From Shinella zoogloeoides (GTDB taxonomy: Bacteria > Pseudomonadota > Alphaproteobacteria > Rhizobiales > Rhizobiaceae): a DNA stretch of 64,000 nt. Within the stretch, counting starts at the first letter, position 1, and each line of letters opens with the position of its first letter. The notes under the pieces are model-generated. The model did not search any database and was not told the DNA's origin. It saw only the letters and a list, made by a program, of their open reading frames with translations. Below, piece by piece: positions 1-64,000 of the stretch. Position numbers and translations under genes: made by a program. Location of the stretch: assembly GCF_020883495.1 (NCBI RefSeq), contig NZ_CP086612.1, positions 1 to 64,000 of the forward strand, given 5' to 3'.

Positions 1-1218
1 GTGAGCAAAGCTGTTGCCATATCCCGAAATGATCGTCCCTCGGTAGATGTCACTATTGGTGATCACGCTGAACAGCTGAGCTCTCAGCTCCAGGCTATGA
101 GCGAAGCCCTGTTCCCTCCGACGTCGCACAAGAGTTTGCGCAAATTCACGTCGGGTGAAGCGGCGCGCCTAATGAAAATATCTGATTCGACCCTTCGAAA
201 GATGACTCTGGCGGGTGAAGGTCCTCAACCCGAACTCGCCAGCAACGGAAGGCGCTTCTACACACTCGGTCAGATTAACGAAATCCGGCATATGCTGGCA
301 GGCTCTGCCCGCGGACGCGAGAGTATCGAGTTTGTGCCCCATCGGCGCGGCTCGGAACACTTGCAGGTCATTGCGGTGACCAATTTTAAAGGCGGCTCCG
401 GCAAGACAACAACGTCAGCCCATCTTGCTCAGTATCTTGCATTGCAGGGCTACAGGGTACTTGCTGTAGACCTCGATCCGCAGGCCAGCCTATCGGCACT
501 CCTCGGCGTTCTCCCGGAGACGGATGTAGGTGCCAACGAGACACTGTACGCGGCAATCCGGTACGACGACTCTAGGCGGCCGCTCAAAGAGGTGATCCGC
601 TCAACGTACTTCGATGGCCTGCATCTCGTCCCGGGAAACCTCGAGCTTATGGAGTTCGAGCACACAACCCCAAAGGCCTTGACTGACCGTGGTTCGAGAG
701 ATGGGCTTTTCTTCACGCGTGTCGCCCAAGCATTTGACGAAGTCGCTGACGACTATGACGTCGTTGTCATCGACTGCCCTCCCCAGCTCGGTTTCCTGAC
801 ACTCAGTGGTCTGTGCGCCGCGACATCAATGGTCATTACGGTGCACCCGCAGATGCTCGATATCGCGTCCATGAGCCAGTTTCTGCTTATGACTCGCGAT
901 CTTCTCGGTGTCGTGAAGGAGGCCGGAGGGAATCTACAGTATGATTTCATCCGCTATCTGCTGACCCGGTTCGAACCCCAGGATGCCCCGCAGACGAAGG
1001 TCGCGGCGCTGCTGAGGAACATGTTCGATGATCACGTCCTGACTAATCCGATGGTGAAGTCTGCGGCGGTTTCCGACGCCGGCCTTACGAAACAGACGCT
1101 CTATGAAATCGGGCGAGAGAATTTGACTCGTTCGACATACGACCGGGCGATGGAAGCTTTGGACGCGGTGAACGCCGAAATCGAAGGATTGATCAAGGCT
1201 GCCTGGGGACGCTCATGA
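1..1218 (+). CDS. repA: RepA, ParA-type partition ATPase of a repABC replicon
   Basis: ParA/SopA-like ATPase that segregates the plasmid together with RepB and also represses the repABC operon in this family. The 405-residue product has an N-terminal helix-turn-helix-like segment (about residues 45-100) followed by a deviant Walker A motif KGGSGKTTT starting at residue 130, a VDLDPQAS motif near residue 157 and a VVIDCPPQLG Walker B-type motif. The length (about 400 aa) is typical of RepA of repABC plasmids. The start is GTG at base 1, so the window begins on the gene and its promoter and operator are not visible. It is followed by repD and repB in the same orientation. Identification is secure. 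Confidence 0.97.
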   Translation: MSKAVAISRNDRPSVDVTIGDHAEQLSSQLQAMSEALFPPTSHKSLRKFTSGEAARLMKISDSTLRKMTLAGEGPQPELASNGRRFYTLGQINEIRHMLAGSARGRESIEFVPHRRGSEHLQVIAVTNFKGGSGKTTTSAHLAQYLALQGYRVLAVDLDPQASLSALLGVLPETDVGANETLYAAIRYDDSRRPLKEVIRSTYFDGLHLVPGNLELMEFEHTTPKALTDRGSRDGLFFTRVAQAFDEVADDYDVVVIDCPPQLGFLTLSGLCAATSMVITVHPQMLDIASMSQFLLMTRDLLGVVKEAGGNLQYDFIRYLLTRFEPQDAPQTKVAALLRNMFDDHVLTNPMVKSAAVSDAGLTKQTLYEIGRENLTRSTYDRAMEALDAVNAEIEGLIKAAWGRS

Positions 1219-1451
1219 TTGGAGTATTGCAGGATCCCTACATACTGTTGGGAGCTCCCAACAGACTCCACCAGAGCCGATTTCTGTTTTCGTTGCAGGG
1301 GTCGTATCCAACAAATTTGACCCAAAAGGTTGGGGGAAGCCGCCGCCCAAGCTGCTTTAGCCGCAGCTTGTTGGGAGCTCCCAACAGGCCGCCTTCCGCC
1401 GGATGCGGTGCTTCGAAACTAGCTTGCGGAGATCAACGCCATGAGCCGTAA
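1215..1451 (+). CDS. repD: RepD-like small ORF carrying the parS sites
   Basis: A 78-codon ORF overlapping the last 4 bases of repA (ATGA junction) and the first 11 bases of repB. Its position, size and embedded pair of parS palindromes match repD described for the Agrobacterium Ti plasmid pTiR10. The LLGAPNR peptide appears twice simply because each parS palindrome is translated in the same frame. No domain is recognisable. It may be a translated spacer rather than a functional protein, but the exact overlaps with repA and repB argue that it is at least translated. Confidence 0.6.
   Translation: MIGVLQDPYILLGAPNRLHQSRFLFSLQGSYPTNLTQKVGGSRRPSCFSRSLLGAPNRPPSAGCGASKLACGDQRHEP
1247..1262. promoter_or_regulatory. 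parS: parS-like palindrome 1 (RepB binding site)
   Basis: GTTGGGAGCTCCCAAC is a perfect 16-bp palindrome matching the repABC parS consensus GTTNNNNGCNNNNAAC. The palindrome extends to 20 bp (1245-1264). It lies between repA and repB, as in pTiR10-type repABC cassettes, where RepB binding there serves partition and autorepression. Confidence 0.9.
1370..1385. promoter_or_regulatory. parS: parS-like palindrome 2 (RepB binding site)
   Basis: Second identical 16-bp copy of GTTGGGAGCTCCCAAC, 123 bp downstream of the first, again fitting GTTNNNNGCNNNNAAC. The palindrome extends by one pair on each side. Two sites in this interval suggest cooperative RepB loading. Confidence 0.9.
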
Positions 1452-2454
1452 GGACGCAATCGACTCATTGTTCCTCAAGAAGCCGGTTGTGAGCGAAAAA
1501 GCTGCAACGGACAAGTCAGCTGCCCGTGTGCGCACTGGCGCAATCTCCGCGATGGGCTCGTCACTGCAAGAGATGGCGGAGGGAGCGAAAACCGCAGCTC
1601 GACTTCAGGATCAGTTGGCTTCGGGCGAGGCGGTCGTTTCCTTGGATCCGTCGATGATTGAAGGATCGACGATTGCCGATCGATTGCCGACCGCTATTGA
1701 CCCAAAATTCGATCAGCTCAAGGCAAGCATCGCTGAAAACGGACAGCAAGTCCCGATCCTCGTTCGACCTCATCCGGAAAAGACTGGCCGGTATCAAATT
1801 GCATACGGACGTCGGCGGCTACGGGCTGCCATAGATCTGGGTCGAGAGGTGTCGGCGATCGTCCGAAGTCTGACCGATCGTGAGCTAGTGGTGGCTCAAG
1901 GACGAGAGAATCTTGATCGCGCCGACCTTTCATTCATTGAGAAAGCGCTCTTTGCGCTCCGGCTCGAGGATGCGGGTTTTGATCGCGCAACCATTACTGC
2001 TGCCCTATCGACCGACAAGTCTGACCTAAGCCGCTATATCGCCGTCGCGCGGAGCATTCCAGAGAAGCTTGCTATCCAGATTGGCCCAGCCGCGAAAGCG
2101 GGTAGATCGCGCTGGGCAGCGCTTGCTGAAAGCCTCGGGAAACCAAAGGTCATGGACGCTGTTGAGGCGATTCTGGGGTCTGAACGGTTCTTGGCCGCGG
2201 ATAGCGACGCTCGTTTCGCTCTCATCTTCGATGTTGCATCGAAGCGGCCGGCCAAGCCTTCCAGGAAAGTAAAAAACTGGAGCACGCCGAAGGGGAAAAA
2301 GGCGGCGCGCATCCAGCTAGAGACCGGGAAGACAGCATTAATTTTTGACGAGAAACTGGTGCCATCTTTCGGAGAGTATGTCGCGGACCAGTTGGATCGT
2401 TTGTATGTCCAATTTCTTGAAACGAATGAAGGAGAGAAAGCCGACCGAGGGTGA
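1441..2454 (+). CDS. repB: RepB, ParB-type partition protein
   Basis: ParB-family protein that binds the two parS sites just upstream and activates RepA ATPase for plasmid segregation. The 337-residue product has the ParB nuclease-like N-domain (LVRPHPEKTGRYQIAYGRRR, roughly residues 105-125), followed by a helix-turn-helix region (TITAALSTDKSDLSRYI, about residues 180-200) and a C-terminal dimerisation part. The ATG start is at the end of repD. Length and order (repA-repD-repB-repC) are canonical for repABC plasmids. Confidence 0.96.
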   Translation: MSRKDAIDSLFLKKPVVSEKAATDKSAARVRTGAISAMGSSLQEMAEGAKTAARLQDQLASGEAVVSLDPSMIEGSTIADRLPTAIDPKFDQLKASIAENGQQVPILVRPHPEKTGRYQIAYGRRRLRAAIDLGREVSAIVRSLTDRELVVAQGRENLDRADLSFIEKALFALRLEDAGFDRATITAALSTDKSDLSRYIAVARSIPEKLAIQIGPAAKAGRSRWAALAESLGKPKVMDAVEAILGSERFLAADSDARFALIFDVASKRPAKPSRKVKNWSTPKGKKAARIQLETGKTALIFDEKLVPSFGEYVADQLDRLYVQFLETNEGEKADRG

Positions 2455-2511
2455 GATTTGCATCAATTCCGAGCCGCGCTCGGTAGAGATGAAAAGCCAC
2501 GAACCGCAAAA

Positions 2512-2561
2512 GAAAAAGGCCACCGAAACAAATTCCGGAAGCCCTTCTCTGTAGTGTCGCA
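2512..2561 (-). ncRNA. Countertranscribed antisense RNA (incA/RepE type)
   Basis: In the repB-repC gap the minus strand shows a sigma70-type promoter (TTGACG at 2596-2591, 17-bp spacer, GATTCT at 2573-2568). Transcription should start near 2561. About 20 nt later comes a hairpin (stem arms 2543-2536 and 2525-2518, with a two-base internal mismatch) followed by a run of U (2517-2511). This predicts an RNA of about 50 nt, the size of the ctRNA that represses repC and sets incompatibility in repABC plasmids. The ends are inferred from the promoter and terminator. Confidence 0.8.
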
Positions 2562-2612
2562 ACTAAGAGAATCGCATTTCCGAGAATCACCGTCAAGAGT
2601 CTTCTGAGGCTC

Positions 2613-2640
2613 AACGCCCTTTCGGCGGGCAGATTTCTTT
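2613..2640 (+). promoter_or_regulatory. Plus-strand hairpin upstream of repC (S-element type)
   Basis: A GC-rich stem-loop (GCCC at 2616-2619 pairing with GGGC at 2627-2630) followed by a U-rich stretch lies just before the repC ribosome binding site (AAAGG at 2657-2661). In repABC plasmids an element here is exposed when ctRNA pairs with the leader. It then causes premature termination or hides the repC start. The role is inferred by analogy. Confidence 0.5.
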
Positions 2641-2663
2641 TGCCTAACAAAAGGTAAAAGGAA

Positions 2664-3983
2664 ATGCAGACGCATATCTCGACGACGCCCTTCGGGCGGC
2701 GGGCGATGACGCTCGGCCATATCGCAAGTCAAATGACTGCAAAGGCTGTCTCACCTGAAGCTGCCGCCCACAAGTGGCAGGTCTTTCAGCATATCCGCGA
2801 AGCACGGGAACTGATCGGTGCTACGGATCGGTCACTCTCGATTCTCAACGCATTGCTGTCGTTTCACCCGGAGACATCCTTGAGCGGCGACGCAGAACTT
2901 GTCGTCTGGCCGTCCAACGAGCAGCTCGCTGCGCGCGCAAATGGCATGCCGGCGACGACCCTCAGACGGCATATTGCGGTGCTCGTGGACTGCGGCCTCA
3001 TCATCCGCCGAGACAGCCCCAACGGCAAACGCTTCGCTCGCAAGGGCAGGGGAGGGGAAATCGAACAGGCCTACGGCTTCGACTTGTCACCAATCGTGGC
3101 GCGCGCAGACGAGTTTCGAGACCTGGTTGAAGCGCTACAGGCTGAGAAAAAGGCGTTTCGGGTTGCGAAGGAGCGTCTTACGTTGCTCCGGCGCGATATC
3201 GTCAAGATGATCGAAACCGGCATCGAGGAGAACGTTCCTGGGAACTGGGGCAGGATCACGCAGACCTACCAGGCGATCATTGCCAGGCTTCCACGTTCGG
3301 CTCCCCGCCAGCTTGTAGAGTGCATTGCCCAGGAACTTCACGAACTTTGCGTCGATATCCGTGACGTATTGGAATCATGTGCAAAAACAAAGATTCCGGA
3401 CGCCAATGAGTCCCATTTTGGCCGTCACATACAGAATTCAAAACCAGACTCTAATTTTGAATCTGAATACGGCTTAGGAAAAAGAAAAGAAGCGAGCGGC
3501 AGCGTCGCGGAAACCGACAACCTGCGGAGCTTGCCGAAACGGGAGCTACCATTGGGGATCGTGTTGGATGCCTGCCCGCAAATTCGGGAACTGGCGCAGG
3601 GAGGGGTAATCCGGCACTGGCGCGACTTACTGGCGACGGCGGAGCTCGCCCGGCCAATGCTGGGAATCAGCCCGAGCGCTTGGCGGGAAGCCCGCGAAGC
3701 CATGGGCGAGCAGCATGCGGCGATTACGCTTGCCGCGATCTACCAAAAGGCCAGCCAGATTAACAACGCCGGCGGTTATCTGCGCAGCCTGACGGATCGA
3801 GCCAAGGAGGGGCAGTTCTCGACGTGGCCGATGGTCATGGCATTGCTCCGAGCAAAGCTCGACGCGCAGAGGTCCGTTGAATTCCAGGATGGTGCTCAAT
3901 CGGATGGTGGGGCTGAAGCTGGAGATCGCCTGCAGGTCTCGGATTCGCTGCTGAAGAGCCTGCAGCGGCCGAAATCGCGATGA
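2664..3983 (+). CDS. repC: RepC replication initiator
   Basis: Replication initiator of repABC plasmids; in this family the origin lies inside repC itself. The 439-residue product begins with the RepC N-terminal winged-helix region (ATDRSLSILNALLSFHP, VVWPSNEQLAARA, TLRRHIAVLVDCGLIIRRDS), followed by a charged middle section and the conserved C-terminal part (WPMVMALLRAKL). The size is about 400-440 aa in the family. It starts at ATG after a purine-rich RBS and is controlled by the antisense RNA upstream. The AT-rich stretch around 3425-3500 inside the gene is the sort of place where the origin has been mapped in relatives, but I have not demonstrated it here. Confidence 0.96.
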   Translation: MQTHISTTPFGRRAMTLGHIASQMTAKAVSPEAAAHKWQVFQHIREARELIGATDRSLSILNALLSFHPETSLSGDAELVVWPSNEQLAARANGMPATTLRRHIAVLVDCGLIIRRDSPNGKRFARKGRGGEIEQAYGFDLSPIVARADEFRDLVEALQAEKKAFRVAKERLTLLRRDIVKMIETGIEENVPGNWGRITQTYQAIIARLPRSAPRQLVECIAQELHELCVDIRDVLESCAKTKIPDANESHFGRHIQNSKPDSNFESEYGLGKRKEASGSVAETDNLRSLPKRELPLGIVLDACPQIRELAQGGVIRHWRDLLATAELARPMLGISPSAWREAREAMGEQHAAITLAAIYQKASQINNAGGYLRSLTDRAKEGQFSTWPMVMALLRAKLDAQRSVEFQDGAQSDGGAEAGDRLQVSDSLLKSLQRPKSR

Positions 3984-3994
3984 CTGTCGCGATG

Positions 3995-4715
3995 CTATCC
4001 GGCGAGAGGAGCGGCTGTGTCGCTGGCACTGGCGATCAATCCCGATCGGCGGGCACGGTCGATGAGGTTCCTCACAGAAGAGGGCGACCATTTGGACCCA
4101 CCGCGTGGAGTGCGCTCGTGCAGCCGTTCGAGTTGGGTCGCGATTTCGCGAAGCGTCAGGTTCGGGTTCGACGAATGGATACCGGCGACCAGCGTCATCA
4201 ACCGATCCTCGGGCAGCCGGGGAGGGGATTTGCGAAGCAATGCCGCATCGGCCATCCGCTCCGCGACCATCCATTTCACGGCGCGGCGAAGACGCTCCGG
4301 CGTCCAGTCGAGGTCGCGTTGGTTCAATACGCGGGCGATGTCGTCCCAGGTGTGATCCTGGCCGCATGCGCCGAACGGTCGGAAGCCATTGATTGGCCGT
4401 TGCCTGTACGCGTTCTCCGTAAGCTGCTCTTTGTGCCGCGGTCATCTTAGCCAGCGCCTCGGGACGCCGTTCCCGGATGCCGGGATTACCGGGCAGCTTT
4501 CCCTTGGATTTGGCCGCCTTGATACCTGCCTTCGTTCGTTCAGAGATCAGCGCGCGTTCGAGCTGCGCCACGGCGCCGAGCACCTGGAGCGAAAACATTC
4601 CCTGCGGCGTCGACGTGTCGATTGGATCGCGGAGCGACCGAAAATGCGCGTTCTTGGCAGTCAGATCCTCGATGACCTCGAGCAGATGGCTAACCGATCG
4701 GTTGTCGGCGTTTCT
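3995..4715 (-). pseudogene. Decayed serine recombinase (resolvase/invertase family)
   Basis: Read leftward from about 4715, the frame encodes the C-terminal part of a serine-recombinase catalytic domain (SVSHLLEVIEDLTAK, FRSLRDPIDTSTPQGMF, AQLERALISERTKAG). A frameshift near 4363 then switches to the frame that ends at 3995 with a helix-turn-helix-like C-terminal part (NQRDLDWTPERLRRAVKWMV). The first part of the domain, including the catalytic serine, is missing upstream, so the gene is 5'-truncated as well as frameshifted. It is a mobile-element scar between repC and the toxin-antitoxin pair. Confidence 0.8.
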
Positions 4716-4758
4716 GGAGGAAGTGCTACCTATTGCCTTGAGGGGGGGTGTGGATTAT

Positions 4759-4790
4759 ATATCCCAAAGTATCTATATCATTCGGGATAT
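4759..4790. promoter_or_regulatory. Inverted repeat before the toxin-antitoxin operon
   Basis: ATATCCC (4759-4765) and GGGATAT (4784-4790) form a perfect 7-bp inverted repeat with an 18-bp spacer, in an AT-rich stretch ending 3 bases before the toxin start. The antitoxin is an HTH protein, and HigA-type antitoxins bind palindromes at their promoter. The operator role is inference. Confidence 0.55.
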
Positions 4791-4793
4791 GAA

Positions 4794-5159
4794 ATGACGG
4801 AATGGAAGGTCGAGTTTCATGACCGCTTCAAAAGCGAGATCACAGACCTTCCAGCCGATGTTCGGGTCGAGTTGCTCGCGCATTTGGTGCTGCTTCGCGA
4901 GAAAGGCTTTCGACTGGGACGACCTGAAGTCGACACCCTCGAAGGCTCCAGACATGCGAACATGAAAGAGCTGCGCGTCAAGGTGTTGAAGGTGCAATGG
5001 CGGTTCGCCTTTGCCTTCGATCCGGAGCGAAAGGCTGTGGTTCTCTGTGGTGGTGCGAAGAGCGGTATGAGCCAGAAGCTCTTCTACAAACGGCTGATCG
5101 ATCTGGCGGACAAACGGTACGACGAGCATTTGAGCGAGTTGGAGAAGAAACATGGATGA
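4794..5159 (+). CDS. HigB/RelE-superfamily toxin (Gp49-like)
   Basis: A 121-residue product with the RelE/HigB-type layout: EFHDRFKSEITDLP at the N-terminus, a conserved LREKGF-LGRPEVDTLEG segment (residues 45-60), then KELRVKV and WRFAFAFDPERKAVVLCGG strands and a C-terminal helix. Such proteins are ribosome-dependent or general mRNA interferases held in check by a cognate antitoxin. The start chosen is ATG 4794, which gives the normal family length. Longer in-frame extensions run into the recombinase remnant. It overlaps the downstream antitoxin by 8 bp, a toxin-first order characteristic of higBA. Confidence 0.85.
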   Translation: MTEWKVEFHDRFKSEITDLPADVRVELLAHLVLLREKGFRLGRPEVDTLEGSRHANMKELRVKVLKVQWRFAFAFDPERKAVVLCGGAKSGMSQKLFYKRLIDLADKRYDEHLSELEKKHG

Positions 5160-5478
5160 TCTCGACAAGCTGATACAGACGCTTCCTGAGGACGAACAGC
5201 GCGCCATTGCAAAGCGTGCCGACGAGCTTGTCACGGCGCACAATTTGCGTGAATTGCGGGCACTCGCTGGACGGACGCAGGAAGACGTGTCCGCCGCGAC
5301 CGGTTTCAAGCAGACCAACGTCTCGAGACTGGAGAAGCGCGCCGACATGAAGCTGTCGACGCTTCGCGACTATGTCGAATCCCTCGGCGGCACGTTGAAG
5401 ATCGTCGCGGATGTGGCGGGCAAGAAAGTCGATCTTTCCAGCATCGCAGAGCGCTCCCGACACGGTTCAAAGATCTGA
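5152..5478 (+). CDS. HigA-type XRE antitoxin
   Basis: A 108-residue protein with a Cro/C1-type helix-turn-helix (LRALAGRTQEDVSAATGFKQTNVSRLEKRADMKLS, split here only by the ordinary HTH turn, about residues 38-72) and a short C-terminal tail (LGGTLKIVADV). It is translated from an ATG inside the toxin gene, so the two are coupled. It should neutralise the upstream HigB-like toxin and autorepress through the inverted repeat before the operon. Next to repABC, its likely effect is plasmid stabilisation by post-segregational killing. Confidence 0.88.
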   Translation: MDDLDKLIQTLPEDEQRAIAKRADELVTAHNLRELRALAGRTQEDVSAATGFKQTNVSRLEKRADMKLSTLRDYVESLGGTLKIVADVAGKKVDLSSIAERSRHGSKI

Positions 5479-5505
5479 GCGGACCGCCGGTAGGGGAGGG
5501 GTGTT

Positions 5506-6618
5506 TTAGAGCCCGGCCGCTTTAGTGAGATTCACCCTGAAACGGTCGCGCCGGCGTTGATATTTTCGGGTCATTTCGGCGCTGGCGTGGCCGAGCTGCT
5601 TCTGGACATAGCGCTCGTCGACCTCGGCCGACGAGGCGAGGCCGGCGCGCAGTGAGTGGCCAGAAAACTTCAGCCCCCGTTCGATCTCCGAAAGATCGCC
5701 GCGCACGCCGGCCGCCAGTGCCGTCTTCTTGACGAGGCGCGCCACCTCCTGGTCGTTGAGACGGTCCGGTCCGACATCCTTACCTTGGCCGCGGACGCGG
5801 CGAAAAACGGGACCCTTTGCGATCCGAGCGAACCTGATCCAGGTCTCGATGGCGATGACGGGGCAGGTGGCGTCGGACGAACCGCGGCCGACCTCCACCT
5901 CACGCCAGCCGGTCTTGCCGCGCAGCGTCAGCAGCAAACCCTTGTCGAGAATCTCGATCCAGCCGCGTCCGTCTTCCGTCTGGTCGCGGCCGAGATCGAG
6001 GCCGGTAATCTCCGAGCGGCGCAGACCACCGGCAAAACCGATCAGCAGCATGGCCCGATCGCGTAGGCCGCGCAGGGTTCCCCTGTCGATGGTCTCCAGC
6101 ATGGCGATCAGATCTTCCGGCAGGAGCGCTTCCTTCTGCCGAGGCGGGGCGGCGTGCTTGTTGCGGATGCCGGCCATCACCGTAGCGATGGCGCGGTCTT
6201 TTCGATCGAGCCGCATGCCACGCTGGGCGCAGTTCCAGCCGATCGCCGCAAGGCGACGTTCGATGGTCGAGACGGTATTGGGCTTCATGCCGCGCTCCGC
6301 CGTACCGGACGCGCACGCGGTGATATAGAGACCAACGACCTGCGGATCCGGGGGGAGGGGAGAAAGGTTTGAGCGCCGGCACCAGGCGGAAAAGTGCTTC
6401 CAGTCGGCGGCGTAGGCCTTGCGGGTGTTGGCGGAGCTGGCAGCCTCGACGTAACCGCGGGCGCGATCGGTGAGGTCCTGCAGGTGGGCCGGCAGGGGAG
6501 GGGACGCTGGCGAGGCGACGACGGCCGTGGAATTGCCAGCGGCCGTCGGCGTGCTGGGTGGCGGCGCGGACGCTTCCCGGGAATGATTTTCGCTGTTTTC
6601 GTCTGTGACTCGGGTCAT
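5506..6618 (-). CDS. Tyrosine recombinase / site-specific integrase
   Basis: Tyrosine recombinase of 370 residues. A Pro/Ala/Ser-rich N-terminus (1-45) precedes an SAM-like core-binding domain (about 48-150) and the catalytic domain. The catalytic set is visible: Arg in GGLRRSE (R200/R201), HSLR (H321, R324), LGHAS (H344) and the nucleophile in MTRKYQRR (Y353). It lies divergently from the DUF1403 and ScpB genes, with 124 bp between them that holds two inverted repeats. Possible roles are plasmid dimer resolution, replicon integration, or movement of this module. Nothing in the sequence settles which. Confidence 0.92.
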   Translation of the reverse strand: MTRVTDENSENHSREASAPPPSTPTAAGNSTAVVASPASPPLPAHLQDLTDRARGYVEAASSANTRKAYAADWKHFSAWCRRSNLSPLPPDPQVVGLYITACASGTAERGMKPNTVSTIERRLAAIGWNCAQRGMRLDRKDRAIATVMAGIRNKHAAPPRQKEALLPEDLIAMLETIDRGTLRGLRDRAMLLIGFAGGLRRSEITGLDLGRDQTEDGRGWIEILDKGLLLTLRGKTGWREVEVGRGSSDATCPVIAIETWIRFARIAKGPVFRRVRGQGKDVGPDRLNDQEVARLVKKTALAAGVRGDLSEIERGLKFSGHSLRAGLASSAEVDERYVQKQLGHASAEMTRKYQRRRDRFRVNLTKAAGL

Positions 6619-6641
6619 TTCTCTATAATGAACAAAACAAA

Positions 6642-6721
6642 CGATAAGGCAATCTTATCGGTCGTTATCGAGGTTCGACAAGCTGTGCGGTTTTATGGGT
6701 GATTTGTGGTATTAACCGCAC
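6642..6721. promoter_or_regulatory. Two inverted repeats between integrase and DUF1403 genes
   Basis: CGATAAG-GCAAT-CTTATCG (6642-6660) is a perfect 7-bp inverted repeat with a 5-bp spacer, a geometry close to a tyrosine-recombinase core site (two arms and a short crossover). A second repeat, GTGCGGTT (6685-6692) with AACCGCAC (6714-6721), flanks the start of the rightward gene. They could be recombinase binding sites or operators for the divergent promoters. Confidence 0.45.
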
Positions 6722-6742
6722 GATTGCTGTAGTCTTCCCGGC

Positions 6743-7696
6743 ATGGATTCGTGCGCCATCTCCGTTCCGGTACCCGCATCGCCCTTGCCGCACATTCCCG
6801 GCTGGGCGCTGCCGCGCGGCCGCGAGCCGGAAAACCTCGACGCCGCCTTTTCCGCCGGCATCGCCTTGAAATCGCTGGACGATCTTGTCCGCGCCGCACC
6901 GATTTGGGCCGGTTGCTGGCGCGCGCGACAGGCGCTGAAATGCGCCGCGGTTGCCGTCCGGCTGATGAGCCGCAACGTGGACGAACACGCGTTGCGTGAT
7001 GCGCTTTTGCTCACTGCCGCCGGCGATGATCCGGGGCCGGCCGGCAAGGCGTTTTTGGCCTACAAAAGGCTCGCGACCCGCAAACCGGGGTTTTCCTCGA
7101 AAACCGTCGCCGAACTGGCGGATCTGCTCGGACTGGCCTGGGACGACGCCCTTGCCACCGCGGTGGATCACGCCGACGGCGCGTTGCAGTCGGGCCGGGC
7201 GGCGCCCTTCGTCGCGGCGGAGCTCGTTTCGGCGATCTATAGCAACCGCCCGGACGCCGAGCCGCTGGCGTGGGCGCTCGCCGATATGCTGATCGCCGCG
7301 ACGCTGAAATGGGACCGGCCCGTGCCGCTGCTGATGACCGAGCGTTACGGGCCGGCCTTCAAAACCCTCGGTGGCAGGGGGCGTGTCCGTCCCGGTGAGC
7401 CCGGATTTCCGCGCGCCGTCTGTCTGGCTCTGGTCGAAGGAACGGGGGCCGCCTTGCGTTCGGCGAGTGAGATTGCTCGTCGCGCGGACACGCTTTTGAC
7501 GGTGGCGCCGAAGGTGCGGACCAAGGGCGCTGGCGCGGTCATCCAACGGTTGCTCGAGGAGGACGCCGTACCGGCGTCGGCGCCCGGCGGCAACCTGTCC
7601 CGCTGGGCCAGCACCCGGCTATTCGAGCGGCTGGAGGGTTTTGGCGCCGTGCGCGAGGTCTCCGGCCGGTCCTCATTCCGGATTTACGGGTTGTGA
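6743..7696 (+). CDS. DUF1403 family protein
   Basis: A 317-residue protein matching the DUF1403 family as I remember it ([20 protein letters not shown] near residue 20, then [18 protein letters not shown], and a central [23 protein letters not shown] segment). The family has no established function. The protein is helical and Ala-rich, with no membrane segment or signal peptide. Its C-terminus reads like a small winged-helix-type tail ([18 protein letters not shown]). It overlaps the ScpB gene start, so the two are translationally coupled. Confidence 0.85.
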
Positions 7697-8385
7697 CGAT
7701 GGCCGGGACGAGCGCAACCAAGAGACATCGTGGAATCAAATCGGGATCGGAGGATGAAATCCTCTACGACTGCGAGCTCGAGGACCTGCCGCCGGAGCTG
7801 CGCTGGCGGGAATGGATGCTGCGGGTCGAGGCGGTGATTTTTGCCTCGGCTGAGCCGGTCACGCGGGAGACGCTGGCGCGGGTGGTCGGAAAAGATTGCA
7901 GCATCGACCTTCTGATCGACGATCTCCGGGAGGAACTGCGCGACCGGCCTTACGAGCTAGTCTCGGTTGCCGGCGGCTGGCAGCACCGAACGCGTTCGCG
8001 TTACGCGGGCGCGATACAGGCCTCAATCGCTCCGACGCGCGGCGCGGCAACAATGTTGTCGGAGTTCGAGGCGATGGTGCTGATGGCGGTGGGATATTTC
8101 CAGCCGGTCACCCGCGGCGAGCTGTCGAAGATCTTTGGCAAAGAGGTCAGTCGCGACACCATCGCGGCGCTGCGCAGTGCCGCTTTCATTGCCTCCGGGC
8201 CACGCAGCCCGACACCCGGAGCACCGTATACCTACGTGACGACCCAGCACTTTCTCTCGGCCTTTGGCATGCAGTCGTTGCGAGACTTGCCGGACATCGA
8301 AGCGCTGGAAGATGCCGGACTACTCAGCCGACGCGCGGTTCAAGCAGAAGCCCTGCTCGCCGAACCAGAGATCAGTGAGGAGTAA
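7693..8385 (+). CDS. Plasmid-borne ScpB-like protein (segregation and condensation)
   Basis: A 230-residue protein resembling ScpB, the winged-helix subunit of SMC-ScpA-ScpB condensin. It shows [23 protein letters not shown] (residues 40-60), a second wing region ([19 protein letters not shown]) and [22 protein letters not shown]. No smc or scpA lies nearby, so it must act with a chromosomal complex or on its own. The start could be GTG 7693 (overlapping the DUF1403 stop) or ATG 7699. It follows the integrase/DUF1403 pair as a module and may assist segregation or recombination of the replicon. Confidence 0.82.
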
Positions 8386-8570
8386 GGTTAGCGTCACAGG
8401 GCGATTATCCATAGCTTGCGGCCACAGTCTCCACTGTGCACGAAGTCTGAGTTGGTAAACAATTTCGCGTTGTAATTCTTGCTGTTTCCAATATGGTTCC
8501 GTACGAAGGACATGTCAGGGGCGCAACTTGGGGGGGAACTAAATGCACGCCATGCTGGGCACGAGCGACA
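8386..8570 (+). other. Intergenic gap before the ABC-3C remnant
   Basis: No convincing gene is visible. The reading frame of the downstream protein stays open upstream to 8493, but the extra residues (many Trp, Cys and Gly) do not look like the family. The gap should hold the promoter of the disrupted locus; I see no clear -35/-10 pair. Confidence 0.4.
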
Positions 8571-9454
8571 ATGCTCGGGGTGCGCGCTGTGCCGTCTGAT
8601 GGCTCTCCGTACTCCGCTGCGCCGCAGGGCCTCGGTTACATCTACCAGCCTCGATTTGCGCTGCTTAAGATTTTGGATCTTCCCGAAAGCAGCTCGGTTC
8701 TTATCGAGAAAGACGACGACTTGGATTTCATTGACGCCAACGGGAAGAAATCGCTGGCCTCATTGAAACACAAAGCATCGGGAGACAGGGTCAGCGATCT
8801 ATCGACGGACTTCTGGAAATCAGTGCGGGTATGGCTGGACAGCTACAACAGAGGCGACCGCACAGCGTCGAACCTCCGATTTTTCCTGTTTACGACGGCG
8901 ATCGTTGCCGACACATCCTTTTTGCTTAATTTCGTCGATGGAGCGGAGCCGTCCGAACCGTTAGCTCCACTTGCGCTGGAGGTCTTAGCCAAGAGCAAAT
9001 CTGAGCTGATTTCGCAGGTAAGGGACACCTTCAACAGATTGTCGGATGATGAGGCTGAGGACTTCTTGTCGCGCATCATGATTATCGACAACAGTCCCCG
9101 CATTACGGATCTCCCCGTACTCATCCAGGAACGGCACCTGCGCACGATACGCAGAGAAAGCCGAACTCATGTATTCGAGCGCCTTGAGGGCTGGTGGAAC
9201 GACCTGATGGTCAAGATGCTCACCGGCGACAGAACGGACCCTGTTTTCGGATATGAGGTGTCCGACAAGCTCTCCGCAATCGCAGAGGAATATAGGTCCG
9301 ACAATCTGCCGATAACCTTTAGGAATGCGGTTCCCGAAGGGATCGATGCCGAGAACGATCCCCGCCTTTTCGTGGAGCAGTTGCGATCGATCGGTATTTC
9401 CACCAATCGCATCCAGAGCGCCATCATTGATTATTACAGAGCATTCGAGCAGCG
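8571..9454 (+). pseudogene. ABC-three-component system first protein, 5' part (split by IS21)
   Basis: The frame encodes YSAAPQGLGYIYQPRFALLK near the N-terminus, then IEKDDDLDF and LASLKHKA motifs. These resemble the N-terminal region of ABC-3C proteins and DUF4297/Cap4-like nuclease domains, with a long alpha-helical region after it. The frame runs to FEQR and is interrupted at 9455 by a complete IS21-family element. Rejoining the two flanks at the target duplication restores AFEQRSAWARES in frame, which proves the split. The likely start is ATG 8571, although the frame is open from 8493. Family assignment comes from memory of related sequences. Confidence 0.75.
9448..9454. repeat. Target-site duplication, left copy (AGCAGCG)
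   Basis: AGCAGCG directly precedes the left end of the first IS21-family element and is repeated at 12062-12068 directly after its right end. The 7-bp length fits IS21-family transposition. It fixes the insertion boundaries. Confidence 0.9.
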
Positions 9455-9622
9455 TGCGGATTCCGACGTGAAGCCGGCCGGCATTCCGATCAATATCCGG
9501 CCACCGTTCCGATTTGAAGCCGGCCACGATTCCAATCAATTACCGGCCGGATTTCGGCACTAACGATCCCCTCTGGGTCAGCAACTTTGGCATCAAGCCT
9601 CCCGGTACACGAGGAGATTTTG

Positions 9623-11158
9623 ATGCCGGCGAAGAGAAGGCTGACCATGAGACAATTACGACAGATGCTCCGGCTTGCCGGAAGTGGAACAAGTAGCCGC
9701 GAGATCGCGGTGATGCTCGGCGTTGCACGCAGCACCGTGCAGGATAATCTGAAGCGAGCAGCCATGGCGGGGCTGACCTGGCCATTGCCCGGAGAACTGA
9801 CCGACGATGCGCTGGAGCATCGGCTTTTCGCCCGCGCCGGGGTCAAGCAGGGCCAACGGCGACGCCAGGAGCCTGATTGGGCTGAGCTCTCCATCGAGCT
9901 GAAGAAGCCGGGCGTCACGCTGCTGATCCTCTGGGAGGAATATCGCAGCGTCCATCCCGACGGATACGGCTATAGCCGCTTCTGCGAACTGTTCCGCGGC
10001 TTCGAGCAGCGCCTGTCGCCGACGATGCGCCAGGAGCATGCCGCTGGCGACAAGGCCTTCGTGGACTATTCCGGCAAGAGGGTGCCGATCATCGATCGCA
10101 AGACCGGCGAGGTTCGCGAGGCGGAACTGTTCGTCGGCGTGCTCGGCGCGTCGAGCTATACGTTCGCCGAGGCGACCTGGACCCAGACGCTCCCGGATTG
10201 GATCGGCTCGCACGTGCGCATGTTCGCCTTCTTCGGTGGCGTGCCCCGGCTGATCGTGCCGGACAACCTGAAGTCTGGCGTCAACCGCGCCAGCTTCCAT
10301 GATCCCGAGATCAACCGCAGCTACGGCATGATGGCGTCCCACTACGGCGTCGGCGTCCTACCGGCCCGGCCACGCCGCCCGAAGGACAAGGCGAAGGTCG
10401 AGAACGCCGTGCGCTTTGCCCAGAGCTGCATTCTCGGACGCCTGCGCAAGCAGACCTTCTTCTCGCTCGCCGAGGCCAATGCCGCGATCGCCGAGGTGCT
10501 CGCGCGCATCAACGATCATGTCATGCGCCGGCTTGGCGTCAGCCGCCGGCACCTCTTCGAGACGGTCGAACGCCCGGCACTCGCAAGCCTGCCCATCGAA
10601 GACTACGAATTCGCCGAATGGCGCTTGGCGCGGGTCTCGACGGATTACCACGTCGAGTGCAAGAGCTTCTTCTATTCCGTCCCGCATGCCCTCATCCGCC
10701 AGCAGGTCGATATCCGGGCAACCGCCCGGATGATCGAGATATTCCATCGCGGCAAACGCGTTGCTGTGCATCAGCGCCGCTATGGCGGGCCGCGCTATGG
10801 AACAGACCCCGCTCACATGCCGAGCTCTCACCGCCGCTACGCCGAATGGACGCCGGAGCGCTTCCGGCGCTGGGGCGCGTCCATCGGTCCGCAGACCGAA
10901 GGGCTGATCATCGCCATCCTCGCCAGCCGGCCGCATCCGGAACAAGGTTTCAGAACATGCCTCGGCATCCTGCGCCTTTATCGCGACATCGGCCATGAGC
11001 GCGCCGAGGCCGTTTCGTCGCGCGCCGTCGAGATCGGCGGCCTGACCTGCAAGACCATTGCCTCGCTCATCGCCACCCACAAGGGCGCAAGGCATTCCAC
11101 CGAACCTACCGCCGTCATGGAACACGCCAATCTGCGTGGCCCCGGCTACTTTCATTGA
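9623..11158 (+). CDS. istA: IstA transposase (IS21 family)
   Basis: DDE transposase of IS21. The N-terminal helix-turn-helix (GTSSREIAVMLGVARSTVQDNL) starts about residue 20. The catalytic core has DKAFVDYSGK, LIVPDNLKSGV and the KDKAKVENAV Glu region. The start at ATG 9623 follows GAGGAG by a good distance and gives 511 residues, a normal length. The ATGCCGGC start was preferred over upstream in-frame codons that read through the terminal repeats. It is followed closely by istB. Confidence 0.93.
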   Translation: MPAKRRLTMRQLRQMLRLAGSGTSSREIAVMLGVARSTVQDNLKRAAMAGLTWPLPGELTDDALEHRLFARAGVKQGQRRRQEPDWAELSIELKKPGVTLLILWEEYRSVHPDGYGYSRFCELFRGFEQRLSPTMRQEHAAGDKAFVDYSGKRVPIIDRKTGEVREAELFVGVLGASSYTFAEATWTQTLPDWIGSHVRMFAFFGGVPRLIVPDNLKSGVNRASFHDPEINRSYGMMASHYGVGVLPARPRRPKDKAKVENAVRFAQSCILGRLRKQTFFSLAEANAAIAEVLARINDHVMRRLGVSRRHLFETVERPALASLPIEDYEFAEWRLARVSTDYHVECKSFFYSVPHALIRQQVDIRATARMIEIFHRGKRVAVHQRRYGGPRYGTDPAHMPSSHRRYAEWTPERFRRWGASIGPQTEGLIIAILASRPHPEQGFRTCLGILRLYRDIGHERAEAVSSRAVEIGGLTCKTIASLIATHKGARHSTEPTAVMEHANLRGPGYFH

Positions 11159-11172
11159 GGAGACAACTCACA

Positions 11173-11916
11173 ATGCTGACCAACCCCACCATCGACATGC
11201 TGCGCGAGCTCGGCCTCTCCGGCATGGCGAGCGCGTATCACGAACTCGAGGCGCAACCGGAGGCGAGACAACTCGAGCACGGTGAATGGCTCACGATCTT
11301 GCTCGAACGGGAAACGACCACGCGCCGTCAGAAGCGTTTCGAGGCAAGGGCCCGTGCCGCGAAGCTCCGCCATGACGCCCAGATCGAGAACATCGACTTC
11401 CGCGCCGCCCGCGGCCTCGATCGCAACCTGTTCCTGAAGCTCGCCGGCTGTGATTGGATCAGGCAACATCACAGTCTCCTGCTGATCGGGCCCGCCGGCG
11501 TCGGCAAGAGCTGGCTGGCCTGCGCGCTCGGACACAAGGCATGCCGCGAGGACTTCTCCGTCGCCTATCATCGCCTGCCCAGGCTGTTCGCCACCCTTGC
11601 GCTCGCGCGCGGCGACGGCCGTTATCCCAAAGTTCTCAAGGCGCTCGCCCGAACCGACCTCCTCATCCTCGACGACTGGGGTCCGGAGAAGCTCAACGAC
11701 GAGCAGCGTCGAGACCTCCTGGAAATCATCGAGGACCGCTACGAGAAGCGATCCACCATCGTCACCAGCCAAGTGCCTGTCGATCACTGGTACGACATGA
11801 TCGGCAATCCGACGCTCGCCGATGCCATCCTCGACCGCCTCGTCCATAATGCCTACCGTATCGAACTGTCCGGTGAGAGCTTGCGAAAGCAGCGTCAGAC
11901 ACCAGCAGACGCTTGA
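11173..11916 (+). CDS. istB: IstB helper ATPase (IS21 family)
   Basis: AAA+ ATPase that directs IstA to target DNA. The 247-residue product has Walker A GPAGVGKSW, Walker B LLILDDWG and the sensor region TIVTSQVPVDHWYD. The start is ATG 11173, 14 bp after the istA stop and preceded by GAGGAGA. An in-frame TTG at 11155 overlapping istA is possible but less likely. Confidence 0.93.
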   Translation: MLTNPTIDMLRELGLSGMASAYHELEAQPEARQLEHGEWLTILLERETTTRRQKRFEARARAAKLRHDAQIENIDFRAARGLDRNLFLKLAGCDWIRQHHSLLLIGPAGVGKSWLACALGHKACREDFSVAYHRLPRLFATLALARGDGRYPKVLKALARTDLLILDDWGPEKLNDEQRRDLLEIIEDRYEKRSTIVTSQVPVDHWYDMIGNPTLADAILDRLVHNAYRIELSGESLRKQRQTPADA

Positions 11917-12061
11917 CCGCGCGGCAATCAGGAGCCATCAAACCAACGACCCAAGGGACCATCGACTGGCCGGCTTCAAATCGGAATGCTGGCCGGAATG
12001 AAATCGGAACAGGTGGCCGGCTTCGTTTCGGAATCAATGGCCGGCTTCATCGGAATACGCA

Positions 12062-12308
12062 AGCAGCGCTCGGCCTGGGCACGGGAAAGCCTTCTGGTGA
12101 ACGGTGAAATGGAGGAATACGAAGACCGCCTTGCGGACGAGTGGAGCCGATATAAGGATGTCGTTTTCGCATCCGGGAACGGGTAACGGAGCCCTATGTC
12201 GTACGTGGCGCCTTTCACATGCTTGCGAATATCAGACCGTCGCCGCGCATCTTCTGGCATCCGCGTTTCCTTGACAGGCTCGCCGCCGTACTTGAGGTCA
12301 ACGCATGA
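12062..12308 (+). pseudogene. ABC-three-component system first protein, 3' part
   Basis: This continues the gene broken at 9454. After the duplicated AGCAGCG it encodes SAWARESLLVNGEMEEYEDR and WSRYKDVVF, then loses frame near 12168. A second frame resumes with RIRERVTEPYVVRGAFHMLA and ends FWHPRFLDRLAAVLEVNA at a TGA (12306-12308). Those two blocks sit farther apart in the relatives I recall, so a small deletion or frameshift has damaged the gene in addition to the IS insertion. The stop overlaps the ATG of the middle-component gene (ATGA). Confidence 0.75.
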
Positions 12309-12602
12309 AGCCGTGGCATCAACGGCCAATCGAAATCCGGAATCTTTTCAATCCGGCCTTCTGCGGACTGATCTTGTCTCGTGCCATGACCGGCTACGAA
12401 GAGGATGATGATCGTGGAATGCCATTCTCATTGGCATTGCTGATCCTTCCCCTATGCCTACACAAAGAAACCAGGTCGATCCTTGCGAAGGGGTCACGAA
12501 GCTATTTCCTGAAGGCGATCGAGACACATCCGGAAATGCTGGTCGGCTTTCCACGTCGAACCACCGACATGATGTCATACACTTTCGAGGCACTTGGTCT
12601 GT
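12305..12602 (+). pseudogene. ABC-three-component system middle component, truncated
   Basis: The frame begins MKPWHQRPIEIRNLFNPAF and continues with GMPFSLALLILPLCLHKETR. These are signatures of the small middle component of ABC-3C systems (normally about 150 residues or more). It overlaps the preceding gene by ATGA, as expected in the intact operon. After about 99 residues it runs into the end of the second IS21-family element at 12603 and stops at 12622. The ATPase component that should follow is absent. Confidence 0.75.
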
Positions 12603-12654
12603 TGATTGCCACTGAGAACTGACCCGGCGTTTCCACCGAGAATTGACCCGCTTA

Positions 12655-13467
12655 TTAGGTATGTTTCGGCTCTGCGGTCGTGGTCAAGTTCCTCGTTTTC
12701 TCCTTTGTCGTTTTGGTGTCGTGCGCGGAGCTGTTCTTGAAGCGGAAGCTGTCGTTGCCGGTCTCGAGGATGTGGCAATGATGGGTGAGCCGGTCGAGCA
12801 GCGCGGTTGTCATCTTGGCATCGCCGAAGACACTGGCCCATTCGCTGAAGCTCAGGTTGGTGGTGATGATGACGCTCGTGTGCTCATAGAGCTTGCTCAG
12901 CAGATGGAACAGCATCGCACCGCCTGAAGCACTGAACGGCAGATAACCGAGCTCGTCGAGGATGACGAGATCGGAGTGTGCCAGGCGGTTGGCGATCTGG
13001 CCTGAGCGACCTTGGGACTTCTCCTGCTCGAGCGCGTTGACCAGTTCCACGGTCGAGAAGAACCGAACCCGCTTGTGATGATGTTCGATGGCCTGGACAC
13101 CGATGGCCGTGGCGATATGCGTCTTGCCCGTGCCGGGACCGCCGACCAGGACAATGTTGTTGGCGTCGTCCAGGAAGTCGCAGCGATGAAGCTGACGGGC
13201 CAGCGCCTCGTTGATCTCACTGCTGGTGAAGTCGAAGCCGTTCAGGTCACGATAGGCTGGAAAGCGTGCCGTCTTGAGCTGGTAGGCCGTCGATCGAACT
13301 TCACGTTCCGCGGTCTCCGCCTTGAGGAGCTGCGACAGGATCGGGATTGCCGCCTCGAATGCCGGCGATCCCTGCTCGGTGAGTTCGCCGACGGCCTGGG
13401 CCATGCCGTGCATCTTCAGTTGCCGCAGCATGATGACGACAGCGCCGCTTGCTGGATTATGACGCAT
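12655..13467 (-). CDS. istB: IstB helper ATPase (IS21 family)
   Basis: A 270-residue AAA+ ATPase with Walker [10 protein letters not shown], Walker [14 protein letters not shown] and [18 protein letters not shown]. It overlaps the end of istA by 11 bp. The C-terminal tail, rich in Lys and Thr, is normal for this IS21 subgroup. It is distinct from the istB of copy 1, so two different IS21 lineages are present. Confidence 0.94.
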
Positions 13468-14983
13468 GGCGGGCCTCCGTCTTTCTCAGCGCATCGTATC
13501 GTTCGACATTGGCCTTGGGCTCGTTGACGAGCGTCAGGGCCTGAGGTGCATCGATGGTGGGCGGTGTGAAGGATTTGCCGTCGACGAGGCGATGCAGCAG
13601 GTTCAGCACGTGGGTCTTCGTGGGGACGCCGGACTTCAGCGCCATGTCGACCGCCGATAGCACGGCCTGTTCGTCGTGCTGGAGAACAAGGGCCAGGATA
13701 TCGACCATCTCGCGGTCGCCACCCGGCTTCTTCAGGAGGTATTGCTGCAAGGTCCGGAACGCGTCCGGTAGCTCGGCAAAGGGTGCACCGTTGCGAAGCG
13801 CGCCTGGCTTGCGTTGCACGACCGCCAGATAGTGCCGCCAGTCGTAGATCGTCTGTCCCGGTCGGTCGTGAGAGCGATCGATGACGCGACGATGCTCGCA
13901 GACGATCTGGCCTTCCGCAGCAACCACGACACGATCCGGATAGACCCGCAGGCTCACCGGTCGATTGGCGAAGGATGCCGGCACGCTGTAGCGATTGCGC
14001 TCCAGATGGACGAGGCAGGTTGGCGTGACCCGCTTCGTATACTCCACGAAGCCGTCGAACGGACGGGTAACAGGCATCAATGCCAAAGCTTCCTCAGCCC
14101 AGATGTCGGCAATGGTGCCGCGCATCTGTCCGTGTGGGGTCTTTGCCCAGAATTCCTTGCACCGAAGCTCCAGCCAGTCGTTCAGGGCATCCAATGATGG
14201 AAAGCGCGGAACAGGTTGGAAGAAGCGATGACGCGCATCCTGAACATTCTTCTCGACCTGCCCTTTCTCCCAACCAGACGCGGGATTGCAGAACTCCGGC
14301 TCGAATACGTAGTGACTGGCCATCGCCAGGAAACGGACATTGACGTCGCGCTCTTTCCCGCGGCCGACCTTGTCGATCGCCGTGCGCATGTTGTCGTAGA
14401 TTCCGCGGCCGGGGATGCCGCCGAAGACCCGGAATGCATGATTATGGGCATCGAACAGCATCTCATGCGTCTGCAGGAGATAGGCCCGAACGATGAAGGC
14501 GCGGCTGTAGCTCAGCTTCGTGTGCGCCACCTGCAGTTTGGTGCGCTCATTGCCGATGATGGCCCAATCTTCCGACCAATCGAACTGGAAGGCTTCGCCG
14601 GGGTCAAACGCCAGGGGCACATATGTCCCGCGGCCCGTCGTCTGCAATTCTCTCTGCCGATCATCACGCCATTCCCGAGCAAATGCCGCAACCCGATTGT
14701 AGGAGCCCTCGTAGCCAAGGCTCATCAGATCGGCATGCAACTGCTTCATCGTCCGCTTCTGCTTGCGGTTCTTCTTGGATTCGCTCTTCAGCCAGGCAGA
14801 CAACCGATCAGCAAAAGGATCAAGCTTGCTTGGCCGCTCCGGGACTTTGAACTTCGGCTCCACGCCGTCCAGGCGCAGGTATTTGCGGATGGTATTCCGG
14901 GACAGGCCAGTCCTGCGGCAAATCTCCCGGATCGATAGTTCTTCTCGAAAATGCCAGCGTCGGATCACGCTCAATAACGCCAT
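13457..14983 (-). CDS. istA: IstA transposase (IS21 family)
   Basis: A 508-residue DDE transposase. The N-terminal HTH is [20 protein letters not shown], with a core including [21 protein letters not shown] and the EKGQVEKNV Glu region. The start chosen is the ATG at 14983, with GGAG 9 bp upstream. The open frame extends to 15049, but that part reads into the terminal repeat. Confidence 0.93.
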
Positions 14984-15092
14984 GTCGATCACTCCATAGC
15001 CCCCGCTGAAAACATGCGAGGGAAGGTTGGAACATGGGTCAATTCTCAATGGAAATATCAGGCCACGCCGGGTCAGTTCTCAGTGGCAATCA

Positions 15093-15718
15093 ACAGCCGC
15101 CCGCTTGCGTGTGCCGTCGGGCAGGATCTTGGCCACCAGGCAACGGTCATTGTCATAGACGATCGACTGCGGCACGGCCCCGAAGAAGGCGAATGCATGG
15201 ATGTGGCCGTCGACCCAGGCCTCGGCCACCGCCGCAGGATAGGCCCGCACGTAGCAGCCGTCGCTATGCGGCAGATCCAGCACGAAGAAACGCGCCTTTT
15301 GCTCGACGCCGCCGATCACCACCGTCGCCTCGCCAAAGTCGGCCTGCGCATGGCCGGGCGGATGCGACAACGGCACGAACACCTCCTGCCGACGCTGATC
15401 CCGCTCGCGTATGTAGTCCTTGATGATCGTGTAGCCGCCGGTGAAACCGCACTCATCACGCAGGCGGTCGAACACACGCTTGGCAGTATGGCGTTGCTTT
15501 AGCGGCATCTTCAGATCTTCGTCGAGCCAATGCTCGATCGTCGAAACAAACGCATCCAGCTTCGGACGCCGGATCGGTGATCGACGCTGATAGCCGGGTG
15601 GTGTCGAATAGGCCAACATCTTGGCCACGGTCTCTCGCGAGATGTTGAAATGCTTCGCGGCCTGACGCTGCTTCATCCCTTCCGAAACAGCCAGGCGAAC
15701 CTTCAGATATAATTCCAC
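15093..15718 (-). pseudogene. Truncated IstA of the third IS21 element
   Basis: About 208 residues of an IstA: ELYLKVRLAVSEGMKQRQAA, an HTH (KHFNISRETVAKML), then GHAQADFGEATV with the first catalytic Asp and QSIVYDNDRCLVAKILPDGT. It then meets copy 2 at 15092, so the second half of the catalytic domain and istB are missing. Confidence 0.85.
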
Positions 15719-15840
15719 GGTGTAGATCCCCTGTCCCTCCTGCCATCAATGCAGAAAGGAAATAGGTGGCCGGATTTTACTCCGCCCGCGCCAGCATTAT
15801 GCCGCCGCTACCGTGGCCGACTTTTGCACCGCCGCTCTCA
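15093..15840 (-). mobile_element. Fragment of a third IS21-family element
   Basis: The leftward end of a different IS21 element. A truncated istA is preceded by GTGCAAAAGTCGGCCAC-type and GTAAAATCCGGCCAC-type terminal repeats (read on the minus strand around 15820-15765). The outer end is probably near 15840, where the minus strand begins TGAGAGCGG, but it is not fixed by a duplication. The rest of the element was lost where copy 2 lies. Confidence 0.7.
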
Positions 15841-15956
15841 TCCATCCTCGCTGCATGATCACCTTATGTTCTCAAATGTAGGACAGATTCGACACTTTCG
15901 TGTCGTGACGACGAAACAGCCTATGCCGCATGATCGCCCCCCCCCCCCACAAATCC
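15841..15956. other. Short intergenic with hairpin and 12-C homopolymer
   Basis: Contains CGACAC-TTTC-GTGTCG (15890-15905), a perfect 6-bp stem with a 4-base loop, and an uninterrupted run of 12 C at 15937-15948, just beyond the 3' end of the antiporter gene. The run may be a slippage or sequencing-sensitive spot. No gene is seen. Confidence 0.5.
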
Positions 15957-17123
15957 TCATGCTCCCCAATTCGGGTGACTAGGCCCTTGACCCGCCCATC
16001 TAACCATAAGACTTCCAGCCAACATGCTCACTCCAATCGCGAGGAGGAGGGGGGCGGCGAACTCCTCGGCCACTGTACCCGACGTCGAGGAAACCGATAG
16101 CAACATCAGGCTGAATTCTCCTCCGTGGGCCAGGATGATCCCAGTGCGCCAAGAGGTCTGAAGCGACTCGCCGAATAGTCGGGCGACGACCAAAACGATC
16201 AGCGTCTTGCCCGCGAATATGATCGCGAGCCAGATCAGCACGACAGGCCATGCAGATGGAATGATCCAAAGTGGCAATTGCGTTCCGATGCCGACAAAGA
16301 AAATCCCGACAAACAAATCGCGGAAGGGCCGAATCTCGTTCTCGACAGCATGGCGCGCGTCACCCTCGCCGATAATCATGCCGGCCGTGAATGCAGCGAG
16401 TGCCGGAGAAAGACCGGCGGAGGCCGCGACAATCGCAGACCCGAGCGCAATGGTGAGCGCGAGGAGCTGGGCAAGTTCCGGATCGCCACGCGACGCTACC
16501 CAACGGGCAAGCACCTGCAACGGGCCACGGGCAATGAACAGAGCTGCAACCAATGCCATTGCACTGGCGACGACCGTTATCACGCCATGTCCCTCGGCGG
16601 CTCCACTCATCGAATCGTGCAGAAGCAGGAATGCGACAGCTGCCAAGTCTTGAAACAGAAGCACTGCAATGGCCAGACGCCCTTGGGCCGATCCCAGAGC
16701 GTTCGCGCTTGCGAGCACCTTGAGGCACATGGCCGTCGATGACATGGCAACGGCCCCGCCGATGAGGATTGCGGGGACGGGCGCGAGATCGAAGATCAGA
16801 TTCGCTACCAACGATACCGTTATCGTCGTGACTGCAACCTGCGCGGCTCCAAGACCGAAGACATGCTTCCTGAGCGTTACGAGCTTCTCGAACGAGAATT
16901 CCAGGCCAAGCGCGAACAGCAGGAGTACCACTCCGATCTCGCCAATGCTGCTCAGGGCAGCGCTCTCAGCAATCAGGCCGAGGCCGGCAGGTCCGATGAC
17001 TATGCCGGCAAGAATGTAACCGACGATACTGGGCACGCCGATCCGTGAACATATCGTCACGAGCACGAACGCGGCAAAGACCAACAAGGCCGCACTTTCA
17101 ACAAATCCGGTCACGCCATGCAT
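15957..17123 (-). CDS. KefB-like cation:proton antiporter (CPA2 family)
   Basis: A 388-residue inner-membrane protein with about 12 hydrophobic segments (for example VESAALLVFAAFVLVTICSR, IGEIGVVLLLFALGLEFSF, ALALGSAI-type stretches). The Na/H exchanger-type core of CPA2 members is recognisable (IVGYILAGIVIGP, GEFSLMLL). It lacks the C-terminal RCK/TrkA-N domain of full KefB and RosB proteins. The start is ATG 17123 after AAGGAG; an upstream in-frame codon at 17177 has no better RBS. It is the last gene of the stress operon and corresponds to the kefB-type gene of tLST/LHR islands, where it is thought to help pH homeostasis. Confidence 0.88.
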   Translation of the reverse strand: MHGVTGFVESAALLVFAAFVLVTICSRIGVPSIVGYILAGIVIGPAGLGLIAESAALSSIGEIGVVLLLFALGLEFSFEKLVTLRKHVFGLGAAQVAVTTITVSLVANLIFDLAPVPAILIGGAVAMSSTAMCLKVLASANALGSAQGRLAIAVLLFQDLAAVAFLLLHDSMSGAAEGHGVITVVASAMALVAALFIARGPLQVLARWVASRGDPELAQLLALTIALGSAIVAASAGLSPALAAFTAGMIIGEGDARHAVENEIRPFRDLFVGIFFVGIGTQLPLWIIPSAWPVVLIWLAIIFAGKTLIVLVVARLFGESLQTSWRTGIILAHGGEFSLMLLSVSSTSGTVAEEFAAPLLLAIGVSMLAGSLMVRWAGQGPSHPNWGA

Positions 17124-17180
17124 GTTCTTCTCCTTCTTCTCCTGATGGCATGGCGCAGGAAAGGCCATTACCCGCAATTT

Positions 17181-17603
17181 CTAGACGTGAGAGCGCGCCC
17201 ATTGCGCGATCTGGGCGGCAGACATCACGCCGCTCTGGCGCGCGATTTCCTTGCCGCCTTTGAAGAGGATCATGGTGGGAATGCCACGGATCCCGTAACG
17301 GCCGGCGATCTGCTGTTCGGCTTCCGTATCGAGCTTGCCCAGGCGGACACGGGGTTCGAGCGAGCGCGTCGCCGCTTCGAATTGGGGCGCCATCATCTTG
17401 CATGGCCCGCACCAGTCGGCCCAGAAATCGACGAGTAAGGGAAGTCCGGCATTCGCATGACGGTCAAAATTAGCCGCGGTAAGCGTGACGGGTCTGCCTT
17501 GAAAGAGAGGCGCGCCGCAGCGTCCGCAATTGGGATTATCGGGCAGGCGCTCTTGCGGCACCCTGTTGGTGGAATTGCACTGCGGGCAAGCGACCGTGGG
17601 CAT
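17181..17603 (-). CDS. trxC: Thioredoxin 2 (TrxC type)
   Basis: A 140-residue thioredoxin with an N-terminal zinc ribbon (C6-C9 and C26-C29) and the thioredoxin fold with active site WCGPC (C65, C68), followed by DTEAEQQIAGRYGIRGIPTM with the cis-Pro. This is the TrxC layout and length; such proteins reduce oxidised protein thiols under stress. ATG 17603 gives the canonical MPTVACPQC start. It lies 57 bp before the antiporter gene and matches the trx gene found in tLST islands. Confidence 0.93.
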   Translation of the reverse strand: MPTVACPQCNSTNRVPQERLPDNPNCGRCGAPLFQGRPVTLTAANFDRHANAGLPLLVDFWADWCGPCKMMAPQFEAATRSLEPRVRLGKLDTEAEQQIAGRYGIRGIPTMILFKGGKEIARQSGVMSAAQIAQWARSHV

Positions 17604-17655
17604 TCTGTATCCTTTCGTTGACGAGCCGGTCCTGGCGGCCGGCTGATGCAAGCGT

Positions 17656-18498
17656 TCAGCGCGTAGATATGGCGCGGCGCGCCTCTCGCTGCCGCGGCTC
17701 GGGCAGGTATTCCACGCCACCGCCCTGGCGCCGAACCGGCTGCGGATAGAGCGTCATCAGCTCAAGTATTTCCTTGGGCATGTCCGTTGCAACGGGTAGG
17801 CCCATGTCGCGGGCCTCATCGGCAGAGATGGGATAATCGTGGGTCCAGGTGCCTGTCGCCAGCTTCGCCGCCACGGAAGCCGCGCGGTTCTCGTCCATCT
17901 TGTCGGATAGCAGGTGTTTTGCGAACGCCTCGATCTGCGCGATGGCCTTGCGGCCGACATCGGCCATGATCAGCGTCTGGTCGTCGATCTCGGCGATGGG
18001 TTTCTCCTCGACGACCTGGATCAGCGAGGCAGCAGGCAACTGGCCGAGCTGCGGATCGACGGGGCCCAGCACGGAATGCTCGCACATCACGATCTCGTCG
18101 GCAGCGAGTGCGATCAGCGTGCCGCCCGACATCGCGTAATGCGGCACGAACACTGTGACCTTGCCCTTGTGGCCCTGAATGGCCCGAGCGATCTGGGTTG
18201 CTGCCAGCACCAGCCCACCCGGCGTGTGCAGCACGATATCGAGCGGCACCTCGTCGTCGGTCATCTGGATCGCACGCAGGACTTCCTCGGAATCGTTGAC
18301 GTCGATGTAGCGCATCAGGGGAAAACCCAGCAGGTTCATGGTCTCCTGCCGGTGGATCAGCGAGATGACGCGGCTGGCGCGTTTCTTCTCGATCTGGGCG
18401 ATCTTGCGGGTGCGCATGGCCTCCAGATATCTGCGCTGAAGCACCGGTTGCAGCGCAGAGAAGATGAAGAACAGCCAGAAAAGCTGCATTATGTCCAT
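17656..18498 (-). CDS. SDH-family (SppA/ClpP-fold) membrane-anchored serine protease
   Basis: A 280-residue protein of the serine dehydrogenase proteinase family. It has one N-terminal membrane anchor (FWLFFIFSALQPVL, residues 7-20), a basic segment (RKIAQIEKKRASR), then the ClpP/SppA-like core with LHTPGGLVLAATQIA and the putative nucleophile in HYAMSGGTLIAL (S124). A longer open frame exists upstream, but ATG 18498 overlaps the rhomboid stop (10-bp overlap) and gives a clean membrane anchor. It probably degrades membrane-associated or damaged proteins in the stress operon. Confidence 0.85.
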   Translation of the reverse strand: MDIMQLFWLFFIFSALQPVLQRRYLEAMRTRKIAQIEKKRASRVISLIHRQETMNLLGFPLMRYIDVNDSEEVLRAIQMTDDEVPLDIVLHTPGGLVLAATQIARAIQGHKGKVTVFVPHYAMSGGTLIALAADEIVMCEHSVLGPVDPQLGQLPAASLIQVVEEKPIAEIDDQTLIMADVGRKAIAQIEAFAKHLLSDKMDENRAASVAAKLATGTWTHDYPISADEARDMGLPVATDMPKEILELMTLYPQPVRRQGGGVEYLPEPRQREARRAISTR

Positions 18499-19241
18499 GG
18501 ACCTTGTCCCCCTTCCCGTCGGCCATCCGGCAGAAAGCCATAGATGCCCTCGTCGCGATAATAATGGCGATAGGTGGCTGCCCGCCTTCGCAGGAGTGGC
18601 GTGACAATCCAACCGGCGAGAAACCCGCCGATATGCGCCCACCAGGCGATCCCGCCCGTGGCCTGATCGCCGCCGAGCGACAGAAAGCCGGGAATGACCT
18701 GCATGAAGAACCAGATCATCGCGAAAATGACCGCGCGCACTTCGAAGAAGAGGGGAATGAACAGAATCGGCACGATCACCACCAGCCGAGCCGCCGGAAA
18801 CATGCGTGCGTAGCAACCGATCACGCCCGCGATCGCCCCCGACGCGCCAAGCGCGGGAACGACTGAGTCGGGGTTCGCCAGCGCGTGAGCCAGTCCGGCC
18901 GCCACACCACAGAACAGATAGAACAGCGTGAATCTACCCGGTCCAAGCCGATCTTCGACGGCGGGGCCGAAGATCCAGAGCGTCCACATGTTCAAGATGA
19001 GGTGCAGCCAGCCGCCGTGCAGAAAGATATTGGTCAGGAATGGGGTCCAGTCGGACGGGGCGACGAGGCTCAGCTGTCCGAAGAAGCGCGAGGGCACCAG
19101 CGCAAACTCGAACAGGAACCAGTCCAGCACGCGCGGCGGCAGGCTGGTCTGATAGAGGAACGCGAGGACGCTCATGCCGATGACCGCCCATACGATGACG
19201 GGCGGGTAGCGGCGCGCGACGCTGTCAAGATAGGGAAACAA
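18489..19241 (-). CDS. Rhomboid intramembrane serine protease
   Basis: A 250-residue polytopic protein with the rhomboid signature: FLHGGWLHLILNMWTLW (residues 74-90), the catalytic Ser in GASGAIAG (S134) and the catalytic His in AHIGGFLAG (H203). About six membrane helices are visible. It is coupled to the SDH-type protease that follows (overlapping genes), so two membrane proteases may act in sequence. Substrates are unknown. Confidence 0.93.
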   Translation of the reverse strand: MFPYLDSVARRYPPVIVWAVIGMSVLAFLYQTSLPPRVLDWFLFEFALVPSRFFGQLSLVAPSDWTPFLTNIFLHGGWLHLILNMWTLWIFGPAVEDRLGPGRFTLFYLFCGVAAGLAHALANPDSVVPALGASGAIAGVIGCYARMFPAARLVVIVPILFIPLFFEVRAVIFAMIWFFMQVIPGFLSLGGDQATGGIAWWAHIGGFLAGWIVTPLLRRRAATYRHYYRDEGIYGFLPDGRREGGQGPWT

Positions 19242-19274
19242 GCGGCAGATCCTCGTTCGCGCTAGACATTCCGT

Positions 19275-19835
19275 TCATTGTTTTTTCCCGGCTATCGTCA
19301 CGCCCGTCCAGGCCGGCGGATCGGAGGCCGGGAAGGATTCGAGCGAGGCTTCGAGGACCGGATCGAAACTCTCCCTGTCGCTGGTAGACGGGTCGGCCGT
19401 GCTCTCATGCTGGACGCCTCTTGAGAGGCGGCGATCGGGGCGGAACGGGACCCGGAAGGCTCCCGGGGCATCGACGCCCCTGTGCAGCCGGTGGCGCGTC
19501 TCACCCGCCCAAGGGTTCGCCATCCGGGCTCCCCCGGCGTCCTCACGCACGACATAATGCCAGTCCTGCCGCTCTGCGAAGTCCACGGCGCTGTCGCGAT
19601 CCGGAAACTTCAGCCGGATCGGACGATAGGGATCGCCGTTGGACGTGTATCCCATCAGCGGCTCGATCTGCGGCGGCCGGGACGGCTCGAACTCGAGGAC
19701 CCAGTAGTTGGGCCGAGGCGCCGATGTCATCGCGGAACGGGCAGGACGGTAGATGATTGCCGTCGGCACGTCCCAGGATGGCAGATCGGTTCCGGGAATT
19801 TTCGGCGGGAATGGTGGGCGATTATGGCCGCGCAT
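19275..19835 (-). CDS. NDUFS4-like (ETC complex I accessory region) protein
   Basis: A 186-residue protein whose middle (residues 20-110) resembles the complex I NDUFS4/ETC_C1 region: DVPTAIIYRPARSAMTSA, NYWVLEFEP, IRLKFPDRDSAVDFAERQ with the WHYVV tail. Unlike the roughly 100-residue alphaproteobacterial NDUFS4 homologue, it has a C-terminal extension ending DPVLEASLESFPASDPPAW, a short motif I associate with small stress-related proteins. It starts 1 bp after the preceding gene. Its role in a stress operon is not known; an effect on respiratory complex I is speculation. Confidence 0.7.
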   Translation of the reverse strand: MRGHNRPPFPPKIPGTDLPSWDVPTAIIYRPARSAMTSAPRPNYWVLEFEPSRPPQIEPLMGYTSNGDPYRPIRLKFPDRDSAVDFAERQDWHYVVREDAGGARMANPWAGETRHRLHRGVDAPGAFRVPFRPDRRLSRGVQHESTADPSTSDRESFDPVLEASLESFPASDPPAWTGVTIAGKKQ

Positions 19836-19836
19836 A

Positions 19837-20457
19837 TCAGTTCTCCCGGGAGTCGGTGGATACGAGAAGGTGACGTTCGAGATCGCCGAGTTTTTCCATT
19901 CGCCTCGAATTCAGGCGAACGGCGCGTTCGGTGTTCTGCGAAGGAAAGGCAGCAGCGTGCAGGACGTCCGACCGCATCGCTATCGTGAGATCGGCGACGG
20001 CATTCATCACGCCCTCTCCGTCCCCGTCCGAGAGCGTGCCGTCAGCAAAACCGGACTGCAAGCTCTCCAGTACCTGCTCGAAGCTGGACACGACCCCTGC
20101 ACTCGCGACCACAGCCAGCTTGTGGCTGAGAACACGCAGTTCATCGATCAGCTTCGCATCGTGCCTTGCGGTTTCCACGATCTCTGCGACCTTCTCGATG
20201 CAGGCCATGTAAATGTCGCATTGCTGCTGGAGGATGATGACCCTTCCTTCCTTGCGAAGCTCGAGATCGGTCTGGCGATTGAGAAGCGCCGCGGTCAGAA
20301 TGATCGTCACGACAGCGCCGAGGAAGATGAGCGTCATCTCCTGCGCGAAAGGCAGTATGTCTTCGGCAAGATACATCGAACGAAAAACGAAAACGATGCC
20401 GATGCCCAAGGCAGCGGCCGCAGCAGCAAATGCCAAGTCAGGCAGGCGGTTCGACAT
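19837..20457 (-). CDS. Membrane protein of unknown function with cytoplasmic helical domain
   Basis: A 206-residue protein with two N-terminal membrane helices (LAFAAAAAALGIGIVFVF and EMTLIFLGAVVTIILTAAL) and a soluble, helical C-terminal domain of about 145 residues. I do not recognise the family. ATG 20457 overlaps the stop of the small upstream gene (TGATG), which supports this start over GTG 20463. It is inside the stress operon, between the hdeD-linked small gene and the NDUFS4-like gene. Confidence 0.75.
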   Translation of the reverse strand: MSNRLPDLAFAAAAAALGIGIVFVFRSMYLAEDILPFAQEMTLIFLGAVVTIILTAALLNRQTDLELRKEGRVIILQQQCDIYMACIEKVAEIVETARHDAKLIDELRVLSHKLAVVASAGVVSSFEQVLESLQSGFADGTLSDGDGEGVMNAVADLTIAMRSDVLHAAAFPSQNTERAVRLNSRRMEKLGDLERHLLVSTDSREN

Positions 20458-20672
20458 CAGCACCTCGCATTTTCGGTGTCAGATGGCTTGCACGGCTTTG
20501 CATCGGCGTCCGGCGCCACTGCGTCCCGGTGCCGCAGGAAGATTGGCGTCGGACCGCTGCCGAACGGATTGAAGCCGGTGCTCAGGCAACGGTCGAAGAT
20601 CGTTTCGTCCCATCGGGTGAAATCGTGCTCCTCGCCGGCAAGTCGCCCGTCATCCACCACAGGGCACCTCAC
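20457..20672 (-). CDS. Small coupled ORF between hdeD and the membrane protein gene
   Basis: A 71-codon frame starting at a GTG that overlaps the hdeD stop (GTGA) and ending in a TGA that overlaps the next ATG (TGATG). This exact fit at both ends is hard to explain by chance and suggests a translated gene, otherwise leaving a 210-bp hole in a tightly packed operon. The product is hydrophilic, with a Cys-Pro start (MRCPVVDDG), no membrane segment and no family that I recognise. Confidence 0.55.
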   Translation of the reverse strand: MRCPVVDDGRLAGEEHDFTRWDETIFDRCLSTGFNPFGSGPTPIFLRHRDAVAPDADAKPCKPSDTENARC

Positions 20673-21316
20673 GCCTTTGCCGATGGGGGAGCGTTATCGA
20701 AGGCCGCACCGTCCGAACGATCCGCCTTGCGAAGCCGTAGTCCGAGGAGGATCATCATCACCCCGAAGACCGCGGCGTAGAAGCCGATCAGCCAGCCGAG
20801 CGCGAGGAAGCTTTCGACCGGGCGCGTCAGCAGCATCCAGGTCACGACGACACCGAGAACGACCGAGAGAAGGCCGCTCAGGATCAGCCAGATTTCGCCG
20901 TTGACTTCCTTTCGCAGGCGGATCGCTGCCGCGATCTCGAGGGCACCCGAGAACACGGACCAGAATGCGATGCTGGCCCAGAGGAATGTCGCAAGCACAA
21001 GCGTCGCGACAAAAGGCGAGACAACTACGACGACGCCCGTGGCGATGCCCAGAATGCCGCTGAACATCAGCCAGCCCCAGCGTTCGCCGTTACGGATGTT
21101 ACGTATCGCGGCGACGAGGCCGAACACGCCGTCGGCAAAGGCGAACGCGCCGAAGACCAGCGTGAGCGCCAGAAGCGCTTCCGCAGGCATGACGAAGGCT
21201 AGCACTGCGATGATCAATGCGAGCACGCCGCGTAACACGAATGCCCACCAATTCCGGGACAGGCTGCACAGCATGTCCTGCATCTTGTCGGTCGGGTTTT
21301 CAGAGGCTGTGGTCAT
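20669..21316 (-). CDS. hdeD: HdeD-family acid-resistance membrane protein
   Basis: A 215-residue membrane protein with six hydrophobic helices (NWWAFVLRGVLALIIAVLAF, ALLALTLVFGAFAFADGVFG, WGWLMFSGILGIATGVVVV and onward) typical of the HdeD/DUF308 family, including the repeated GxxxxxxGxxxL pattern. HdeD is linked to acid and stress survival in enterobacteria, and a homologue is a standard tLST gene. It starts 26 bp after the sigma-like fusion gene and is coupled to the small ORF downstream. Confidence 0.92.
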   Translation of the reverse strand: MTTASENPTDKMQDMLCSLSRNWWAFVLRGVLALIIAVLAFVMPAEALLALTLVFGAFAFADGVFGLVAAIRNIRNGERWGWLMFSGILGIATGVVVVVSPFVATLVLATFLWASIAFWSVFSGALEIAAAIRLRKEVNGEIWLILSGLLSVVLGVVVTWMLLTRPVESFLALGWLIGFYAAVFGVMMILLGLRLRKADRSDGAAFDNAPPSAKA

Positions 21317-21342
21317 TGGTCGATCTCCTATTCAGTTCCATG

Positions 21343-22485
21343 TCAGGTGTCGGAGCCGGCCTCCTCGCCGGTTAGAGCGGCGGCCACGCGGCGGCGATCC
21401 TCGATCGGCTGAGGCAGACGCTGCGTGTGAGCGATTTCCCGTTCGATGGGCGCGCGGCCTGATGGATCTCTGACCAACCCGGCTTCGGCAAGCCTCGCGC
21501 GTAGTGTCGCGCCCGCATTTTCTGCGATCTCGGCGACCACTGTCTCGGTCAGGCCGAAAAGGTCTGCCGTCTCCGCGATCGTAGCGTTGTCGAGGTGGAG
21601 CCGATAGAGAACGCGGCGTTCGACCGACGGAAGATCGGCGATTGCCCGGTGCAGCACCATGGCGATCTTATGCCGATCCGCTTGGCTCTCGGGGTCTGTG
21701 CCGCCGTCGTCGGCGAGGAGGTCCTCCAGCATCAGCACTTCGTCGGGCTGGTAGAACTCGAACATCGCCTGATCCGCCTCGGTCGGATCCTCCGCCGGGG
21801 CCTCGGGTTCCGCCTCGATGGAGGCGGCATCCTCAGGCACGGCGCGGCGGGCGGCGCGGGATTCTTCCTCGATGGTCTCAAAAGCCAGCCGTTTCAGCCA
21901 GTCGCCGACGGAAAACTCCGAAGGCCGATCCTCGAAGCGGGCCAGCCCCTTGAGGATCGTCGCATCGACGATATCGCCAACGCTCAGGTAGCCAGCCGGC
22001 ACAGACCCGCTACACTCGAGATAGGTCAACTCGCGCCTGACGGTATCGTAGACCGTATCGAGATGATCCTCGATCAGGTCGAAGAAGAGTTGGCGCCGGT
22101 CCGCTTCCGCCGCATCCCGCGCGGGCGGCAGCGGGGCGCCGATCCGGCGCCGGCGGGCGGGACGCTTGTATTCAGGCTCGTGCTTGAGGCGCGCCACATG
22201 CCGATCGACCTGGTGGCGCAGGTCGGCAAAGGCCTTGCGCAGGACAGGCTCGATCTCGAATCCCTCTTCCCGCGCCGCGATCACGCCCGACGGCAGTTGC
22301 AGGCGCAGGCTGACTTTGATGCGCTTCTTGCCCCTCGTCTGCGAGGCAACGACTTCGAGCCGGACCAGATCCTCGCGAAAGCGTGCAAGGTGCGGTTCAA
22401 GTTGCCGCACTTCTTCCTCGATGACCTCAGGCGCGCGCTGTTGGCCGTGCCGGTCGAGATTGCGGAATGATCTAATGACGTTCAT
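21343..22485 (-). CDS. Fusion of HPF/S30AE-like domain and sigma-70-like regions
   Basis: A 380-residue protein. Residues 1-110 (MNVIRSFRNLDRHGQQRAPE, LVRLEVVASQTRGKKRIKVS, then FADLRHQVDRHVARLKHE) look like the beta-alpha ribosome-hibernation S30AE/HPF fold. About residues 120-230 contain a sigma region 2-like segment (LTYLECSGSVPAGYLSVGDI, WLKRLAFETI). After an acidic linker, residues 300-350 read as sigma region 4 (LPSVERRVLYRLHLDNATIA, ETADLFGLTETVVAEI). ATG 22485 gives a clean HPF-like start. It lies between clpK and hdeD. It may couple ribosome protection with transcription control, or the sigma half may have lost DNA binding. Confidence 0.72.
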   Translation of the reverse strand: MNVIRSFRNLDRHGQQRAPEVIEEEVRQLEPHLARFREDLVRLEVVASQTRGKKRIKVSLRLQLPSGVIAAREEGFEIEPVLRKAFADLRHQVDRHVARLKHEPEYKRPARRRRIGAPLPPARDAAEADRRQLFFDLIEDHLDTVYDTVRRELTYLECSGSVPAGYLSVGDIVDATILKGLARFEDRPSEFSVGDWLKRLAFETIEEESRAARRAVPEDAASIEAEPEAPAEDPTEADQAMFEFYQPDEVLMLEDLLADDGGTDPESQADRHKIAMVLHRAIADLPSVERRVLYRLHLDNATIAETADLFGLTETVVAEIAENAGATLRARLAEAGLVRDPSGRAPIEREIAHTQRLPQPIEDRRRVAAALTGEEAGSDT

Positions 22486-22562
22486 GCCGTGGACCTTCCT
22501 ATAACTCTCCGAAGAGATGGTCCGGCGCGACCGATATCGCGCCGGGCCAGTCTTTTGCGCTG

Positions 22563-25457
<2,895 letters not shown>

Positions 25458-25520
25458 TCGTCTTCTCCGTTTCTTTATCCAGTCGGGGTTGTCCGCCGAT
25501 CATCTGCGCCAGTGACAGTG

Positions 25521-27353
25521 TTACGCAGCGACCGCTTCCGTTCTTTTCACCTTGGAACCAATTGCCACCAGATCGGGCTCGTCCAGTGTCTCTCGTTGCA
25601 GGAGATCCTGCGCAGATTGCTCAAGAAGATCCCGATTGCTTTCAAGAAGGGTGAGGGTGCGCTTGAACACGCCATCCACGATGTCGCGCACCTTCGCGTC
25701 CATCCGCTCAGCAGTGGCGTCGCTGTAGCGGCGGTTCAGCCAAGACGACTGGTCGCCGGTGCCGAGAAAGCCGGGCCGATCGGTGTCGTAGCTGACATGC
25801 CCGAGGTCTTCGTCCATCCCGTACCGCGCGACCATGGCGCGGGCGATGTCGGTCGCCTTGACCAGATCGTCCGCCGCCCCGGTCGAGACATGATCGTAGA
25901 TGATCTTCTCGGCCGCGCGCCCGCCAAGCAGGACTGCGATCTTGTTCTCCAGCTCCTCCCGCGTCATCAGGAAGCGGTCCTCGGTCGGGCGCTGGATAGT
26001 GTAGCCGAGCGCGCCAATTCCGCGCGGGATGATCGAGACCTTGTGCACCGGGTCCACCCCCGGCAGAGCCATCGCCACAAGCGCATGCCCCATCTCGTGG
26101 TGCGCCACGATCTCGCGCTCGCGCGGGTTCAGAACGCGGTTCTTCTTTTCCAACCCGGCGATGATGCGCTCCACGGCATTGTTGAAGTCGTCCATCGTCA
26201 CCGCATCGGCCTTGCGGCGCGTGGCGAGCAATGCTGCCTCGTTGACGAGATTGGCAAGATCGGCGCCCGAGAAGCCGGGCGTGAGCGCTGCGACCTTCTC
26301 GGCATCGACGTCCGGGGCGAGCTTCACCTTTTTCATGTGAACGCCAAGAATTTGCACACGTCCCTTCTTATCCGGCCGATCCACCAACACCTGCCGGTCA
26401 AAGCGTCCGGCCCGCAACAGCGCCGGATCGAGAATCTCCGGGCGATTCGTGGCCGCAAGCAGTACGATGCCGACTGATGGGTCGAAGCCGTCGAGCTCGG
26501 TCAGAAGCTGGTTCAGCGTCTGCTCACGCTCATCATGGCCACCGGCGATCTGGCCGGAGGAACGCGCCCTCCCAAGAGCGTCGAGTTCGTCGATGAAGAT
26601 GATCGCCGGGGCGGATTTCCGGGCCTGCTCGAACAGGTCGCGCACCCGCGCGGCACCGACGCCCACGAACATCTCGACGAACTCGGAGCCCGAGATCGAA
26701 AAGAAGATCACGCCCGCCTCGCCCGCCACCGCGCGCGCGAGCAACGTCTTGCCGGTGCCCGGCGGCCCTACGAGCAATATGCCTTTGGGGATATGTGCGC
26801 CCAGCTTTCCGTATTCGGCGGGGTTCCTGAGGAACTCCACGACCTCCTCAAGCTCGGCCTTGGCCTCGTCCACGCCGGCCACGTGAGCGAAACTGACGCC
26901 GGTTTCCTTCTCCATGTAAACTTTGGCCTTGCTGCGGCCGACCTGCATGAACCCGCCGAAACCCTGCTTATCGGCGAACTTGCGGAACAGCAGCATCCAA
27001 ATTCCGAAGAAGACAAGCGCTGGCGCCACCCAGGAAATCAGCGTGCCGAGAAAAGTGTTTTGCGGAACGCCAGTGATCTCGATACCTGACCGGTCTATCC
27101 GCTCCAGGATTGCGGGATTCACTACGGTCGTCACGAACTGCTTCTTGCCGTCGACCGGTTCGGCGAAGGTGCCTGTGATCGTGTCTGACCCGACCGCGAC
27201 AGAGGAAATTTTCCCGTCAGCGAGATACTGCTCGAACTGGCTGTAGCTGATCGGCGCGACGGATTGCCAGCCGGCGATCAGGTTCTGGATGAAAAGCACG
27301 GCTATGAAAGCCACCACCCAGTACCAGATGTTGTATTCGGTCTTCCTTTCCAT
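25521..27353 (-). CDS. ftsH: FtsH ATP-dependent zinc metalloprotease (island copy)
   Basis: A 610-residue membrane AAA protease: N-terminal helix (residues 10-29), periplasmic domain, second helix (about 101-123), AAA module (Walker A G196-T203, Walker B IIFIDE at 251-256, second region of homology with [12 protein letters not shown]) and the zinc site HEMGH (H419, E420, H423). It degrades unassembled membrane proteins. ATG 27353 follows a purine-rich RBS. As the second gene after marR, it corresponds to the extra FtsH carried by tLST islands of Pseudomonas and others. Confidence 0.95.
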
Positions 27354-27367
27354 GCCGCTTGTCCCTT

Positions 27368-27799
27368 TCACTGGCGCCCGAGCCGCGCCCTGATCCGCTC
27401 GAGCAGCGCCAGCAGGGCGCGCCTTTCGTCCGCCGACAGATCCTGCAGGATTTCATCTTCGAGCGCCGATTGCCGCGGCGCGAGTTCCTTCAGCATCGCC
27501 CGGGCCTTCGACGTTGCCGTGACGATCTGCGCCCGCCTGTCGTCGGGCGAGGGCGACCGCTCGACCCAGCCGCCCCGGACCATGCGATCGACGAGCTGGC
27601 CGGCTGTGGCCTGGCCGACCTCCAGCAGGTCGGCCAGATCGCCGATGGTCAGCCCAGGCGCATCCTCGACATGCGCCGCCGCCATCCAGGACAGGCGGGT
27701 CAGGCCGCTGCCGCGGATGTCTTGGTCGATCCGCTGCTGGATGAGCTGCGCGACCCGGTGGATCGTCGTCCCGATCAGCGCGATGTCCGAAGAGATCAT
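27368..27799 (-). CDS. MarR-family regulator of the stress island
   Basis: A 143-residue winged-helix protein: RVAQLIQQRIDQDIRGSGLT then LTIGDLADLLEVGQATAGQL with a MVRGGWVERSPSPDDRRAQI wing, the classic MarR pattern with the conserved DDRR. ATG 27799 has an excellent RBS (GGAGGAGGG). It is first in the leftward operon, 14 bp before ftsH, and is divergent from the hsp20 genes. It probably represses both directions and itself from the palindromes in the gap. Confidence 0.9.
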   Translation of the reverse strand: MISSDIALIGTTIHRVAQLIQQRIDQDIRGSGLTRLSWMAAAHVEDAPGLTIGDLADLLEVGQATAGQLVDRMVRGGWVERSPSPDDRRAQIVTATSKARAMLKELAPRQSALEDEILQDLSADERRALLALLERIRARLGRQ

Positions 27800-27866
27800 G
27801 GTTATCCCTCCTCCGATTGCATGGTACACAGGAGAAACCGCCCCCCATCCAAAACGCAATGCACCC

Positions 27867-27911
27867 ATCATACATGCTTGCATAATAAATGGAACGGCCT
27901 ATCTTGATAGG
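27867..27911. promoter_or_regulatory. Divergent marR/hsp20 control region with two palindromes
   Basis: ATGC-TT-GCAT (27874-27883) sits directly upstream of a candidate -10 TATGAT on the minus strand (27872-27867) for marR. CCTATC-TT-GATAGG (27898-27911) is a 14-bp palindrome on the hsp20 side. Their placement between divergent operons makes them candidate MarR operators. The -35 elements are not clear. Confidence 0.45.
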
Positions 27912-28001
27912 CGTTCTCCGAACCCACATCCGGCCGGCACCGTTGCCCGGTCCCTCCTTGCCGACGGTTCGGGGGTATCGATCAGCAACAGGAGGCCAGC
28001 A

Positions 28002-28427
28002 ATGCTCTACCCGACATATCTGCGCCGCAGCGATCCCTTTGCGCTGATGCGCTCCATGATGCGCGATCTCGACCGCGGTTTCTGGCCGCCGTCCCGCGCG
28101 GCGTTCCCGGCGGTAAATGTCTGGCAAGGCCCTGAGGCCGTTGCAGTCACCGCTGAACTTCCGGGCATCGAACCTGACGACATTGAAATTTCGGTCAAGG
28201 ACAACGTCCTGACGCTGTCGGGCGAACGCAAGGCGCCCGAGGTTCCCGACGGTGCGCGCTGGCACCGCAACGAACGCGTTTACGGCAGGTTTTCCCGCGC
28301 GATCCGGCTGCCGTTCGTGGCCTCGGATGACAAGGTCGAGGCGAGGATGGCGAACGGCGTATTGTGGATCGTTATCTCGCGGCCCGAGGAAACGAAGCCG
28401 AAGAAAATCGAGATCAAGGCAGCCTGA
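28002..28427 (+). CDS. hsp20: Small heat-shock protein Hsp20, first copy
   Basis: A 141-residue ATP-independent holdase. It has an N-terminal region with MLYPTYLRRSDPFALM, an alpha-crystallin domain from about residue 38 (FPAVNVWQGPEAVAVTAELP, IEISVKDNVLTLSGER) and the C-terminal anchor region. It starts 12 bp after AGGAGG. First of three tandem hsp20 genes; it probably hands substrates to the ClpK disaggregase encoded on the other strand. Confidence 0.93.
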   Translation: MLYPTYLRRSDPFALMRSMMRDLDRGFWPPSRAAFPAVNVWQGPEAVAVTAELPGIEPDDIEISVKDNVLTLSGERKAPEVPDGARWHRNERVYGRFSRAIRLPFVASDDKVEARMANGVLWIVISRPEETKPKKIEIKAA

Positions 28428-28441
28428 CAGGAGCTGGAACG

Positions 28442-28840
28442 ATGAGCACCGACATCTCGCAAGCCGCCGAAAAGACGCCGACCGACTCGCCTGAGACCAC
28501 CGGCGGCGGACGCATCTACCGCCCGTCGACCGATATCGTCGAGACCGATCAGGGTTTCTCCATGATGCTTGAAATGCCTGGGGTCGCCGCCGATGCGATC
28601 GAAATCACGCTCGAAAATCGTGTGTTGACGATCCGCGGCAAGGTTGACCCGGTGCGGCCGAAAAACCTCGAACTTGCCTATGCCGAATATGGCGAGGGCG
28701 ATTTCGAGCGTGCCTTCACGCTTTCCGAGGACTTCGACCCCGACAGGATCGAAGCCGAGATGCGAGGAGGCGTCCTAACTTTAACGCTCCCCCGGGCCCC
28801 TGAAGCGCAGCCGAAAAGGATCGCCGTCAAGGGCGCCTGA
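28442..28840 (+). CDS. hsp20: Small heat-shock protein Hsp20, second copy
   Basis: A 132-residue alpha-crystallin-domain protein: YRPSTDIVETDQGFSMMLEM, AIEITLENRVLTIRGKV and a final GGVLTLTLPRAPEAQPKRIAVKG. It starts 14 bp after the first hsp20. Its sequence differs well beyond paralog noise, so the three genes are not recent duplicates. It matches the shorter sHspGI-like gene of tLST. Confidence 0.92.
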   Translation: MSTDISQAAEKTPTDSPETTGGGRIYRPSTDIVETDQGFSMMLEMPGVAADAIEITLENRVLTIRGKVDPVRPKNLELAYAEYGEGDFERAFTLSEDFDPDRIEAEMRGGVLTLTLPRAPEAQPKRIAVKGA

Positions 28841-28860
28841 AAACCGAAGGAGACCATATC

Positions 28861-29352
28861 ATGCAGATCAAAGACCTCATCCCCTGGGCGCGCAAGGACG
28901 GCGCGCCAGACGCCAAGAGCAGCGAAGACAACCCGATCGCGACACTCCAGCGCGAAATGAACCATGTGTTCGAGAACTTTTGGAACCGGGTCGGTCAGTT
29001 CGAATGGCCCTGGGGCAGCGGCGAAGCCAAATCCGACATGGTCGAGACCGACAACGCGATCGAAGTGTCGATCGAGCTGCCGGGCATGGAGATGAAGGAC
29101 ATCGAGGTGACGGTCAACGATGACATGTTGACTGTGAAGGGGGAGAAGAATATCGAGCGCCAGGTGGAGAAGAAGGGGTATTACCTGTCCGAGCGCAGCT
29201 ACGGCGCAATCTACCGGACAATTCCGCTCCCTCCCGGTGTGGATGGCGAAAAGGCGCAGGCATCCTTCAAGAACGGGGTTCTGACGATCAAGCTGCCCCA
29301 GACACCCGAGGCGCAGGCGAAGATCAAGCGCATCGATGTCAAGAACGGCTGA
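28861..29352 (+). CDS. hsp20: Small heat-shock protein Hsp20, third copy
   Basis: A 163-residue Hsp20 with N-terminal MQIKDLIPWARKDGAP, alpha-crystallin core (VETDNAIEVSIELPGMEMKD, VTVNDDMLTVKGEKN) and KNGVLTIKLPQTPEAQAKIK near the C-terminus. It starts 20 bp after the second gene. The three copies may cover different substrates or form mixed oligomers. Confidence 0.93.
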   Translation: MQIKDLIPWARKDGAPDAKSSEDNPIATLQREMNHVFENFWNRVGQFEWPWGSGEAKSDMVETDNAIEVSIELPGMEMKDIEVTVNDDMLTVKGEKNIERQVEKKGYYLSERSYGAIYRTIPLPPGVDGEKAQASFKNGVLTIKLPQTPEAQAKIKRIDVKNG

Positions 29353-29463
29353 TTTGCCACATTGGGTGTCGCCGGTTTGCGGCGTCCGCTCAGCTCCGTT
29401 TGATATCACGCCGTCTGGTGAGCCCCGGGGAGCCTGTTTCTCCAGGGCGGCTTTCGAGGGGGA

Positions 29464-29946
29464 ATGATGAAAGACCTGAAACGATCCGGGCTAACCCGTG
29501 AACAATGGTCGGCGATGACGCTCTACGAGAAGTTCGAACAGGTCGTCATTTTCGTCCTCAGCGCCATCATTGCGGTTATCGTCGTGGCGTCGGTTTGGGC
29601 GCTGATGCGCGAGGTCGTGAACCGGTTGGTCTTGGGAGCGTTCGACACGCTCGACTACGCCACCTTCCAGGTGGTGTTCGGAATGATCTTCACCGTTGTA
29701 ATTGCGCTCGAGTTCAAGCGCTCCCTTCTTGTGGCGACAGAACGCAGCTTCGGCATTCTCCAGGTCCGCACGATCGTGCTGATCGCGCTCCTCGCGATCG
29801 CGCGCAAATTTATCATCCTCGACCTTGGCGAGACGGAGCCAGCCAAGATGGCCGCCCTCGCGGGCGCGGCGCTTGCGCTCGGCGCTGTCCACTGGCTGGT
29901 GCGCGATCAGGACCGGCGCGAACTCGGAGGCCACGAGACACGATGA
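29464..29946 (+). CDS. psiE: PsiE-family membrane protein
   Basis: A 160-residue membrane protein with four hydrophobic helices (FEQVVIFVLSAIIAVIVVAS, YATFQVVFGMIFTVVIALEF, IVLIALLAIARKFIIL, AALAGAALALGAVHWLV) in the PsiE pattern. PsiE is a phosphate-starvation-inducible protein of unclear function and a standard tLST gene. The 111-bp gap after the third hsp20 has no gene. Its stop overlaps the ATG of the htpX remnant. Confidence 0.88.
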   Translation: MMKDLKRSGLTREQWSAMTLYEKFEQVVIFVLSAIIAVIVVASVWALMREVVNRLVLGAFDTLDYATFQVVFGMIFTVVIALEFKRSLLVATERSFGILQVRTIVLIALLAIARKFIILDLGETEPAKMAALAGAALALGAVHWLVRDQDRRELGGHETR

Positions 29947-30270
29947 CCGCGGCCTCCGCCAGCCACCGCCTGCTCAATTTCGTGCAATCGGCGCTGCTGC
30001 TCGGGCTCATGGCCGCGATTGCCTGGATCTCGGTGACAGCGGTCGTCGGACCCGAGACCGGTCTCCTCATGGCGCTCGCGATGGTCGGGGGGCTCCTGTT
30101 TGCGCCCGCGCTGCCACGCCGGCTGCTCCTCTCGGCCTATCAGGCGCAGTGGCTCACCGGTCGTGATGCCCCCGATCTCGTCGCGGCCCTGGCCGAACTC
30201 GCCCGCAGGGCCGGGCTGCAGCGCGCGCCGGCGCTTTATCGCGTGCCGAGCCGGCTGCCGAACGCACGCT
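29943..30270 (+). pseudogene. HtpX-like M48 metalloprotease, truncated
   Basis: The frame encodes two membrane helices (LLNFVQSALLLGLMAAIAWI and ETGLLMALAMVGGLLFAP) and then VAALAELARRAGLQRAPALY, RVPSRLPNA, as in the N-terminal part of HtpX. After PNA the frame diverges and the zinc motif HExxH never appears. The break meets an IS256-type remnant. HtpX acts in membrane protein quality control and is a tLST neighbour, so the island lost this end. The open frame continues without meaning to 30404. Confidence 0.72.
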
Positions 30271-30376
30271 GCCTCGGGCGTCTCCTGAGCGAAAGCGGTG
30301 GCGATGAAGGCCGAGACGACCCTGCGCCCGCTCTTGCCGGCGTGGGCCAACACGTTCCTCATGAAGTGGACGCGGG
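30262..30376 (-). pseudogene. IS256-family (Mutator) transposase remnant
   Basis: On the minus strand, RVHFMRNVLAHAGKSGRRVV continues as SAFIATAFAQE, a well-conserved stretch of Mutator/IS256 transposases. Only about 38 codons remain, wedged between the broken htpX and the IS1182-like fragment. This explains where the tLST right end was cut. Confidence 0.65.
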
Positions 30377-30413
30377 GGCTGTTGAAGAACTCATATTCCT
30401 ATGAAGGCGGTCC

Positions 30414-31215
30414 TCAGCAAATTGTTGCACTGATAGGCTGACCCAAGAACCTGAGGTCGCTGCCCGGCGATCTACCGGGGCGCTTTTCTTGATAAATGGA
30501 GCGCCAGATAAGGCTCCAGAATAATAAAAAGGCGGCGGCAAGCCGCTTCAGGTTGATCGCCATAGCGGTCAGGAAGGACTGGATGCGCATGTTCTCCAGG
30601 CCGCGGCGCACAGCCCGTGCGAGACCATGCCAGGATTTCGCCTCGCCATGGAAACCTTCCGAACGCCAGCGATGCCGACGATACAGGCGCTTTTCCTCTT
30701 TCCCCCAACGGTCACGTTTCCGCCGTGCTCGAAGAAGTGCGGGATAATCGTTGACGATGACCACAGCTTTAGTCACGCGCGAGGGGGACAGGCAGATCGC
30801 CGCAAGGTCGCAACCCTTGCAGTCCCTGGCTTTCGAAGCGAAGAAGCGCCCATATGCGACCTTGGTTCGGTTCGGGCGCAGAATCTTGCCGCGTAGGCAT
30901 TTTACGATATCGTGGTGGGCGTCATATCTGAATCGGCGCAAAGGGACCTTGCTGCGAATAGGCTCTGCCTTGGTTGGGATCACAGCACTGATCTTGCGCT
31001 CCTCCAGCCCGCCAAACACCTTGCCATAGGCATATCCCGCATCGGCGGTCGCTAACGTTATGGCCACCCCTGTCGTTTGCGCAGCAGTGTCGAGCCGAGA
31101 CAGTATATGATCGCCTTCATTCGCCTCGCCGGTTGTGACGTCGATCTCGACAATGACGCCACATTCGTCATCGACTACACCATGCTGCTTGTAGGAGGGC
31201 TCAAGACGTCTGTTT
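30414..31215 (-). pseudogene. IS1182-like transposase, 5'-truncated by Tn3 element
   Basis: The minus-strand frame reads SYKQHGVVDDECGVIVEIDV, then VTTGEANEGDHIL, DAGYAYGKVFGGLEERKISA, a Cys-containing segment (CKGCDLAAIC) and RSEGFHGEAKSWHGLARAVR, the C-terminal half of an IS1182-type DDE transposase. It is cut at 31215 by the left end of the Tn3-family element, so the N-terminal half is gone. Confidence 0.75.
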
Positions 31216-31272
31216 GGGGGCGGAACAAGGTCTGTTCAAAATCCTGCGCTAAGCTCGAACGAACCCTGAACA

Positions 31273-34248
31273 TCACGCGGCGCGGAGGATTTTTCTGGCA
31301 AGCCGCAAGGGCCTGAAGCCTTCGGACATCTGCTGCTCGGTGTCCCAGGAATAGATGCCGGTGAGATTTATGTGCTCCCAACTGAGGGGCGAGACGTGTT
31401 TCAGCAACTCGTCGGGGATATTTCGGCCTTGCTGGCGCAGATGAGCCGTTGCCCGGCTGAGATAGACGGTGTTCCAATGGACGATGGCGCTGACCACCAG
31501 GTTGAGACCGGAAGCTCGGAAGGCCTGGCTGTCAAAGGAGCGATCACGGATCTCGCCGCGCTCATGGAAAAAGACGGCGCGTTTGAGCTTGTGAGCGGCC
31601 TCGCCCTTGTTGAGCCCGGCCTGGCAACGCCGACGCAGTGCCGGGCTGGAATACCACTCGATCATGAACAGGGTGCGCTCGATGCGGCCGAGTTCGCGCA
31701 ATGCTTTGGCCAGATCGCTGGACTTCGACGATGCGGAGAACTTCTTGAGGATCGCCGACGGCGCGACGGTGCGCGTCGTGATCGACGCGGCAAGGCGCAG
31801 GAGTTCGTCCCAATGGTCCATGATGAGGGCGGTGTTGATCGGCACGCCGATATGATTTGCCAGCGCCGGATAGATATCGGCCTTCTCGAAGGTGTGCAGT
31901 TTCCGGTCCTTGATATTGCGAAGGCGCGGCGCGAAGCGCTTGCCGATCAGGCAGAACAGCGCAAAAACATGATCGCTGGCGCCGCCGGTATCGGTGAACA
32001 GCTCTTCGATCTCCAGAACCGTGTCGTGGTCGAACAGGCCGTCGAGCACATAGACGGCCTCGCTTTCGGTCGGGCTGATCGGCAGGATGCTGTAATAGCC
32101 GTATTGGTCGGAAAGCCCGCTGTAGAACTTCGAGCCCGGCTCGCTGCCATAATGCAGGTTGATGTCGCTGCGCCCTGCGGCCCGGTCACTGGCGCGGAAG
32201 AATTGCCCATCGGATGAGGCTGTCGTTCCGTCGCCCCAGATTTGCGCATGCGGATGGCGGGTATGGGCATCAGTGACGCAGGCCTGCGCGGCCCGATAGG
32301 TTTCGGAGCGGGCATGGAAGCTGCGCATCCAGCCGATCTGGTGGGCGCTGATCCCCTTCGACGCCCCGGCCATGCGTTTCGGGCCGAGATTCGTGCCATC
32401 GGCAAGCACGCCGGCCAGCATGGCGGCGATGTTTTGCGGCGCATCTCCCGTCCGGACATGGGTGAACTGGTCGGCAAACCCGGTCCACTCATGCACTTCC
32501 CGCAGGAGATCGGGCACCTCGACCAGAGGATACATCTCCGTGATTTCGGCATTGATGGCTTCCGCCGCGGCGGGAATATCGCTGGTATGCGGCGTCACGA
32601 TCAGCGTGCCGTTTTCCATCCTGACGCCATCGAGCTTGCCGAAACGGGCGCGCCAGGCCAGCCGTTTGAGGTTGACGTCCATCATCTCCCGGACGTCCGC
32701 GAGCCAGGCAGCGCAGTCGGTCTGGACACCGAGGCCAAGCTGATCTCGCTCCTTCAGGGCGACAAAGGTTGGCTTCGGCATGAGATCTTCGTCTATCGGC
32801 CGGAATGACCGGCTGCCCTCGACCCACACATCGCGCGAATGCAGCCGGTCCCGTAAATGAGCGAAGGTGGCGATTTCATAAAGCCGCCGATCCGGCTTGC
32901 CATCCTCGAAGACCAGTTTCCTTTCGTTCGCACCCAGATGGCCGACCGGCACATGATCCGGCAGAACACGGCGTCCCTCCACATAAAGCATTTTCAGGGT
33001 CGCGACCGCCGCAAGCAGCGGATCGTGCCGACGGCGCGAGCGGAACGTGAATGCCTGAAGGAAAGCGCCGGCAAACTTGCGGATGTTTCCATGTTGCTCG
33101 ACCGCCAGCACCAGCGGCGAAGCGTTGGCGCTCTCCACCATCGCCTCGAGACCGGGCTTGATCTGCAGCAGCCGATGCCAGCCGACTTGCCGGTTTACCG
33201 TCTCGATCGCATCTTCATCGGCATCATTGGCGGCCTGCAAGGCAACGATCGTGTCGAGGAACAGTCGCAGCGCCTTGGACGTTTCCATGCGGGCGTTCAT
33301 GTGACGCTGCTTTCTCCGGTTGTTCGCCTGGGAGAACAGCCGGCCCATCAGCTTGATGAACATGGTCATTGCATCGTCGGTGAGCTTCTGGCCGAGCTTG
33401 ATAATCTGCACCACGATCGTCGCACGCCGGCGGCTGGCGCCAAATTCGCCGGCGAGCCAGGCCGGTGCTGCATCACCTTCCCGGACCATCTGGTCCCATC
33501 GTCCGGAGGGGATGCGGGCCTGTAAGCGTGGATCGATCCCGAGCGAACGCAGGAACATGATACGCTCCGTCAAACCGACCAAATTCCCCGCTCCCGGTGC
33601 ATCGGGCGCGGAACGCAGCCAGTGAAAGCGCGTCTGACCTATTGCAGGATCAACGTCCAGCAGGGCATCGAGGGCTTCGAGCTTGTCCGGATCGAGATCC
33701 GAGATCAGCGCGGCCTCGGCACGGCGGCGGGCGATTGCGCGCGCTGCCAACCCCATGCGCTCGATCATGGTCACCACCGGCAGCAGAACCCGGCGCTCCC
33801 GATACATGGTGATGATTGCGTTTGCGATCACCGCTCCCTTGTCGGCCGTTGAAGCTGTTTCGATAGCTGCCAGGAGCGCCGCGCGTCGATCCTCGCCTGT
33901 CGGGCTTCTCATTTCGAGATAGCCCAACAGGCGCGCGACGTGGTTCATGCGTGTTTCTTCGCGGCGAGCATACAATTCGAATGACGCCGGGTCGGCTCCG
34001 ACTTGCTCAGCAACATGGTTGAGCATCGGCATGGGAAGGGCTTCGTTGGCAGTAAGCGCACGGCCGGGATAACGCATCAGGCAGAGCTGCAGCGCAAATC
34101 CCAGCCGGTTATGCTCGCGACGGCGAACCTCGATTTCGAGTCGATCTGCCGGGGACAGGGAATAATGACGGATCAGACTGTCTTCGTCAGTTGGAATACC
34201 GAAAAGCTCTTGTCGATCATGAGGCTTGAGAAGCGTCCGCCAGGCCAC
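31273..34248 (-). CDS. tnpA: TnpA, Tn3-family transposase
   Basis: A 991-residue transposase with the Tn3 N-terminal DUF4158-like region and the C-terminal DDE core: [35 protein letters not shown] and [20 protein letters not shown] hold catalytic acidic positions, and [16 protein letters not shown] near the end is a family hallmark. The length is normal. It cuts and joins the 38-bp ends during replicative transposition. Confidence 0.95.
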
Positions 34249-34403
34249 CGTTCTTACTCCTTACAATATGCGCTGGTGGCCAAACCTCTGTCCGGAAACG
34301 GACGATTGCGTACAGGGGCAAAACACCCTGTCCACAAATTATCTTGACACATTTATGAACAGAGGCGATATTTTGGACAGCCTATTCGGACAAAATTGCC
34401 CTC
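34249..34403. promoter_or_regulatory. Probable res / divergent promoter region of the Tn3 element
   Basis: A 155-bp gap between divergent tnpA and tnpR, with an AT-rich part around 34330-34385 (TTATCTTGACACATTTATGA, GATATTTTGGACAG). TTGACA at 34345-34350 may serve tnpR. In this arrangement the resolution site normally lies here; the subsites are not delimited. Confidence 0.55.
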
Positions 34404-34997
34404 ATGCCACGCACCTTCGCCTATGTCCGCGTCTCCACGACCGGCCAGACGACCGAGAACCAGATTCAGGAAATCGAAGCCGCCGGCTTCCAGGTCGAAC
34501 CGCGCCGGATCGTCACCGAGACGGTTTCCGGCAGCACCGCCATCGCGCAACGCCGCGGCTTTTCCCAGCTCATGGACAAGCTGGAATCCGGCGATATTCT
34601 GATCGTGACAAAACTCGACCGCCTCGGCCGCGATGCGATCGACGTCAGCACCACCGTCAGAACACTGGCCGAATTGGGCGTGCGCGTCTATTGCCTCGCG
34701 CTCGGCGGCGCCGACCTCACCGGCTCGGCCGGCACCATAACCATGAATGTGCTCAATGCCGTCGCCCAATTCGAGCGGGATTTGCTGATCGAGCGGACGC
34801 AATCCGGTCTCAAGCGCGCCAAGTCGGAAGGCAAGACCCTCGGCCGACCCTTCACGCTCAGCGATGAACAGAAGCAGGGTGTCCGCAACGATCTCGCGAA
34901 GGGCATGAGCGTTTCGGCGATAGCAAGGAAATTCGCGACCAGCCGGCAGACCATTATGCGGGTTCGCGACGAGGGTTCACGGTCCGTTCGACCTTAG
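34404..34997 (+). CDS. tnpR: TnpR, serine resolvase of the Tn3 element
   Basis: A 197-residue resolvase. The catalytic Ser is in FAYVRVSTTGQ (residues 5-15), followed by the core LVTKLDRLGRDAID-type region and FERDLLIERTQSGLKRAKSE, then a C-terminal HTH (MSVSAIARKFATSRQTIMRV). It resolves the cointegrate formed by tnpA. The last codons and the stop lie inside the right inverted repeat. Confidence 0.94.
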   Translation: MPRTFAYVRVSTTGQTTENQIQEIEAAGFQVEPRRIVTETVSGSTAIAQRRGFSQLMDKLESGDILIVTKLDRLGRDAIDVSTTVRTLAELGVRVYCLALGGADLTGSAGTITMNVLNAVAQFERDLLIERTQSGLKRAKSEGKTLGRPFTLSDEQKQGVRNDLAKGMSVSAIARKFATSRQTIMRVRDEGSRSVRP

Positions 34998-35085
34998 CGC
35001 AGGATTTTGAACAGACCTTGTTCCGACCCCCGATTGCCGCTCTTGCCGTGTGTAGCCATAAAAACATGAATTTTGCAATCATGTT

Positions 35086-35200
35086 ATTTTGCGCCCGTCC
35101 GACTTGGCGCGCTTGAGGCCAGATTGCGTCCGCTCGATCAGCAAATCCCTTTCGGGCCGGGCGACTGCGTTGAGCAGGTTCATGGTCGGCGTATCGACTT
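35086..35200 (-). pseudogene. Second resolvase remnant outside the transposon
   Basis: Minus strand: TPTMNLLNAVARPERDLLIE continues RTQSGLKRAKSDGR, almost the same as the TnpR segment inside the element but in opposite orientation. Neither the catalytic N-terminus nor the HTH is present. It may be the relic of a related Tn3 element and could mediate rearrangements with tnpR. Confidence 0.75.
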
Positions 35201-35422
35201 GCATCGGCCACGCGCAGGCTCCGCTCAGGCATTTCGCTCGACCGATACCGAAAAGAAACGAAGAATATCCACCCGCATGGCGGGGCAGAGCGAACATGTG
35301 CTTGCAGTCTTTGAATTTGTTCTACAGACTGGCCTGAATTTGGGGGGGCTGGTCTATTGGCTGACCGCATCGGGGGGGAAACGCAACCAGCCTTACCGGC
35401 ATTTCCAGGAATATGACACGGC
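35201..35422. other. Gap between transposon scar and cyanophycinase gene
   Basis: About 220 bp without a recognisable gene; short open frames exist on both strands but have no family features. It should contain the cyanophycin operon promoter; G-runs at 35342-35348 and 35372-35379 are the only notable bases. Confidence 0.4.
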
Positions 35423-36295
35423 ATGTGCCCAGCTCGTTTGAACCAAGACCTTGCCCGTGGTTTCATTATTCCGATCGGAGGTGGAGAGGACCGCGTCAAG
35501 GAACAGCATATCCACCGCCGCTTCGTGGAACTGTCGGGTGGCGGGGATGCCGATATCGTCGTGATTCCGACGGCGTCGGAGCTGGAGACGACCGGCCGGG
35601 ACTACAACCGGATCTTCCGCGATCTCGGTGCTGCGGAGGTGGATTTCCTGCCGATCAGCCGCCGTGCCGATTGCGACAACCCCCGTTATCTCGACATGCT
35701 CGACCGGGCGACCGGAATCTTCCTGACCGGCGGCAACCAACTGCGCCTGTCGACGATCCTCGGCGGTACCGGCATCGCCCAGAAGATCCGCCGCCGCAAC
35801 GCCGCCGGCGTCGCGGTCGCGGGCACGTCGGCGGGCGCGTCGATCATGTCCGAACACATGATCGCGGGCGGTGACAGCAATTCCTCGCCCGCCGAGGGGA
35901 GGGTAAGCCTGGCGCCGGGCATCGGTCTGACCAATGCGGTGATCATCGACCAGCATTTCACCGAGCGGAACCGGCTGGGCCGGCTTTTGACGGCGTCCTC
36001 CTACAATCCGTTCCTGATCGGTCTCGGCATCGACGAGGATACGGCCGCCTTTATCGGTCCCGACGGCGTCTTCGAGGTCGTCGGATCGGGCACGGTGACC
36101 GTGGTCGACGCCTCGGGCCTGACGCACTCCTCGATGTGGGAGGCCTCGCGCGGCGAGGCACTGACCCTGCTCGGGCTGAAGATCGATGTGATGGGGGAGG
36201 GTTGTCGCTACGATCTCGTGGGGCGGCACGCCTATCCACCGGATGAACACGCGGCGTTCTGCACGCTGCCAAACGAAAAGGTCACGACGAACTGA
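35423..36295 (+). CDS. cphB: Cyanophycinase
   Basis: A 290-residue serine-type exopeptidase of the S51 family that releases beta-Asp-Arg dipeptides from cyanophycin. It has FIIPIGGGEDRV at the N-terminus, GIFLTGGNQLRLS, the nucleophile in GTSAGAS (S136) and QHFTERNRLGRLL. The length is near the usual 270-290. The first ATG (35423) lies 6 bp after GACACGG rather than a strong RBS; a later start is possible. It lies 26 bp before the synthetase gene, so making and breaking enzymes are co-transcribed. Confidence 0.92.
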   Translation: MCPARLNQDLARGFIIPIGGGEDRVKEQHIHRRFVELSGGGDADIVVIPTASELETTGRDYNRIFRDLGAAEVDFLPISRRADCDNPRYLDMLDRATGIFLTGGNQLRLSTILGGTGIAQKIRRRNAAGVAVAGTSAGASIMSEHMIAGGDSNSSPAEGRVSLAPGIGLTNAVIIDQHFTERNRLGRLLTASSYNPFLIGLGIDEDTAAFIGPDGVFEVVGSGTVTVVDASGLTHSSMWEASRGEALTLLGLKIDVMGEGCRYDLVGRHAYPPDEHAAFCTLPNEKVTTN

Positions 36296-36321
36296 CCGCG
36301 CTATGAGGGAGGAACTCCGCA

Positions 36322-39126
36322 ATGAAGATCGTTTCGAAAAACGTGTTTGTCGGTCCAAACGTATGGGCGGGATTTCCCGTCATCCGCTACGTCATTGACC
36401 TGGGAGTTCTGGAAGAGTGGCCATCGGCGAGGATCGGGGAGGATTGGATCAATGCGCTTGTCGAGGCCCTTCCGGGGCTGCATGAGCATGGCTGCTCCTA
36501 CCGCGAGCCGGGCGGTTTCATTCGCCGTCTGAGAGAGGGCGAGGGCACATGGCTCGGCCATGTCGCCGAACATGTCGCGCTGGAGATACAGGGCGTCGCC
36601 GGGTCCGAGGTCACCTTTGGCCGCACCCGGTCAACCGGGGTGCCGGGCCAGTACAACCTCGTCTATCAATACCATCAGCGCGATGTCGGGCTCGAGGCCG
36701 GGCAACTGGCGATCCGGCTGCTAATGCATCTCCTGCCCGACCACCTCAAGTCGCAGGTCGAATACGAGTTCGACCCCGAATTCGATTTTCCCGACGAGTT
36801 GAAGAGCTTCGTCCTGATGGCGCAGCGCAAGGAATTCGGCCCCTCGACCGGTTCGCTGGTCAAGGCCGCGGAGGATCGCGACATTCCGTGGATCCGGCTC
36901 AACAACAACTCGCTGGTGCAGTTCGGTCACGGCAAGTTCCAGCAACGCATTCAGGCGACGATCACCAGCGAGACCAAGCATATCGCGGTGGAGATTTCCT
37001 GCGACAAGGAAGACACCCACAACATGCTGAGCGACCTCGGCCTGCCGGTGCCCCAGCAGCGTCTGGCCTATTCGCCGGCCCAGGCCGTCCGGGAGGCAGG
37101 CCGCATCGGTTATCCGGTCGTCGTCAAGCCGCTCGATGGCAATCACGGGCGCGGGGTTTCGATCAACCTGACCGAGGACGCACAGGTGGAGACCGCCTTC
37201 CACGAGGCCAAGGCGCACTCCAAGAGCCGCGGCATTCTCGTCGAGAGCTTCGTCACCGGCATGGATCACCGCATGCTGGTGGTGAATGGCGAACTGGTCG
37301 CGGCGGCCAAGCGTGTTCCCGGCCATGTCGTCGGCGACGGCAGGCATACGATCGCCGAACTGATCGAGATCGTCAATTCCGATCCGCGCCGGGGCATCGG
37401 GCATGAGAAGGTGCTGACGAATCTGGAGCTCGACAATCAGGCCGAACGGCTGATGGCGGATGCCGGCCATACCGCCGAAACGGTCCTGCCGGAGGGCGAG
37501 ACCTTCTACCTGCGCTCGACCGCGAACCTGTCGACCGGCGGCACGGCGATCGACGTGACCGATGTCTGCCACCCGGACAACAAGGACATGGCCGAACGCA
37601 CGATCAAGGCGGTGGGCCTCGATGTGGGCGGGGTCGACTTCCTCACGCCCGACATCACCAAGAGCTACAAGGATATCGGCGGTGCCATCGTCGAGGTGAA
37701 CGCCGCGCCGGGTTTCCGGATGCATGTCGCCCCCTCGGAAGGCAAGCCGCGCGACGTGGCGGGCAAGGTTCTCGACATGCTGTTCCCGAAGGGCCGCGAG
37801 GCGCGGATTCCGATCGGCGCCATCACCGGAACGAACGGCAAGACGACGACCTCGCGCATGCTCGCCCATATCATGAAGTCGTCCGGCAAGATCGTCGGCA
37901 TGACCTCGACCGACGGGGTCTATGTCGACGGCAAGCTGACCGTGAAGGGCGATATGACCGGGCCGGCCTCGGCGCAGATGGTGCTGCGCGACCCATCGGT
38001 CGATTTCGCCGTGATGGAAACCGCGCGGGGCGGCCTCGTTCGCGCCGGCCTTGGCTATCAGCGCTGCGACGTCTCGGCCTGCCTCAACGTGGCGGCCGAC
38101 CATCTGGGGATGGGCGGGATAAACACGGTCGAGGAACTTGCCGTGATCAAGCGCGTCGTCGTCGAGGCTGCGACGGATACGGTCGTGCTCAACGCCGACG
38201 ACATCCACTGCCTGCGCATGGCCGATTTCTGCAAGGCCGAGCATATCTGCTACGTGACGACGAATTCCGACCATCCCCTTGTGAGGGAGCATATCCAGGC
38301 CGGGGGCCGCGCCGTGGTGCTGGAAAAGGCCATGAACGGCGATATGATCACGATCTACGCCAACGGCCTGCACCTGCCGGTCCTGTGGTCGCACCTGATC
38401 CCGGCGACGCTGGAGGGCAAGGCGCTCTACAACGTGCAGAACGCGATGTTCGCCTGCGCGATGGCCTATGCGTTCAAACTCGACCTCGACAATATCCGCC
38501 ACGGGCTGAGAACCTTCGACACCTCGTTCTTCCAGGTGCCGGGACGGACCAATGTGTTCGACGAACACCCCTTCAAGGTCATCCTCGACTACGGCCATAA
38601 CCCGGCTGCCATCGCCGCCATGTCGGGCCTGGCCGACCGGCTGGACGTGAAGGGCCGCAGGCTCGTGGTCTGCGCCATGCCGGGCGATCGCCGCGACGAG
38701 GACATCCGCGAGGCCGCCAAGGTGCTGGCGGGGCATTTCGACCACTACTTCGTCAAGCCCGACGACAATCGCCGGGGGCGCGGAGAGATGGAGGTTCCGC
38801 AGATGCTTCGCGACGGCCTGATTACGGCCGGGGTGGAGGCTGGCCGGATCACGCTCGTGGCGAGCGAGGCGGAGGCCGTCGATCTGGGGCTGAACACGGC
38901 GCAGCCCGACGATCTTCTCATCATCTTCGCCGATGAACTGGCGCGGTCCTGGAAGCAGATCATCTACTTCAAGAAGGCCGAGCGGGAGGCCATCGTCACG
39001 GCAAAGCCGTCCCGCGTGGAGCGGCCGGCCGCCGAGTTCGAGGAACTGGTATCGGCGTCGGATCTCCTGATCCGTGACGAACGGGGCGTGCGTCTCGCTC
39101 GGGCCGAACCCGAAGGGGCGGATTGA
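36322..39126 (+). CDS. cphA: Cyanophycin synthetase
   Basis: A 934-residue enzyme that polymerises Asp and Arg into cyanophycin using ATP, without a ribosome. It has an N-terminal cyanophycin synthetase region (1-160), an ATP-grasp domain (about 165-480, with YPVVVKPLDGNHGRGVSINL and VEVNAAPGFRMH) and a C-terminal Mur-ligase domain (GTNGKTTTSRMLAHI near residue 500 and DYGHNPAAIAAM). The length is slightly above the usual 870-900 aa. AGGGAGGAA precedes the ATG. It forms nitrogen-storage granules in the cytoplasm. Confidence 0.96.
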   Translation: MKIVSKNVFVGPNVWAGFPVIRYVIDLGVLEEWPSARIGEDWINALVEALPGLHEHGCSYREPGGFIRRLREGEGTWLGHVAEHVALEIQGVAGSEVTFGRTRSTGVPGQYNLVYQYHQRDVGLEAGQLAIRLLMHLLPDHLKSQVEYEFDPEFDFPDELKSFVLMAQRKEFGPSTGSLVKAAEDRDIPWIRLNNNSLVQFGHGKFQQRIQATITSETKHIAVEISCDKEDTHNMLSDLGLPVPQQRLAYSPAQAVREAGRIGYPVVVKPLDGNHGRGVSINLTEDAQVETAFHEAKAHSKSRGILVESFVTGMDHRMLVVNGELVAAAKRVPGHVVGDGRHTIAELIEIVNSDPRRGIGHEKVLTNLELDNQAERLMADAGHTAETVLPEGETFYLRSTANLSTGGTAIDVTDVCHPDNKDMAERTIKAVGLDVGGVDFLTPDITKSYKDIGGAIVEVNAAPGFRMHVAPSEGKPRDVAGKVLDMLFPKGREARIPIGAITGTNGKTTTSRMLAHIMKSSGKIVGMTSTDGVYVDGKLTVKGDMTGPASAQMVLRDPSVDFAVMETARGGLVRAGLGYQRCDVSACLNVAADHLGMGGINTVEELAVIKRVVVEAATDTVVLNADDIHCLRMADFCKAEHICYVTTNSDHPLVREHIQAGGRAVVLEKAMNGDMITIYANGLHLPVLWSHLIPATLEGKALYNVQNAMFACAMAYAFKLDLDNIRHGLRTFDTSFFQVPGRTNVFDEHPFKVILDYGHNPAAIAAMSGLADRLDVKGRRLVVCAMPGDRRDEDIREAAKVLAGHFDHYFVKPDDNRRGRGEMEVPQMLRDGLITAGVEAGRITLVASEAEAVDLGLNTAQPDDLLIIFADELARSWKQIIYFKKAEREAIVTAKPSRVERPAAEFEELVSASDLLIRDERGVRLARAEPEGAD

Positions 39127-39138
39127 GCGGGGCTCAGG

Positions 39139-40944
39139 ATGATGCATTCCGACGCATTGCAGGATCTTCTGGAAATTCCGGTGCCGGACCATCCGGCGCT
39201 GGTTCTGGATGGCTGCCGCAGGCTGCTTGGGCCGAACCTCTACGGGCCGGAGCCGGGCGCCGTCGGCGACGGTCTTGCGACGGGGTTCGATGCCGGCGTC
39301 CTGCTCGACGCCTGGCGCCGCCATGCGCGCCTTCTGCTCGACGCCCTTGGCTGGACCGCAACGCCGATCCGCACGCGACCTTTCGACGGCGGCGGCAGCC
39401 TCTTCCTGCCGGCTGCCGTCGATCAGCTCTTCACGGCCGCCTTCATCGTCGAGGCGGCGTGGTACTATACCGCGACGGAGCTTCTTCAACTCGATCCGAT
39501 TCCATCCGACCAGATGGTTGCGGGCCTGCGTCGCATCGGCGATGCGGAAGCCAATCCCGCGCTTGCCGATCTTGTCGCGAGAGCCGAACGGAGCGGGCTC
39601 GACCGTCTGCTCGACGACGACGCACTGACGCTCGGCCACGGCGCCGGATCGCAGACATGGCAGACTGACAGCCTGCCTGCGTCGCCCGACTGGTCGCGAC
39701 TGCACGATATTCCCGTCGCCCTGGTCACCGGCACGAACGGCAAGACCACGACCACCCGCCTCATTGCGGCGATGGGCCGGGCTGCCGGGCGGATTTCGGG
39801 CCTCTCCTCCACCGAATTTGTCAGGGTTGGCGACGACATTCTCGACCGGGGGGACTATTCCGGCCCGGCCGGCGCGCGGCTTCTCTTGCGGGATCGCCGG
39901 CTGGAACTCGGTGTGCTGGAGGTCGCGCGCGGCGGTATCCTGCGCCGGGGCGTGCCAGTGACGCGGGCCCGCGCGGCCGTCGTGACGAATGTCGCGGCCG
40001 ATCATCTCGGCCAGTACGGGATCATCACGGTCGGGGAACTGGCCCAGGTGAAGCTGGCGGTCCACCGGGCCCTCGCGCCGGGCGGCCTGTTGGTCCTCAA
40101 TGCGGACGATCCCCTTGTCGTCGACGCCGCCGGCGCGGCGGATGCGCTGAAAGCATGGTTCTCGCTCGATCCCGACAATGCCGAAATCCGGGCCGCGCGG
40201 TCGCGCAACGCCCCCTGCGCCTGGCTTGACAAGGGGCGCATCATGCTCTCGGACGGGCGCTCCGAGACGTCGCTGATCGACATTGCGGACGTGCCGCTCA
40301 CCCTCGCAGGTGCTGCCCGCTACAATATCGAGAACGTGCTCGCCGCTGTGCTGGCGGCGCTGGCGCTCGACATCCCGAACGACGCGATCTCGACGGTTCT
40401 TTCGACGTTCCGCAGCGATCCGACCGACAATCCGGGCCGGGCCAACGAGTACGCCGTGCGCGGTGCCCGGGTTTTCGTCGACTTTGCGCACAACCCGCAT
40501 TCCATCGTCGCGGTGACGGGTGCTTTGGCCGCGCTTCCCGCGCACCGGCGGTTCGTTCTGCTGGGCCATGCGGGCGACCGTTCGGACGAGGAGATACGCG
40601 CCTTGACGCGCGGTGCGTTCCGCCTGCGGCCCGACTTCGTCGTCGCGGTCGAGAACCCCAAATATCTACGCGGCCGGCCGGCCGGCGAGATCCCCGCTCT
40701 TATCCGTCAGGAATGCCTCGACCTCGGCCTGCCCGCGGACCGGATCATCCTTGCCGACAGCCCGTCCGACGGCGCCCGCCGGGTGATCGAGCAACTGGCA
40801 CCCGGAGACGTAGCGCTGCTTCTGGTTCATGAAGGACGCAAGGAAGTCGCGGCTCTTCTGACTGACGCCGGTTGCGTCCAGAACGGCCCGGAAGCGCCGA
40901 ACGCCGTTGCCGCAAGTGATTCGGATGGGCTTGAGAGGCTCTAG
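39139..40944 (+). CDS. Mur-ligase-type cyanophycin synthetase homologue lacking ATP-grasp
   Basis: A 601-residue protein with an N-terminal region of about 190 residues that I do not recognise (no ATP-grasp signature), then a Mur-ligase module like the C-terminal half of cyanophycin synthetase: GTNGKTTTTRLIAAM (about residue 196), VARGGILRRG, NVAADHLGQYG, and DFAHNPHSIVAV. It starts 13 bp after cphA. It probably adds one amino acid to a cyanophycin-related product, for example ligating Arg or using released dipeptides, but the substrate is not shown by the sequence. Confidence 0.8.
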   Translation: MMHSDALQDLLEIPVPDHPALVLDGCRRLLGPNLYGPEPGAVGDGLATGFDAGVLLDAWRRHARLLLDALGWTATPIRTRPFDGGGSLFLPAAVDQLFTAAFIVEAAWYYTATELLQLDPIPSDQMVAGLRRIGDAEANPALADLVARAERSGLDRLLDDDALTLGHGAGSQTWQTDSLPASPDWSRLHDIPVALVTGTNGKTTTTRLIAAMGRAAGRISGLSSTEFVRVGDDILDRGDYSGPAGARLLLRDRRLELGVLEVARGGILRRGVPVTRARAAVVTNVAADHLGQYGIITVGELAQVKLAVHRALAPGGLLVLNADDPLVVDAAGAADALKAWFSLDPDNAEIRAARSRNAPCAWLDKGRIMLSDGRSETSLIDIADVPLTLAGAARYNIENVLAAVLAALALDIPNDAISTVLSTFRSDPTDNPGRANEYAVRGARVFVDFAHNPHSIVAVTGALAALPAHRRFVLLGHAGDRSDEEIRALTRGAFRLRPDFVVAVENPKYLRGRPAGEIPALIRQECLDLGLPADRIILADSPSDGARRVIEQLAPGDVALLLVHEGRKEVAALLTDAGCVQNGPEAPNAVAASDSDGLERL

Positions 40945-41030
40945 GGGAATGGCCGACTGGAGCGGCATGGGGAGAAGAGGAGAGGGCGGTCATAAGTAAT
41001 GATGATTGCACGCCCCCACAGCCGAACAAT

Positions 41031-41074
41031 AAGCTCTCGTCGCAAAAATACGGCGGGAGCTTTCTGTGTTTAAG
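41031..41074 (+). terminator. Probable terminator of the cyanophycin operon
   Basis: A 12-bp stem (41031-41042 with 41051-41062, two G-T wobbles, loop CAAAAATA) is followed by a T-rich TCTGTGTTT. It lies 87 bp after the last cyanophycin gene and facing the leftward transporter operon, so it may serve both. The gap 40945-41216 otherwise holds only a small CGGCC-TTCA-GGCCG hairpin (41084-41097). Confidence 0.6.
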
Positions 41075-41216
41075 CATACATCGCGGCCTTCAGGCCGATC
41101 ATGCAATTCGGAAACCTCGCCCATCGGCTACTGTTTGGAATAACAAGATAGCGTAGTTGGTCGGTGTTTCCAGTCATGTGGGAGGCGTCCAAAATCCTCG
41201 AGGACCTCACATCTGT

Positions 41217-42005
41217 TCAGCAAAAAGCGTCGTGCCGTCCAAATGAGAGCAATTCGCGCGTATAGGCCTCGGCGGGCGCGCGGATCACGTCCTCCGTCCT
41301 GCCGAATTCGATGACGTCGCCGCGGCGCATGACGAGGAGGGTGTCGGAGATATGGGCGACGACCTTCAGGTTGTGTGTGACGAAGAGCATGGAAAGGCCG
41401 CGGCTCGCCTTGAGATCGGAGAGCAGGTTGAGGATCTGCGCCTGAACGGAGACGTCGAGCGCCGAGGTCGGCTCGTCGAGGATGAGGAGACCGGGTTCCA
41501 GCGCCAATGCGCGGGCGATGGCGACGCGCTGGGCCTGTCCGCCGGAGAGTTCGCGGGCGCGCCGGGCGAGGAAGTCGGCCGGCAGGCCGCAGTCGGAGAG
41601 GAGGGCCGCGATCTTCTCGCGCATGGCGGGACCCTGCCGCTGGCCGGCCGCCAGCATGGGCTCGGCGAGGATATCCTCGATGGTCAGCCGCGGGCTGAGC
41701 GACAGGAAGGGGTTCTGCGAGACGACGCCGATCTTCTGGCGCGCCTTTCGAAGGGCGTCGCCCTTTAGGGCCAGCCAGTCCTGTCCGTCGAGGCGGATCG
41801 CGCCGCTTTCGACCGGCAGCAGCCGCAGGATGGCGCGCAGCAGGCTCGTCTTGCCGGAGCCGCTTTCGCCGACGATGCCGAGCGTCTCGCCCTTTTCGAG
41901 GCGGAAGCTCGCGCCGTTGACGACGGGTTTCGGGCGCGCGGCGAAGAGGCCGGCGCGGTAGCGGATGACGAGCCTGTCGACATCGAGCATCGGAACCGGG
42001 GTCAT
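41217..42005 (-). CDS. Oligopeptide/dipeptide ABC transporter ATPase (DppF type)
   Basis: A 262-residue ATPase with Walker A GESGSGKTS, signature ELSGGQAQRVAIARALALEP, Walker B LLILDEPTSALD and the His loop. Together with the DppD-type ATPase encoded next to it, it powers the importer. Last gene of the transporter part. A longer shadow frame on the same strand (41128-42285) is out of register and is rejected. Confidence 0.93.
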   Translation of the reverse strand: MTPVPMLDVDRLVIRYRAGLFAARPKPVVNGASFRLEKGETLGIVGESGSGKTSLLRAILRLLPVESGAIRLDGQDWLALKGDALRKARQKIGVVSQNPFLSLSPRLTIEDILAEPMLAAGQRQGPAMREKIAALLSDCGLPADFLARRARELSGGQAQRVAIARALALEPGLLILDEPTSALDVSVQAQILNLLSDLKASRGLSMLFVTHNLKVVAHISDTLLVMRRGDVIEFGRTEDVIRAPAEAYTRELLSFGRHDAFC

Positions 42006-42955
42006 GCCGTGTCCTCCGGCAGATGGCAGAGCCAGTAATGGGTGTCGCGCCCGCGCTCCGGCGGCGCGGCCGCCGAGCAGGCGGCCATGGCTTGCGGACA
42101 GCGCGGCGCGAAGGCGCAGCCGGTGATGGCCGAACGTGGCGGCGGAATGGAGCCGTCGATGGCGGCAAGGCGCGCGCCGTGCGGCGCGGCATCCGGCAGG
42201 GCCGAGAGCAGGGCGCGGGTATAGGGATGGCCGGGGCTTTGCAGCACCGCGCCGACCGGCCCGGTCTCGACGGAGCGCCCGGCATAGAGCACGGTCGCCC
42301 GGTCGCAGGCCTCCGCGATCACGTCCATGTCGTGGGTGATCATTAGCACGGTGAGGCCGCGTTCCGTGACGAGCCTGCGCAGGAGCGCCAGCACCTGCGC
42401 GCCGACGGAAACGTCGAGCGCGGTGGTCGGCTCGTCGGCGATGAGAAAGTCCGCGCCGGTGGCCAGTGCCTGCGCGATGACGACGCGCTGCTGCATGCCG
42501 CCCGAAAGCTGGTGCGGATAGCTCTTCAGCACCCTTTCCGGATCGGGAAGGCCGGTCGCGGCGAGCAGCGAGGCGGCTTCGGCGCGGCGGGCCTGCCGGG
42601 GCATGTCGCGATGGGCGCGGATCACGTCGTCGAGCTGGCGGGCGATGGAGAGCACCGGATTGAGCGCGGCGGCGGGGTCCTGCGAGATGAGGCCGATGCG
42701 CCGGCCGCGCAGGCGGGCCGCATTCTCGCCGAGATCCTCGCCGTCGAAGTGGAAGCGGTCGGCGGCGATCCGCGCGCCCTTCGGCACGAGGCCGAGCGCC
42801 GCCATGCCGGTCATGGTCTTGCCGCAGCCGGATTCGCCGATCACGCCATGGATTTCGCCGCGCTCGATTTCAAGGCTCACCGAGCGCACGGCATGGACGT
42901 CGCCATCCGGCGTGGGGATGCTGACGGAGAGGTTGCGAACATCAAGCAGAGGCAC
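42002..42955 (-). CDS. Oligopeptide/dipeptide ABC transporter ATPase (DppD type)
   Basis: ATPase of about 317 residues: Walker A GESGCGKTM, LSGGMQQRVVIAQALATGAD signature, FLIADEPTTALDV, and a C-terminal oligopeptide-type tail with cysteines near CAFAPRCPQAM that may bind Fe-S or metal as in DppD/OppD. GTG 42955, with GGAGG 8 nt upstream, is preferred to the ATG at 42988, which would overlap the permease gene by 47 bp. It overlaps the next ATPase gene by 4 bp. Confidence 0.92.
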   Translation of the reverse strand: MPLLDVRNLSVSIPTPDGDVHAVRSVSLEIERGEIHGVIGESGCGKTMTGMAALGLVPKGARIAADRFHFDGEDLGENAARLRGRRIGLISQDPAAALNPVLSIARQLDDVIRAHRDMPRQARRAEAASLLAATGLPDPERVLKSYPHQLSGGMQQRVVIAQALATGADFLIADEPTTALDVSVGAQVLALLRRLVTERGLTVLMITHDMDVIAEACDRATVLYAGRSVETGPVGAVLQSPGHPYTRALLSALPDAAPHGARLAAIDGSIPPPRSAITGCAFAPRCPQAMAACSAAAPPERGRDTHYWLCHLPEDTA

Positions 42956-43781
42956 GGGCGGCACCTCCCTTGCGGTCGCGCAGCGCATCGCCGAGCACGC
43001 TGAAGGCCAGCGCGACGAGGAAGATGGTCATGCCGGGCATGGCCGAATACCACCAGCGCGCCGGGAAGAATTTCCGGCCGGCATCGACCATCTGGCCCCA
43101 GTCGGCGGTCGGCGGCAGAACGCCGAGGCCGAGGAAGGAGAGGGCGGCGGCCGTCAGCAGCGCCGGGCCGACGTCGAGCGCGGCCTGAACGGTCAGCGGG
43201 CGGCCGGTCGCCGGCAGGATGTGGCGGACGATGATGCGCGGATGCGAGACGCCGGCAAGCCGCGCAGCCTCGACATAGGGCTGGCCGCGCAGCACCAGCA
43301 CCTCGGCGCGGGCAAGGCGGGCATACCAGGGCCACCAGGTCACGGCGACGGCGATGATGCTGTTGAGGAAGCCCGGCCCGAGGGCCGCCGCCATCAGCAC
43401 CGCCAGAAGCAGGGCCGGGAAGGCCAGGAAGACATCCGTGCCGCGCATCAGCGCCTCGTCGATCCAGCCGCCGAAATAGCCGGCCGCAAGGCCGACCGGC
43501 AGGCCGATGAGCAGGGAGAAGGCGACGATCAGCACGCCATTGGTCAGCGAGACGCGGGTGGCGTAGAGGATGCGGCTCAGGATGTCGCGGCCCAGATGGT
43601 CCGTGCCGAGCCAGTAGGCCGCCGAGGGCGGCTGGAGCTTGGCGACGACATTCGGCGCGCCGGCGCCCTGCGCCGGATAAGGCGCGATCCACGGTGCGAG
43701 GATCGCGGCGGCGACGAAGAGGACGACGACTGCGAGGGCGATGGTGCCGGGCCAGCCGAGGCGTTGGACGAGTTTCTTCAT
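42942..43781 (-). CDS. ABC transporter permease (DppC type)
   Basis: A 279-residue inner-membrane permease. The N-terminal helix (IALAVVVLFVAAAILAPWIA) is followed by LGTDHLGRDILSRILYATRV, the classic DppC motif, and then by the EAA-type cytoplasmic loop (EAARLAGVSHPRIIVRHILP). Its ATG overlaps the stop of the DppB-type gene (TCATGA). A much longer open frame on this strand upstream is a shadow. Confidence 0.92.
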   Translation of the reverse strand: MKKLVQRLGWPGTIALAVVVLFVAAAILAPWIAPYPAQGAGAPNVVAKLQPPSAAYWLGTDHLGRDILSRILYATRVSLTNGVLIVAFSLLIGLPVGLAAGYFGGWIDEALMRGTDVFLAFPALLLAVLMAAALGPGFLNSIIAVAVTWWPWYARLARAEVLVLRGQPYVEAARLAGVSHPRIIVRHILPATGRPLTVQAALDVGPALLTAAALSFLGLGVLPPTADWGQMVDAGRKFFPARWWYSAMPGMTIFLVALAFSVLGDALRDRKGGAARASA

Positions 43782-44800
43782 GACAGCGCCACCCGCGGGT
43801 CGACAAGGGCCTGGGCGATGTCGATCAGGAGGTTCATCACGACATAGCAGATCGTCACCACCATGGTGACGGCGGCGATGACCGGGAAGTCCTTGGCGAG
43901 GATCGCTTCGGAGACATAACGCCCGAGGCCCGGCCAGGCGAAGATGATCTCCACCAGCACCGCGCCGGTCAGGGCATAGGCGAAGGAAAGGCCGATCACC
44001 GTCAGCGCCGGCCCCATGGCGTTCGGCAGGGCATGGCCGAAGAGGATGCGTGGCTCGGAAAGGCCGAGCGCACGGGCGGCCACGACATGGCGGCGCTCGA
44101 GGATCTCGATCATGGCCGAGCGCGTCAGCCGCATGGCGACGCCTGCGGGATAGGAGGCGAGCGTCAGGGCCGGCAGGATCAGGTGCGCGAAGGCATCGCC
44201 GAAGGCGTCGAGACGGCCGGCGAGCAGCGCGTCGATCATGTTGAAGCCGGTCACCATCGGCAGCGGCGCGGAGATCGATATTTCCCGCGACAGCCGCCCG
44301 GAGAGCGGCAGCACGCCGAGCCACTGCGCGAAGACGAGTTGCAGGATCATGGCGAGGAAGAAGGTCGGCATGGCGACGGCGGCGATGGAGCCGAAACTGC
44401 CGATCCTGTCCGGCCATCGGCCCTGCCGGGCGGCCGCGACGACGCCGAGCGGAATGCCGATCAGCAGCGCAAGGCCGGTGGAGAAGACCGCAAGTTCGAG
44501 GGTCGCCGGCAGGTAGGCCCGAAGGTCCTGCGCGATGAGACGCCGCGACTTGTAGGAGATGCCGAAATCGCCCGACGCCATGGCCGTGGCGAAGGTGGCG
44601 AAGCGGGCGGGGAGGGGCGCGTCGAGGTTCAGTTCCTGACGCGCCTTCTCGATCTGTTCGGCCGTCGGGCGCGGGCCGGCATAGAGCGCGGCGGGATCGG
44701 AGGGAACGACCTGCGCCACCACGAAGACCAGGAAGGTCACGCCCACCACCACGAAGGCGGAGAGCACCGTGCGGCGCAGGATGTAGCGCAGAAGTTCCAT
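43778..44800 (-). CDS. ABC transporter permease (DppB type)
   Basis: A 340-residue permease beginning MELLRYILRRTVLSAFVVVG with the DppB/OppB N-terminal domain (QVVPSDPAALYAGPRPTAEQ, then QELNLDAPL), then five further helices and an EAA loop (AARALGLSEPRILFGHALPN). The upstream in-frame extension to 45256 overlaps the binding-protein gene and has no hydrophobic pattern. It starts 17 bp after the binding protein stop. Confidence 0.93.
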   Translation of the reverse strand: MELLRYILRRTVLSAFVVVGVTFLVFVVAQVVPSDPAALYAGPRPTAEQIEKARQELNLDAPLPARFATFATAMASGDFGISYKSRRLIAQDLRAYLPATLELAVFSTGLALLIGIPLGVVAAARQGRWPDRIGSFGSIAAVAMPTFFLAMILQLVFAQWLGVLPLSGRLSREISISAPLPMVTGFNMIDALLAGRLDAFGDAFAHLILPALTLASYPAGVAMRLTRSAMIEILERRHVVAARALGLSEPRILFGHALPNAMGPALTVIGLSFAYALTGAVLVEIIFAWPGLGRYVSEAILAKDFPVIAAVTMVVTICYVVMNLLIDIAQALVDPRVALS

Positions 44801-44817
44801 CAGACCCCCCGCGCGCC

Positions 44818-46380
44818 CTACCGGCTCAGTTCGTTGATGAAGACGACGTGTCCATAGGCCGGGTTGTCGGTATAGCCCTTGATGTCCGAGCGGATGATAT
44901 GGACATTCGGCTGGTCCAGCATGAAGACCGCCGCCGCATCTTCGATCACCATGCGTTGCGCCTCGATGAACAGGGCCTCGGCGCGCGCCCGGTTGGTGCC
45001 CGAGAGCCTCGCTGCCTCGTTGATCTTCGCATCGAATGCAGGGTTGGAATAGTAGCCGAGGTTGAAGTTCGGCTTCTCCTCGCTGTGGAACAGGTTGAAG
45101 AGGTAGTCGTAGGGCGTGACGAAGGTCGGCCACCAGAACATGACGAAGATGTCCTGAGCCGCCTGCGGATCGGACTTGCCGAGCTGCCACTGGGCTTCCC
45201 AGGCCATCGGCTGCAGCTTCAGCGTGATGCCGAGGGTTTCCAGATTGGCCTTCCACAGTTCGCCGGCAACGGCCTCGATCGCCTGGGACGTCGAATAGGT
45301 CATCGTCAGCTCGAGGCCCGGCTCGATGCCTTCCTCCGCAAGCAGCGCCTTGGCGGCCTCGAGGTCGGTCTTCGGGATGGGCGCCTCGGCGTCGTGGCCC
45401 CAGATGCCGGCGGGCACGACGCCCTTGGCGCGCGTGCCGAAGCCGCTCGTGCCGGCGGCGATCACGTCGTCATAGGGGAAGGCGAGCGACAGGGCCTGGC
45501 GTACCTTCGCCTTGTCGAGCGGCGCGCGCTTGACGTTGTAGAGGCCGAACAGGGTTTCGAAGGACGGATTGACGACGACGTTGAGGTCGGGATTGGACTT
45601 CAGCGCCTCGAGGTTCTCGTAGGGCAGGCTGTAGGTCCAGTCGGCCTGGGCGCTTTCGATCATGTTCTGGGCGAGCGTCGCATCCTCGGTGATCTCGAAG
45701 GACACGGTCTTGAAGCCGTTTTCCGGCACCTTGCCCCAGTAGCCGTCGACACGGTCGAGCACCGCGCGCTGGCCCGGCTCGTAGCGGCTGATCCTGAACG
45801 GGCCGGTGCCGCCGTCATTGCCGGCGTTGAACCAGGTGCTATCCTTGTCGAGGACGGACGGCGCGTAGATCCAGGCGGCAAAGCCCGCCGAGGCGATGAG
45901 GTCGAGCGGCTGCGGCTCGGAAAGCTGGAAGACGACCTTCAGCGGCTCGGGCGTCTCGATGGACGTCACCGGCCCCCAGATGAAGGACGCGCCGCCGCCA
46001 ATTTTCCTGGTGCGCTCGATCGAGCCCTTGACGGCCTCGGAGGTGAGCGGGCTGCCATCGTGGAACGTCACGCCGTCGCGCAGGGTAAAGGTCCAGGTCT
46101 TGCCATCGGCGCTGACTTCCCAGCCGGTGGCGAGCAGCGGCTCGATCTTCGCTTCCGCCGTGTCCGTGGCCGGAATGTAGCGGGCAAGGCCCTCGTAGAC
46201 GTTCGCAAGCACTGCGCCGTCGTTGGAGAACGAGGTGGCGGGGTCGAGGTCCGGGAAGCTGGTCGGATAGGCGAGCGTGAAGATGCTGCCGGCGCCTTCC
46301 GCCATGGCGAAATTCCAGCGTGTGCTGGTGGCGGCAAGGGCGGCGAGGGCTGTCGTCTTGAGGAAATTGCGGCGATTCAT
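44818..46380 (-). CDS. Periplasmic solute-binding protein, family 5 (peptide/nickel type)
   Basis: A 520-residue binding protein with a twin-arginine-type signal (MNRRNFLKTTALAALAATST) and the SBP_bac_5 fold: WTFTLRDGVTFHDGSPLTSE near residue 95, VRQALSLAFPYDDVIAAGTS in the middle. The Tat signal suggests it is folded before export. It should define the ligand for the importer; linkage to hydantoinase-type genes makes a cyclic amide, hydantoin-like compound or modified peptide plausible. Confidence 0.92.
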   Translation of the reverse strand: MNRRNFLKTTALAALAATSTRWNFAMAEGAGSIFTLAYPTSFPDLDPATSFSNDGAVLANVYEGLARYIPATDTAEAKIEPLLATGWEVSADGKTWTFTLRDGVTFHDGSPLTSEAVKGSIERTRKIGGGASFIWGPVTSIETPEPLKVVFQLSEPQPLDLIASAGFAAWIYAPSVLDKDSTWFNAGNDGGTGPFRISRYEPGQRAVLDRVDGYWGKVPENGFKTVSFEITEDATLAQNMIESAQADWTYSLPYENLEALKSNPDLNVVVNPSFETLFGLYNVKRAPLDKAKVRQALSLAFPYDDVIAAGTSGFGTRAKGVVPAGIWGHDAEAPIPKTDLEAAKALLAEEGIEPGLELTMTYSTSQAIEAVAGELWKANLETLGITLKLQPMAWEAQWQLGKSDPQAAQDIFVMFWWPTFVTPYDYLFNLFHSEEKPNFNLGYYSNPAFDAKINEAARLSGTNRARAEALFIEAQRMVIEDAAAVFMLDQPNVHIIRSDIKGYTDNPAYGHVVFINELSR

Positions 46381-46413
46381 TGCGTTCTCCCGTGGAGGTT
46401 GGGGTCCGGACGA

Positions 46414-47535
46414 TTAGGCGTCTTCTCTGTAATGGGGCACCGGCGGCGCATCGGCGGATATGCCCACCGGCACGAAGTCGAAATCATAACCGAAGGCGCG
46501 GGGTCCGACGGATTCGAGCGCGATGTCGCTGCGCAGCAGAACCGGGGCCGGCATGGAGAGCACGTCGATGCGCAGGCCGTAGCGCAGCTCCTCCGTGCCG
46601 ATGGCGCGGCCGGTCTCCGAATCCACGATGCAGATCAGGTCCGGCACCATGGTGATGATCTCCTCGCCCTCGCGGGCGATCAGGTATTCGTTCTGGATCT
46701 CGATGGCGATCGTGCGCCCCGCATCCTCATCGAGCCCGGCGACGGTGAGCGTGCCGCGGTTGAAGCCGGCCGAAATGCGGCGGGCGATATCCGTGACCTT
46801 GCCACGCATCAGGCGCACGCCGCCCGATTGCCGCATGATCGCTTCCACCGGGTCCTCCTTGGCGGCGCGGGCGTTCAGCACGGCGTCGCCGAGGGTCCAG
46901 GCCTGGCTGGTCGTGTGCGGCACGCCGAAGCGGCGCACGAACTCGCCGCTCATCGGCGCGGTCGTCATCAGCGCCGTGCAGCCCATGGCGATGGTGCTGG
47001 CGCGCAGAAGCTTTTCCAGCATTTTCGGCGTGGTCGCCTCGGTGACGATCAGCACGTTGCCGTCGGCATCGGCGAGGGCTGCCGGCTGCACCGGCTGGCC
47101 GTGGATGAAGAAGGTGGTCATCTGCACTTCCGGGAAGGCGCGGCCCATGCCGTCGGCATCCACCACAGGCAGGTCGACCATGGCGGCCGTCAGCATGGGC
47201 GAAAGGCCGTTGCCGCCGCCCACCTCGTCGCCGAGCAGCGCATCGATCTTACGGCCCATATGATGTTCGAGCGCATGGAGCAGCCGCACGCCCTCGGCGC
47301 CCTCGGCGATCTTCTCGATGCCGACGGTCGGCGCGCCGATGCCGCCGATGCCGATGATCTGCGCGTCAGGGGCCATGTCGGCCGGGCGCACCATGCGGAT
47401 GCGCTTGCCCTCGCGCAGCAGCGCCTTGGCGCGCAGCGACGCATGGTAGGTGCTGCCGCCGCCGCCGGTGCCCAGGATGCCGCAGCCGATGGCGATGCGG
47501 TCGATATCCGTTTCGGTGAGCGACCAGTACTTCAT
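46414..47535 (-). CDS. DUF917 family protein
   Basis: A 373-residue protein of the DUF917 family (IDRIAIGCGILGTGGGGSTY at the N-terminus, GIGGIGAPTVGIEKIAEGAE, DALLGDEVGGGNGLSPMLTA, VDADGMGRAFPEVQM). The family is regularly found beside hydantoinase A-type proteins; a member has been connected with thiohydantoin metabolism, but most are uncharacterised. Its ATG overlaps the upstream stop (ATGA), so the two proteins are made together and may form a complex. It lies 33 bp before the binding-protein gene. Confidence 0.88.
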   Translation of the reverse strand: MKYWSLTETDIDRIAIGCGILGTGGGGSTYHASLRAKALLREGKRIRMVRPADMAPDAQIIGIGGIGAPTVGIEKIAEGAEGVRLLHALEHHMGRKIDALLGDEVGGGNGLSPMLTAAMVDLPVVDADGMGRAFPEVQMTTFFIHGQPVQPAALADADGNVLIVTEATTPKMLEKLLRASTIAMGCTALMTTAPMSGEFVRRFGVPHTTSQAWTLGDAVLNARAAKEDPVEAIMRQSGGVRLMRGKVTDIARRISAGFNRGTLTVAGLDEDAGRTIAIEIQNEYLIAREGEEIITMVPDLICIVDSETGRAIGTEELRYGLRIDVLSMPAPVLLRSDIALESVGPRAFGYDFDFVPVGISADAPPVPHYREDA

Positions 47536-49076
47536 GCCCTCAGTTCTCCAATGACTTTCGCCGCGATGCGCACGGCATTGCCGGGCAGGTAGGCCAGCGG
47601 CGTCTCCTCGATTTCGGCGAGCGTCACCGTCTCGTGCGCCGCGCCGGCCTCGACCGCGCGCGCCCGCGCTTCCTCGACGATGGATTCCATCGCGCGTTCC
47701 CGCGTCGTGCCTTCCAGCGAGACGACGCTGTCGACCTCGCCGGAGACCTGCGCGATGGCCGCGCCGATGGCGTTGGCGGAGCCGAAATGGTCCGGTTTCA
47801 GCGAGACCGAGGTGCCCTCCAGCAGCCCTTCCACGAGCACCGAGCCGCCGCCGACGAGGATGGCCGGGATCGGCTCCGCGCTCGGCTTCATGCGGTCGAG
47901 GACCGTTTCGATGCTGGCCTTCATCTGCGCCAGCATCTGCCGGGCGAAATCCGGGGTGATGTGGGCGAGGCGGCTGCGGTCGCCGAGATCGACGAGGCCC
48001 GCCGCCACGGCGATGTCGGTCGCCGTCAGCGTGTCGCCGCCGAAGCACAGCGCCTTTTCCGGCAGGCGGAAGCCGACGGAATCCGGGCCGACCGTCGCGG
48101 GCGGGCCGGAGCGCACGATGCTGCCGCCGCCAAGGCCGAAGGAATAGACGTCCGGCACGCGGAAATTGGTCGGCACGCCGCCGATCATCGCGCCCTCGCT
48201 GCGGGTGCGCGGGAAGCCGGCGACCAGCATGCCGATATCGGTGGTGGTGCCGCCGATATCGATCACCGCGGCGTCGGTGAGCCCGGTGAGGAAGGCCGCA
48301 CCGCGCATGGAGTTGGTCGGGCCGGAGGCGATGGTGAAGACCGGATAGCGCTCGGCGAAATCCGCCGCCATCAGTGTGCCGTCGTTCTGGGTGAGGTAGA
48401 GCGGGCAATTCAGGCCGAGCGCGGCGAAGGCGGCGCGGAAGGCGCCGACCGTCTCGTGACCGAGTCTGTGCAGGCTCGCATTGAGGATCGTGGCGTTCTC
48501 GCGCGGCAGGAGGCCGGTGCGGCCGACGCGGTGCGACAGGCTGATCGCGGCGTCAGGCATTTCCCCGGCGACGATTTCGGCCGCCTCGTTTTCCATGCGC
48601 GGATCGACAAGGGCGAAGACCGAGCAGATCGCCACGGCCGAAATGCCCCTGGCGCGCCAGTCGCGGCAGGCCGCGCGGACGGCGTCGGCATCGAGCGGTG
48701 CGATTTCCGAGCCGTCATAGTTCACGCCGCCGCCGACCAGCGCCGCGCCGCCGTCGACGATGGGGCGCAGCGTGTCGGGCCAGTCGATCATCGGCGGCAG
48801 CGAGCGGGTCGCCGCGCCGCAGAGCCGCAGGATGCCGACCTTTTCGAGATGGCGGCCTTCCACGACGGCGTTGAGGAAATGCGTGGTGCCGATCATCACG
48901 GCATTGACGGCGGCGGCGTCGACGCCCGCCTCGGCCAGGACGGTGCGGATCGCCGCGCCGACGCCCGAGGTCACGTCCGCCGTCGTCGAGGACTTCACCG
49001 TTGCAAGAACCTCCGTGCCGCGCAGCAGCGCCGCATCCGTATTGGTTCCGCCCACATCCACCCCAATGCGCAGCAT
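47532..49076 (-). CDS. Hydantoinase A/oxoprolinase-type ATPase
   Basis: A 514-residue member of the hydantoinase A family: MLRIGVDVGGTNTDAALLRG with the ATP-binding loop, AVMIGTTHFLNAVVEGRHLE, IDIGGTTTDIGMLVAGFPRT and GGGSVLVEGLLEG. HyuA-type proteins open lactam or hydantoin rings in an ATP-dependent reaction, usually with a HyuB partner. Here no HyuB follows; DUF917 takes that place. Length is shorter than the roughly 700-residue HyuA, as in the DUF917-linked subgroup. Confidence 0.88.
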   Translation of the reverse strand: MLRIGVDVGGTNTDAALLRGTEVLATVKSSTTADVTSGVGAAIRTVLAEAGVDAAAVNAVMIGTTHFLNAVVEGRHLEKVGILRLCGAATRSLPPMIDWPDTLRPIVDGGAALVGGGVNYDGSEIAPLDADAVRAACRDWRARGISAVAICSVFALVDPRMENEAAEIVAGEMPDAAISLSHRVGRTGLLPRENATILNASLHRLGHETVGAFRAAFAALGLNCPLYLTQNDGTLMAADFAERYPVFTIASGPTNSMRGAAFLTGLTDAAVIDIGGTTTDIGMLVAGFPRTRSEGAMIGGVPTNFRVPDVYSFGLGGGSIVRSGPPATVGPDSVGFRLPEKALCFGGDTLTATDIAVAAGLVDLGDRSRLAHITPDFARQMLAQMKASIETVLDRMKPSAEPIPAILVGGGSVLVEGLLEGTSVSLKPDHFGSANAIGAAIAQVSGEVDSVVSLEGTTRERAMESIVEEARARAVEAGAAHETVTLAEIEETPLAYLPGNAVRIAAKVIGELRA

Positions 49077-49079
49077 GGG

Positions 49080-49583
49080 TTACCCTTTCTTCTTGCCGCC
49101 GAGATCCGTGCCGCGGCTGATCGCGGTCGTCCTCGTGCCGAATACCTTGTAGAGCCGCAGGACGACCGAACTCGTCACGCGCTTGACGCCGGGCAGCTTG
49201 CCCAGTTCATGATCCATGAAGTCGAGAAGCGCCGCATGATCGGCGACGAAGAGCGAGGCGCTGAGATTGGCCGCGCCGCTGGTCGCGGCGAGATAGCCGA
49301 TCTCGTCATATTCGGCGAGCTGGATGGCGACTTCCTCCAGCTTGCCCGCTTCCACTTCGATGAGAAGTTCGACCTGCACGTCGCGCCCGAGCGCGACCGG
49401 ATCGGGGATGGCGCCGATGACGATCATCTTCGCCTGCAGCAGGGCGGCGATGCGGTTGCGGATCGTGCGCTCCGACACGCTGCCGATCCGGCCGGCGATC
49501 TCGGCCGCCGAAAGGCGCCCGTCCTCGGAAAGATAACGGATAATCTCGCGATCCAGGTCATCGACGACATAGCGCTGCGTCAT
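49080..49583 (-). CDS. Lrp/AsnC-family regulator
   Basis: A 167-residue regulator. The N-terminal HTH is DLDREIIRYLSEDGRLSAAE, then IAGRIGSVSERTIRNRIAAL, and the C-terminal ligand-binding RAM domain includes LFVADHAALLDFMDHELGKL. ATG 49583 (MTQRYVVDD) is chosen; 49604 would add seven residues. It is first in the leftward operon and lies 3 bp before the hydantoinase-type gene, so it probably senses the substrate and controls uptake and ring opening. Confidence 0.92.
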   Translation of the reverse strand: MTQRYVVDDLDREIIRYLSEDGRLSAAEIAGRIGSVSERTIRNRIAALLQAKMIVIGAIPDPVALGRDVQVELLIEVEAGKLEEVAIQLAEYDEIGYLAATSGAANLSASLFVADHAALLDFMDHELGKLPGVKRVTSSVVLRLYKVFGTRTTAISRGTDLGGKKKG

Positions 49584-49612
49584 GGGCGTTTCCCTTTCGG
49601 CCAACTATGGGG

Positions 49613-49641
49613 AGTAAATTTCCGAAACGGAATTATGTCAA
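49613..49641 (-). promoter_or_regulatory. Promoter of the Lrp-led operon with overlapping operator
   Basis: TTGACA (minus strand, 49641-49636) and TTTACT (49618-49613) are separated by 17 bp. The spacer contains TTCCG-AAA-CGGAA (49620-49632), a perfect 5-bp inverted repeat. A second half-site AAATTTCCGGA lies at 49675-49685. This is the arrangement expected of an autoregulated Lrp/AsnC promoter. Confidence 0.65.
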
Positions 49642-49685
49642 GAATATTTCAGCCGCAGCGTGCCGATCGTGCTGAAAATTTCCGG

Positions 49686-50024
49686 ATTAAGGAGGAATTG
49701 ATATGAAATGTTGCCGAATCGGCAATGCGCTTGCGGTCGGGAAGGCTTGATCGATCGCGTGCAGCCGCGGCAGAGAAAACTTGACATTTGTGAGAAGGTT
49801 TTAATATTGGGAACCTGAAATGGCCCGTGGGCGATGCTTGATTTCCCCCGGCAACGAATCCCGTACTTGATCGCCGCCTGCCTGCTGCAACGCTGAGCAG
49901 GATTGGCGCTATCGGTCAAAAGCGAAGCCTGAATGGTGTGTAATTTGAGCGAACGCCTTTCATTTCTCCTGCCAAAGACGACCCGGCACTGTCCGGATGT
50001 TCCGAAAGGGGAGGCAGGCCAAGC
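49686..50024 (+). promoter_or_regulatory. Upstream region of the iron-uptake sigma gene
   Basis: Between the Lrp promoter and the sigma gene. A candidate promoter TTGACA (49781-49786) with an AT-rich TTAATATT (49801-49808) lies 220 bp before the start. No iron-responsive box was recognised with confidence, and no gene is seen. Confidence 0.4.
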
Positions 50025-50528
50025 ATGACCTGGGATATACAGGTTCTTTTCCGACGTCACGCCAAAGGGATCGCCAGATCACTGGCCCGCAAGGGTATGG
50101 GGGAAGAAACCGCTGCGGACATCACGCAGGACACGTTCCTGCGGGTGCTCGCCGCGCCGCCGGCGAATGATGCGCAAAATCACAATCCGGCTGCCTATCT
50201 CTACCAGGTGTCGCGCAACCTCGGGATCAATCATCGCCGGCGCGAGGCACTGATCGAGACGGTCTCGCTCGATGACGACGAGGCGCTGAATGTGGCCGAT
50301 CCGGCGCCTTCGCCTGAAAAGACCGTCTATTCACGGCAATGCCTTGTCCAGACCTATGCGGCGCTCAACGAATTGCCCGAGCGGACGAGGCGGGCCTTCG
50401 AGATGCATCGCCTCGGCGAGCGGACCATTGCCGAAGTTGCCGAGGAACTCGAGATATCGACGACACGGGCATGGACCCTGATCCGTGACGCCTACCGCCA
50501 CCTGGTTGGCCGCGTCGACGAGTTCTGA
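50025..50528 (+). CDS. FecI-type ECF sigma factor
   Basis: A 167-residue sigma factor: region 2 (FRRHAKGIARSLARKG, EETAADITQDTFLRVL) and region 4 (LPERTRRAFEMHRLGERTIA, EVAEELEISTTRAWTLI) with a short linker, as in FecI/PvdS. It directs polymerase to the receptor gene downstream when the anti-sigma FecR is signalled. GGGGAGG precedes the start. Confidence 0.94.
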   Translation: MTWDIQVLFRRHAKGIARSLARKGMGEETAADITQDTFLRVLAAPPANDAQNHNPAAYLYQVSRNLGINHRRREALIETVSLDDDEALNVADPAPSPEKTVYSRQCLVQTYAALNELPERTRRAFEMHRLGERTIAEVAEELEISTTRAWTLIRDAYRHLVGRVDEF

Positions 50529-50634
50529 TTTGTTTTCCTGCGGGAGAAAAATCCGGCCGCTCGTTTGTATTATGGAATAGAGGCAGGCGAGATTCGCCGA
50601 CCCCGGCGACCGTCTCTCTTTCGGAAGGGTACAA

Positions 50635-51597
50635 ATGAACGACGTGACGCCAGATCAGGATCGATTGCTCGACGAAGCGATCGATCTGCTTATCCGGTAT
50701 CAGAACGACCCTGAAAATCCCGTGGCGAACGAGATGATACGCGCGTGGCGGGCACGCGGTGCGCAGTATGAGCAGGTCTGGGCGCGTGTATCGAAGGTTC
50801 ACGGCGCTTCCGGCCGGATCCTCACGGAGGAGCGCCGCAGGGAGCGGCGGCAGAGCCTCGGCCTCACGCGGCGCAATCTCATGATCGGCGGCTTCACCGC
50901 TGCTGGCGCCGGGCTTGCCGCCTATGTCGCCGGGCCGCAGATCGTTCTGCAGGCGCGGGCCGACTATCGAACGGCCAAGGGGGAGAAACGCAATATCGCG
51001 CTGCCGGATGGCAGCGTGGCGGTGCTTGGGCCAGAGAGCGCCATCGCTCTGGATTATCGCGACGACAGTCGAACGATCGATCTTCTCGCCGGCATGTCTT
51101 TCTTCGAGGTGGCCAGCGATGCGCGCCGGCCGTTCAGGGTTCTCTCCGGCAGCCTGAGCGCGACGGCGCTTGGAACCGCGTTCGACGTTTCGAATGACGA
51201 TAGCATCCTGACGGTCTCCGTCGATCATGGCCTTGTCGACGTCCGGTTGAACGATTCCGCCCTCGCAGGCGGTGAAAAGCTCGGCGAGGGACAGTGGATC
51301 ACCTTCGATCCGTCGTCGGGTGGAATAGACCGCGGCAAGCGCGAGAGCGGGCAGATCGCCTCGTGGCGCGACAATCTCATCATTGCGGAGCGGGAGGCGG
51401 TTTCCGCCCTTGTGGCGCGCATCGGCCGCTGGATGCCGGGGCGGGTCGTCATGGCCGATCCCTATATCGGCCGGCAACGTGTCAGCGGTGTCTTCGACCT
51501 GAACGACCCGTTGCGCGCCCTTCAGGCCGTTGTGCATCCGGCGGGCGGGCGCGTGCGGCAATTGTCCTCCCTCGTGACCGTTATTTCGCCGCTCTGA
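50635..51597 (+). CDS. FecR-family anti-sigma/sigma regulator
   Basis: A 320-residue inner-membrane regulator with N-terminal cytoplasmic region (AIDLLIRYQNDPENPVANEM), one membrane segment (LMIGGFTAAGAGLAAYVAG, about residues 82-100) and the periplasmic FecR domain (RTAKGEKRNIALPDGSVAVL, AGMSFFEVASDARRPF). It transmits the receptor signal to FecI. The 106-bp gap before it is short; the genes are likely one operon. Confidence 0.93.
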   Translation: MNDVTPDQDRLLDEAIDLLIRYQNDPENPVANEMIRAWRARGAQYEQVWARVSKVHGASGRILTEERRRERRQSLGLTRRNLMIGGFTAAGAGLAAYVAGPQIVLQARADYRTAKGEKRNIALPDGSVAVLGPESAIALDYRDDSRTIDLLAGMSFFEVASDARRPFRVLSGSLSATALGTAFDVSNDDSILTVSVDHGLVDVRLNDSALAGGEKLGEGQWITFDPSSGGIDRGKRESGQIASWRDNLIIAEREAVSALVARIGRWMPGRVVMADPYIGRQRVSGVFDLNDPLRALQAVVHPAGGRVRQLSSLVTVISPL

Positions 51598-51641
51598 AAA
51601 AAGATCGAAAAAACTTGAGTGAAAGAGTGAAAATTTCGCGA

Positions 51642-51677
51642 CCCCGATTGTATCCCTAATAGGGACAGAAATCGGGG
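51642..51677 (+). promoter_or_regulatory. Nested inverted repeats before the TonB receptor gene
   Basis: Outer CCCCGATT (51642-51649) with AATCGGGG (51670-51677) and inner TCCCTA-A-TAGGGA (51653-51665) form a strong stem structure about 55 bp before the receptor gene. It could act as an attenuator, a terminator without a T-run, or a protein-binding site; which one cannot be read from sequence. Confidence 0.5.
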
Positions 51678-51729
51678 CGCATATCGCACCTGTCCCTCCA
51701 GTGAATTCGAACGACGGAGTGGGCTGATC

Positions 51730-54198
51730 ATGGTGTATGGACGTTGCGGCAGCACATCGACGGGGGCGACGTGCAGCAGGGTGATGGCGGCGCTGCTGAT
51801 GACGTCCGCCATAGGCATCGGCCTTGCGGCGACGCACCGCGCCGCCGCGGCCCAGACGCAGGCCCAGACCAGCTTTACCATCCCCGCCGGCTCGCTCGGC
51901 AATGCGCTGACGACATTCGGCCGCCAGGCCGGCCTTCAGGTGACCTATCTCGCCTCGGCCGCAGCGGGGAAGACTTCGCCCGGCTTTTCCGGTTCCGCGA
52001 GCCGCGAGCAGGCCCTGTCCCGTATCCTTGCGGGGTCTGGCCTCATCTATTCGTTCCCGAATGCGACCACGGTCGCTATTTCCGCGCCGGCTGCGGTCGG
52101 CGGCGAAGCCGGGGTCGGCGGTTCGACGGCCCTCGATACGATCACCGTCGAGGGCGAGAATGCCTGGGGGCCGGTGGATGGCTATGTGGCCAAGCGGAGC
52201 GCCACGGGCACCAAGACCGACACGCCGCTTATCCAGACGCCGCAATCCATCAGCATCGTGACGCGGGATCAGGCCGAGGCGCAGGGCGCGCAAAGTCTCG
52301 CTCAGTCGCTTCGCTATTCGGCAGGCGTTGCCGCCGAGGTCCGTGGCTCGGCAACCCGATACGATATTCCCTATATCCGTGGTTTCGGCTCCCCGACCGA
52401 TCCGGTCCAGTATGTCGACGGGCTGCGCCTGCTGCGCGGAGGCGGCTACGCCTTCCCGCAGATCGAGACCTATGGCGTCGAGAGGATCGAGTTCCTCAAG
52501 GGGCCTTCTTCCACCCTTTACGGGGGAAGCATGTCCGGCGGCCTGATCAATTCGGTCTCCAAGCGGCCCACCGGCGAGCAGCAGAACGAAGTCGAGGTGC
52601 TGTTCGGCAGCCACAACCGCATGCAGGCTGCCGTCGATTTTTCCGGCCCGCTCGATACGGAAGGCACGATGCTCTATCGCATCGTCGGGCTTGCCCGGAA
52701 ATCCGATACGCAGGTGGTCAATACCGAGGAAGAGCGGCGCTACATCGCGCCATCGTTCACCTGGTCGCCGGATGAAGATACGACGCTGACGGTGATGGGC
52801 AGCTATCAGGACGACCCGGAAGGCGGCTACTATGGCATCCTTCCCACGGTGGGCACGCTCTGGTCGAGCCCGGCCGGCAAGATTCCGCGCTCGTTCAACG
52901 ATGGCGATCCGGCATATCATGGCTTCGAGCGGAAGCAGGCGATGCTGGGTTACGAATTCGAGCATCGCTTCAACGAAACCTGGACGGTCCGCCATAACCT
53001 GCGTTACCTCGACCTGACCACCGTGACGCAGGATATCGCAACGAGCGGCATGGCGGCGGACGGGCATACCATCAACCGCTATGCCCTGGGCCAGGACGAG
53101 GCGATCCACGGCGTCACGTCGGACCTGCAATTGCAGGGTGAGTTCGATACAGGCCGCCTCCGGCACACGGCGCTTTTCGGCTTCGACTATCAATATTCGG
53201 ACTGGAGCCAGATCAGGGACTACGGTGGGGCGCCGCCGATCGACTTCCTCAATCCGGTCTATGGAACGGCGACCAATCTGGTGCTGGCGCGCATCACCAA
53301 CCAGCAGCAGTCCATCCGTCAATCGGGTCTTTACGTGCAGGACCAGATCACCCTCGACAATTGGACGATGGTCCTTGGCGGCCGCTATGACGCCATCCGG
53401 ACGACAACGGACAATTACCTGAACGGCAGCCGCCAGACGCAGGACGACGGTGCGTTCAGCAGCAAGGTCGGCCTGATCTACAATTTCGACAATGGCGTTG
53501 CGCCTTATGCGAGCTACTCCACCTCCTTCCTGCCGGTAAGCGGTACGGACGCGAACGGAGCCGCTTTCGAGCCTTCGACGGCGGAGCAGTTCGAAATCGG
53601 GGTCAAGAATCAGCCGACGGGCTTCGACGGCCTGTTCACGCTGGCCTATTTCGACATAACCCAGCATGACGTCGTGACCGCTCTCAACCCGATCACGCGC
53701 TACCAGAGCGGCGAGCAGCGCTCGCGCGGCCTCGAGTTCGAAGCCAGGGTCGCCGTGACCGACAACATCAACCTCACGGGCGCCTTCACCTACACCAATG
53801 CCGAGATCGTCAAGGGTCTGGGCGCCGATGTGGGGGATTCTCCCATCGGCATCCCCGATCTGACCGCATCGCTTTGGGGAGACTATACGTTTGACAGCGG
53901 CTCCCTGGAGGGCGTGAAGATCGGTGGTGGGGTTCGCTATGTCGGAAAGACGGTCGGCGGATATTCTCCGAATGCCTTCACCCCGGGGGCGACGCGCCTC
54001 GACGTGCCCGGCTACACGGTCTTTGACGCGGCGCTGACCTATGATTTCGGTGCGAAGACGCCGGAACTGAAGGGCCTGACCGCACAGCTCAATGTCAGCA
54101 ATCTGTTCGACAAGACCTATGTGACCTGCCTTTCCAACAACTTCTGCAACTACGGCAACGGCCGTGCGGTGTACGGAAGTCTCAAGTATCGCTGGTGA
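51730..54198 (+). CDS. TonB-dependent siderophore receptor with STN domain
   Basis: An 822-residue outer-membrane receptor. Signal peptide to about residue 38 (SRVMAALLMTSAIGIGLAAT), STN signalling domain (SFTIPAGSLGNALTTFGRQA, roughly 40-115) that contacts FecR, plug domain (SATGTKTDTPLIQTPQSISI, IPYIRGFGSPTDPVQYVDG) and beta barrel with TonB-box features and a terminal aromatic (LKYRW). It belongs to the FhuA/FpvA-type group; the ligand is a ferric siderophore of unknown kind. Confidence 0.95.
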   Translation: MVYGRCGSTSTGATCSRVMAALLMTSAIGIGLAATHRAAAAQTQAQTSFTIPAGSLGNALTTFGRQAGLQVTYLASAAAGKTSPGFSGSASREQALSRILAGSGLIYSFPNATTVAISAPAAVGGEAGVGGSTALDTITVEGENAWGPVDGYVAKRSATGTKTDTPLIQTPQSISIVTRDQAEAQGAQSLAQSLRYSAGVAAEVRGSATRYDIPYIRGFGSPTDPVQYVDGLRLLRGGGYAFPQIETYGVERIEFLKGPSSTLYGGSMSGGLINSVSKRPTGEQQNEVEVLFGSHNRMQAAVDFSGPLDTEGTMLYRIVGLARKSDTQVVNTEEERRYIAPSFTWSPDEDTTLTVMGSYQDDPEGGYYGILPTVGTLWSSPAGKIPRSFNDGDPAYHGFERKQAMLGYEFEHRFNETWTVRHNLRYLDLTTVTQDIATSGMAADGHTINRYALGQDEAIHGVTSDLQLQGEFDTGRLRHTALFGFDYQYSDWSQIRDYGGAPPIDFLNPVYGTATNLVLARITNQQQSIRQSGLYVQDQITLDNWTMVLGGRYDAIRTTTDNYLNGSRQTQDDGAFSSKVGLIYNFDNGVAPYASYSTSFLPVSGTDANGAAFEPSTAEQFEIGVKNQPTGFDGLFTLAYFDITQHDVVTALNPITRYQSGEQRSRGLEFEARVAVTDNINLTGAFTYTNAEIVKGLGADVGDSPIGIPDLTASLWGDYTFDSGSLEGVKIGGGVRYVGKTVGGYSPNAFTPGATRLDVPGYTVFDAALTYDFGAKTPELKGLTAQLNVSNLFDKTYVTCLSNNFCNYGNGRAVYGSLKYRW

Positions 54199-54202
54199 AA
54201 CC

Positions 54203-55456
54203 ATGGCCACGCTCCCGACATCCAGCGACACCGCCGTCAGCATGCAGCCCGGTGCGGCAGACAAAGGGCAGTTTGCCACCCTTGCCGGGCTCAGCGCCCT
54301 CTATGTCGGCTTCGGCATGACGATGGGGGTCATCCAGGGCGGGTTTCCCACCGTCATGCGGGCCGCCGGCATGAGCATAGGGTCCGCGGGCTGGCTCTAT
54401 GCGCTCTATCTGCCGTTCGGCGTCGCCTTTCTCTGGTCGCCGCTCGTCGATCGATGGCGGCCGCCGGTATTGACGCCCCGCATCGGCTGGATCGTGCCGC
54501 TGCAAATCCTCGCCGCGCTGATCGTGTGTAGCGTCGCCTTCATGGAGGGTGCGCCGGTCATCCTGCTCTTTGCCCTGGGTTTCCTCATGGCTTGCGCCAT
54601 GGCCACCATGGACATCGCGCTCGATGGGCTGGCGGTCGATCTGGTCAAGCCAGTCTGGCGTCCGAATGCGGCGGCGGCGAAGCTCGCCGCGCTTTCCGTG
54701 GGGGCGATGATCGGGACGGGCGCCTTCGTGGCCCTGTTCCAAAGCCTGGGCTGGCTGCCGATTTTCCTTGGCTTCGGTGCGGTTCTCCTGCTGCTGACCT
54801 TGCCGGTCCTGGCATTGATCCCCTCCGAAAGAGCTCTGCCAAGGCGTGAAGGCGGCGATGCCCGTTCGGGCAAGGCCAGCCTGACCAGGGTCCTGGCTGA
54901 GCCGCTCCAGCGAAAACGCCTGATATTGCTGACCTTTGCGTGCTGTGTGATCTTTCCGCTTTCCGGCCTCAACCGCCTGATGCTCGTCGATCTCGGCCTG
55001 TCGGTCGAGACGATCGGCTGGGTCGTCGGCACCCTGGGGCCGGTCGCCATGTTCGCGACCGCCTTGATATCGATGCCGCTGATGCAACGGACGGGACTGG
55101 CCGGCTCGCTCATCGCCTTTACTGCGCTCGGCCTGGCGGCCGTTGCGGCCATGGCGGCGGGTTTCCAGTTTAGGGTTCCGGTGGCGGCCATCACAGGGGC
55201 GATCCTGGCAGGGGCCGCCGTCAGCGGCATCTATGTCGCGCTGACGGCAAGGATACTCGGATGGGCGTCAGGCCGGCAGCCTGCAACCGACTATGCCGTT
55301 TTCTACGGCGTCGGCCGGCTCGCCAGCACGATCGTCATCATCGCCGCAGCACAGTTCATCGCGCATCTCGGCTGGCTCCTGTTCTACGGGCTGGGCGCGA
55401 TCGGGCTGATCGTCGTCTTCGGGCTGGTACACGGCCCGGTATCGGAAAGAACCTGA
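54203..55456 (+). CDS. MFS transporter, RhtX/FptX-like siderophore permease
   Basis: A 417-residue twelve-helix MFS protein (GLSALYVGFGMTMGVIQGGF, LYALYLPFGVAFLWSPLVDR, later TDYAVFYGVGRLASTIVIIA). Immediate linkage to a TonB receptor and the size fit single-protein siderophore permeases such as RhtX/FptX, which move ferric siderophores across the inner membrane. ATG 54203 begins 4 bp after the receptor stop. Confidence 0.85.
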   Translation: MATLPTSSDTAVSMQPGAADKGQFATLAGLSALYVGFGMTMGVIQGGFPTVMRAAGMSIGSAGWLYALYLPFGVAFLWSPLVDRWRPPVLTPRIGWIVPLQILAALIVCSVAFMEGAPVILLFALGFLMACAMATMDIALDGLAVDLVKPVWRPNAAAAKLAALSVGAMIGTGAFVALFQSLGWLPIFLGFGAVLLLLTLPVLALIPSERALPRREGGDARSGKASLTRVLAEPLQRKRLILLTFACCVIFPLSGLNRLMLVDLGLSVETIGWVVGTLGPVAMFATALISMPLMQRTGLAGSLIAFTALGLAAVAAMAAGFQFRVPVAAITGAILAGAAVSGIYVALTARILGWASGRQPATDYAVFYGVGRLASTIVIIAAAQFIAHLGWLLFYGLGAIGLIVVFGLVHGPVSERT

Positions 55457-55537
55457 TCTATCCCTGCGGCCCGCCCCCGGTTCGCACGCATTGCGTCGAC
55501 GAGGGCAACCGCTGGAGCAACATACTGGAACAATATC

Positions 55538-56632
55538 ATGACGCTTCTCTTCGCCGAGGCCCACACCCGTCTTCCCGATGCCCTCTCGGTCATCAAGGAT
55601 GTGTGCGAGCACTTCCTGGAACACGATGCCCACATCGCCGTGGACGGCGACACGCATACGGTGACCTTCGATTTCGGCGTCGGCACCCTGCAGGTGCAGT
55701 CGGATGCGCTGACCCTGCGGGCGCAGGCGAAGGATATCAACGAGCTTTATTTCCTGCGCATGGTCCTTGCAGGGCATGTGAAGGAGTTCGCCGCCGGCCC
55801 GGAGCCGGAGATCGTCTGGAGCGGGGCGGGCAGCGATCTGGTGACGCCGCCGAACTTCAGTCTTGCCCGCGTGATCGCCGTTCAGGATGTGACGCCGCAT
55901 ATGCGCCGCGTGACGTTTTCCGGTGGCGATCTGGCGCGCTATGCAGCCGATGACAATATTCACGTCGGTCTCGTCATTCCTCCCGAAGGGCAGGATCCCG
56001 TCTGGCCGACCGTGGGCAAGGATGGACTCATCCAATGGCATGACGGGGCAGGCCGCCCCACGATGCGCCGCTATACGATCCGGCGATACGATGCGGCGGC
56101 CGGATCGCTCGATATCGATTTCGTCGTTCATGACGATGCCGGGCCGGGTTCGGCCTTCGCCCTGCGCGCGAAAACCGGCGACATTGTCGGTCTTCTCGGA
56201 CCGGGCGGCGGCGGCATAAGGTTCGAGGCCGACTGGTATCTGCTTGCGGGCGACGAGACGGCCCTGCCGGCAATCGCCCGCATCCTGGAGGCGCTTCCGC
56301 CCGGCGCGCGCGGCGTCGCTTTCATCGAGGTCGCCGATGCCGCCGAGGAACAGCCGATCGCCATTCAGGCCGACATCGCGATCCGCTGGCTGCATCGTAA
56401 CGGCGCTGCGGCAGGCACGACCACGCTCCTCGCCAACGCGGTTCGCGAAGCGGCGTTTCCCGAGGATGACACGCCGATCTTCGCTTGGGTTGCCTGCGAG
56501 CTCGATGGCTTCAAGGCGATCCGGTCCCATCTGCGCAAGGAGCGAGGGCTGAAGAAGAGCCGGCACCTCGTCGTGTCCTATTGGCGCAGGGGCAAGACGG
56601 ACGACGACAAGTTTGATCGCGACGACGGCTAG
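55538..56632 (+). CDS. Siderophore-interacting protein with DUF2218 N-terminus
   Basis: A 364-residue protein. Residues 1-90 (MTLLFAEAHTRLPDALSVIK, DFGVGTLQVQSDALTLRAQA) resemble DUF2218; from about 105 the ferric reductase-type SIP domain follows (RVIAVQDVTPHMRRVTFSGG FAD-binding strand, RRYTIRRYD, LLGPGGGGIRFEADWYLLAG and DETALPAIARILEALP). It should reduce ferric siderophores in the cytoplasm to release iron, completing the uptake pathway. The last part AWVACELDGFKAIRSHLRKE is the NAD-binding tail. Confidence 0.9.
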   Translation: MTLLFAEAHTRLPDALSVIKDVCEHFLEHDAHIAVDGDTHTVTFDFGVGTLQVQSDALTLRAQAKDINELYFLRMVLAGHVKEFAAGPEPEIVWSGAGSDLVTPPNFSLARVIAVQDVTPHMRRVTFSGGDLARYAADDNIHVGLVIPPEGQDPVWPTVGKDGLIQWHDGAGRPTMRRYTIRRYDAAAGSLDIDFVVHDDAGPGSAFALRAKTGDIVGLLGPGGGGIRFEADWYLLAGDETALPAIARILEALPPGARGVAFIEVADAAEEQPIAIQADIAIRWLHRNGAAAGTTTLLANAVREAAFPEDDTPIFAWVACELDGFKAIRSHLRKERGLKKSRHLVVSYWRRGKTDDDKFDRDDG

Positions 56633-56831
56633 CCCGCAAAATAAGCGCTACCGGTCGCAGAACACGGCTCGTGTCGCTGCCGTTTTCTTGGGACGATCAT
56701 CGGTGTGCCGGAAACGGGATCGTCGATGACGATGCAACCCAGTCCAAAGACGGCTTGTACAAGGTGCTCGGTAACGATGTCCGTCGGACAGAGGTGGCTC
56801 GGTTTGTCTGAACAGCTTCGGGCGTTTCGCT
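56633..56831. other. Gap before the IS3-family element
   Basis: About 200 bp with no gene recognised and no clear terminator structure at the end of the siderophore operon. Confidence 0.35.
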
Positions 56832-56850
56832 AAGTGGATTTCCGCCTCGA

Positions 56851-57681
56851 TTATGCCGCCACCATCATTGGTGTCAGCGCGTTGAAGTAGGCCTGATCCG
56901 GCGTCCGCCGGTCAAGGGATGAATGTGGGCGTCTGGCGTTGTAGAAGTTCAGATATCGGCCGATGCCAGCGCGTGCCTCGGACACAGTCTTGTAGGCATG
57001 GAGGTAGACTTCCTCGTATTTGATCGAACGCCAGAGCCGCTCGACGAAGACATTGTCTCGCCACGCACCCTTGCCATCCATCGAGATGGCGATCTGTGAC
57101 CTCTTCAGCACGGCGGTGAAGTCGATGGAGGTGAACTGCGATCCCTGGTCGGTATTGAAGATTTCCGGCCTGCCATGACGGGCAAGTGCCTCCTCCACCG
57201 CCTCGATGCAGAAGGCTGCTTCCATCGTGATCGACAACCGCCATGACAAGACCTTCCGGCTGAACCAGTCCACGACGGCGCACAGATAGACAAATCCCCG
57301 CGCCATGGGGATGTAGGTCAGGTCCATTGCCCAGACCTGATTGGGCCGGGTGACTGCCAGCTTTCGTAGGAGGTAGGGATAAATTTTGTGCCCTGGCGCT
57401 GGTTTCGAGGTGTTCGGGCGGCGGTAGATCGCCTCGATGCCCATCTTCTTCATCAGCGTGGCGACGTGTCGCCGCCCGGTCTCCAGACCTTCTCCTCTCA
57501 AGAGCCCTTGCAACATCCGACTTCCGGCAAAGGGGTAGTCGAGATGCAATTCGTCAATCCGGCGCATAAGGGCCAGATCGCCGTCAGACACCGGACGAGG
57601 CAGATAGTAGACGCTGCCACGGCTGAAGCCGAGAAGCTTCGCCTGGCGCACGACGGATAGCTTGTGCTCGCGGTCGATCAT
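56851..57681 (-). CDS. IS3-family OrfB transposase
   Basis: A 276-residue DDE integrase-type protein: WAMDLTYIPMARGFVYLCAV (first Asp), IFNTDQGSQFTSIDFT (second Asp), SMDGKGAWRDNVFVERLW with the Glu, and FYNARRPHSSLDRRTPDQAY. It starts at an ATG overlapping the orfA stop (ATGA); fusion by -1 frameshifting is usual in this family and may occur here. Confidence 0.95.
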   Translation of the reverse strand: MIDREHKLSVVRQAKLLGFSRGSVYYLPRPVSDGDLALMRRIDELHLDYPFAGSRMLQGLLRGEGLETGRRHVATLMKKMGIEAIYRRPNTSKPAPGHKIYPYLLRKLAVTRPNQVWAMDLTYIPMARGFVYLCAVVDWFSRKVLSWRLSITMEAAFCIEAVEEALARHGRPEIFNTDQGSQFTSIDFTAVLKRSQIAISMDGKGAWRDNVFVERLWRSIKYEEVYLHAYKTVSEARAGIGRYLNFYNARRPHSSLDRRTPDQAYFNALTPMMVAA

Positions 57682-57989
57682 TTCTTTCCGCCCAGCAATC
57701 CCGCCTTGCCGAGCGCACCGGATAAAAAATCGTTCTCCAGTGTCAGTTCGCCGATTTTCGCGTGCAGCGTTTTGACATCGATGGTCGGACCCGACGGCTC
57801 CGCTTTCGTTTCATCGCCGAACACACCTGTCGCCCCCTCAAGGAGCTGGTCTTTCCATTGCTTGATCTGGTTGGCGTGCACATCGAACTGCTGGGACAAC
57901 TCCACCAGCGTCTGCTCACCTCGGATGGCGGCAAGTGCCACCTTCGCCTTGAAAGCCGGGCTATGGTTCCGGCGCGGTCGTCTCGTCAT
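57678..57989 (-). CDS. IS3-family OrfA (HTH protein)
   Basis: A 103-residue DNA-binding protein: RRNHSPAFKAKVALAAIRGE, HTH (LVELSQQFDVHANQIKQWK), and a C-terminal leucine-zipper-like helix (LHAKIGELTLENDFLSGAL). ATG 57989 fits better than the upstream codon at 58010. Confidence 0.93.
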   Translation of the reverse strand: MTRRPRRNHSPAFKAKVALAAIRGEQTLVELSQQFDVHANQIKQWKDQLLEGATGVFGDETKAEPSGPTIDVKTLHAKIGELTLENDFLSGALGKAGLLGGKK

Positions 57990-58131
57990 GGTCTCTCCTG
58001 TTCCCGGCATCTAAGCCGAAGTCAGGCAGAAACTCCACTTATCCCCGCTGTGCAGATTTCCCGAGCCAGCTCTCTTGGCGGCGCGCGTCGGCACCGCTTG
58101 CGATGCCGATAAGTCTCTCATCGCCCCTGCC

Positions 58132-59436
58132 TCACCAGCCGGCGAACCGTTCGAGAACCGTGTCGGGGACGGTGTGGACGTCGGAGAGGGCCTGATCCAG
58201 TTTTTGCAGGGCCTCGTGGATGTCGGCTTGCGTCGTGGTCAGGGGCGGGGTGAATTCCAGCACGTTGCCGTTCATGCCCACATAGTAGAGCACGAGGCCG
58301 AGTTCGTAGGCGCGGTAGATGAGTTTTGCCGTTTCGGATCGGGCCGGCGTGCGGTCCTGCCGGTCGTGCACGAGTTCCACGCCACAGGCAAGGCCGCGGC
58401 CGCGGATGTCGCCGATGAGCGGGTGGCGTCCGGCAAGGTCTGCGAGGCCCGCGCGCAGCAGCCTGCCCTTGTGTTCGGCGGCGGCGGCAAGGTTTTCCGT
58501 CTCGATGGTGTCGAGCACGGTAAGGCCGGCGGCGGCGCAGATCGGGTTGCCGTGCAGGGTCTGCATGGCGAAGCTTGCGGCGCAGTCGAGGATTTCGGCC
58601 GGGGCGATGACGGCCGAGAGCGGCAGGCCGCCGCCGAGGCCCTTGCCGAGCACGAGAATGTCGGGGACGAAGGCCTCATGCTCGAAACAGTGCAGGCGGC
58701 CGCTGCGGGCAAGGCCCACCTTCACTTCGTCGCAGACGACGAGGATATCGTGCGCGCGGCAGAGGGCGGCGAATTTTTTCAGGAAACCGTCCGGCGGCAC
58801 GATCAGCCCGCCGTCCGACTGGATCGGCTCGATGAAGGCTGCCGCGATCGAGCCTGCCGGAACGGCGGCGAGGCGTTCCTCGAGAAGCGCAAGGACGGCA
58901 TCGCCCGTCGGATCGTCGCGGTAGGGCCGGTAGGGATCGGGATAGGGCAGCAGGATCAGGCCGTCCGCCTTGGCCGCGCCCGCCTGCACGCTATGGCCGG
59001 AAAAGGCCATCGAGCCGACGGTGCAGCCGTGATAGGCGCCGGCAAAGGCGATGACGCCCGTGCGGCCGGTCGCTTTCGTTACGGCGCGATAGGCGGCCTC
59101 GTTGGCGTCCGAGCCGGAATGGCCGAACCAGACCTTGTGCGTGCCCTTGCCGGGAAAGCCGGCCAGCAGTCTTTCGGCCAGCGCCACGGCCGGGGCATTG
59201 GAGGCAGAGAGGATGCTGGCGCCGGCCGGATTGGCGGCGGCGGCGGAAACGGCCGCGACGATGGCCGGATGGCCGTAGCCGAGGCTCGCCGCGCCCCAGG
59301 CGCCGGAAAGGTCGATAAGCTCGCGCCCGCCTTCCTCGGTCAGGCGCGCGCCCTTGCCGCCCGTGACCGCGAGCGGGAAGAAGCGCAGCTTCTGCAGGTC
59401 GCCGATGGCGGCGCGGTCGCGGTCGTAGAGTGTCAT
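58132..59436 (-). CDS. Class III aminotransferase (PLP)
   Basis: A 434-residue omega-type aminotransferase: SGAWGAASLGYGHPAIVAAV, GSDANEAAYRAVTKATGRTG, DEVKVGLARSGRLHCFEHE (D236) and the PLP lysine in LVLGKGLGGGLPLSAVIAP (K265). It removes the amino group from a diamine or omega-amino acid. ATG 59436 overlaps the N-formylglutamate amidohydrolase-type stop (ATGA). Last gene of the leftward operon; the amino donor is not known. Confidence 0.9.
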   Translation of the reverse strand: MTLYDRDRAAIGDLQKLRFFPLAVTGGKGARLTEEGGRELIDLSGAWGAASLGYGHPAIVAAVSAAAANPAGASILSASNAPAVALAERLLAGFPGKGTHKVWFGHSGSDANEAAYRAVTKATGRTGVIAFAGAYHGCTVGSMAFSGHSVQAGAAKADGLILLPYPDPYRPYRDDPTGDAVLALLEERLAAVPAGSIAAAFIEPIQSDGGLIVPPDGFLKKFAALCRAHDILVVCDEVKVGLARSGRLHCFEHEAFVPDILVLGKGLGGGLPLSAVIAPAEILDCAASFAMQTLHGNPICAAAGLTVLDTIETENLAAAAEHKGRLLRAGLADLAGRHPLIGDIRGRGLACGVELVHDRQDRTPARSETAKLIYRAYELGLVLYYVGMNGNVLEFTPPLTTTQADIHEALQKLDQALSDVHTVPDTVLERFAGW

Positions 59437-60254
59437 CCGGCGTCTTCCTTCAGGGCGTCTTGCAGGCAGCGGGTGAGGCGCTCGCCCCATTCGTGAACGC
59501 CGGCGAGCGTGTCGACAAGGTCGTGGCGCACCTCGATGAGCGCGCCCGGCAGGCCGCGGGCGTCCGCGTGGACGGGCACGGTATAGTCCTCGTCGGGATG
59601 AATGTTGTAGGGCTCGTTGTCGCCGATGGTGAGGGCGGCGTCGGCCTGAAGGCCGCGGATCAGCGCCCGGCCGAAATCCGTCGCCTTGCCGTAGAGGATG
59701 CCGGCATGCCACGGCCGCTGCCGGCCGAAATAGACCGGCGTGAAGGAGTGGACGCCGACGACGACCGGACGCCTGCCCTGCGCCTGCAGAAGGTCGAGGC
59801 GGTGGGCGACGGCCTCGGCGAAGGGGGTGAACAGCGTGTCGATGCGCTGCTGCCGCTCGGCGTCCGTCAGGTCGCGGTTGCCGGGGATTTCCGTCGTCTC
59901 GCTCACTTCGGGGATTGCCGAGGGCACGCCGAGCGGGCGGTTGCAGTCGATGACGAGGCGGGAATAGCCGGTCATGAACAGCGGCGCGTCGAGCGCGCGG
60001 CTGAGATGCTGGGAGAGCGCGTTGACGCCGATATCCCAGGCGATATGCCGGCGGCGCTCGGCCTCGGGCAGGCCGAGATCGCCGAGCGCGCGCGGAATGC
60101 GGTTGGAGGCGTGCTCGCACAGCAGGAGATAGGGCGAGGCCCCGTCCGGGTTGATCACGGCATAGGGCGGCGGCTCGTCGATGGCGAGCAGCGGCTCGGC
60201 GGGATCGTGCCGAAGGCGGTTCTCAGGCCGGGCAATGACCTTGGTCGACGTCAT
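59433..60254 (-). CDS. N-formylglutamate amidohydrolase-like protein
   Basis: A 273-residue protein of the N-formylglutamate amidohydrolase (HutG-type) family: YLLLCEHASNRIPRALGDLG with the metal-binding Glu-His, HIAWDIGVNALSQHL, YSRLVIDCNRPLG and VVGVHSFTPVYFGRQRPWHA. The family splits N-formyl or N-acyl amino acids. The start at ATG 60254 is supported by the usual beginning and by 14 bp to the upstream gene; a much longer open frame on the strand is a shadow. Confidence 0.88.
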   Translation of the reverse strand: MTSTKVIARPENRLRHDPAEPLLAIDEPPPYAVINPDGASPYLLLCEHASNRIPRALGDLGLPEAERRRHIAWDIGVNALSQHLSRALDAPLFMTGYSRLVIDCNRPLGVPSAIPEVSETTEIPGNRDLTDAERQQRIDTLFTPFAEAVAHRLDLLQAQGRRPVVVGVHSFTPVYFGRQRPWHAGILYGKATDFGRALIRGLQADAALTIGDNEPYNIHPDEDYTVPVHADARGLPGALIEVRHDLVDTLAGVHEWGERLTRCLQDALKEDAG

Positions 60255-60268
60255 GATCTGTCCATCGC

Positions 60269-61615
60269 TCAGTAGACGGCCGCGTAGCGCGCGCAAAGAT
60301 CTTCGGGCGAAAGCCCCTCGACGATCTCGATCTCCTTGCGCTTCATGGCGAAGTAGCAGTCGAGGAAGTCCTTGGGGAACCAGCCCGTCACCACCTTGTC
60401 GGCGGCGAGCGTGTCGAGCGCTTCGCCAAGGCTCGACGGCAGGCGGCGGATGCCGAGCCTCGCCTGTTCCTCGGCCGAGAATTCCGACGGGTCGGAATTG
60501 ATCAGCGGCGGCTGCTCCAGTCCCTGCCGGATGCCTTCGAGGCCGGCGCGCAGCATGACGGCGAGCGACAGGTGCGGGGAGGCGCAGGCGTCGGCGGCGC
60601 GGTACTCCATGTTGAACTGCCTGGCCGGGTTGCTGCCGGGCAGGTCCAGCGTCGGGCAGATGCGCAGCGTCGCCTCGCGGTTCTTCTCGCCAAGGCAGGT
60701 ATAGGCCGCGCTCCAGTGATGCGGCACGAGGCGCATGTAGGAGAGCACCGAGGGCGCCGTGAAGGCGACGAGCGCCGGCAGATGGCGGATGACGCCGGCC
60801 GCGAAGGAGCCGGCGACCTTCGAAAGGCGGCCGGGGCGCGCGGCGTCGAAGGTCACGGGGTTGCCGTCGAGGTCGGTGAAGCTGACATGCAGGTGGACGC
60901 CGTTGCCGACGCCGTTCGGGTCGGTCTTCGGCGCGAAGCTGGCGTGCCAGCCGAAGAGGGCGGCGACCTCCCGCGTGACGGCGCGGATGGTCGCGCCCCG
61001 GTCGGCGGCGACGAGCGCCGGGGCCGGGCGGCAGGTGACCTCGAACTGGTCCTTGCCATATTCCGGCAGGAACATTTCCGGCTCCGCGCCGGCCTCTCGG
61101 AGCGCGGTCATCAGCAGCGAGCCGAAGGGTTCGGCGCGGCGCTGGGCGCGAAGGCCGAAGGAGGGGGCGGCGGGCCAGTCGGCGCCGATGACCTGGAATT
61201 CCTGCTCGACGGCGCTGATGACCCTGAGGCCGGCCTCCTTCTCGAAATCGGCGATCGTCCGCTTCAGGAAGCCGCGCACGCAGCACTCCCACGGCTCGCC
61301 CGTCAGATCGGTGATGTCGGCATGGTAGAAGTGCAGCGGCGTTTCGTCGGGCAGGCAGGTGACGCGCGCCTTGCTGGCGGGGTCCGCCATCAGGCGCAGG
61401 TCCCCGGCCGAGCCCCACGGGTTGGGATCGGCGATGATGTCGAAGGGCGTCAGCGCCAGGTTCGCCGGAACCCAGCCGACGCCCTTGCGCAGATAATCCT
61501 CGATCTCGGAGGCGGCGAAGCTGCGCCCGCGCGTGATGCCGGCAATGTCGGTGGTGACGAAGGTCGCCAGTTCCGTGAGGCCGGAGAGCGCCTTGCCGTT
61601 GCTGCTGTCGTTCAT
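60269..61615 (-). CDS. Glutamine synthetase-like ligase (gamma-glutamyl type)
   Basis: A 448-residue glutamine synthetase-fold protein: TDIAGITRGRSFAASEIEDY, VISAVEQEFQVIG, NGVGNGVHLHVSF (His-loop metal site) and NPARQFNMEYRAADACASPH (Arg site). It is shorter and divergent from GlnA and resembles the PuuA-type enzymes that attach glutamate to amines. In this operon it may make a gamma-glutamyl adduct before the aminotransferase step. Confidence 0.9.
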   Translation of the reverse strand: MNDSSNGKALSGLTELATFVTTDIAGITRGRSFAASEIEDYLRKGVGWVPANLALTPFDIIADPNPWGSAGDLRLMADPASKARVTCLPDETPLHFYHADITDLTGEPWECCVRGFLKRTIADFEKEAGLRVISAVEQEFQVIGADWPAAPSFGLRAQRRAEPFGSLLMTALREAGAEPEMFLPEYGKDQFEVTCRPAPALVAADRGATIRAVTREVAALFGWHASFAPKTDPNGVGNGVHLHVSFTDLDGNPVTFDAARPGRLSKVAGSFAAGVIRHLPALVAFTAPSVLSYMRLVPHHWSAAYTCLGEKNREATLRICPTLDLPGSNPARQFNMEYRAADACASPHLSLAVMLRAGLEGIRQGLEQPPLINSDPSEFSAEEQARLGIRRLPSSLGEALDTLAADKVVTGWFPKDFLDCYFAMKRKEIEIVEGLSPEDLCARYAAVY

Positions 61616-61640
61616 GCTGTTCCCCTTTATTGCGAAGCGG

Positions 61641-62303
61641 TCAGGCCCGGCCGAGGCCTTCGAGGCGGCGGACGACGGTATCGGTGTCGGTGGTCCAGCA
61701 GTAGCCGGAATAGGCGCGCAGCGCCGCCGTGTGGCGCTCGGGGCTGTAGGTGGCGCAGGCGTCGTCCACCACGGTCACCAGATAGCCGCGGTCGGCGGCG
61801 TCGCGCACGGCCATGTCGACGCACTGGTCGGTGATGACGCCGGCGATGATCAGGTAGCGCGTGTTGAGGTTGCGCAGCACATAGTCGATATTGGTCGAGT
61901 TGAAGACGCCGGAGGAGGTCTTCGGCAGCACGATCTCGTTGTCGACGGGCGCGAGCGCCGGGATGACCTGCCCCTCGGGCGAACCCTTCGGCACATGCAT
62001 GTCGGAAAGCTTGTGGTCGAGCGAGCGGTCGCGGCCGTCCAGCGTCAGGCTCTCGATGATGGTGTGCAGCACGTTGCAGCCCGCCTTGCGACCGGCTTCG
62101 AGAATGCGCACCTGGTTCGGGATCACCGTTTCGCGCAGGCGGCGGTGGTAGTAGCTGTCGGCGTCCTGCGGATGGGTCGGGTCGAGGTTCGGCTCGCACC
62201 AGATGCGCTGCATGTCGACATAGAGCAGGGCCGTCATGCCCGGTTCGTAGGCGCTGTCGCGCCGCAGCAGGTCCTTGCCGTGTTGCACTTCAATCGCGGT
62301 CAT
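61641..62303 (-). CDS. Isochorismatase-like cysteine hydrolase
   Basis: A 220-residue cysteine hydrolase with the catalytic triad visible: TALLYVDMQRIW (D30), EIVLPKTSSGVF (K128) and GVITDQCVDMAV (C161). This group includes N-carbamoyl amino acid and amide hydrolases. It lies 25 bp before the ligase gene in the same operon; its amide or carbamoyl substrate is unknown. Confidence 0.9.
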   Translation of the reverse strand: MTAIEVQHGKDLLRRDSAYEPGMTALLYVDMQRIWCEPNLDPTHPQDADSYYHRRLRETVIPNQVRILEAGRKAGCNVLHTIIESLTLDGRDRSLDHKLSDMHVPKGSPEGQVIPALAPVDNEIVLPKTSSGVFNSTNIDYVLRNLNTRYLIIAGVITDQCVDMAVRDAADRGYLVTVVDDACATYSPERHTAALRAYSGYCWTTDTDTVVRRLEGLGRA

Positions 62304-62327
62304 GTCTGTCCTCCGGTTCGTAATCGG

Positions 62328-63209
62328 TCAGGCGCCGCCCTCGGCGGGCGTGCCATAGGCGTCCTCGGTGATGCCGTAGCTGCGGCGCAGTTCCTCCATG
62401 CGCTCGATGCGGCCGCGCGACTGGCTGGCGAGCCGCGCGGTGAGGCCGGCGATCAGCGCTTCTGTCTGCGCGATGGCGGGCACCATCGTGTCATAGGGCG
62501 AAACGGTGTCGACCGGGGCCATCAGCGTGACGGCGGCGAATTCGGCGATGGGCGAAACCCAGCGGTCGGTGAAGAGCACGATCTTCGCGCCCTGCCGGGC
62601 CGCCTGCCGGGCGAAGCGGATCGTGTCGATCTGGTAGCGGCGGTAGTCGTAGACGAAGAGCACGTCGCGCTTGCCGAGATCGACGAGCTGGTCGACCTGA
62701 TCGGCCTGCGCGCCGTTGATCCAGCGCGTCTCGGCGCGAAGCTGCTTCATGTGCGACCACAGGAGGCCGGCAAGGAAGCCGCTGAAGCGGCCGCCGAGAC
62801 AATGGACGCGCAGGCTGAGATCGGCGGCCGCGTCGATGGCGGCCTCGAAATCGCCGGGCGGCAGCATCTGCATGGAGGATTCCAGCGCATGGATGCTGGC
62901 GCGCAGGAAGTACTGGTAGAAATTCTCCTGCTCCAGCGAGGGCTTGCGCGTGTCGAGCATGGACAGGGGCGAACTCATGCGCTCCTGCACCTCGCCGAGC
63001 AGCGCGGCCTGGAATTCCGGATAGCCCTCGTAGCCGAGCTTGCTGGCGAAGCGCACGACCGTCGGGTTGCTGACGCCGGCGGCGGCGGCCAGATGCGCGA
63101 CCGTGGCGAGGCCGGCGGCCGGATAGTTCGACAGGAGCTGGCGCACGATCTTCAGCTCGGCGCGGGTGAAGGCGATCTGCCCGTCGGTCAGGCGGTCTCG
63201 TATGGCCAT
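62328..63209 (-). CDS. RpiR/MurR-family regulator
   Basis: A 293-residue regulator: N-terminal HTH (LSNYPAAGLATVAHLAAAAG, VSNPTVVRFASKLGYEGYPE) and a C-terminal SIS domain (DLSLRVHCLGGRFSGFLAGL, DVLFVYDYRRYQIDTIRFAR). SIS domains usually bind phosphosugars, but some RpiR proteins in amino-acid catabolic operons sense other ligands. First gene of the leftward operon, divergent from the LivM-type gene. Confidence 0.93.
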   Translation of the reverse strand: MAIRDRLTDGQIAFTRAELKIVRQLLSNYPAAGLATVAHLAAAAGVSNPTVVRFASKLGYEGYPEFQAALLGEVQERMSSPLSMLDTRKPSLEQENFYQYFLRASIHALESSMQMLPPGDFEAAIDAAADLSLRVHCLGGRFSGFLAGLLWSHMKQLRAETRWINGAQADQVDQLVDLGKRDVLFVYDYRRYQIDTIRFARQAARQGAKIVLFTDRWVSPIAEFAAVTLMAPVDTVSPYDTMVPAIAQTEALIAGLTARLASQSRGRIERMEELRRSYGITEDAYGTPAEGGA

Positions 63210-63254
63210 TGTCCTGCCTCCCCTCGTGATCGGCGTCGCGGCTCGATTTTAATT

Positions 63255-63324
63255 TTGTTACATTCTTGCTAGCAGACAATAAAAAATGAAACAAGATTGA
63301 CATATGCGTTTTCTCGATTAACGT
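63255..63324. promoter_or_regulatory. Divergent control region with RpiR-type inverted repeat
   Basis: TTGTTACATT (63255-63264) and AATGAAACAA (63285-63294) form an inverted repeat with 9 of 10 positions matching and a 20-bp spacer. A candidate + promoter (TTGACA 63297-63302, TAACGT 63319-63324, 16-bp spacer) overlaps the right side. This suggests the RpiR protein controls the permease operon and perhaps itself. Confidence 0.55.
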
Positions 63325-63375
63325 TTGTTGCGGGAACAGGTCCGGCAAACGGGCCGATAAATCGGGAGAATGCTG

Positions 63376-64000
63376 ATGGGGCGCATAAGGCGCGGAACCG
63401 TCGTCGGTATCGTTGCGACGGCGCTTCCCCTGGTAGCGATCGCCGCTGTGGCGGCCGGTCTCTTTCCGGGGGCGGGGGAGCGGCTGGTGACGCTGTTCCT
63501 GATCAATGTCGTCGCCGTCATCGGCATCGGCGTGTACAGCGGCAATTCCGGCATCATCTCCTTCGGCAATGTCGGCTTCATGGCCATCGGCGCCTATGCC
63601 TCGGGTCTCCTGACCATCAATCCCATCGTGCAGAAGACGGCGCTGCCGCACCTGCCGGAATGGCTGATGGGCTGGGGCATGCCCTTCTTGCCGGCGCTCG
63701 TGGTCGCACTCGTCGTCGTCGCTCTGGTGGCGGTGGCCATCGGCATTCCGGTGGCAAGGCTCGGCGGTTCCTCTGCCTCGATCTGCACGCTCGGCTTCCT
63801 CGTCATCGTGCATGTCGTGCTGGTCGCCTCCAGCGATTTCACCCGCGGCAGCCAGACCTTCTTCGGCATTCCGCGCGCGGTGAACCTGTGGGTCGCGCTG
63901 CCCTTCGCCATCCTTGCCGTCGCCGTCGCCCGCATCTATCGCGACAGCGCGGCGGGCATGAAGCTGCGCGCCTCGCGGGAGGACGAGATCGCCTCGGCCG
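63376..64000 (+). CDS. Branched-chain amino acid-type ABC permease (LivM family), partial
   Basis: An open frame running off the window: MGRIRRGTVVGIVATALPLV, GIGVYSGNSGIISFGNVGFM (the LivM family hallmark SFGxxGFM), AIGIPVARLGGSSASICTLG, and the GMKLRASREDEIASA loop at the end that contacts the ATPase. GGGAGA (63364-63369) is 6 bp before ATG 63376; ATG 63370 is too close to it. At least six helices are present. It is probably first in a LIV-type uptake operon for the substrate processed by the divergent genes. Confidence 0.9.
   Translation, partial: MGRIRRGTVVGIVATALPLVAIAAVAAGLFPGAGERLVTLFLINVVAVIGIGVYSGNSGIISFGNVGFMAIGAYASGLLTINPIVQKTALPHLPEWLMGWGMPFLPALVVALVVVALVAVAIGIPVARLGGSSASICTLGFLVIVHVVLVASSDFTRGSQTFFGIPRAVNLWVALPFAILAVAVARIYRDSAAGMKLRASREDEIASA

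What the first reader, a model, noticed from the sequence alone, without database searches (positions are those of the whole stretch)
15957..30270. A transmissible locus of stress tolerance (tLST/LHR) on an alphaproteobacterial repABC replicon
Seen: marR, ftsH, clpK-type, HPF/sigma-like fusion, hdeD, small ORF, membrane protein, NDUFS4-like, rhomboid, SDH protease, trxC and kefB-like genes run leftward with gaps of at most 77 bp, opposite three hsp20 genes, psiE and a broken htpX. Established: clpK/clpG, sHsp, ftsH, hdeD, trx, kefB and psiE are the shared core of tLST/LHR islands known from Enterobacteriaceae and Pseudomonas. Inference: this is a rearranged and expanded version in a Rhizobiales plasmid.
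Basis: partly seen in the sequence, partly recalled or inferred. Interest (0 to 1): 0.8.

Follow-up and report, generated by a model that had tools for sequence, protein, structure and literature searches.

The report
Mobile heat-stress island of alphaproteobacteria
A plasmid of a bacterium that is probably a rhizobium relative carries a stress-survival island of about 16 genes related to the heat- and chlorine-resistance islands of E. coli, and one of its genes, shared with those islands and so far of unknown function, looks like a ribosome-shutdown protein fused to a transcription-switch (sigma factor) protein.

Summary
Window 15957-30278 is a compact leftward operon (marR, ftsH, clpK, HPF-sigma fusion, hdeD, small ORF, membrane protein, NDUS4-like, rhomboid, SDH protease, trxC, kefB-like) opposite three hsp20 genes, psiE and a truncated htpX. 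It is homologous to the E. coli tLST by sequence (ClpK 72%, FtsH 66%, HdeD 63%, Trx 59%, PsiE 53%), an FtsH tree and partial gene order. It differs: no dna/MerR gene found, a MarR gene instead, hsp20 genes on the other strand, an added NDUS4-rhomboid-SDH block, a shorter KefB. Relatives lie in 79 named alphaproteobacterial loci and on plasmids of four orders; the clpK tree needs 22 changes of host order, minimum 4, so it moves between orders. Profiles and two AlphaFold models make it a ribosome-hibernation (HPF) fold joined to an ECF-type sigma fold, in alphaproteobacterial and E. coli-type proteins alike. I found no paper that says so. Function is untested, and a published E. coli orf11 deletion was not among those that lowered acute heat or chlorine survival. 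New variant of a known kind, with a new domain architecture inside it.

The parts
15957..17123 (-). kefB-like CPA2 cation/proton antiporter, 388 aa, membrane part only (E. coli KefB-GI has 569 aa)
   Evidence: PF00999; 40% to E. coli KefB-GI over its first 374 aa
17181..17603 (-). trxC, Zn-ribbon thioredoxin 2
   Evidence: 59% to E. coli Trx-GI, 37-41% to the strain's own thioredoxins
17656..18498 (-). ClpP/SppA-like SDH-type serine protease with N-terminal hydrophobic segment
   Evidence: PF01972, E 1e-113
18489..19241 (-). rhomboid intramembrane protease (GxSG and AHxGG motifs present)
   Evidence: PF01694, motifs
19275..19835 (-). NDUS4-like protein
   Evidence: PF04800; in 74 of 79 loci
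19837..20457 (-). unknown 206-aa membrane protein
   Evidence: no Pfam or NCBIfam family; in 53 of 79 loci
20457..20672 (-). small ORF, about 71 aa, GTG start overlapping the hdeD stop
   Evidence: motif recurs across divergent loci
20669..21316 (-). hdeD (DUF308)
   Evidence: 63% to E. coli HdeD-GI
21343..22485 (-). tLST orf11 orthologue: HPF/S30AE domain (1-105) fused to ECF-type sigma fold (about 128-343), 380 aa
22563..25457 (-). clpK/clpG-type disaggregase, 964 aa, with the Zn ligands C6/C9/C31/H34 of the ClpG N1 domain
25521..27353 (-). ftsH, AAA zinc protease, intact Walker A and HEMGH
27368..27799 (-). marR regulator
   Evidence: PF12802/PF01047; in 50 of 79 loci
27859..27883 (.). conserved inverted repeat in the divergent promoter, candidate MarR operator
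   Evidence: coordinates = 27797 + index; the script's printed coordinate is one too high
27877..27904 (+). RpoH-like promoter CTTG-N3-N14-CCTATCT towards the hsp20 genes
   Evidence: in 41 of 44 distinct aligned regions; consensus recalled
27896..27913 (.). second inverted repeat GGCCTATC-TT-GATAGGCG over the -10
28002..28427 (+). hsp20 A
   Evidence: PF00011
28442..28840 (+). hsp20 B
   Evidence: PF00011
28861..29352 (+). hsp20 C
   Evidence: PF00011
29464..29946 (+). psiE
   Evidence: PF06146; 53% to E. coli PsiE-GI
29943..30278 (+). truncated htpX (first third only; ends approximate)
   Evidence: intact in L007
30414..31067 (-). transposase fragment beside htpX
   Evidence: PF13751/PF01609
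31216..35031 (-). Tn3-family transposon (tnpA, resolvase region) with 56/57-bp terminal inverted repeats, beside the island
12599..15840 (-). IS21-type elements at the left edge of the island (two transposase ORFs scanned; the istB-like ORF 12655-13467 named by layout only)

Best explanation
[quoted passage not shown] Inferred action: the Hsp20s hold unfolding proteins; ClpK, through its Zn-binding N1 domain, disaggregates them on its own; FtsH, the rhomboid and the SDH protease clear damaged membrane proteins; HdeD, PsiE, TrxC and the KefB-like antiporter guard envelope, redox and ion balance. The hsp20 operon is read from an RpoH-like promoter overlapped by inverted repeats that the divergent MarR probably binds. 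The orf11 protein has, at the level of predicted fold, an HPF ribosome-hibernation domain joined to an ECF-sigma-like domain. My committed reading: the HPF domain parks in the 30S mRNA channel to protect idle ribosomes during or after stress, while the sigma-like domain engages RNA polymerase or an anti-sigma factor, tying ribosome shutdown to transcription. Shown by computation: gene content, homology, transfer between host orders, fold prediction. Inferred: every biochemical activity, the regulation, and the coupling.
Confidence: 0.8

Rival explanations
1. An alphaproteobacterial stress operon that only resembles the tLST: similar chaperones and proteases gathered independently from the hosts' own chromosomes.
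For: No dna gene found, a different regulator, hsp20 genes on the opposite strand and only 34-40% identical to the E. coli pair; extra NDUS4-rhomboid-SDH block.
Against: FtsH falls with tLST FtsH and away from 18 chromosomal alphaproteobacterial FtsH (100*); ClpK 72%; orf11 is shared and lies beside hdeD in both.
Confidence: 0.07
2. orf11 is a working alternative sigma factor: it directs RNA polymerase to stress promoters, and the HPF domain holds it on ribosomes until stress frees it.
For: Both sigma-2 and sigma-4 folds predicted; ECF family model passed; [quoted passage not shown]
Against: sigma-4 is the least conserved folded domain in the alphaproteobacterial set, though not in the wider set, and is partly deleted in one plasmid copy; I did not search for target promoters.
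Confidence: 0.3
3. The sigma-like part is a decoy of the PhyR kind: it binds an anti-sigma factor (NepR-like) or blocks RNA polymerase rather than reading promoters, as part of a shutdown with ribosome hibernation.
Against: Gammaproteobacterial islands carry it too, where the PhyR-NepR pathway is not expected (recalled); no receiver domain in the Pfam scans.
Confidence: 0.35
4. In this strain the island is decaying and no longer confers tolerance.
For: htpX truncated, degP and yfdX not found, a second copy cut down to htpX'-psiE-hsp20s-marR-ftsH'.
Against: The other ORFs are full length against their relatives, with motifs intact in those checked: ClpK, FtsH, rhomboid, Trx; degP is matched in only 23 and htpX in only 35 of 79 loci, so these are variable parts.
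Confidence: 0.12

Closest known systems
tLST / LHR / TLPQC of E. coli, Klebsiella, Cronobacter, Pseudomonas aeruginosa
   Same: clpK/G, hsp20, ftsH, hdeD, orf11, trx, kefB, psiE (htpX, degP, yfdX in relatives), mobile, flanked by insertion elements
   Different: no dna/MerR gene found; MarR gene; inverted arrangement; extra NDUS4, rhomboid, SDH protease, small ORF, membrane protein; shorter KefB; three hsp20 genes
Alphaproteobacterial tLST-like clusters reported in PMC8290217 (O. actignis, Methylobacterium CCH7-A2, Siccirubricoccus phaeus)
   Same: clpG-type gene with protein-homeostasis genes in Alphaproteobacteria, extra hsp20 genes
   Different: that paper (passages read) says these hold mostly the protein-homeostasis part; the block here also has orf11, hdeD, trx, kefB, psiE. 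Its 'alphaproteobacterial' archetypical island, Methylobacillus flagellatus, is a betaproteobacterium in NCBI taxonomy. I did not compare those three loci directly.
Short HPF/RaiA ribosome hibernation factors
   Different: followed by an ECF-sigma-like region
ECF sigma factors of the EcfG type and PhyR sigma-like domains
   Different: fused to HPF; variable sigma-4
HibA of Archaea (HPF + CBS module, PMC13324472, abstract and passages read)
   Same: another HPF domain fused to a regulatory module
   Different: partner module is CBS, not sigma

Membership tests
tLST/LHR/TLPQC | ClpK/ClpG-type disaggregase with N1 Zn domain | tested here: met
   72-73% to E. coli ClpK; C6/C9/C31/H34 present
tLST/LHR/TLPQC | core operon dna(MerR-like)-shsp20-clpG | tested here: not met
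   no dna match at tblastn E 1e-6 and 45 bits in the window or 93 other sequences; hsp20 genes are divergent from clpK
tLST/LHR/TLPQC | xenologous ftsH, hdeD, orf11, trx, kefB, psiE | tested here: met
   identities 66, 63, 27, 59, 40, 53%; FtsH tree; trees of the others not built
tLST/LHR/TLPQC | yfdX, degP, intact htpX | tested here: not met
   no match or truncated in the window; present in part of the relatives
tLST/LHR/TLPQC | horizontal transmission | tested here: met
tLST/LHR/TLPQC | heat and chlorine tolerance | not testable with these tools
   needs bench work
NCBIfam ClpK (NF033606) | curated score cut-off 1900 bits | tested here: not met
   1605.8 bits, the best of the models listed; ClpG model 1294.7
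HPF/RaiA (PF02482) | family score and fold | tested here: met
HPF/RaiA (PF02482) | binds ribosomes | not testable with these tools
   needs bench work
ECF sigma (TIGR02937) | family score and sigma-2/sigma-4 fold | tested here: met
ECF sigma (TIGR02937) | initiates transcription | not testable with these tools
   needs bench work

The most novel reading that the evidence does not exclude
orf11 is a new class of regulator: a sigma factor (or sigma decoy) built into a ribosome hibernation factor, so that ribosome occupancy directly sets a transcription programme after heat or oxidant shock, carried between bacterial classes inside tLST islands.
Probability: 0.3. Interest if true: 0.87.

Novelty: new variant of a known kind. 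Interest (0 to 1): 0.62.

Why it matters
It extends tLST-like islands with homeostasis, envelope and redox genes to Alphaproteobacteria of several orders, including plasmids of environmental, industrial-fluid and clinical strains. It also gives the unexplained tLST orf11, whose database cluster P0121 alone stands for 5909 sequences, a concrete, testable identity that links ribosome hibernation with transcription.

Tried and rejected
Rfam search of 15000-32000 gave no match up to E 1, so no known RNA thermometer family was seen. A Tn3 origin of the whole island: the 56/57-bp repeats enclose only the transposase and resolvase region of 31216-35031; a related resolvase end lies in L010, L011, L037, L038, L039 and L049, which shows repeated Tn3 contact, not a proven carrier. 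An FtsH clade test on the set 'chromosomal + island FtsH' against E. coli tLST + three second FtsH gave p-AU 0.629, not rejected; on an unrooted tree this only says that the latter four may lie together, and it does not touch the 100* branch. That tree has no outside root, and only FtsH got a protein tree with chromosomal copies. My first profile comparison of the two orf11 groups (E 4e-103) used alignments that share ten rows; it is replaced, without shared rows. The MFS_4 search was only to learn the window's place.

Rows dropped: of 94 sequences in the synteny table 81 have at least 90% of ClpK; one search leaves out three of these (L018, L020, L021). Host orders there were assigned by me from genus names; L074/L075 are metagenome bins with identical clpK, so one may be misbinned. 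The host-order label is still more clustered than in 200 of 200 shuffles. The 79 loci were found with patterns of an orf11 alignment made mostly of alphaproteobacterial rows (113 of 179 stretches confirmed, best 80 kept), so gene frequencies hold only for orf11-bearing loci and their taxonomy is biased. Matches counted may be partial.

In evenly drawn genomes orf11 is rare: 3 of 385 in the class and 5 of 397 in the phylum, each count including the window's own genome; at most five candidates per genome were scored. Of the latter five, G627 is cut by a contig end, and G471 matches only 25% in the sigma part with none of the locus genes found in the 12 kb fetched. Loci without a clpK match: L037, L038, L096, L100, L106, L108, L110; in L096, L100, L106 and L108 only half of orf11 is matched too.

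Full report
WHAT IS THERE. Leftward, from 27799 to 15957, run marR, ftsH, clpK, an HPF-sigma fusion, hdeD, a small ORF, an unknown membrane protein, an NDUS4-like gene, a rhomboid, an SDH-type protease, trxC and a kefB-like gene; rightward run three hsp20 genes, psiE and the first third of htpX. Gaps in the leftward run are -10 to 77 bp once the small ORF (20457-20672) is counted. The window lies at 1-64000 of a 340,407-bp contig (C3) of a 4.85-Mb genome, with repA-repB-repC at 1-3983. An 8.4-kb stretch right of the island matches a Roseateles plasmid record (92.5%) and then Shinella replicons (89-90%) and Ensifer (84%), so a Rhizobiaceae host is likely but inferred. Insertion elements flank the island on both sides.

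RELATION TO THE tLST. Against a complete E. coli island (L114, strain S43; KefB from L019) identities are ClpK 72, FtsH 66, HdeD 63, Trx 59, PsiE 53, KefB 40, Hsp20 34-40 and orf11 27%; DegP and HtpX of the Ciceribacter relative give 56 and 41%. The strain's own chromosome offers two other Clp proteins (895- and 839-aa frames, ClpB- and ClpA-like by length) at 42-50%, a core FtsH at 46% and thioredoxins at 37-41%. The FtsH tree separates island and tLST FtsH from chromosomal FtsH with 100* support. The window ClpK keeps C6, C9, C31 and H34, the zinc ligands of the ClpG N1 domain (PMC10641755, abstract and passages). The dna gene, first of the published core operon dna-shsp20-clpG (PMC7685784, passages), has no match here or in 93 other sequences. 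The island therefore shares its genes with the tLST and probably works like one, but is a variant.

SPREAD. In plasmid records the block matches at 91-96% over about 10-14 kb in Ciceribacter, Agrobacterium, Shinella, Paracoccus, Roseomonas mucosa and Methylorubrum, and at 92% over about 6 kb in Caulobacter. I fetched 14 plasmid loci; of these L018 is gammaproteobacterial, and L020 and L021 hold only a distant clpK. A scan of named genomes with the orf11 family gave 79 loci, all of alphaproteobacterial genera by title. Of these 72 match clpK, always on the strand of orf11 and at 258 bp or less in 71; NDUS4 74, ftsH 66, hdeD 60, kefB 50, marR 50, psiE 49, SDH 40, htpX 35, degP 23 of 79; 17 match all 15 window genes counted, 8 over at least 80% of each. 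The clpK DNA tree (78 rows) needs 22 changes of host order, minimum 4, shuffled mean 34.6; starred branches alone force at least 18 for Hyphomicrobiales. The label is more clustered than in every one of 200 shuffles, so part of the spread follows host kinship. The sister of the window clpK is that of Sandaracinobacteroides hominis, Sphingomonadales (99*); the longest close match among four loci compared is 12.4 kb at 97.0% in Aquamicrobium defluvii. Genes differ in identity within one pair of loci (orf11 76% and kefB 91% against Rubellimicrobium; orf11 74% and clpK 95% against Roseomonas acroporae), which points to swapping of parts. In evenly drawn genomes it is rare: 3 of 385 in the class, own genome included.

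HOW IT MAY WORK. The hsp20 promoter carries an RpoH-like motif in 41 of 44 distinct aligned regions, against 0.1% of shuffled ones, and two inverted repeats over its -35 and -10, fit for the divergent MarR; the sequences are related, so this is suggestive only. The protein-quality part follows published tLST work: single deletions of the two hsp20 genes, clpK, pscA/pscB (yfdX1/2) and hdeD lower heat and chlorine survival, and kefB lowers chlorine survival (PMC8407380, section 9 read). orf11 is, by subtraction, among the six of 13 genes not needed there, and LHR2 carries it interrupted, so a hibernation role should be sought in recovery or long survival.

VERDICT. Observation confirmed, interpretation supported, novelty a variant of a known kind; the HPF-sigma identity of orf11 is the part most worth testing.

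Noticed in passing
same replicon, G000:C3:267956-271814 (L030:5956-9814): Second, partial copy of the island (98.4% to window 26898-30755): truncated htpX, psiE, three hsp20, marR and the start of ftsH, followed by DNA 94.7% identical to the IS21-type element at the window island's left edge.
   Followed up: partly
L191 (unnamed alphaproteobacterium, G668): Intermediate arrangement: ftsH, psiE and clpK opposite NDUS4-rhomboid-SDH-trxC-orf11(31%)-kefB(28%), so orf11 sits between trx and kefB as in E. coli it sits beside trx.
   Followed up: no
L037, L038 (Rhodoplanes): orf11-hdeD-membrane protein-NDUS4' with no clpK match in the stretch (yfdX2 upstream in L038), near a Tn3 resolvase end.
   Followed up: no
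L116, L117, L118: Three of 31 sampled alphaproteobacterial genomes have a second FtsH 65-68% identical to the island FtsH; wider context not read.
   Followed up: no
window 35423-40944: Cyanophycin synthetase gene at 36322-39126 (PF18921, Mur ligase domains) after a peptidase S51 gene at 35423-36295, which may be a cyanophycinase (inference); part of this region matches cphA of Ruegeria.
   Followed up: no
window 6743-9563: Protein with an ABC-three-component C-terminal domain 7 hit (PF20283, 8493-9563) beside a DUF1403 and ScpB pair.
   Followed up: no
PMC8290217: The review calls Methylobacillus flagellatus an alphaproteobacterium; NCBI taxonomy lists it under Betaproteobacteria.
   Followed up: yes
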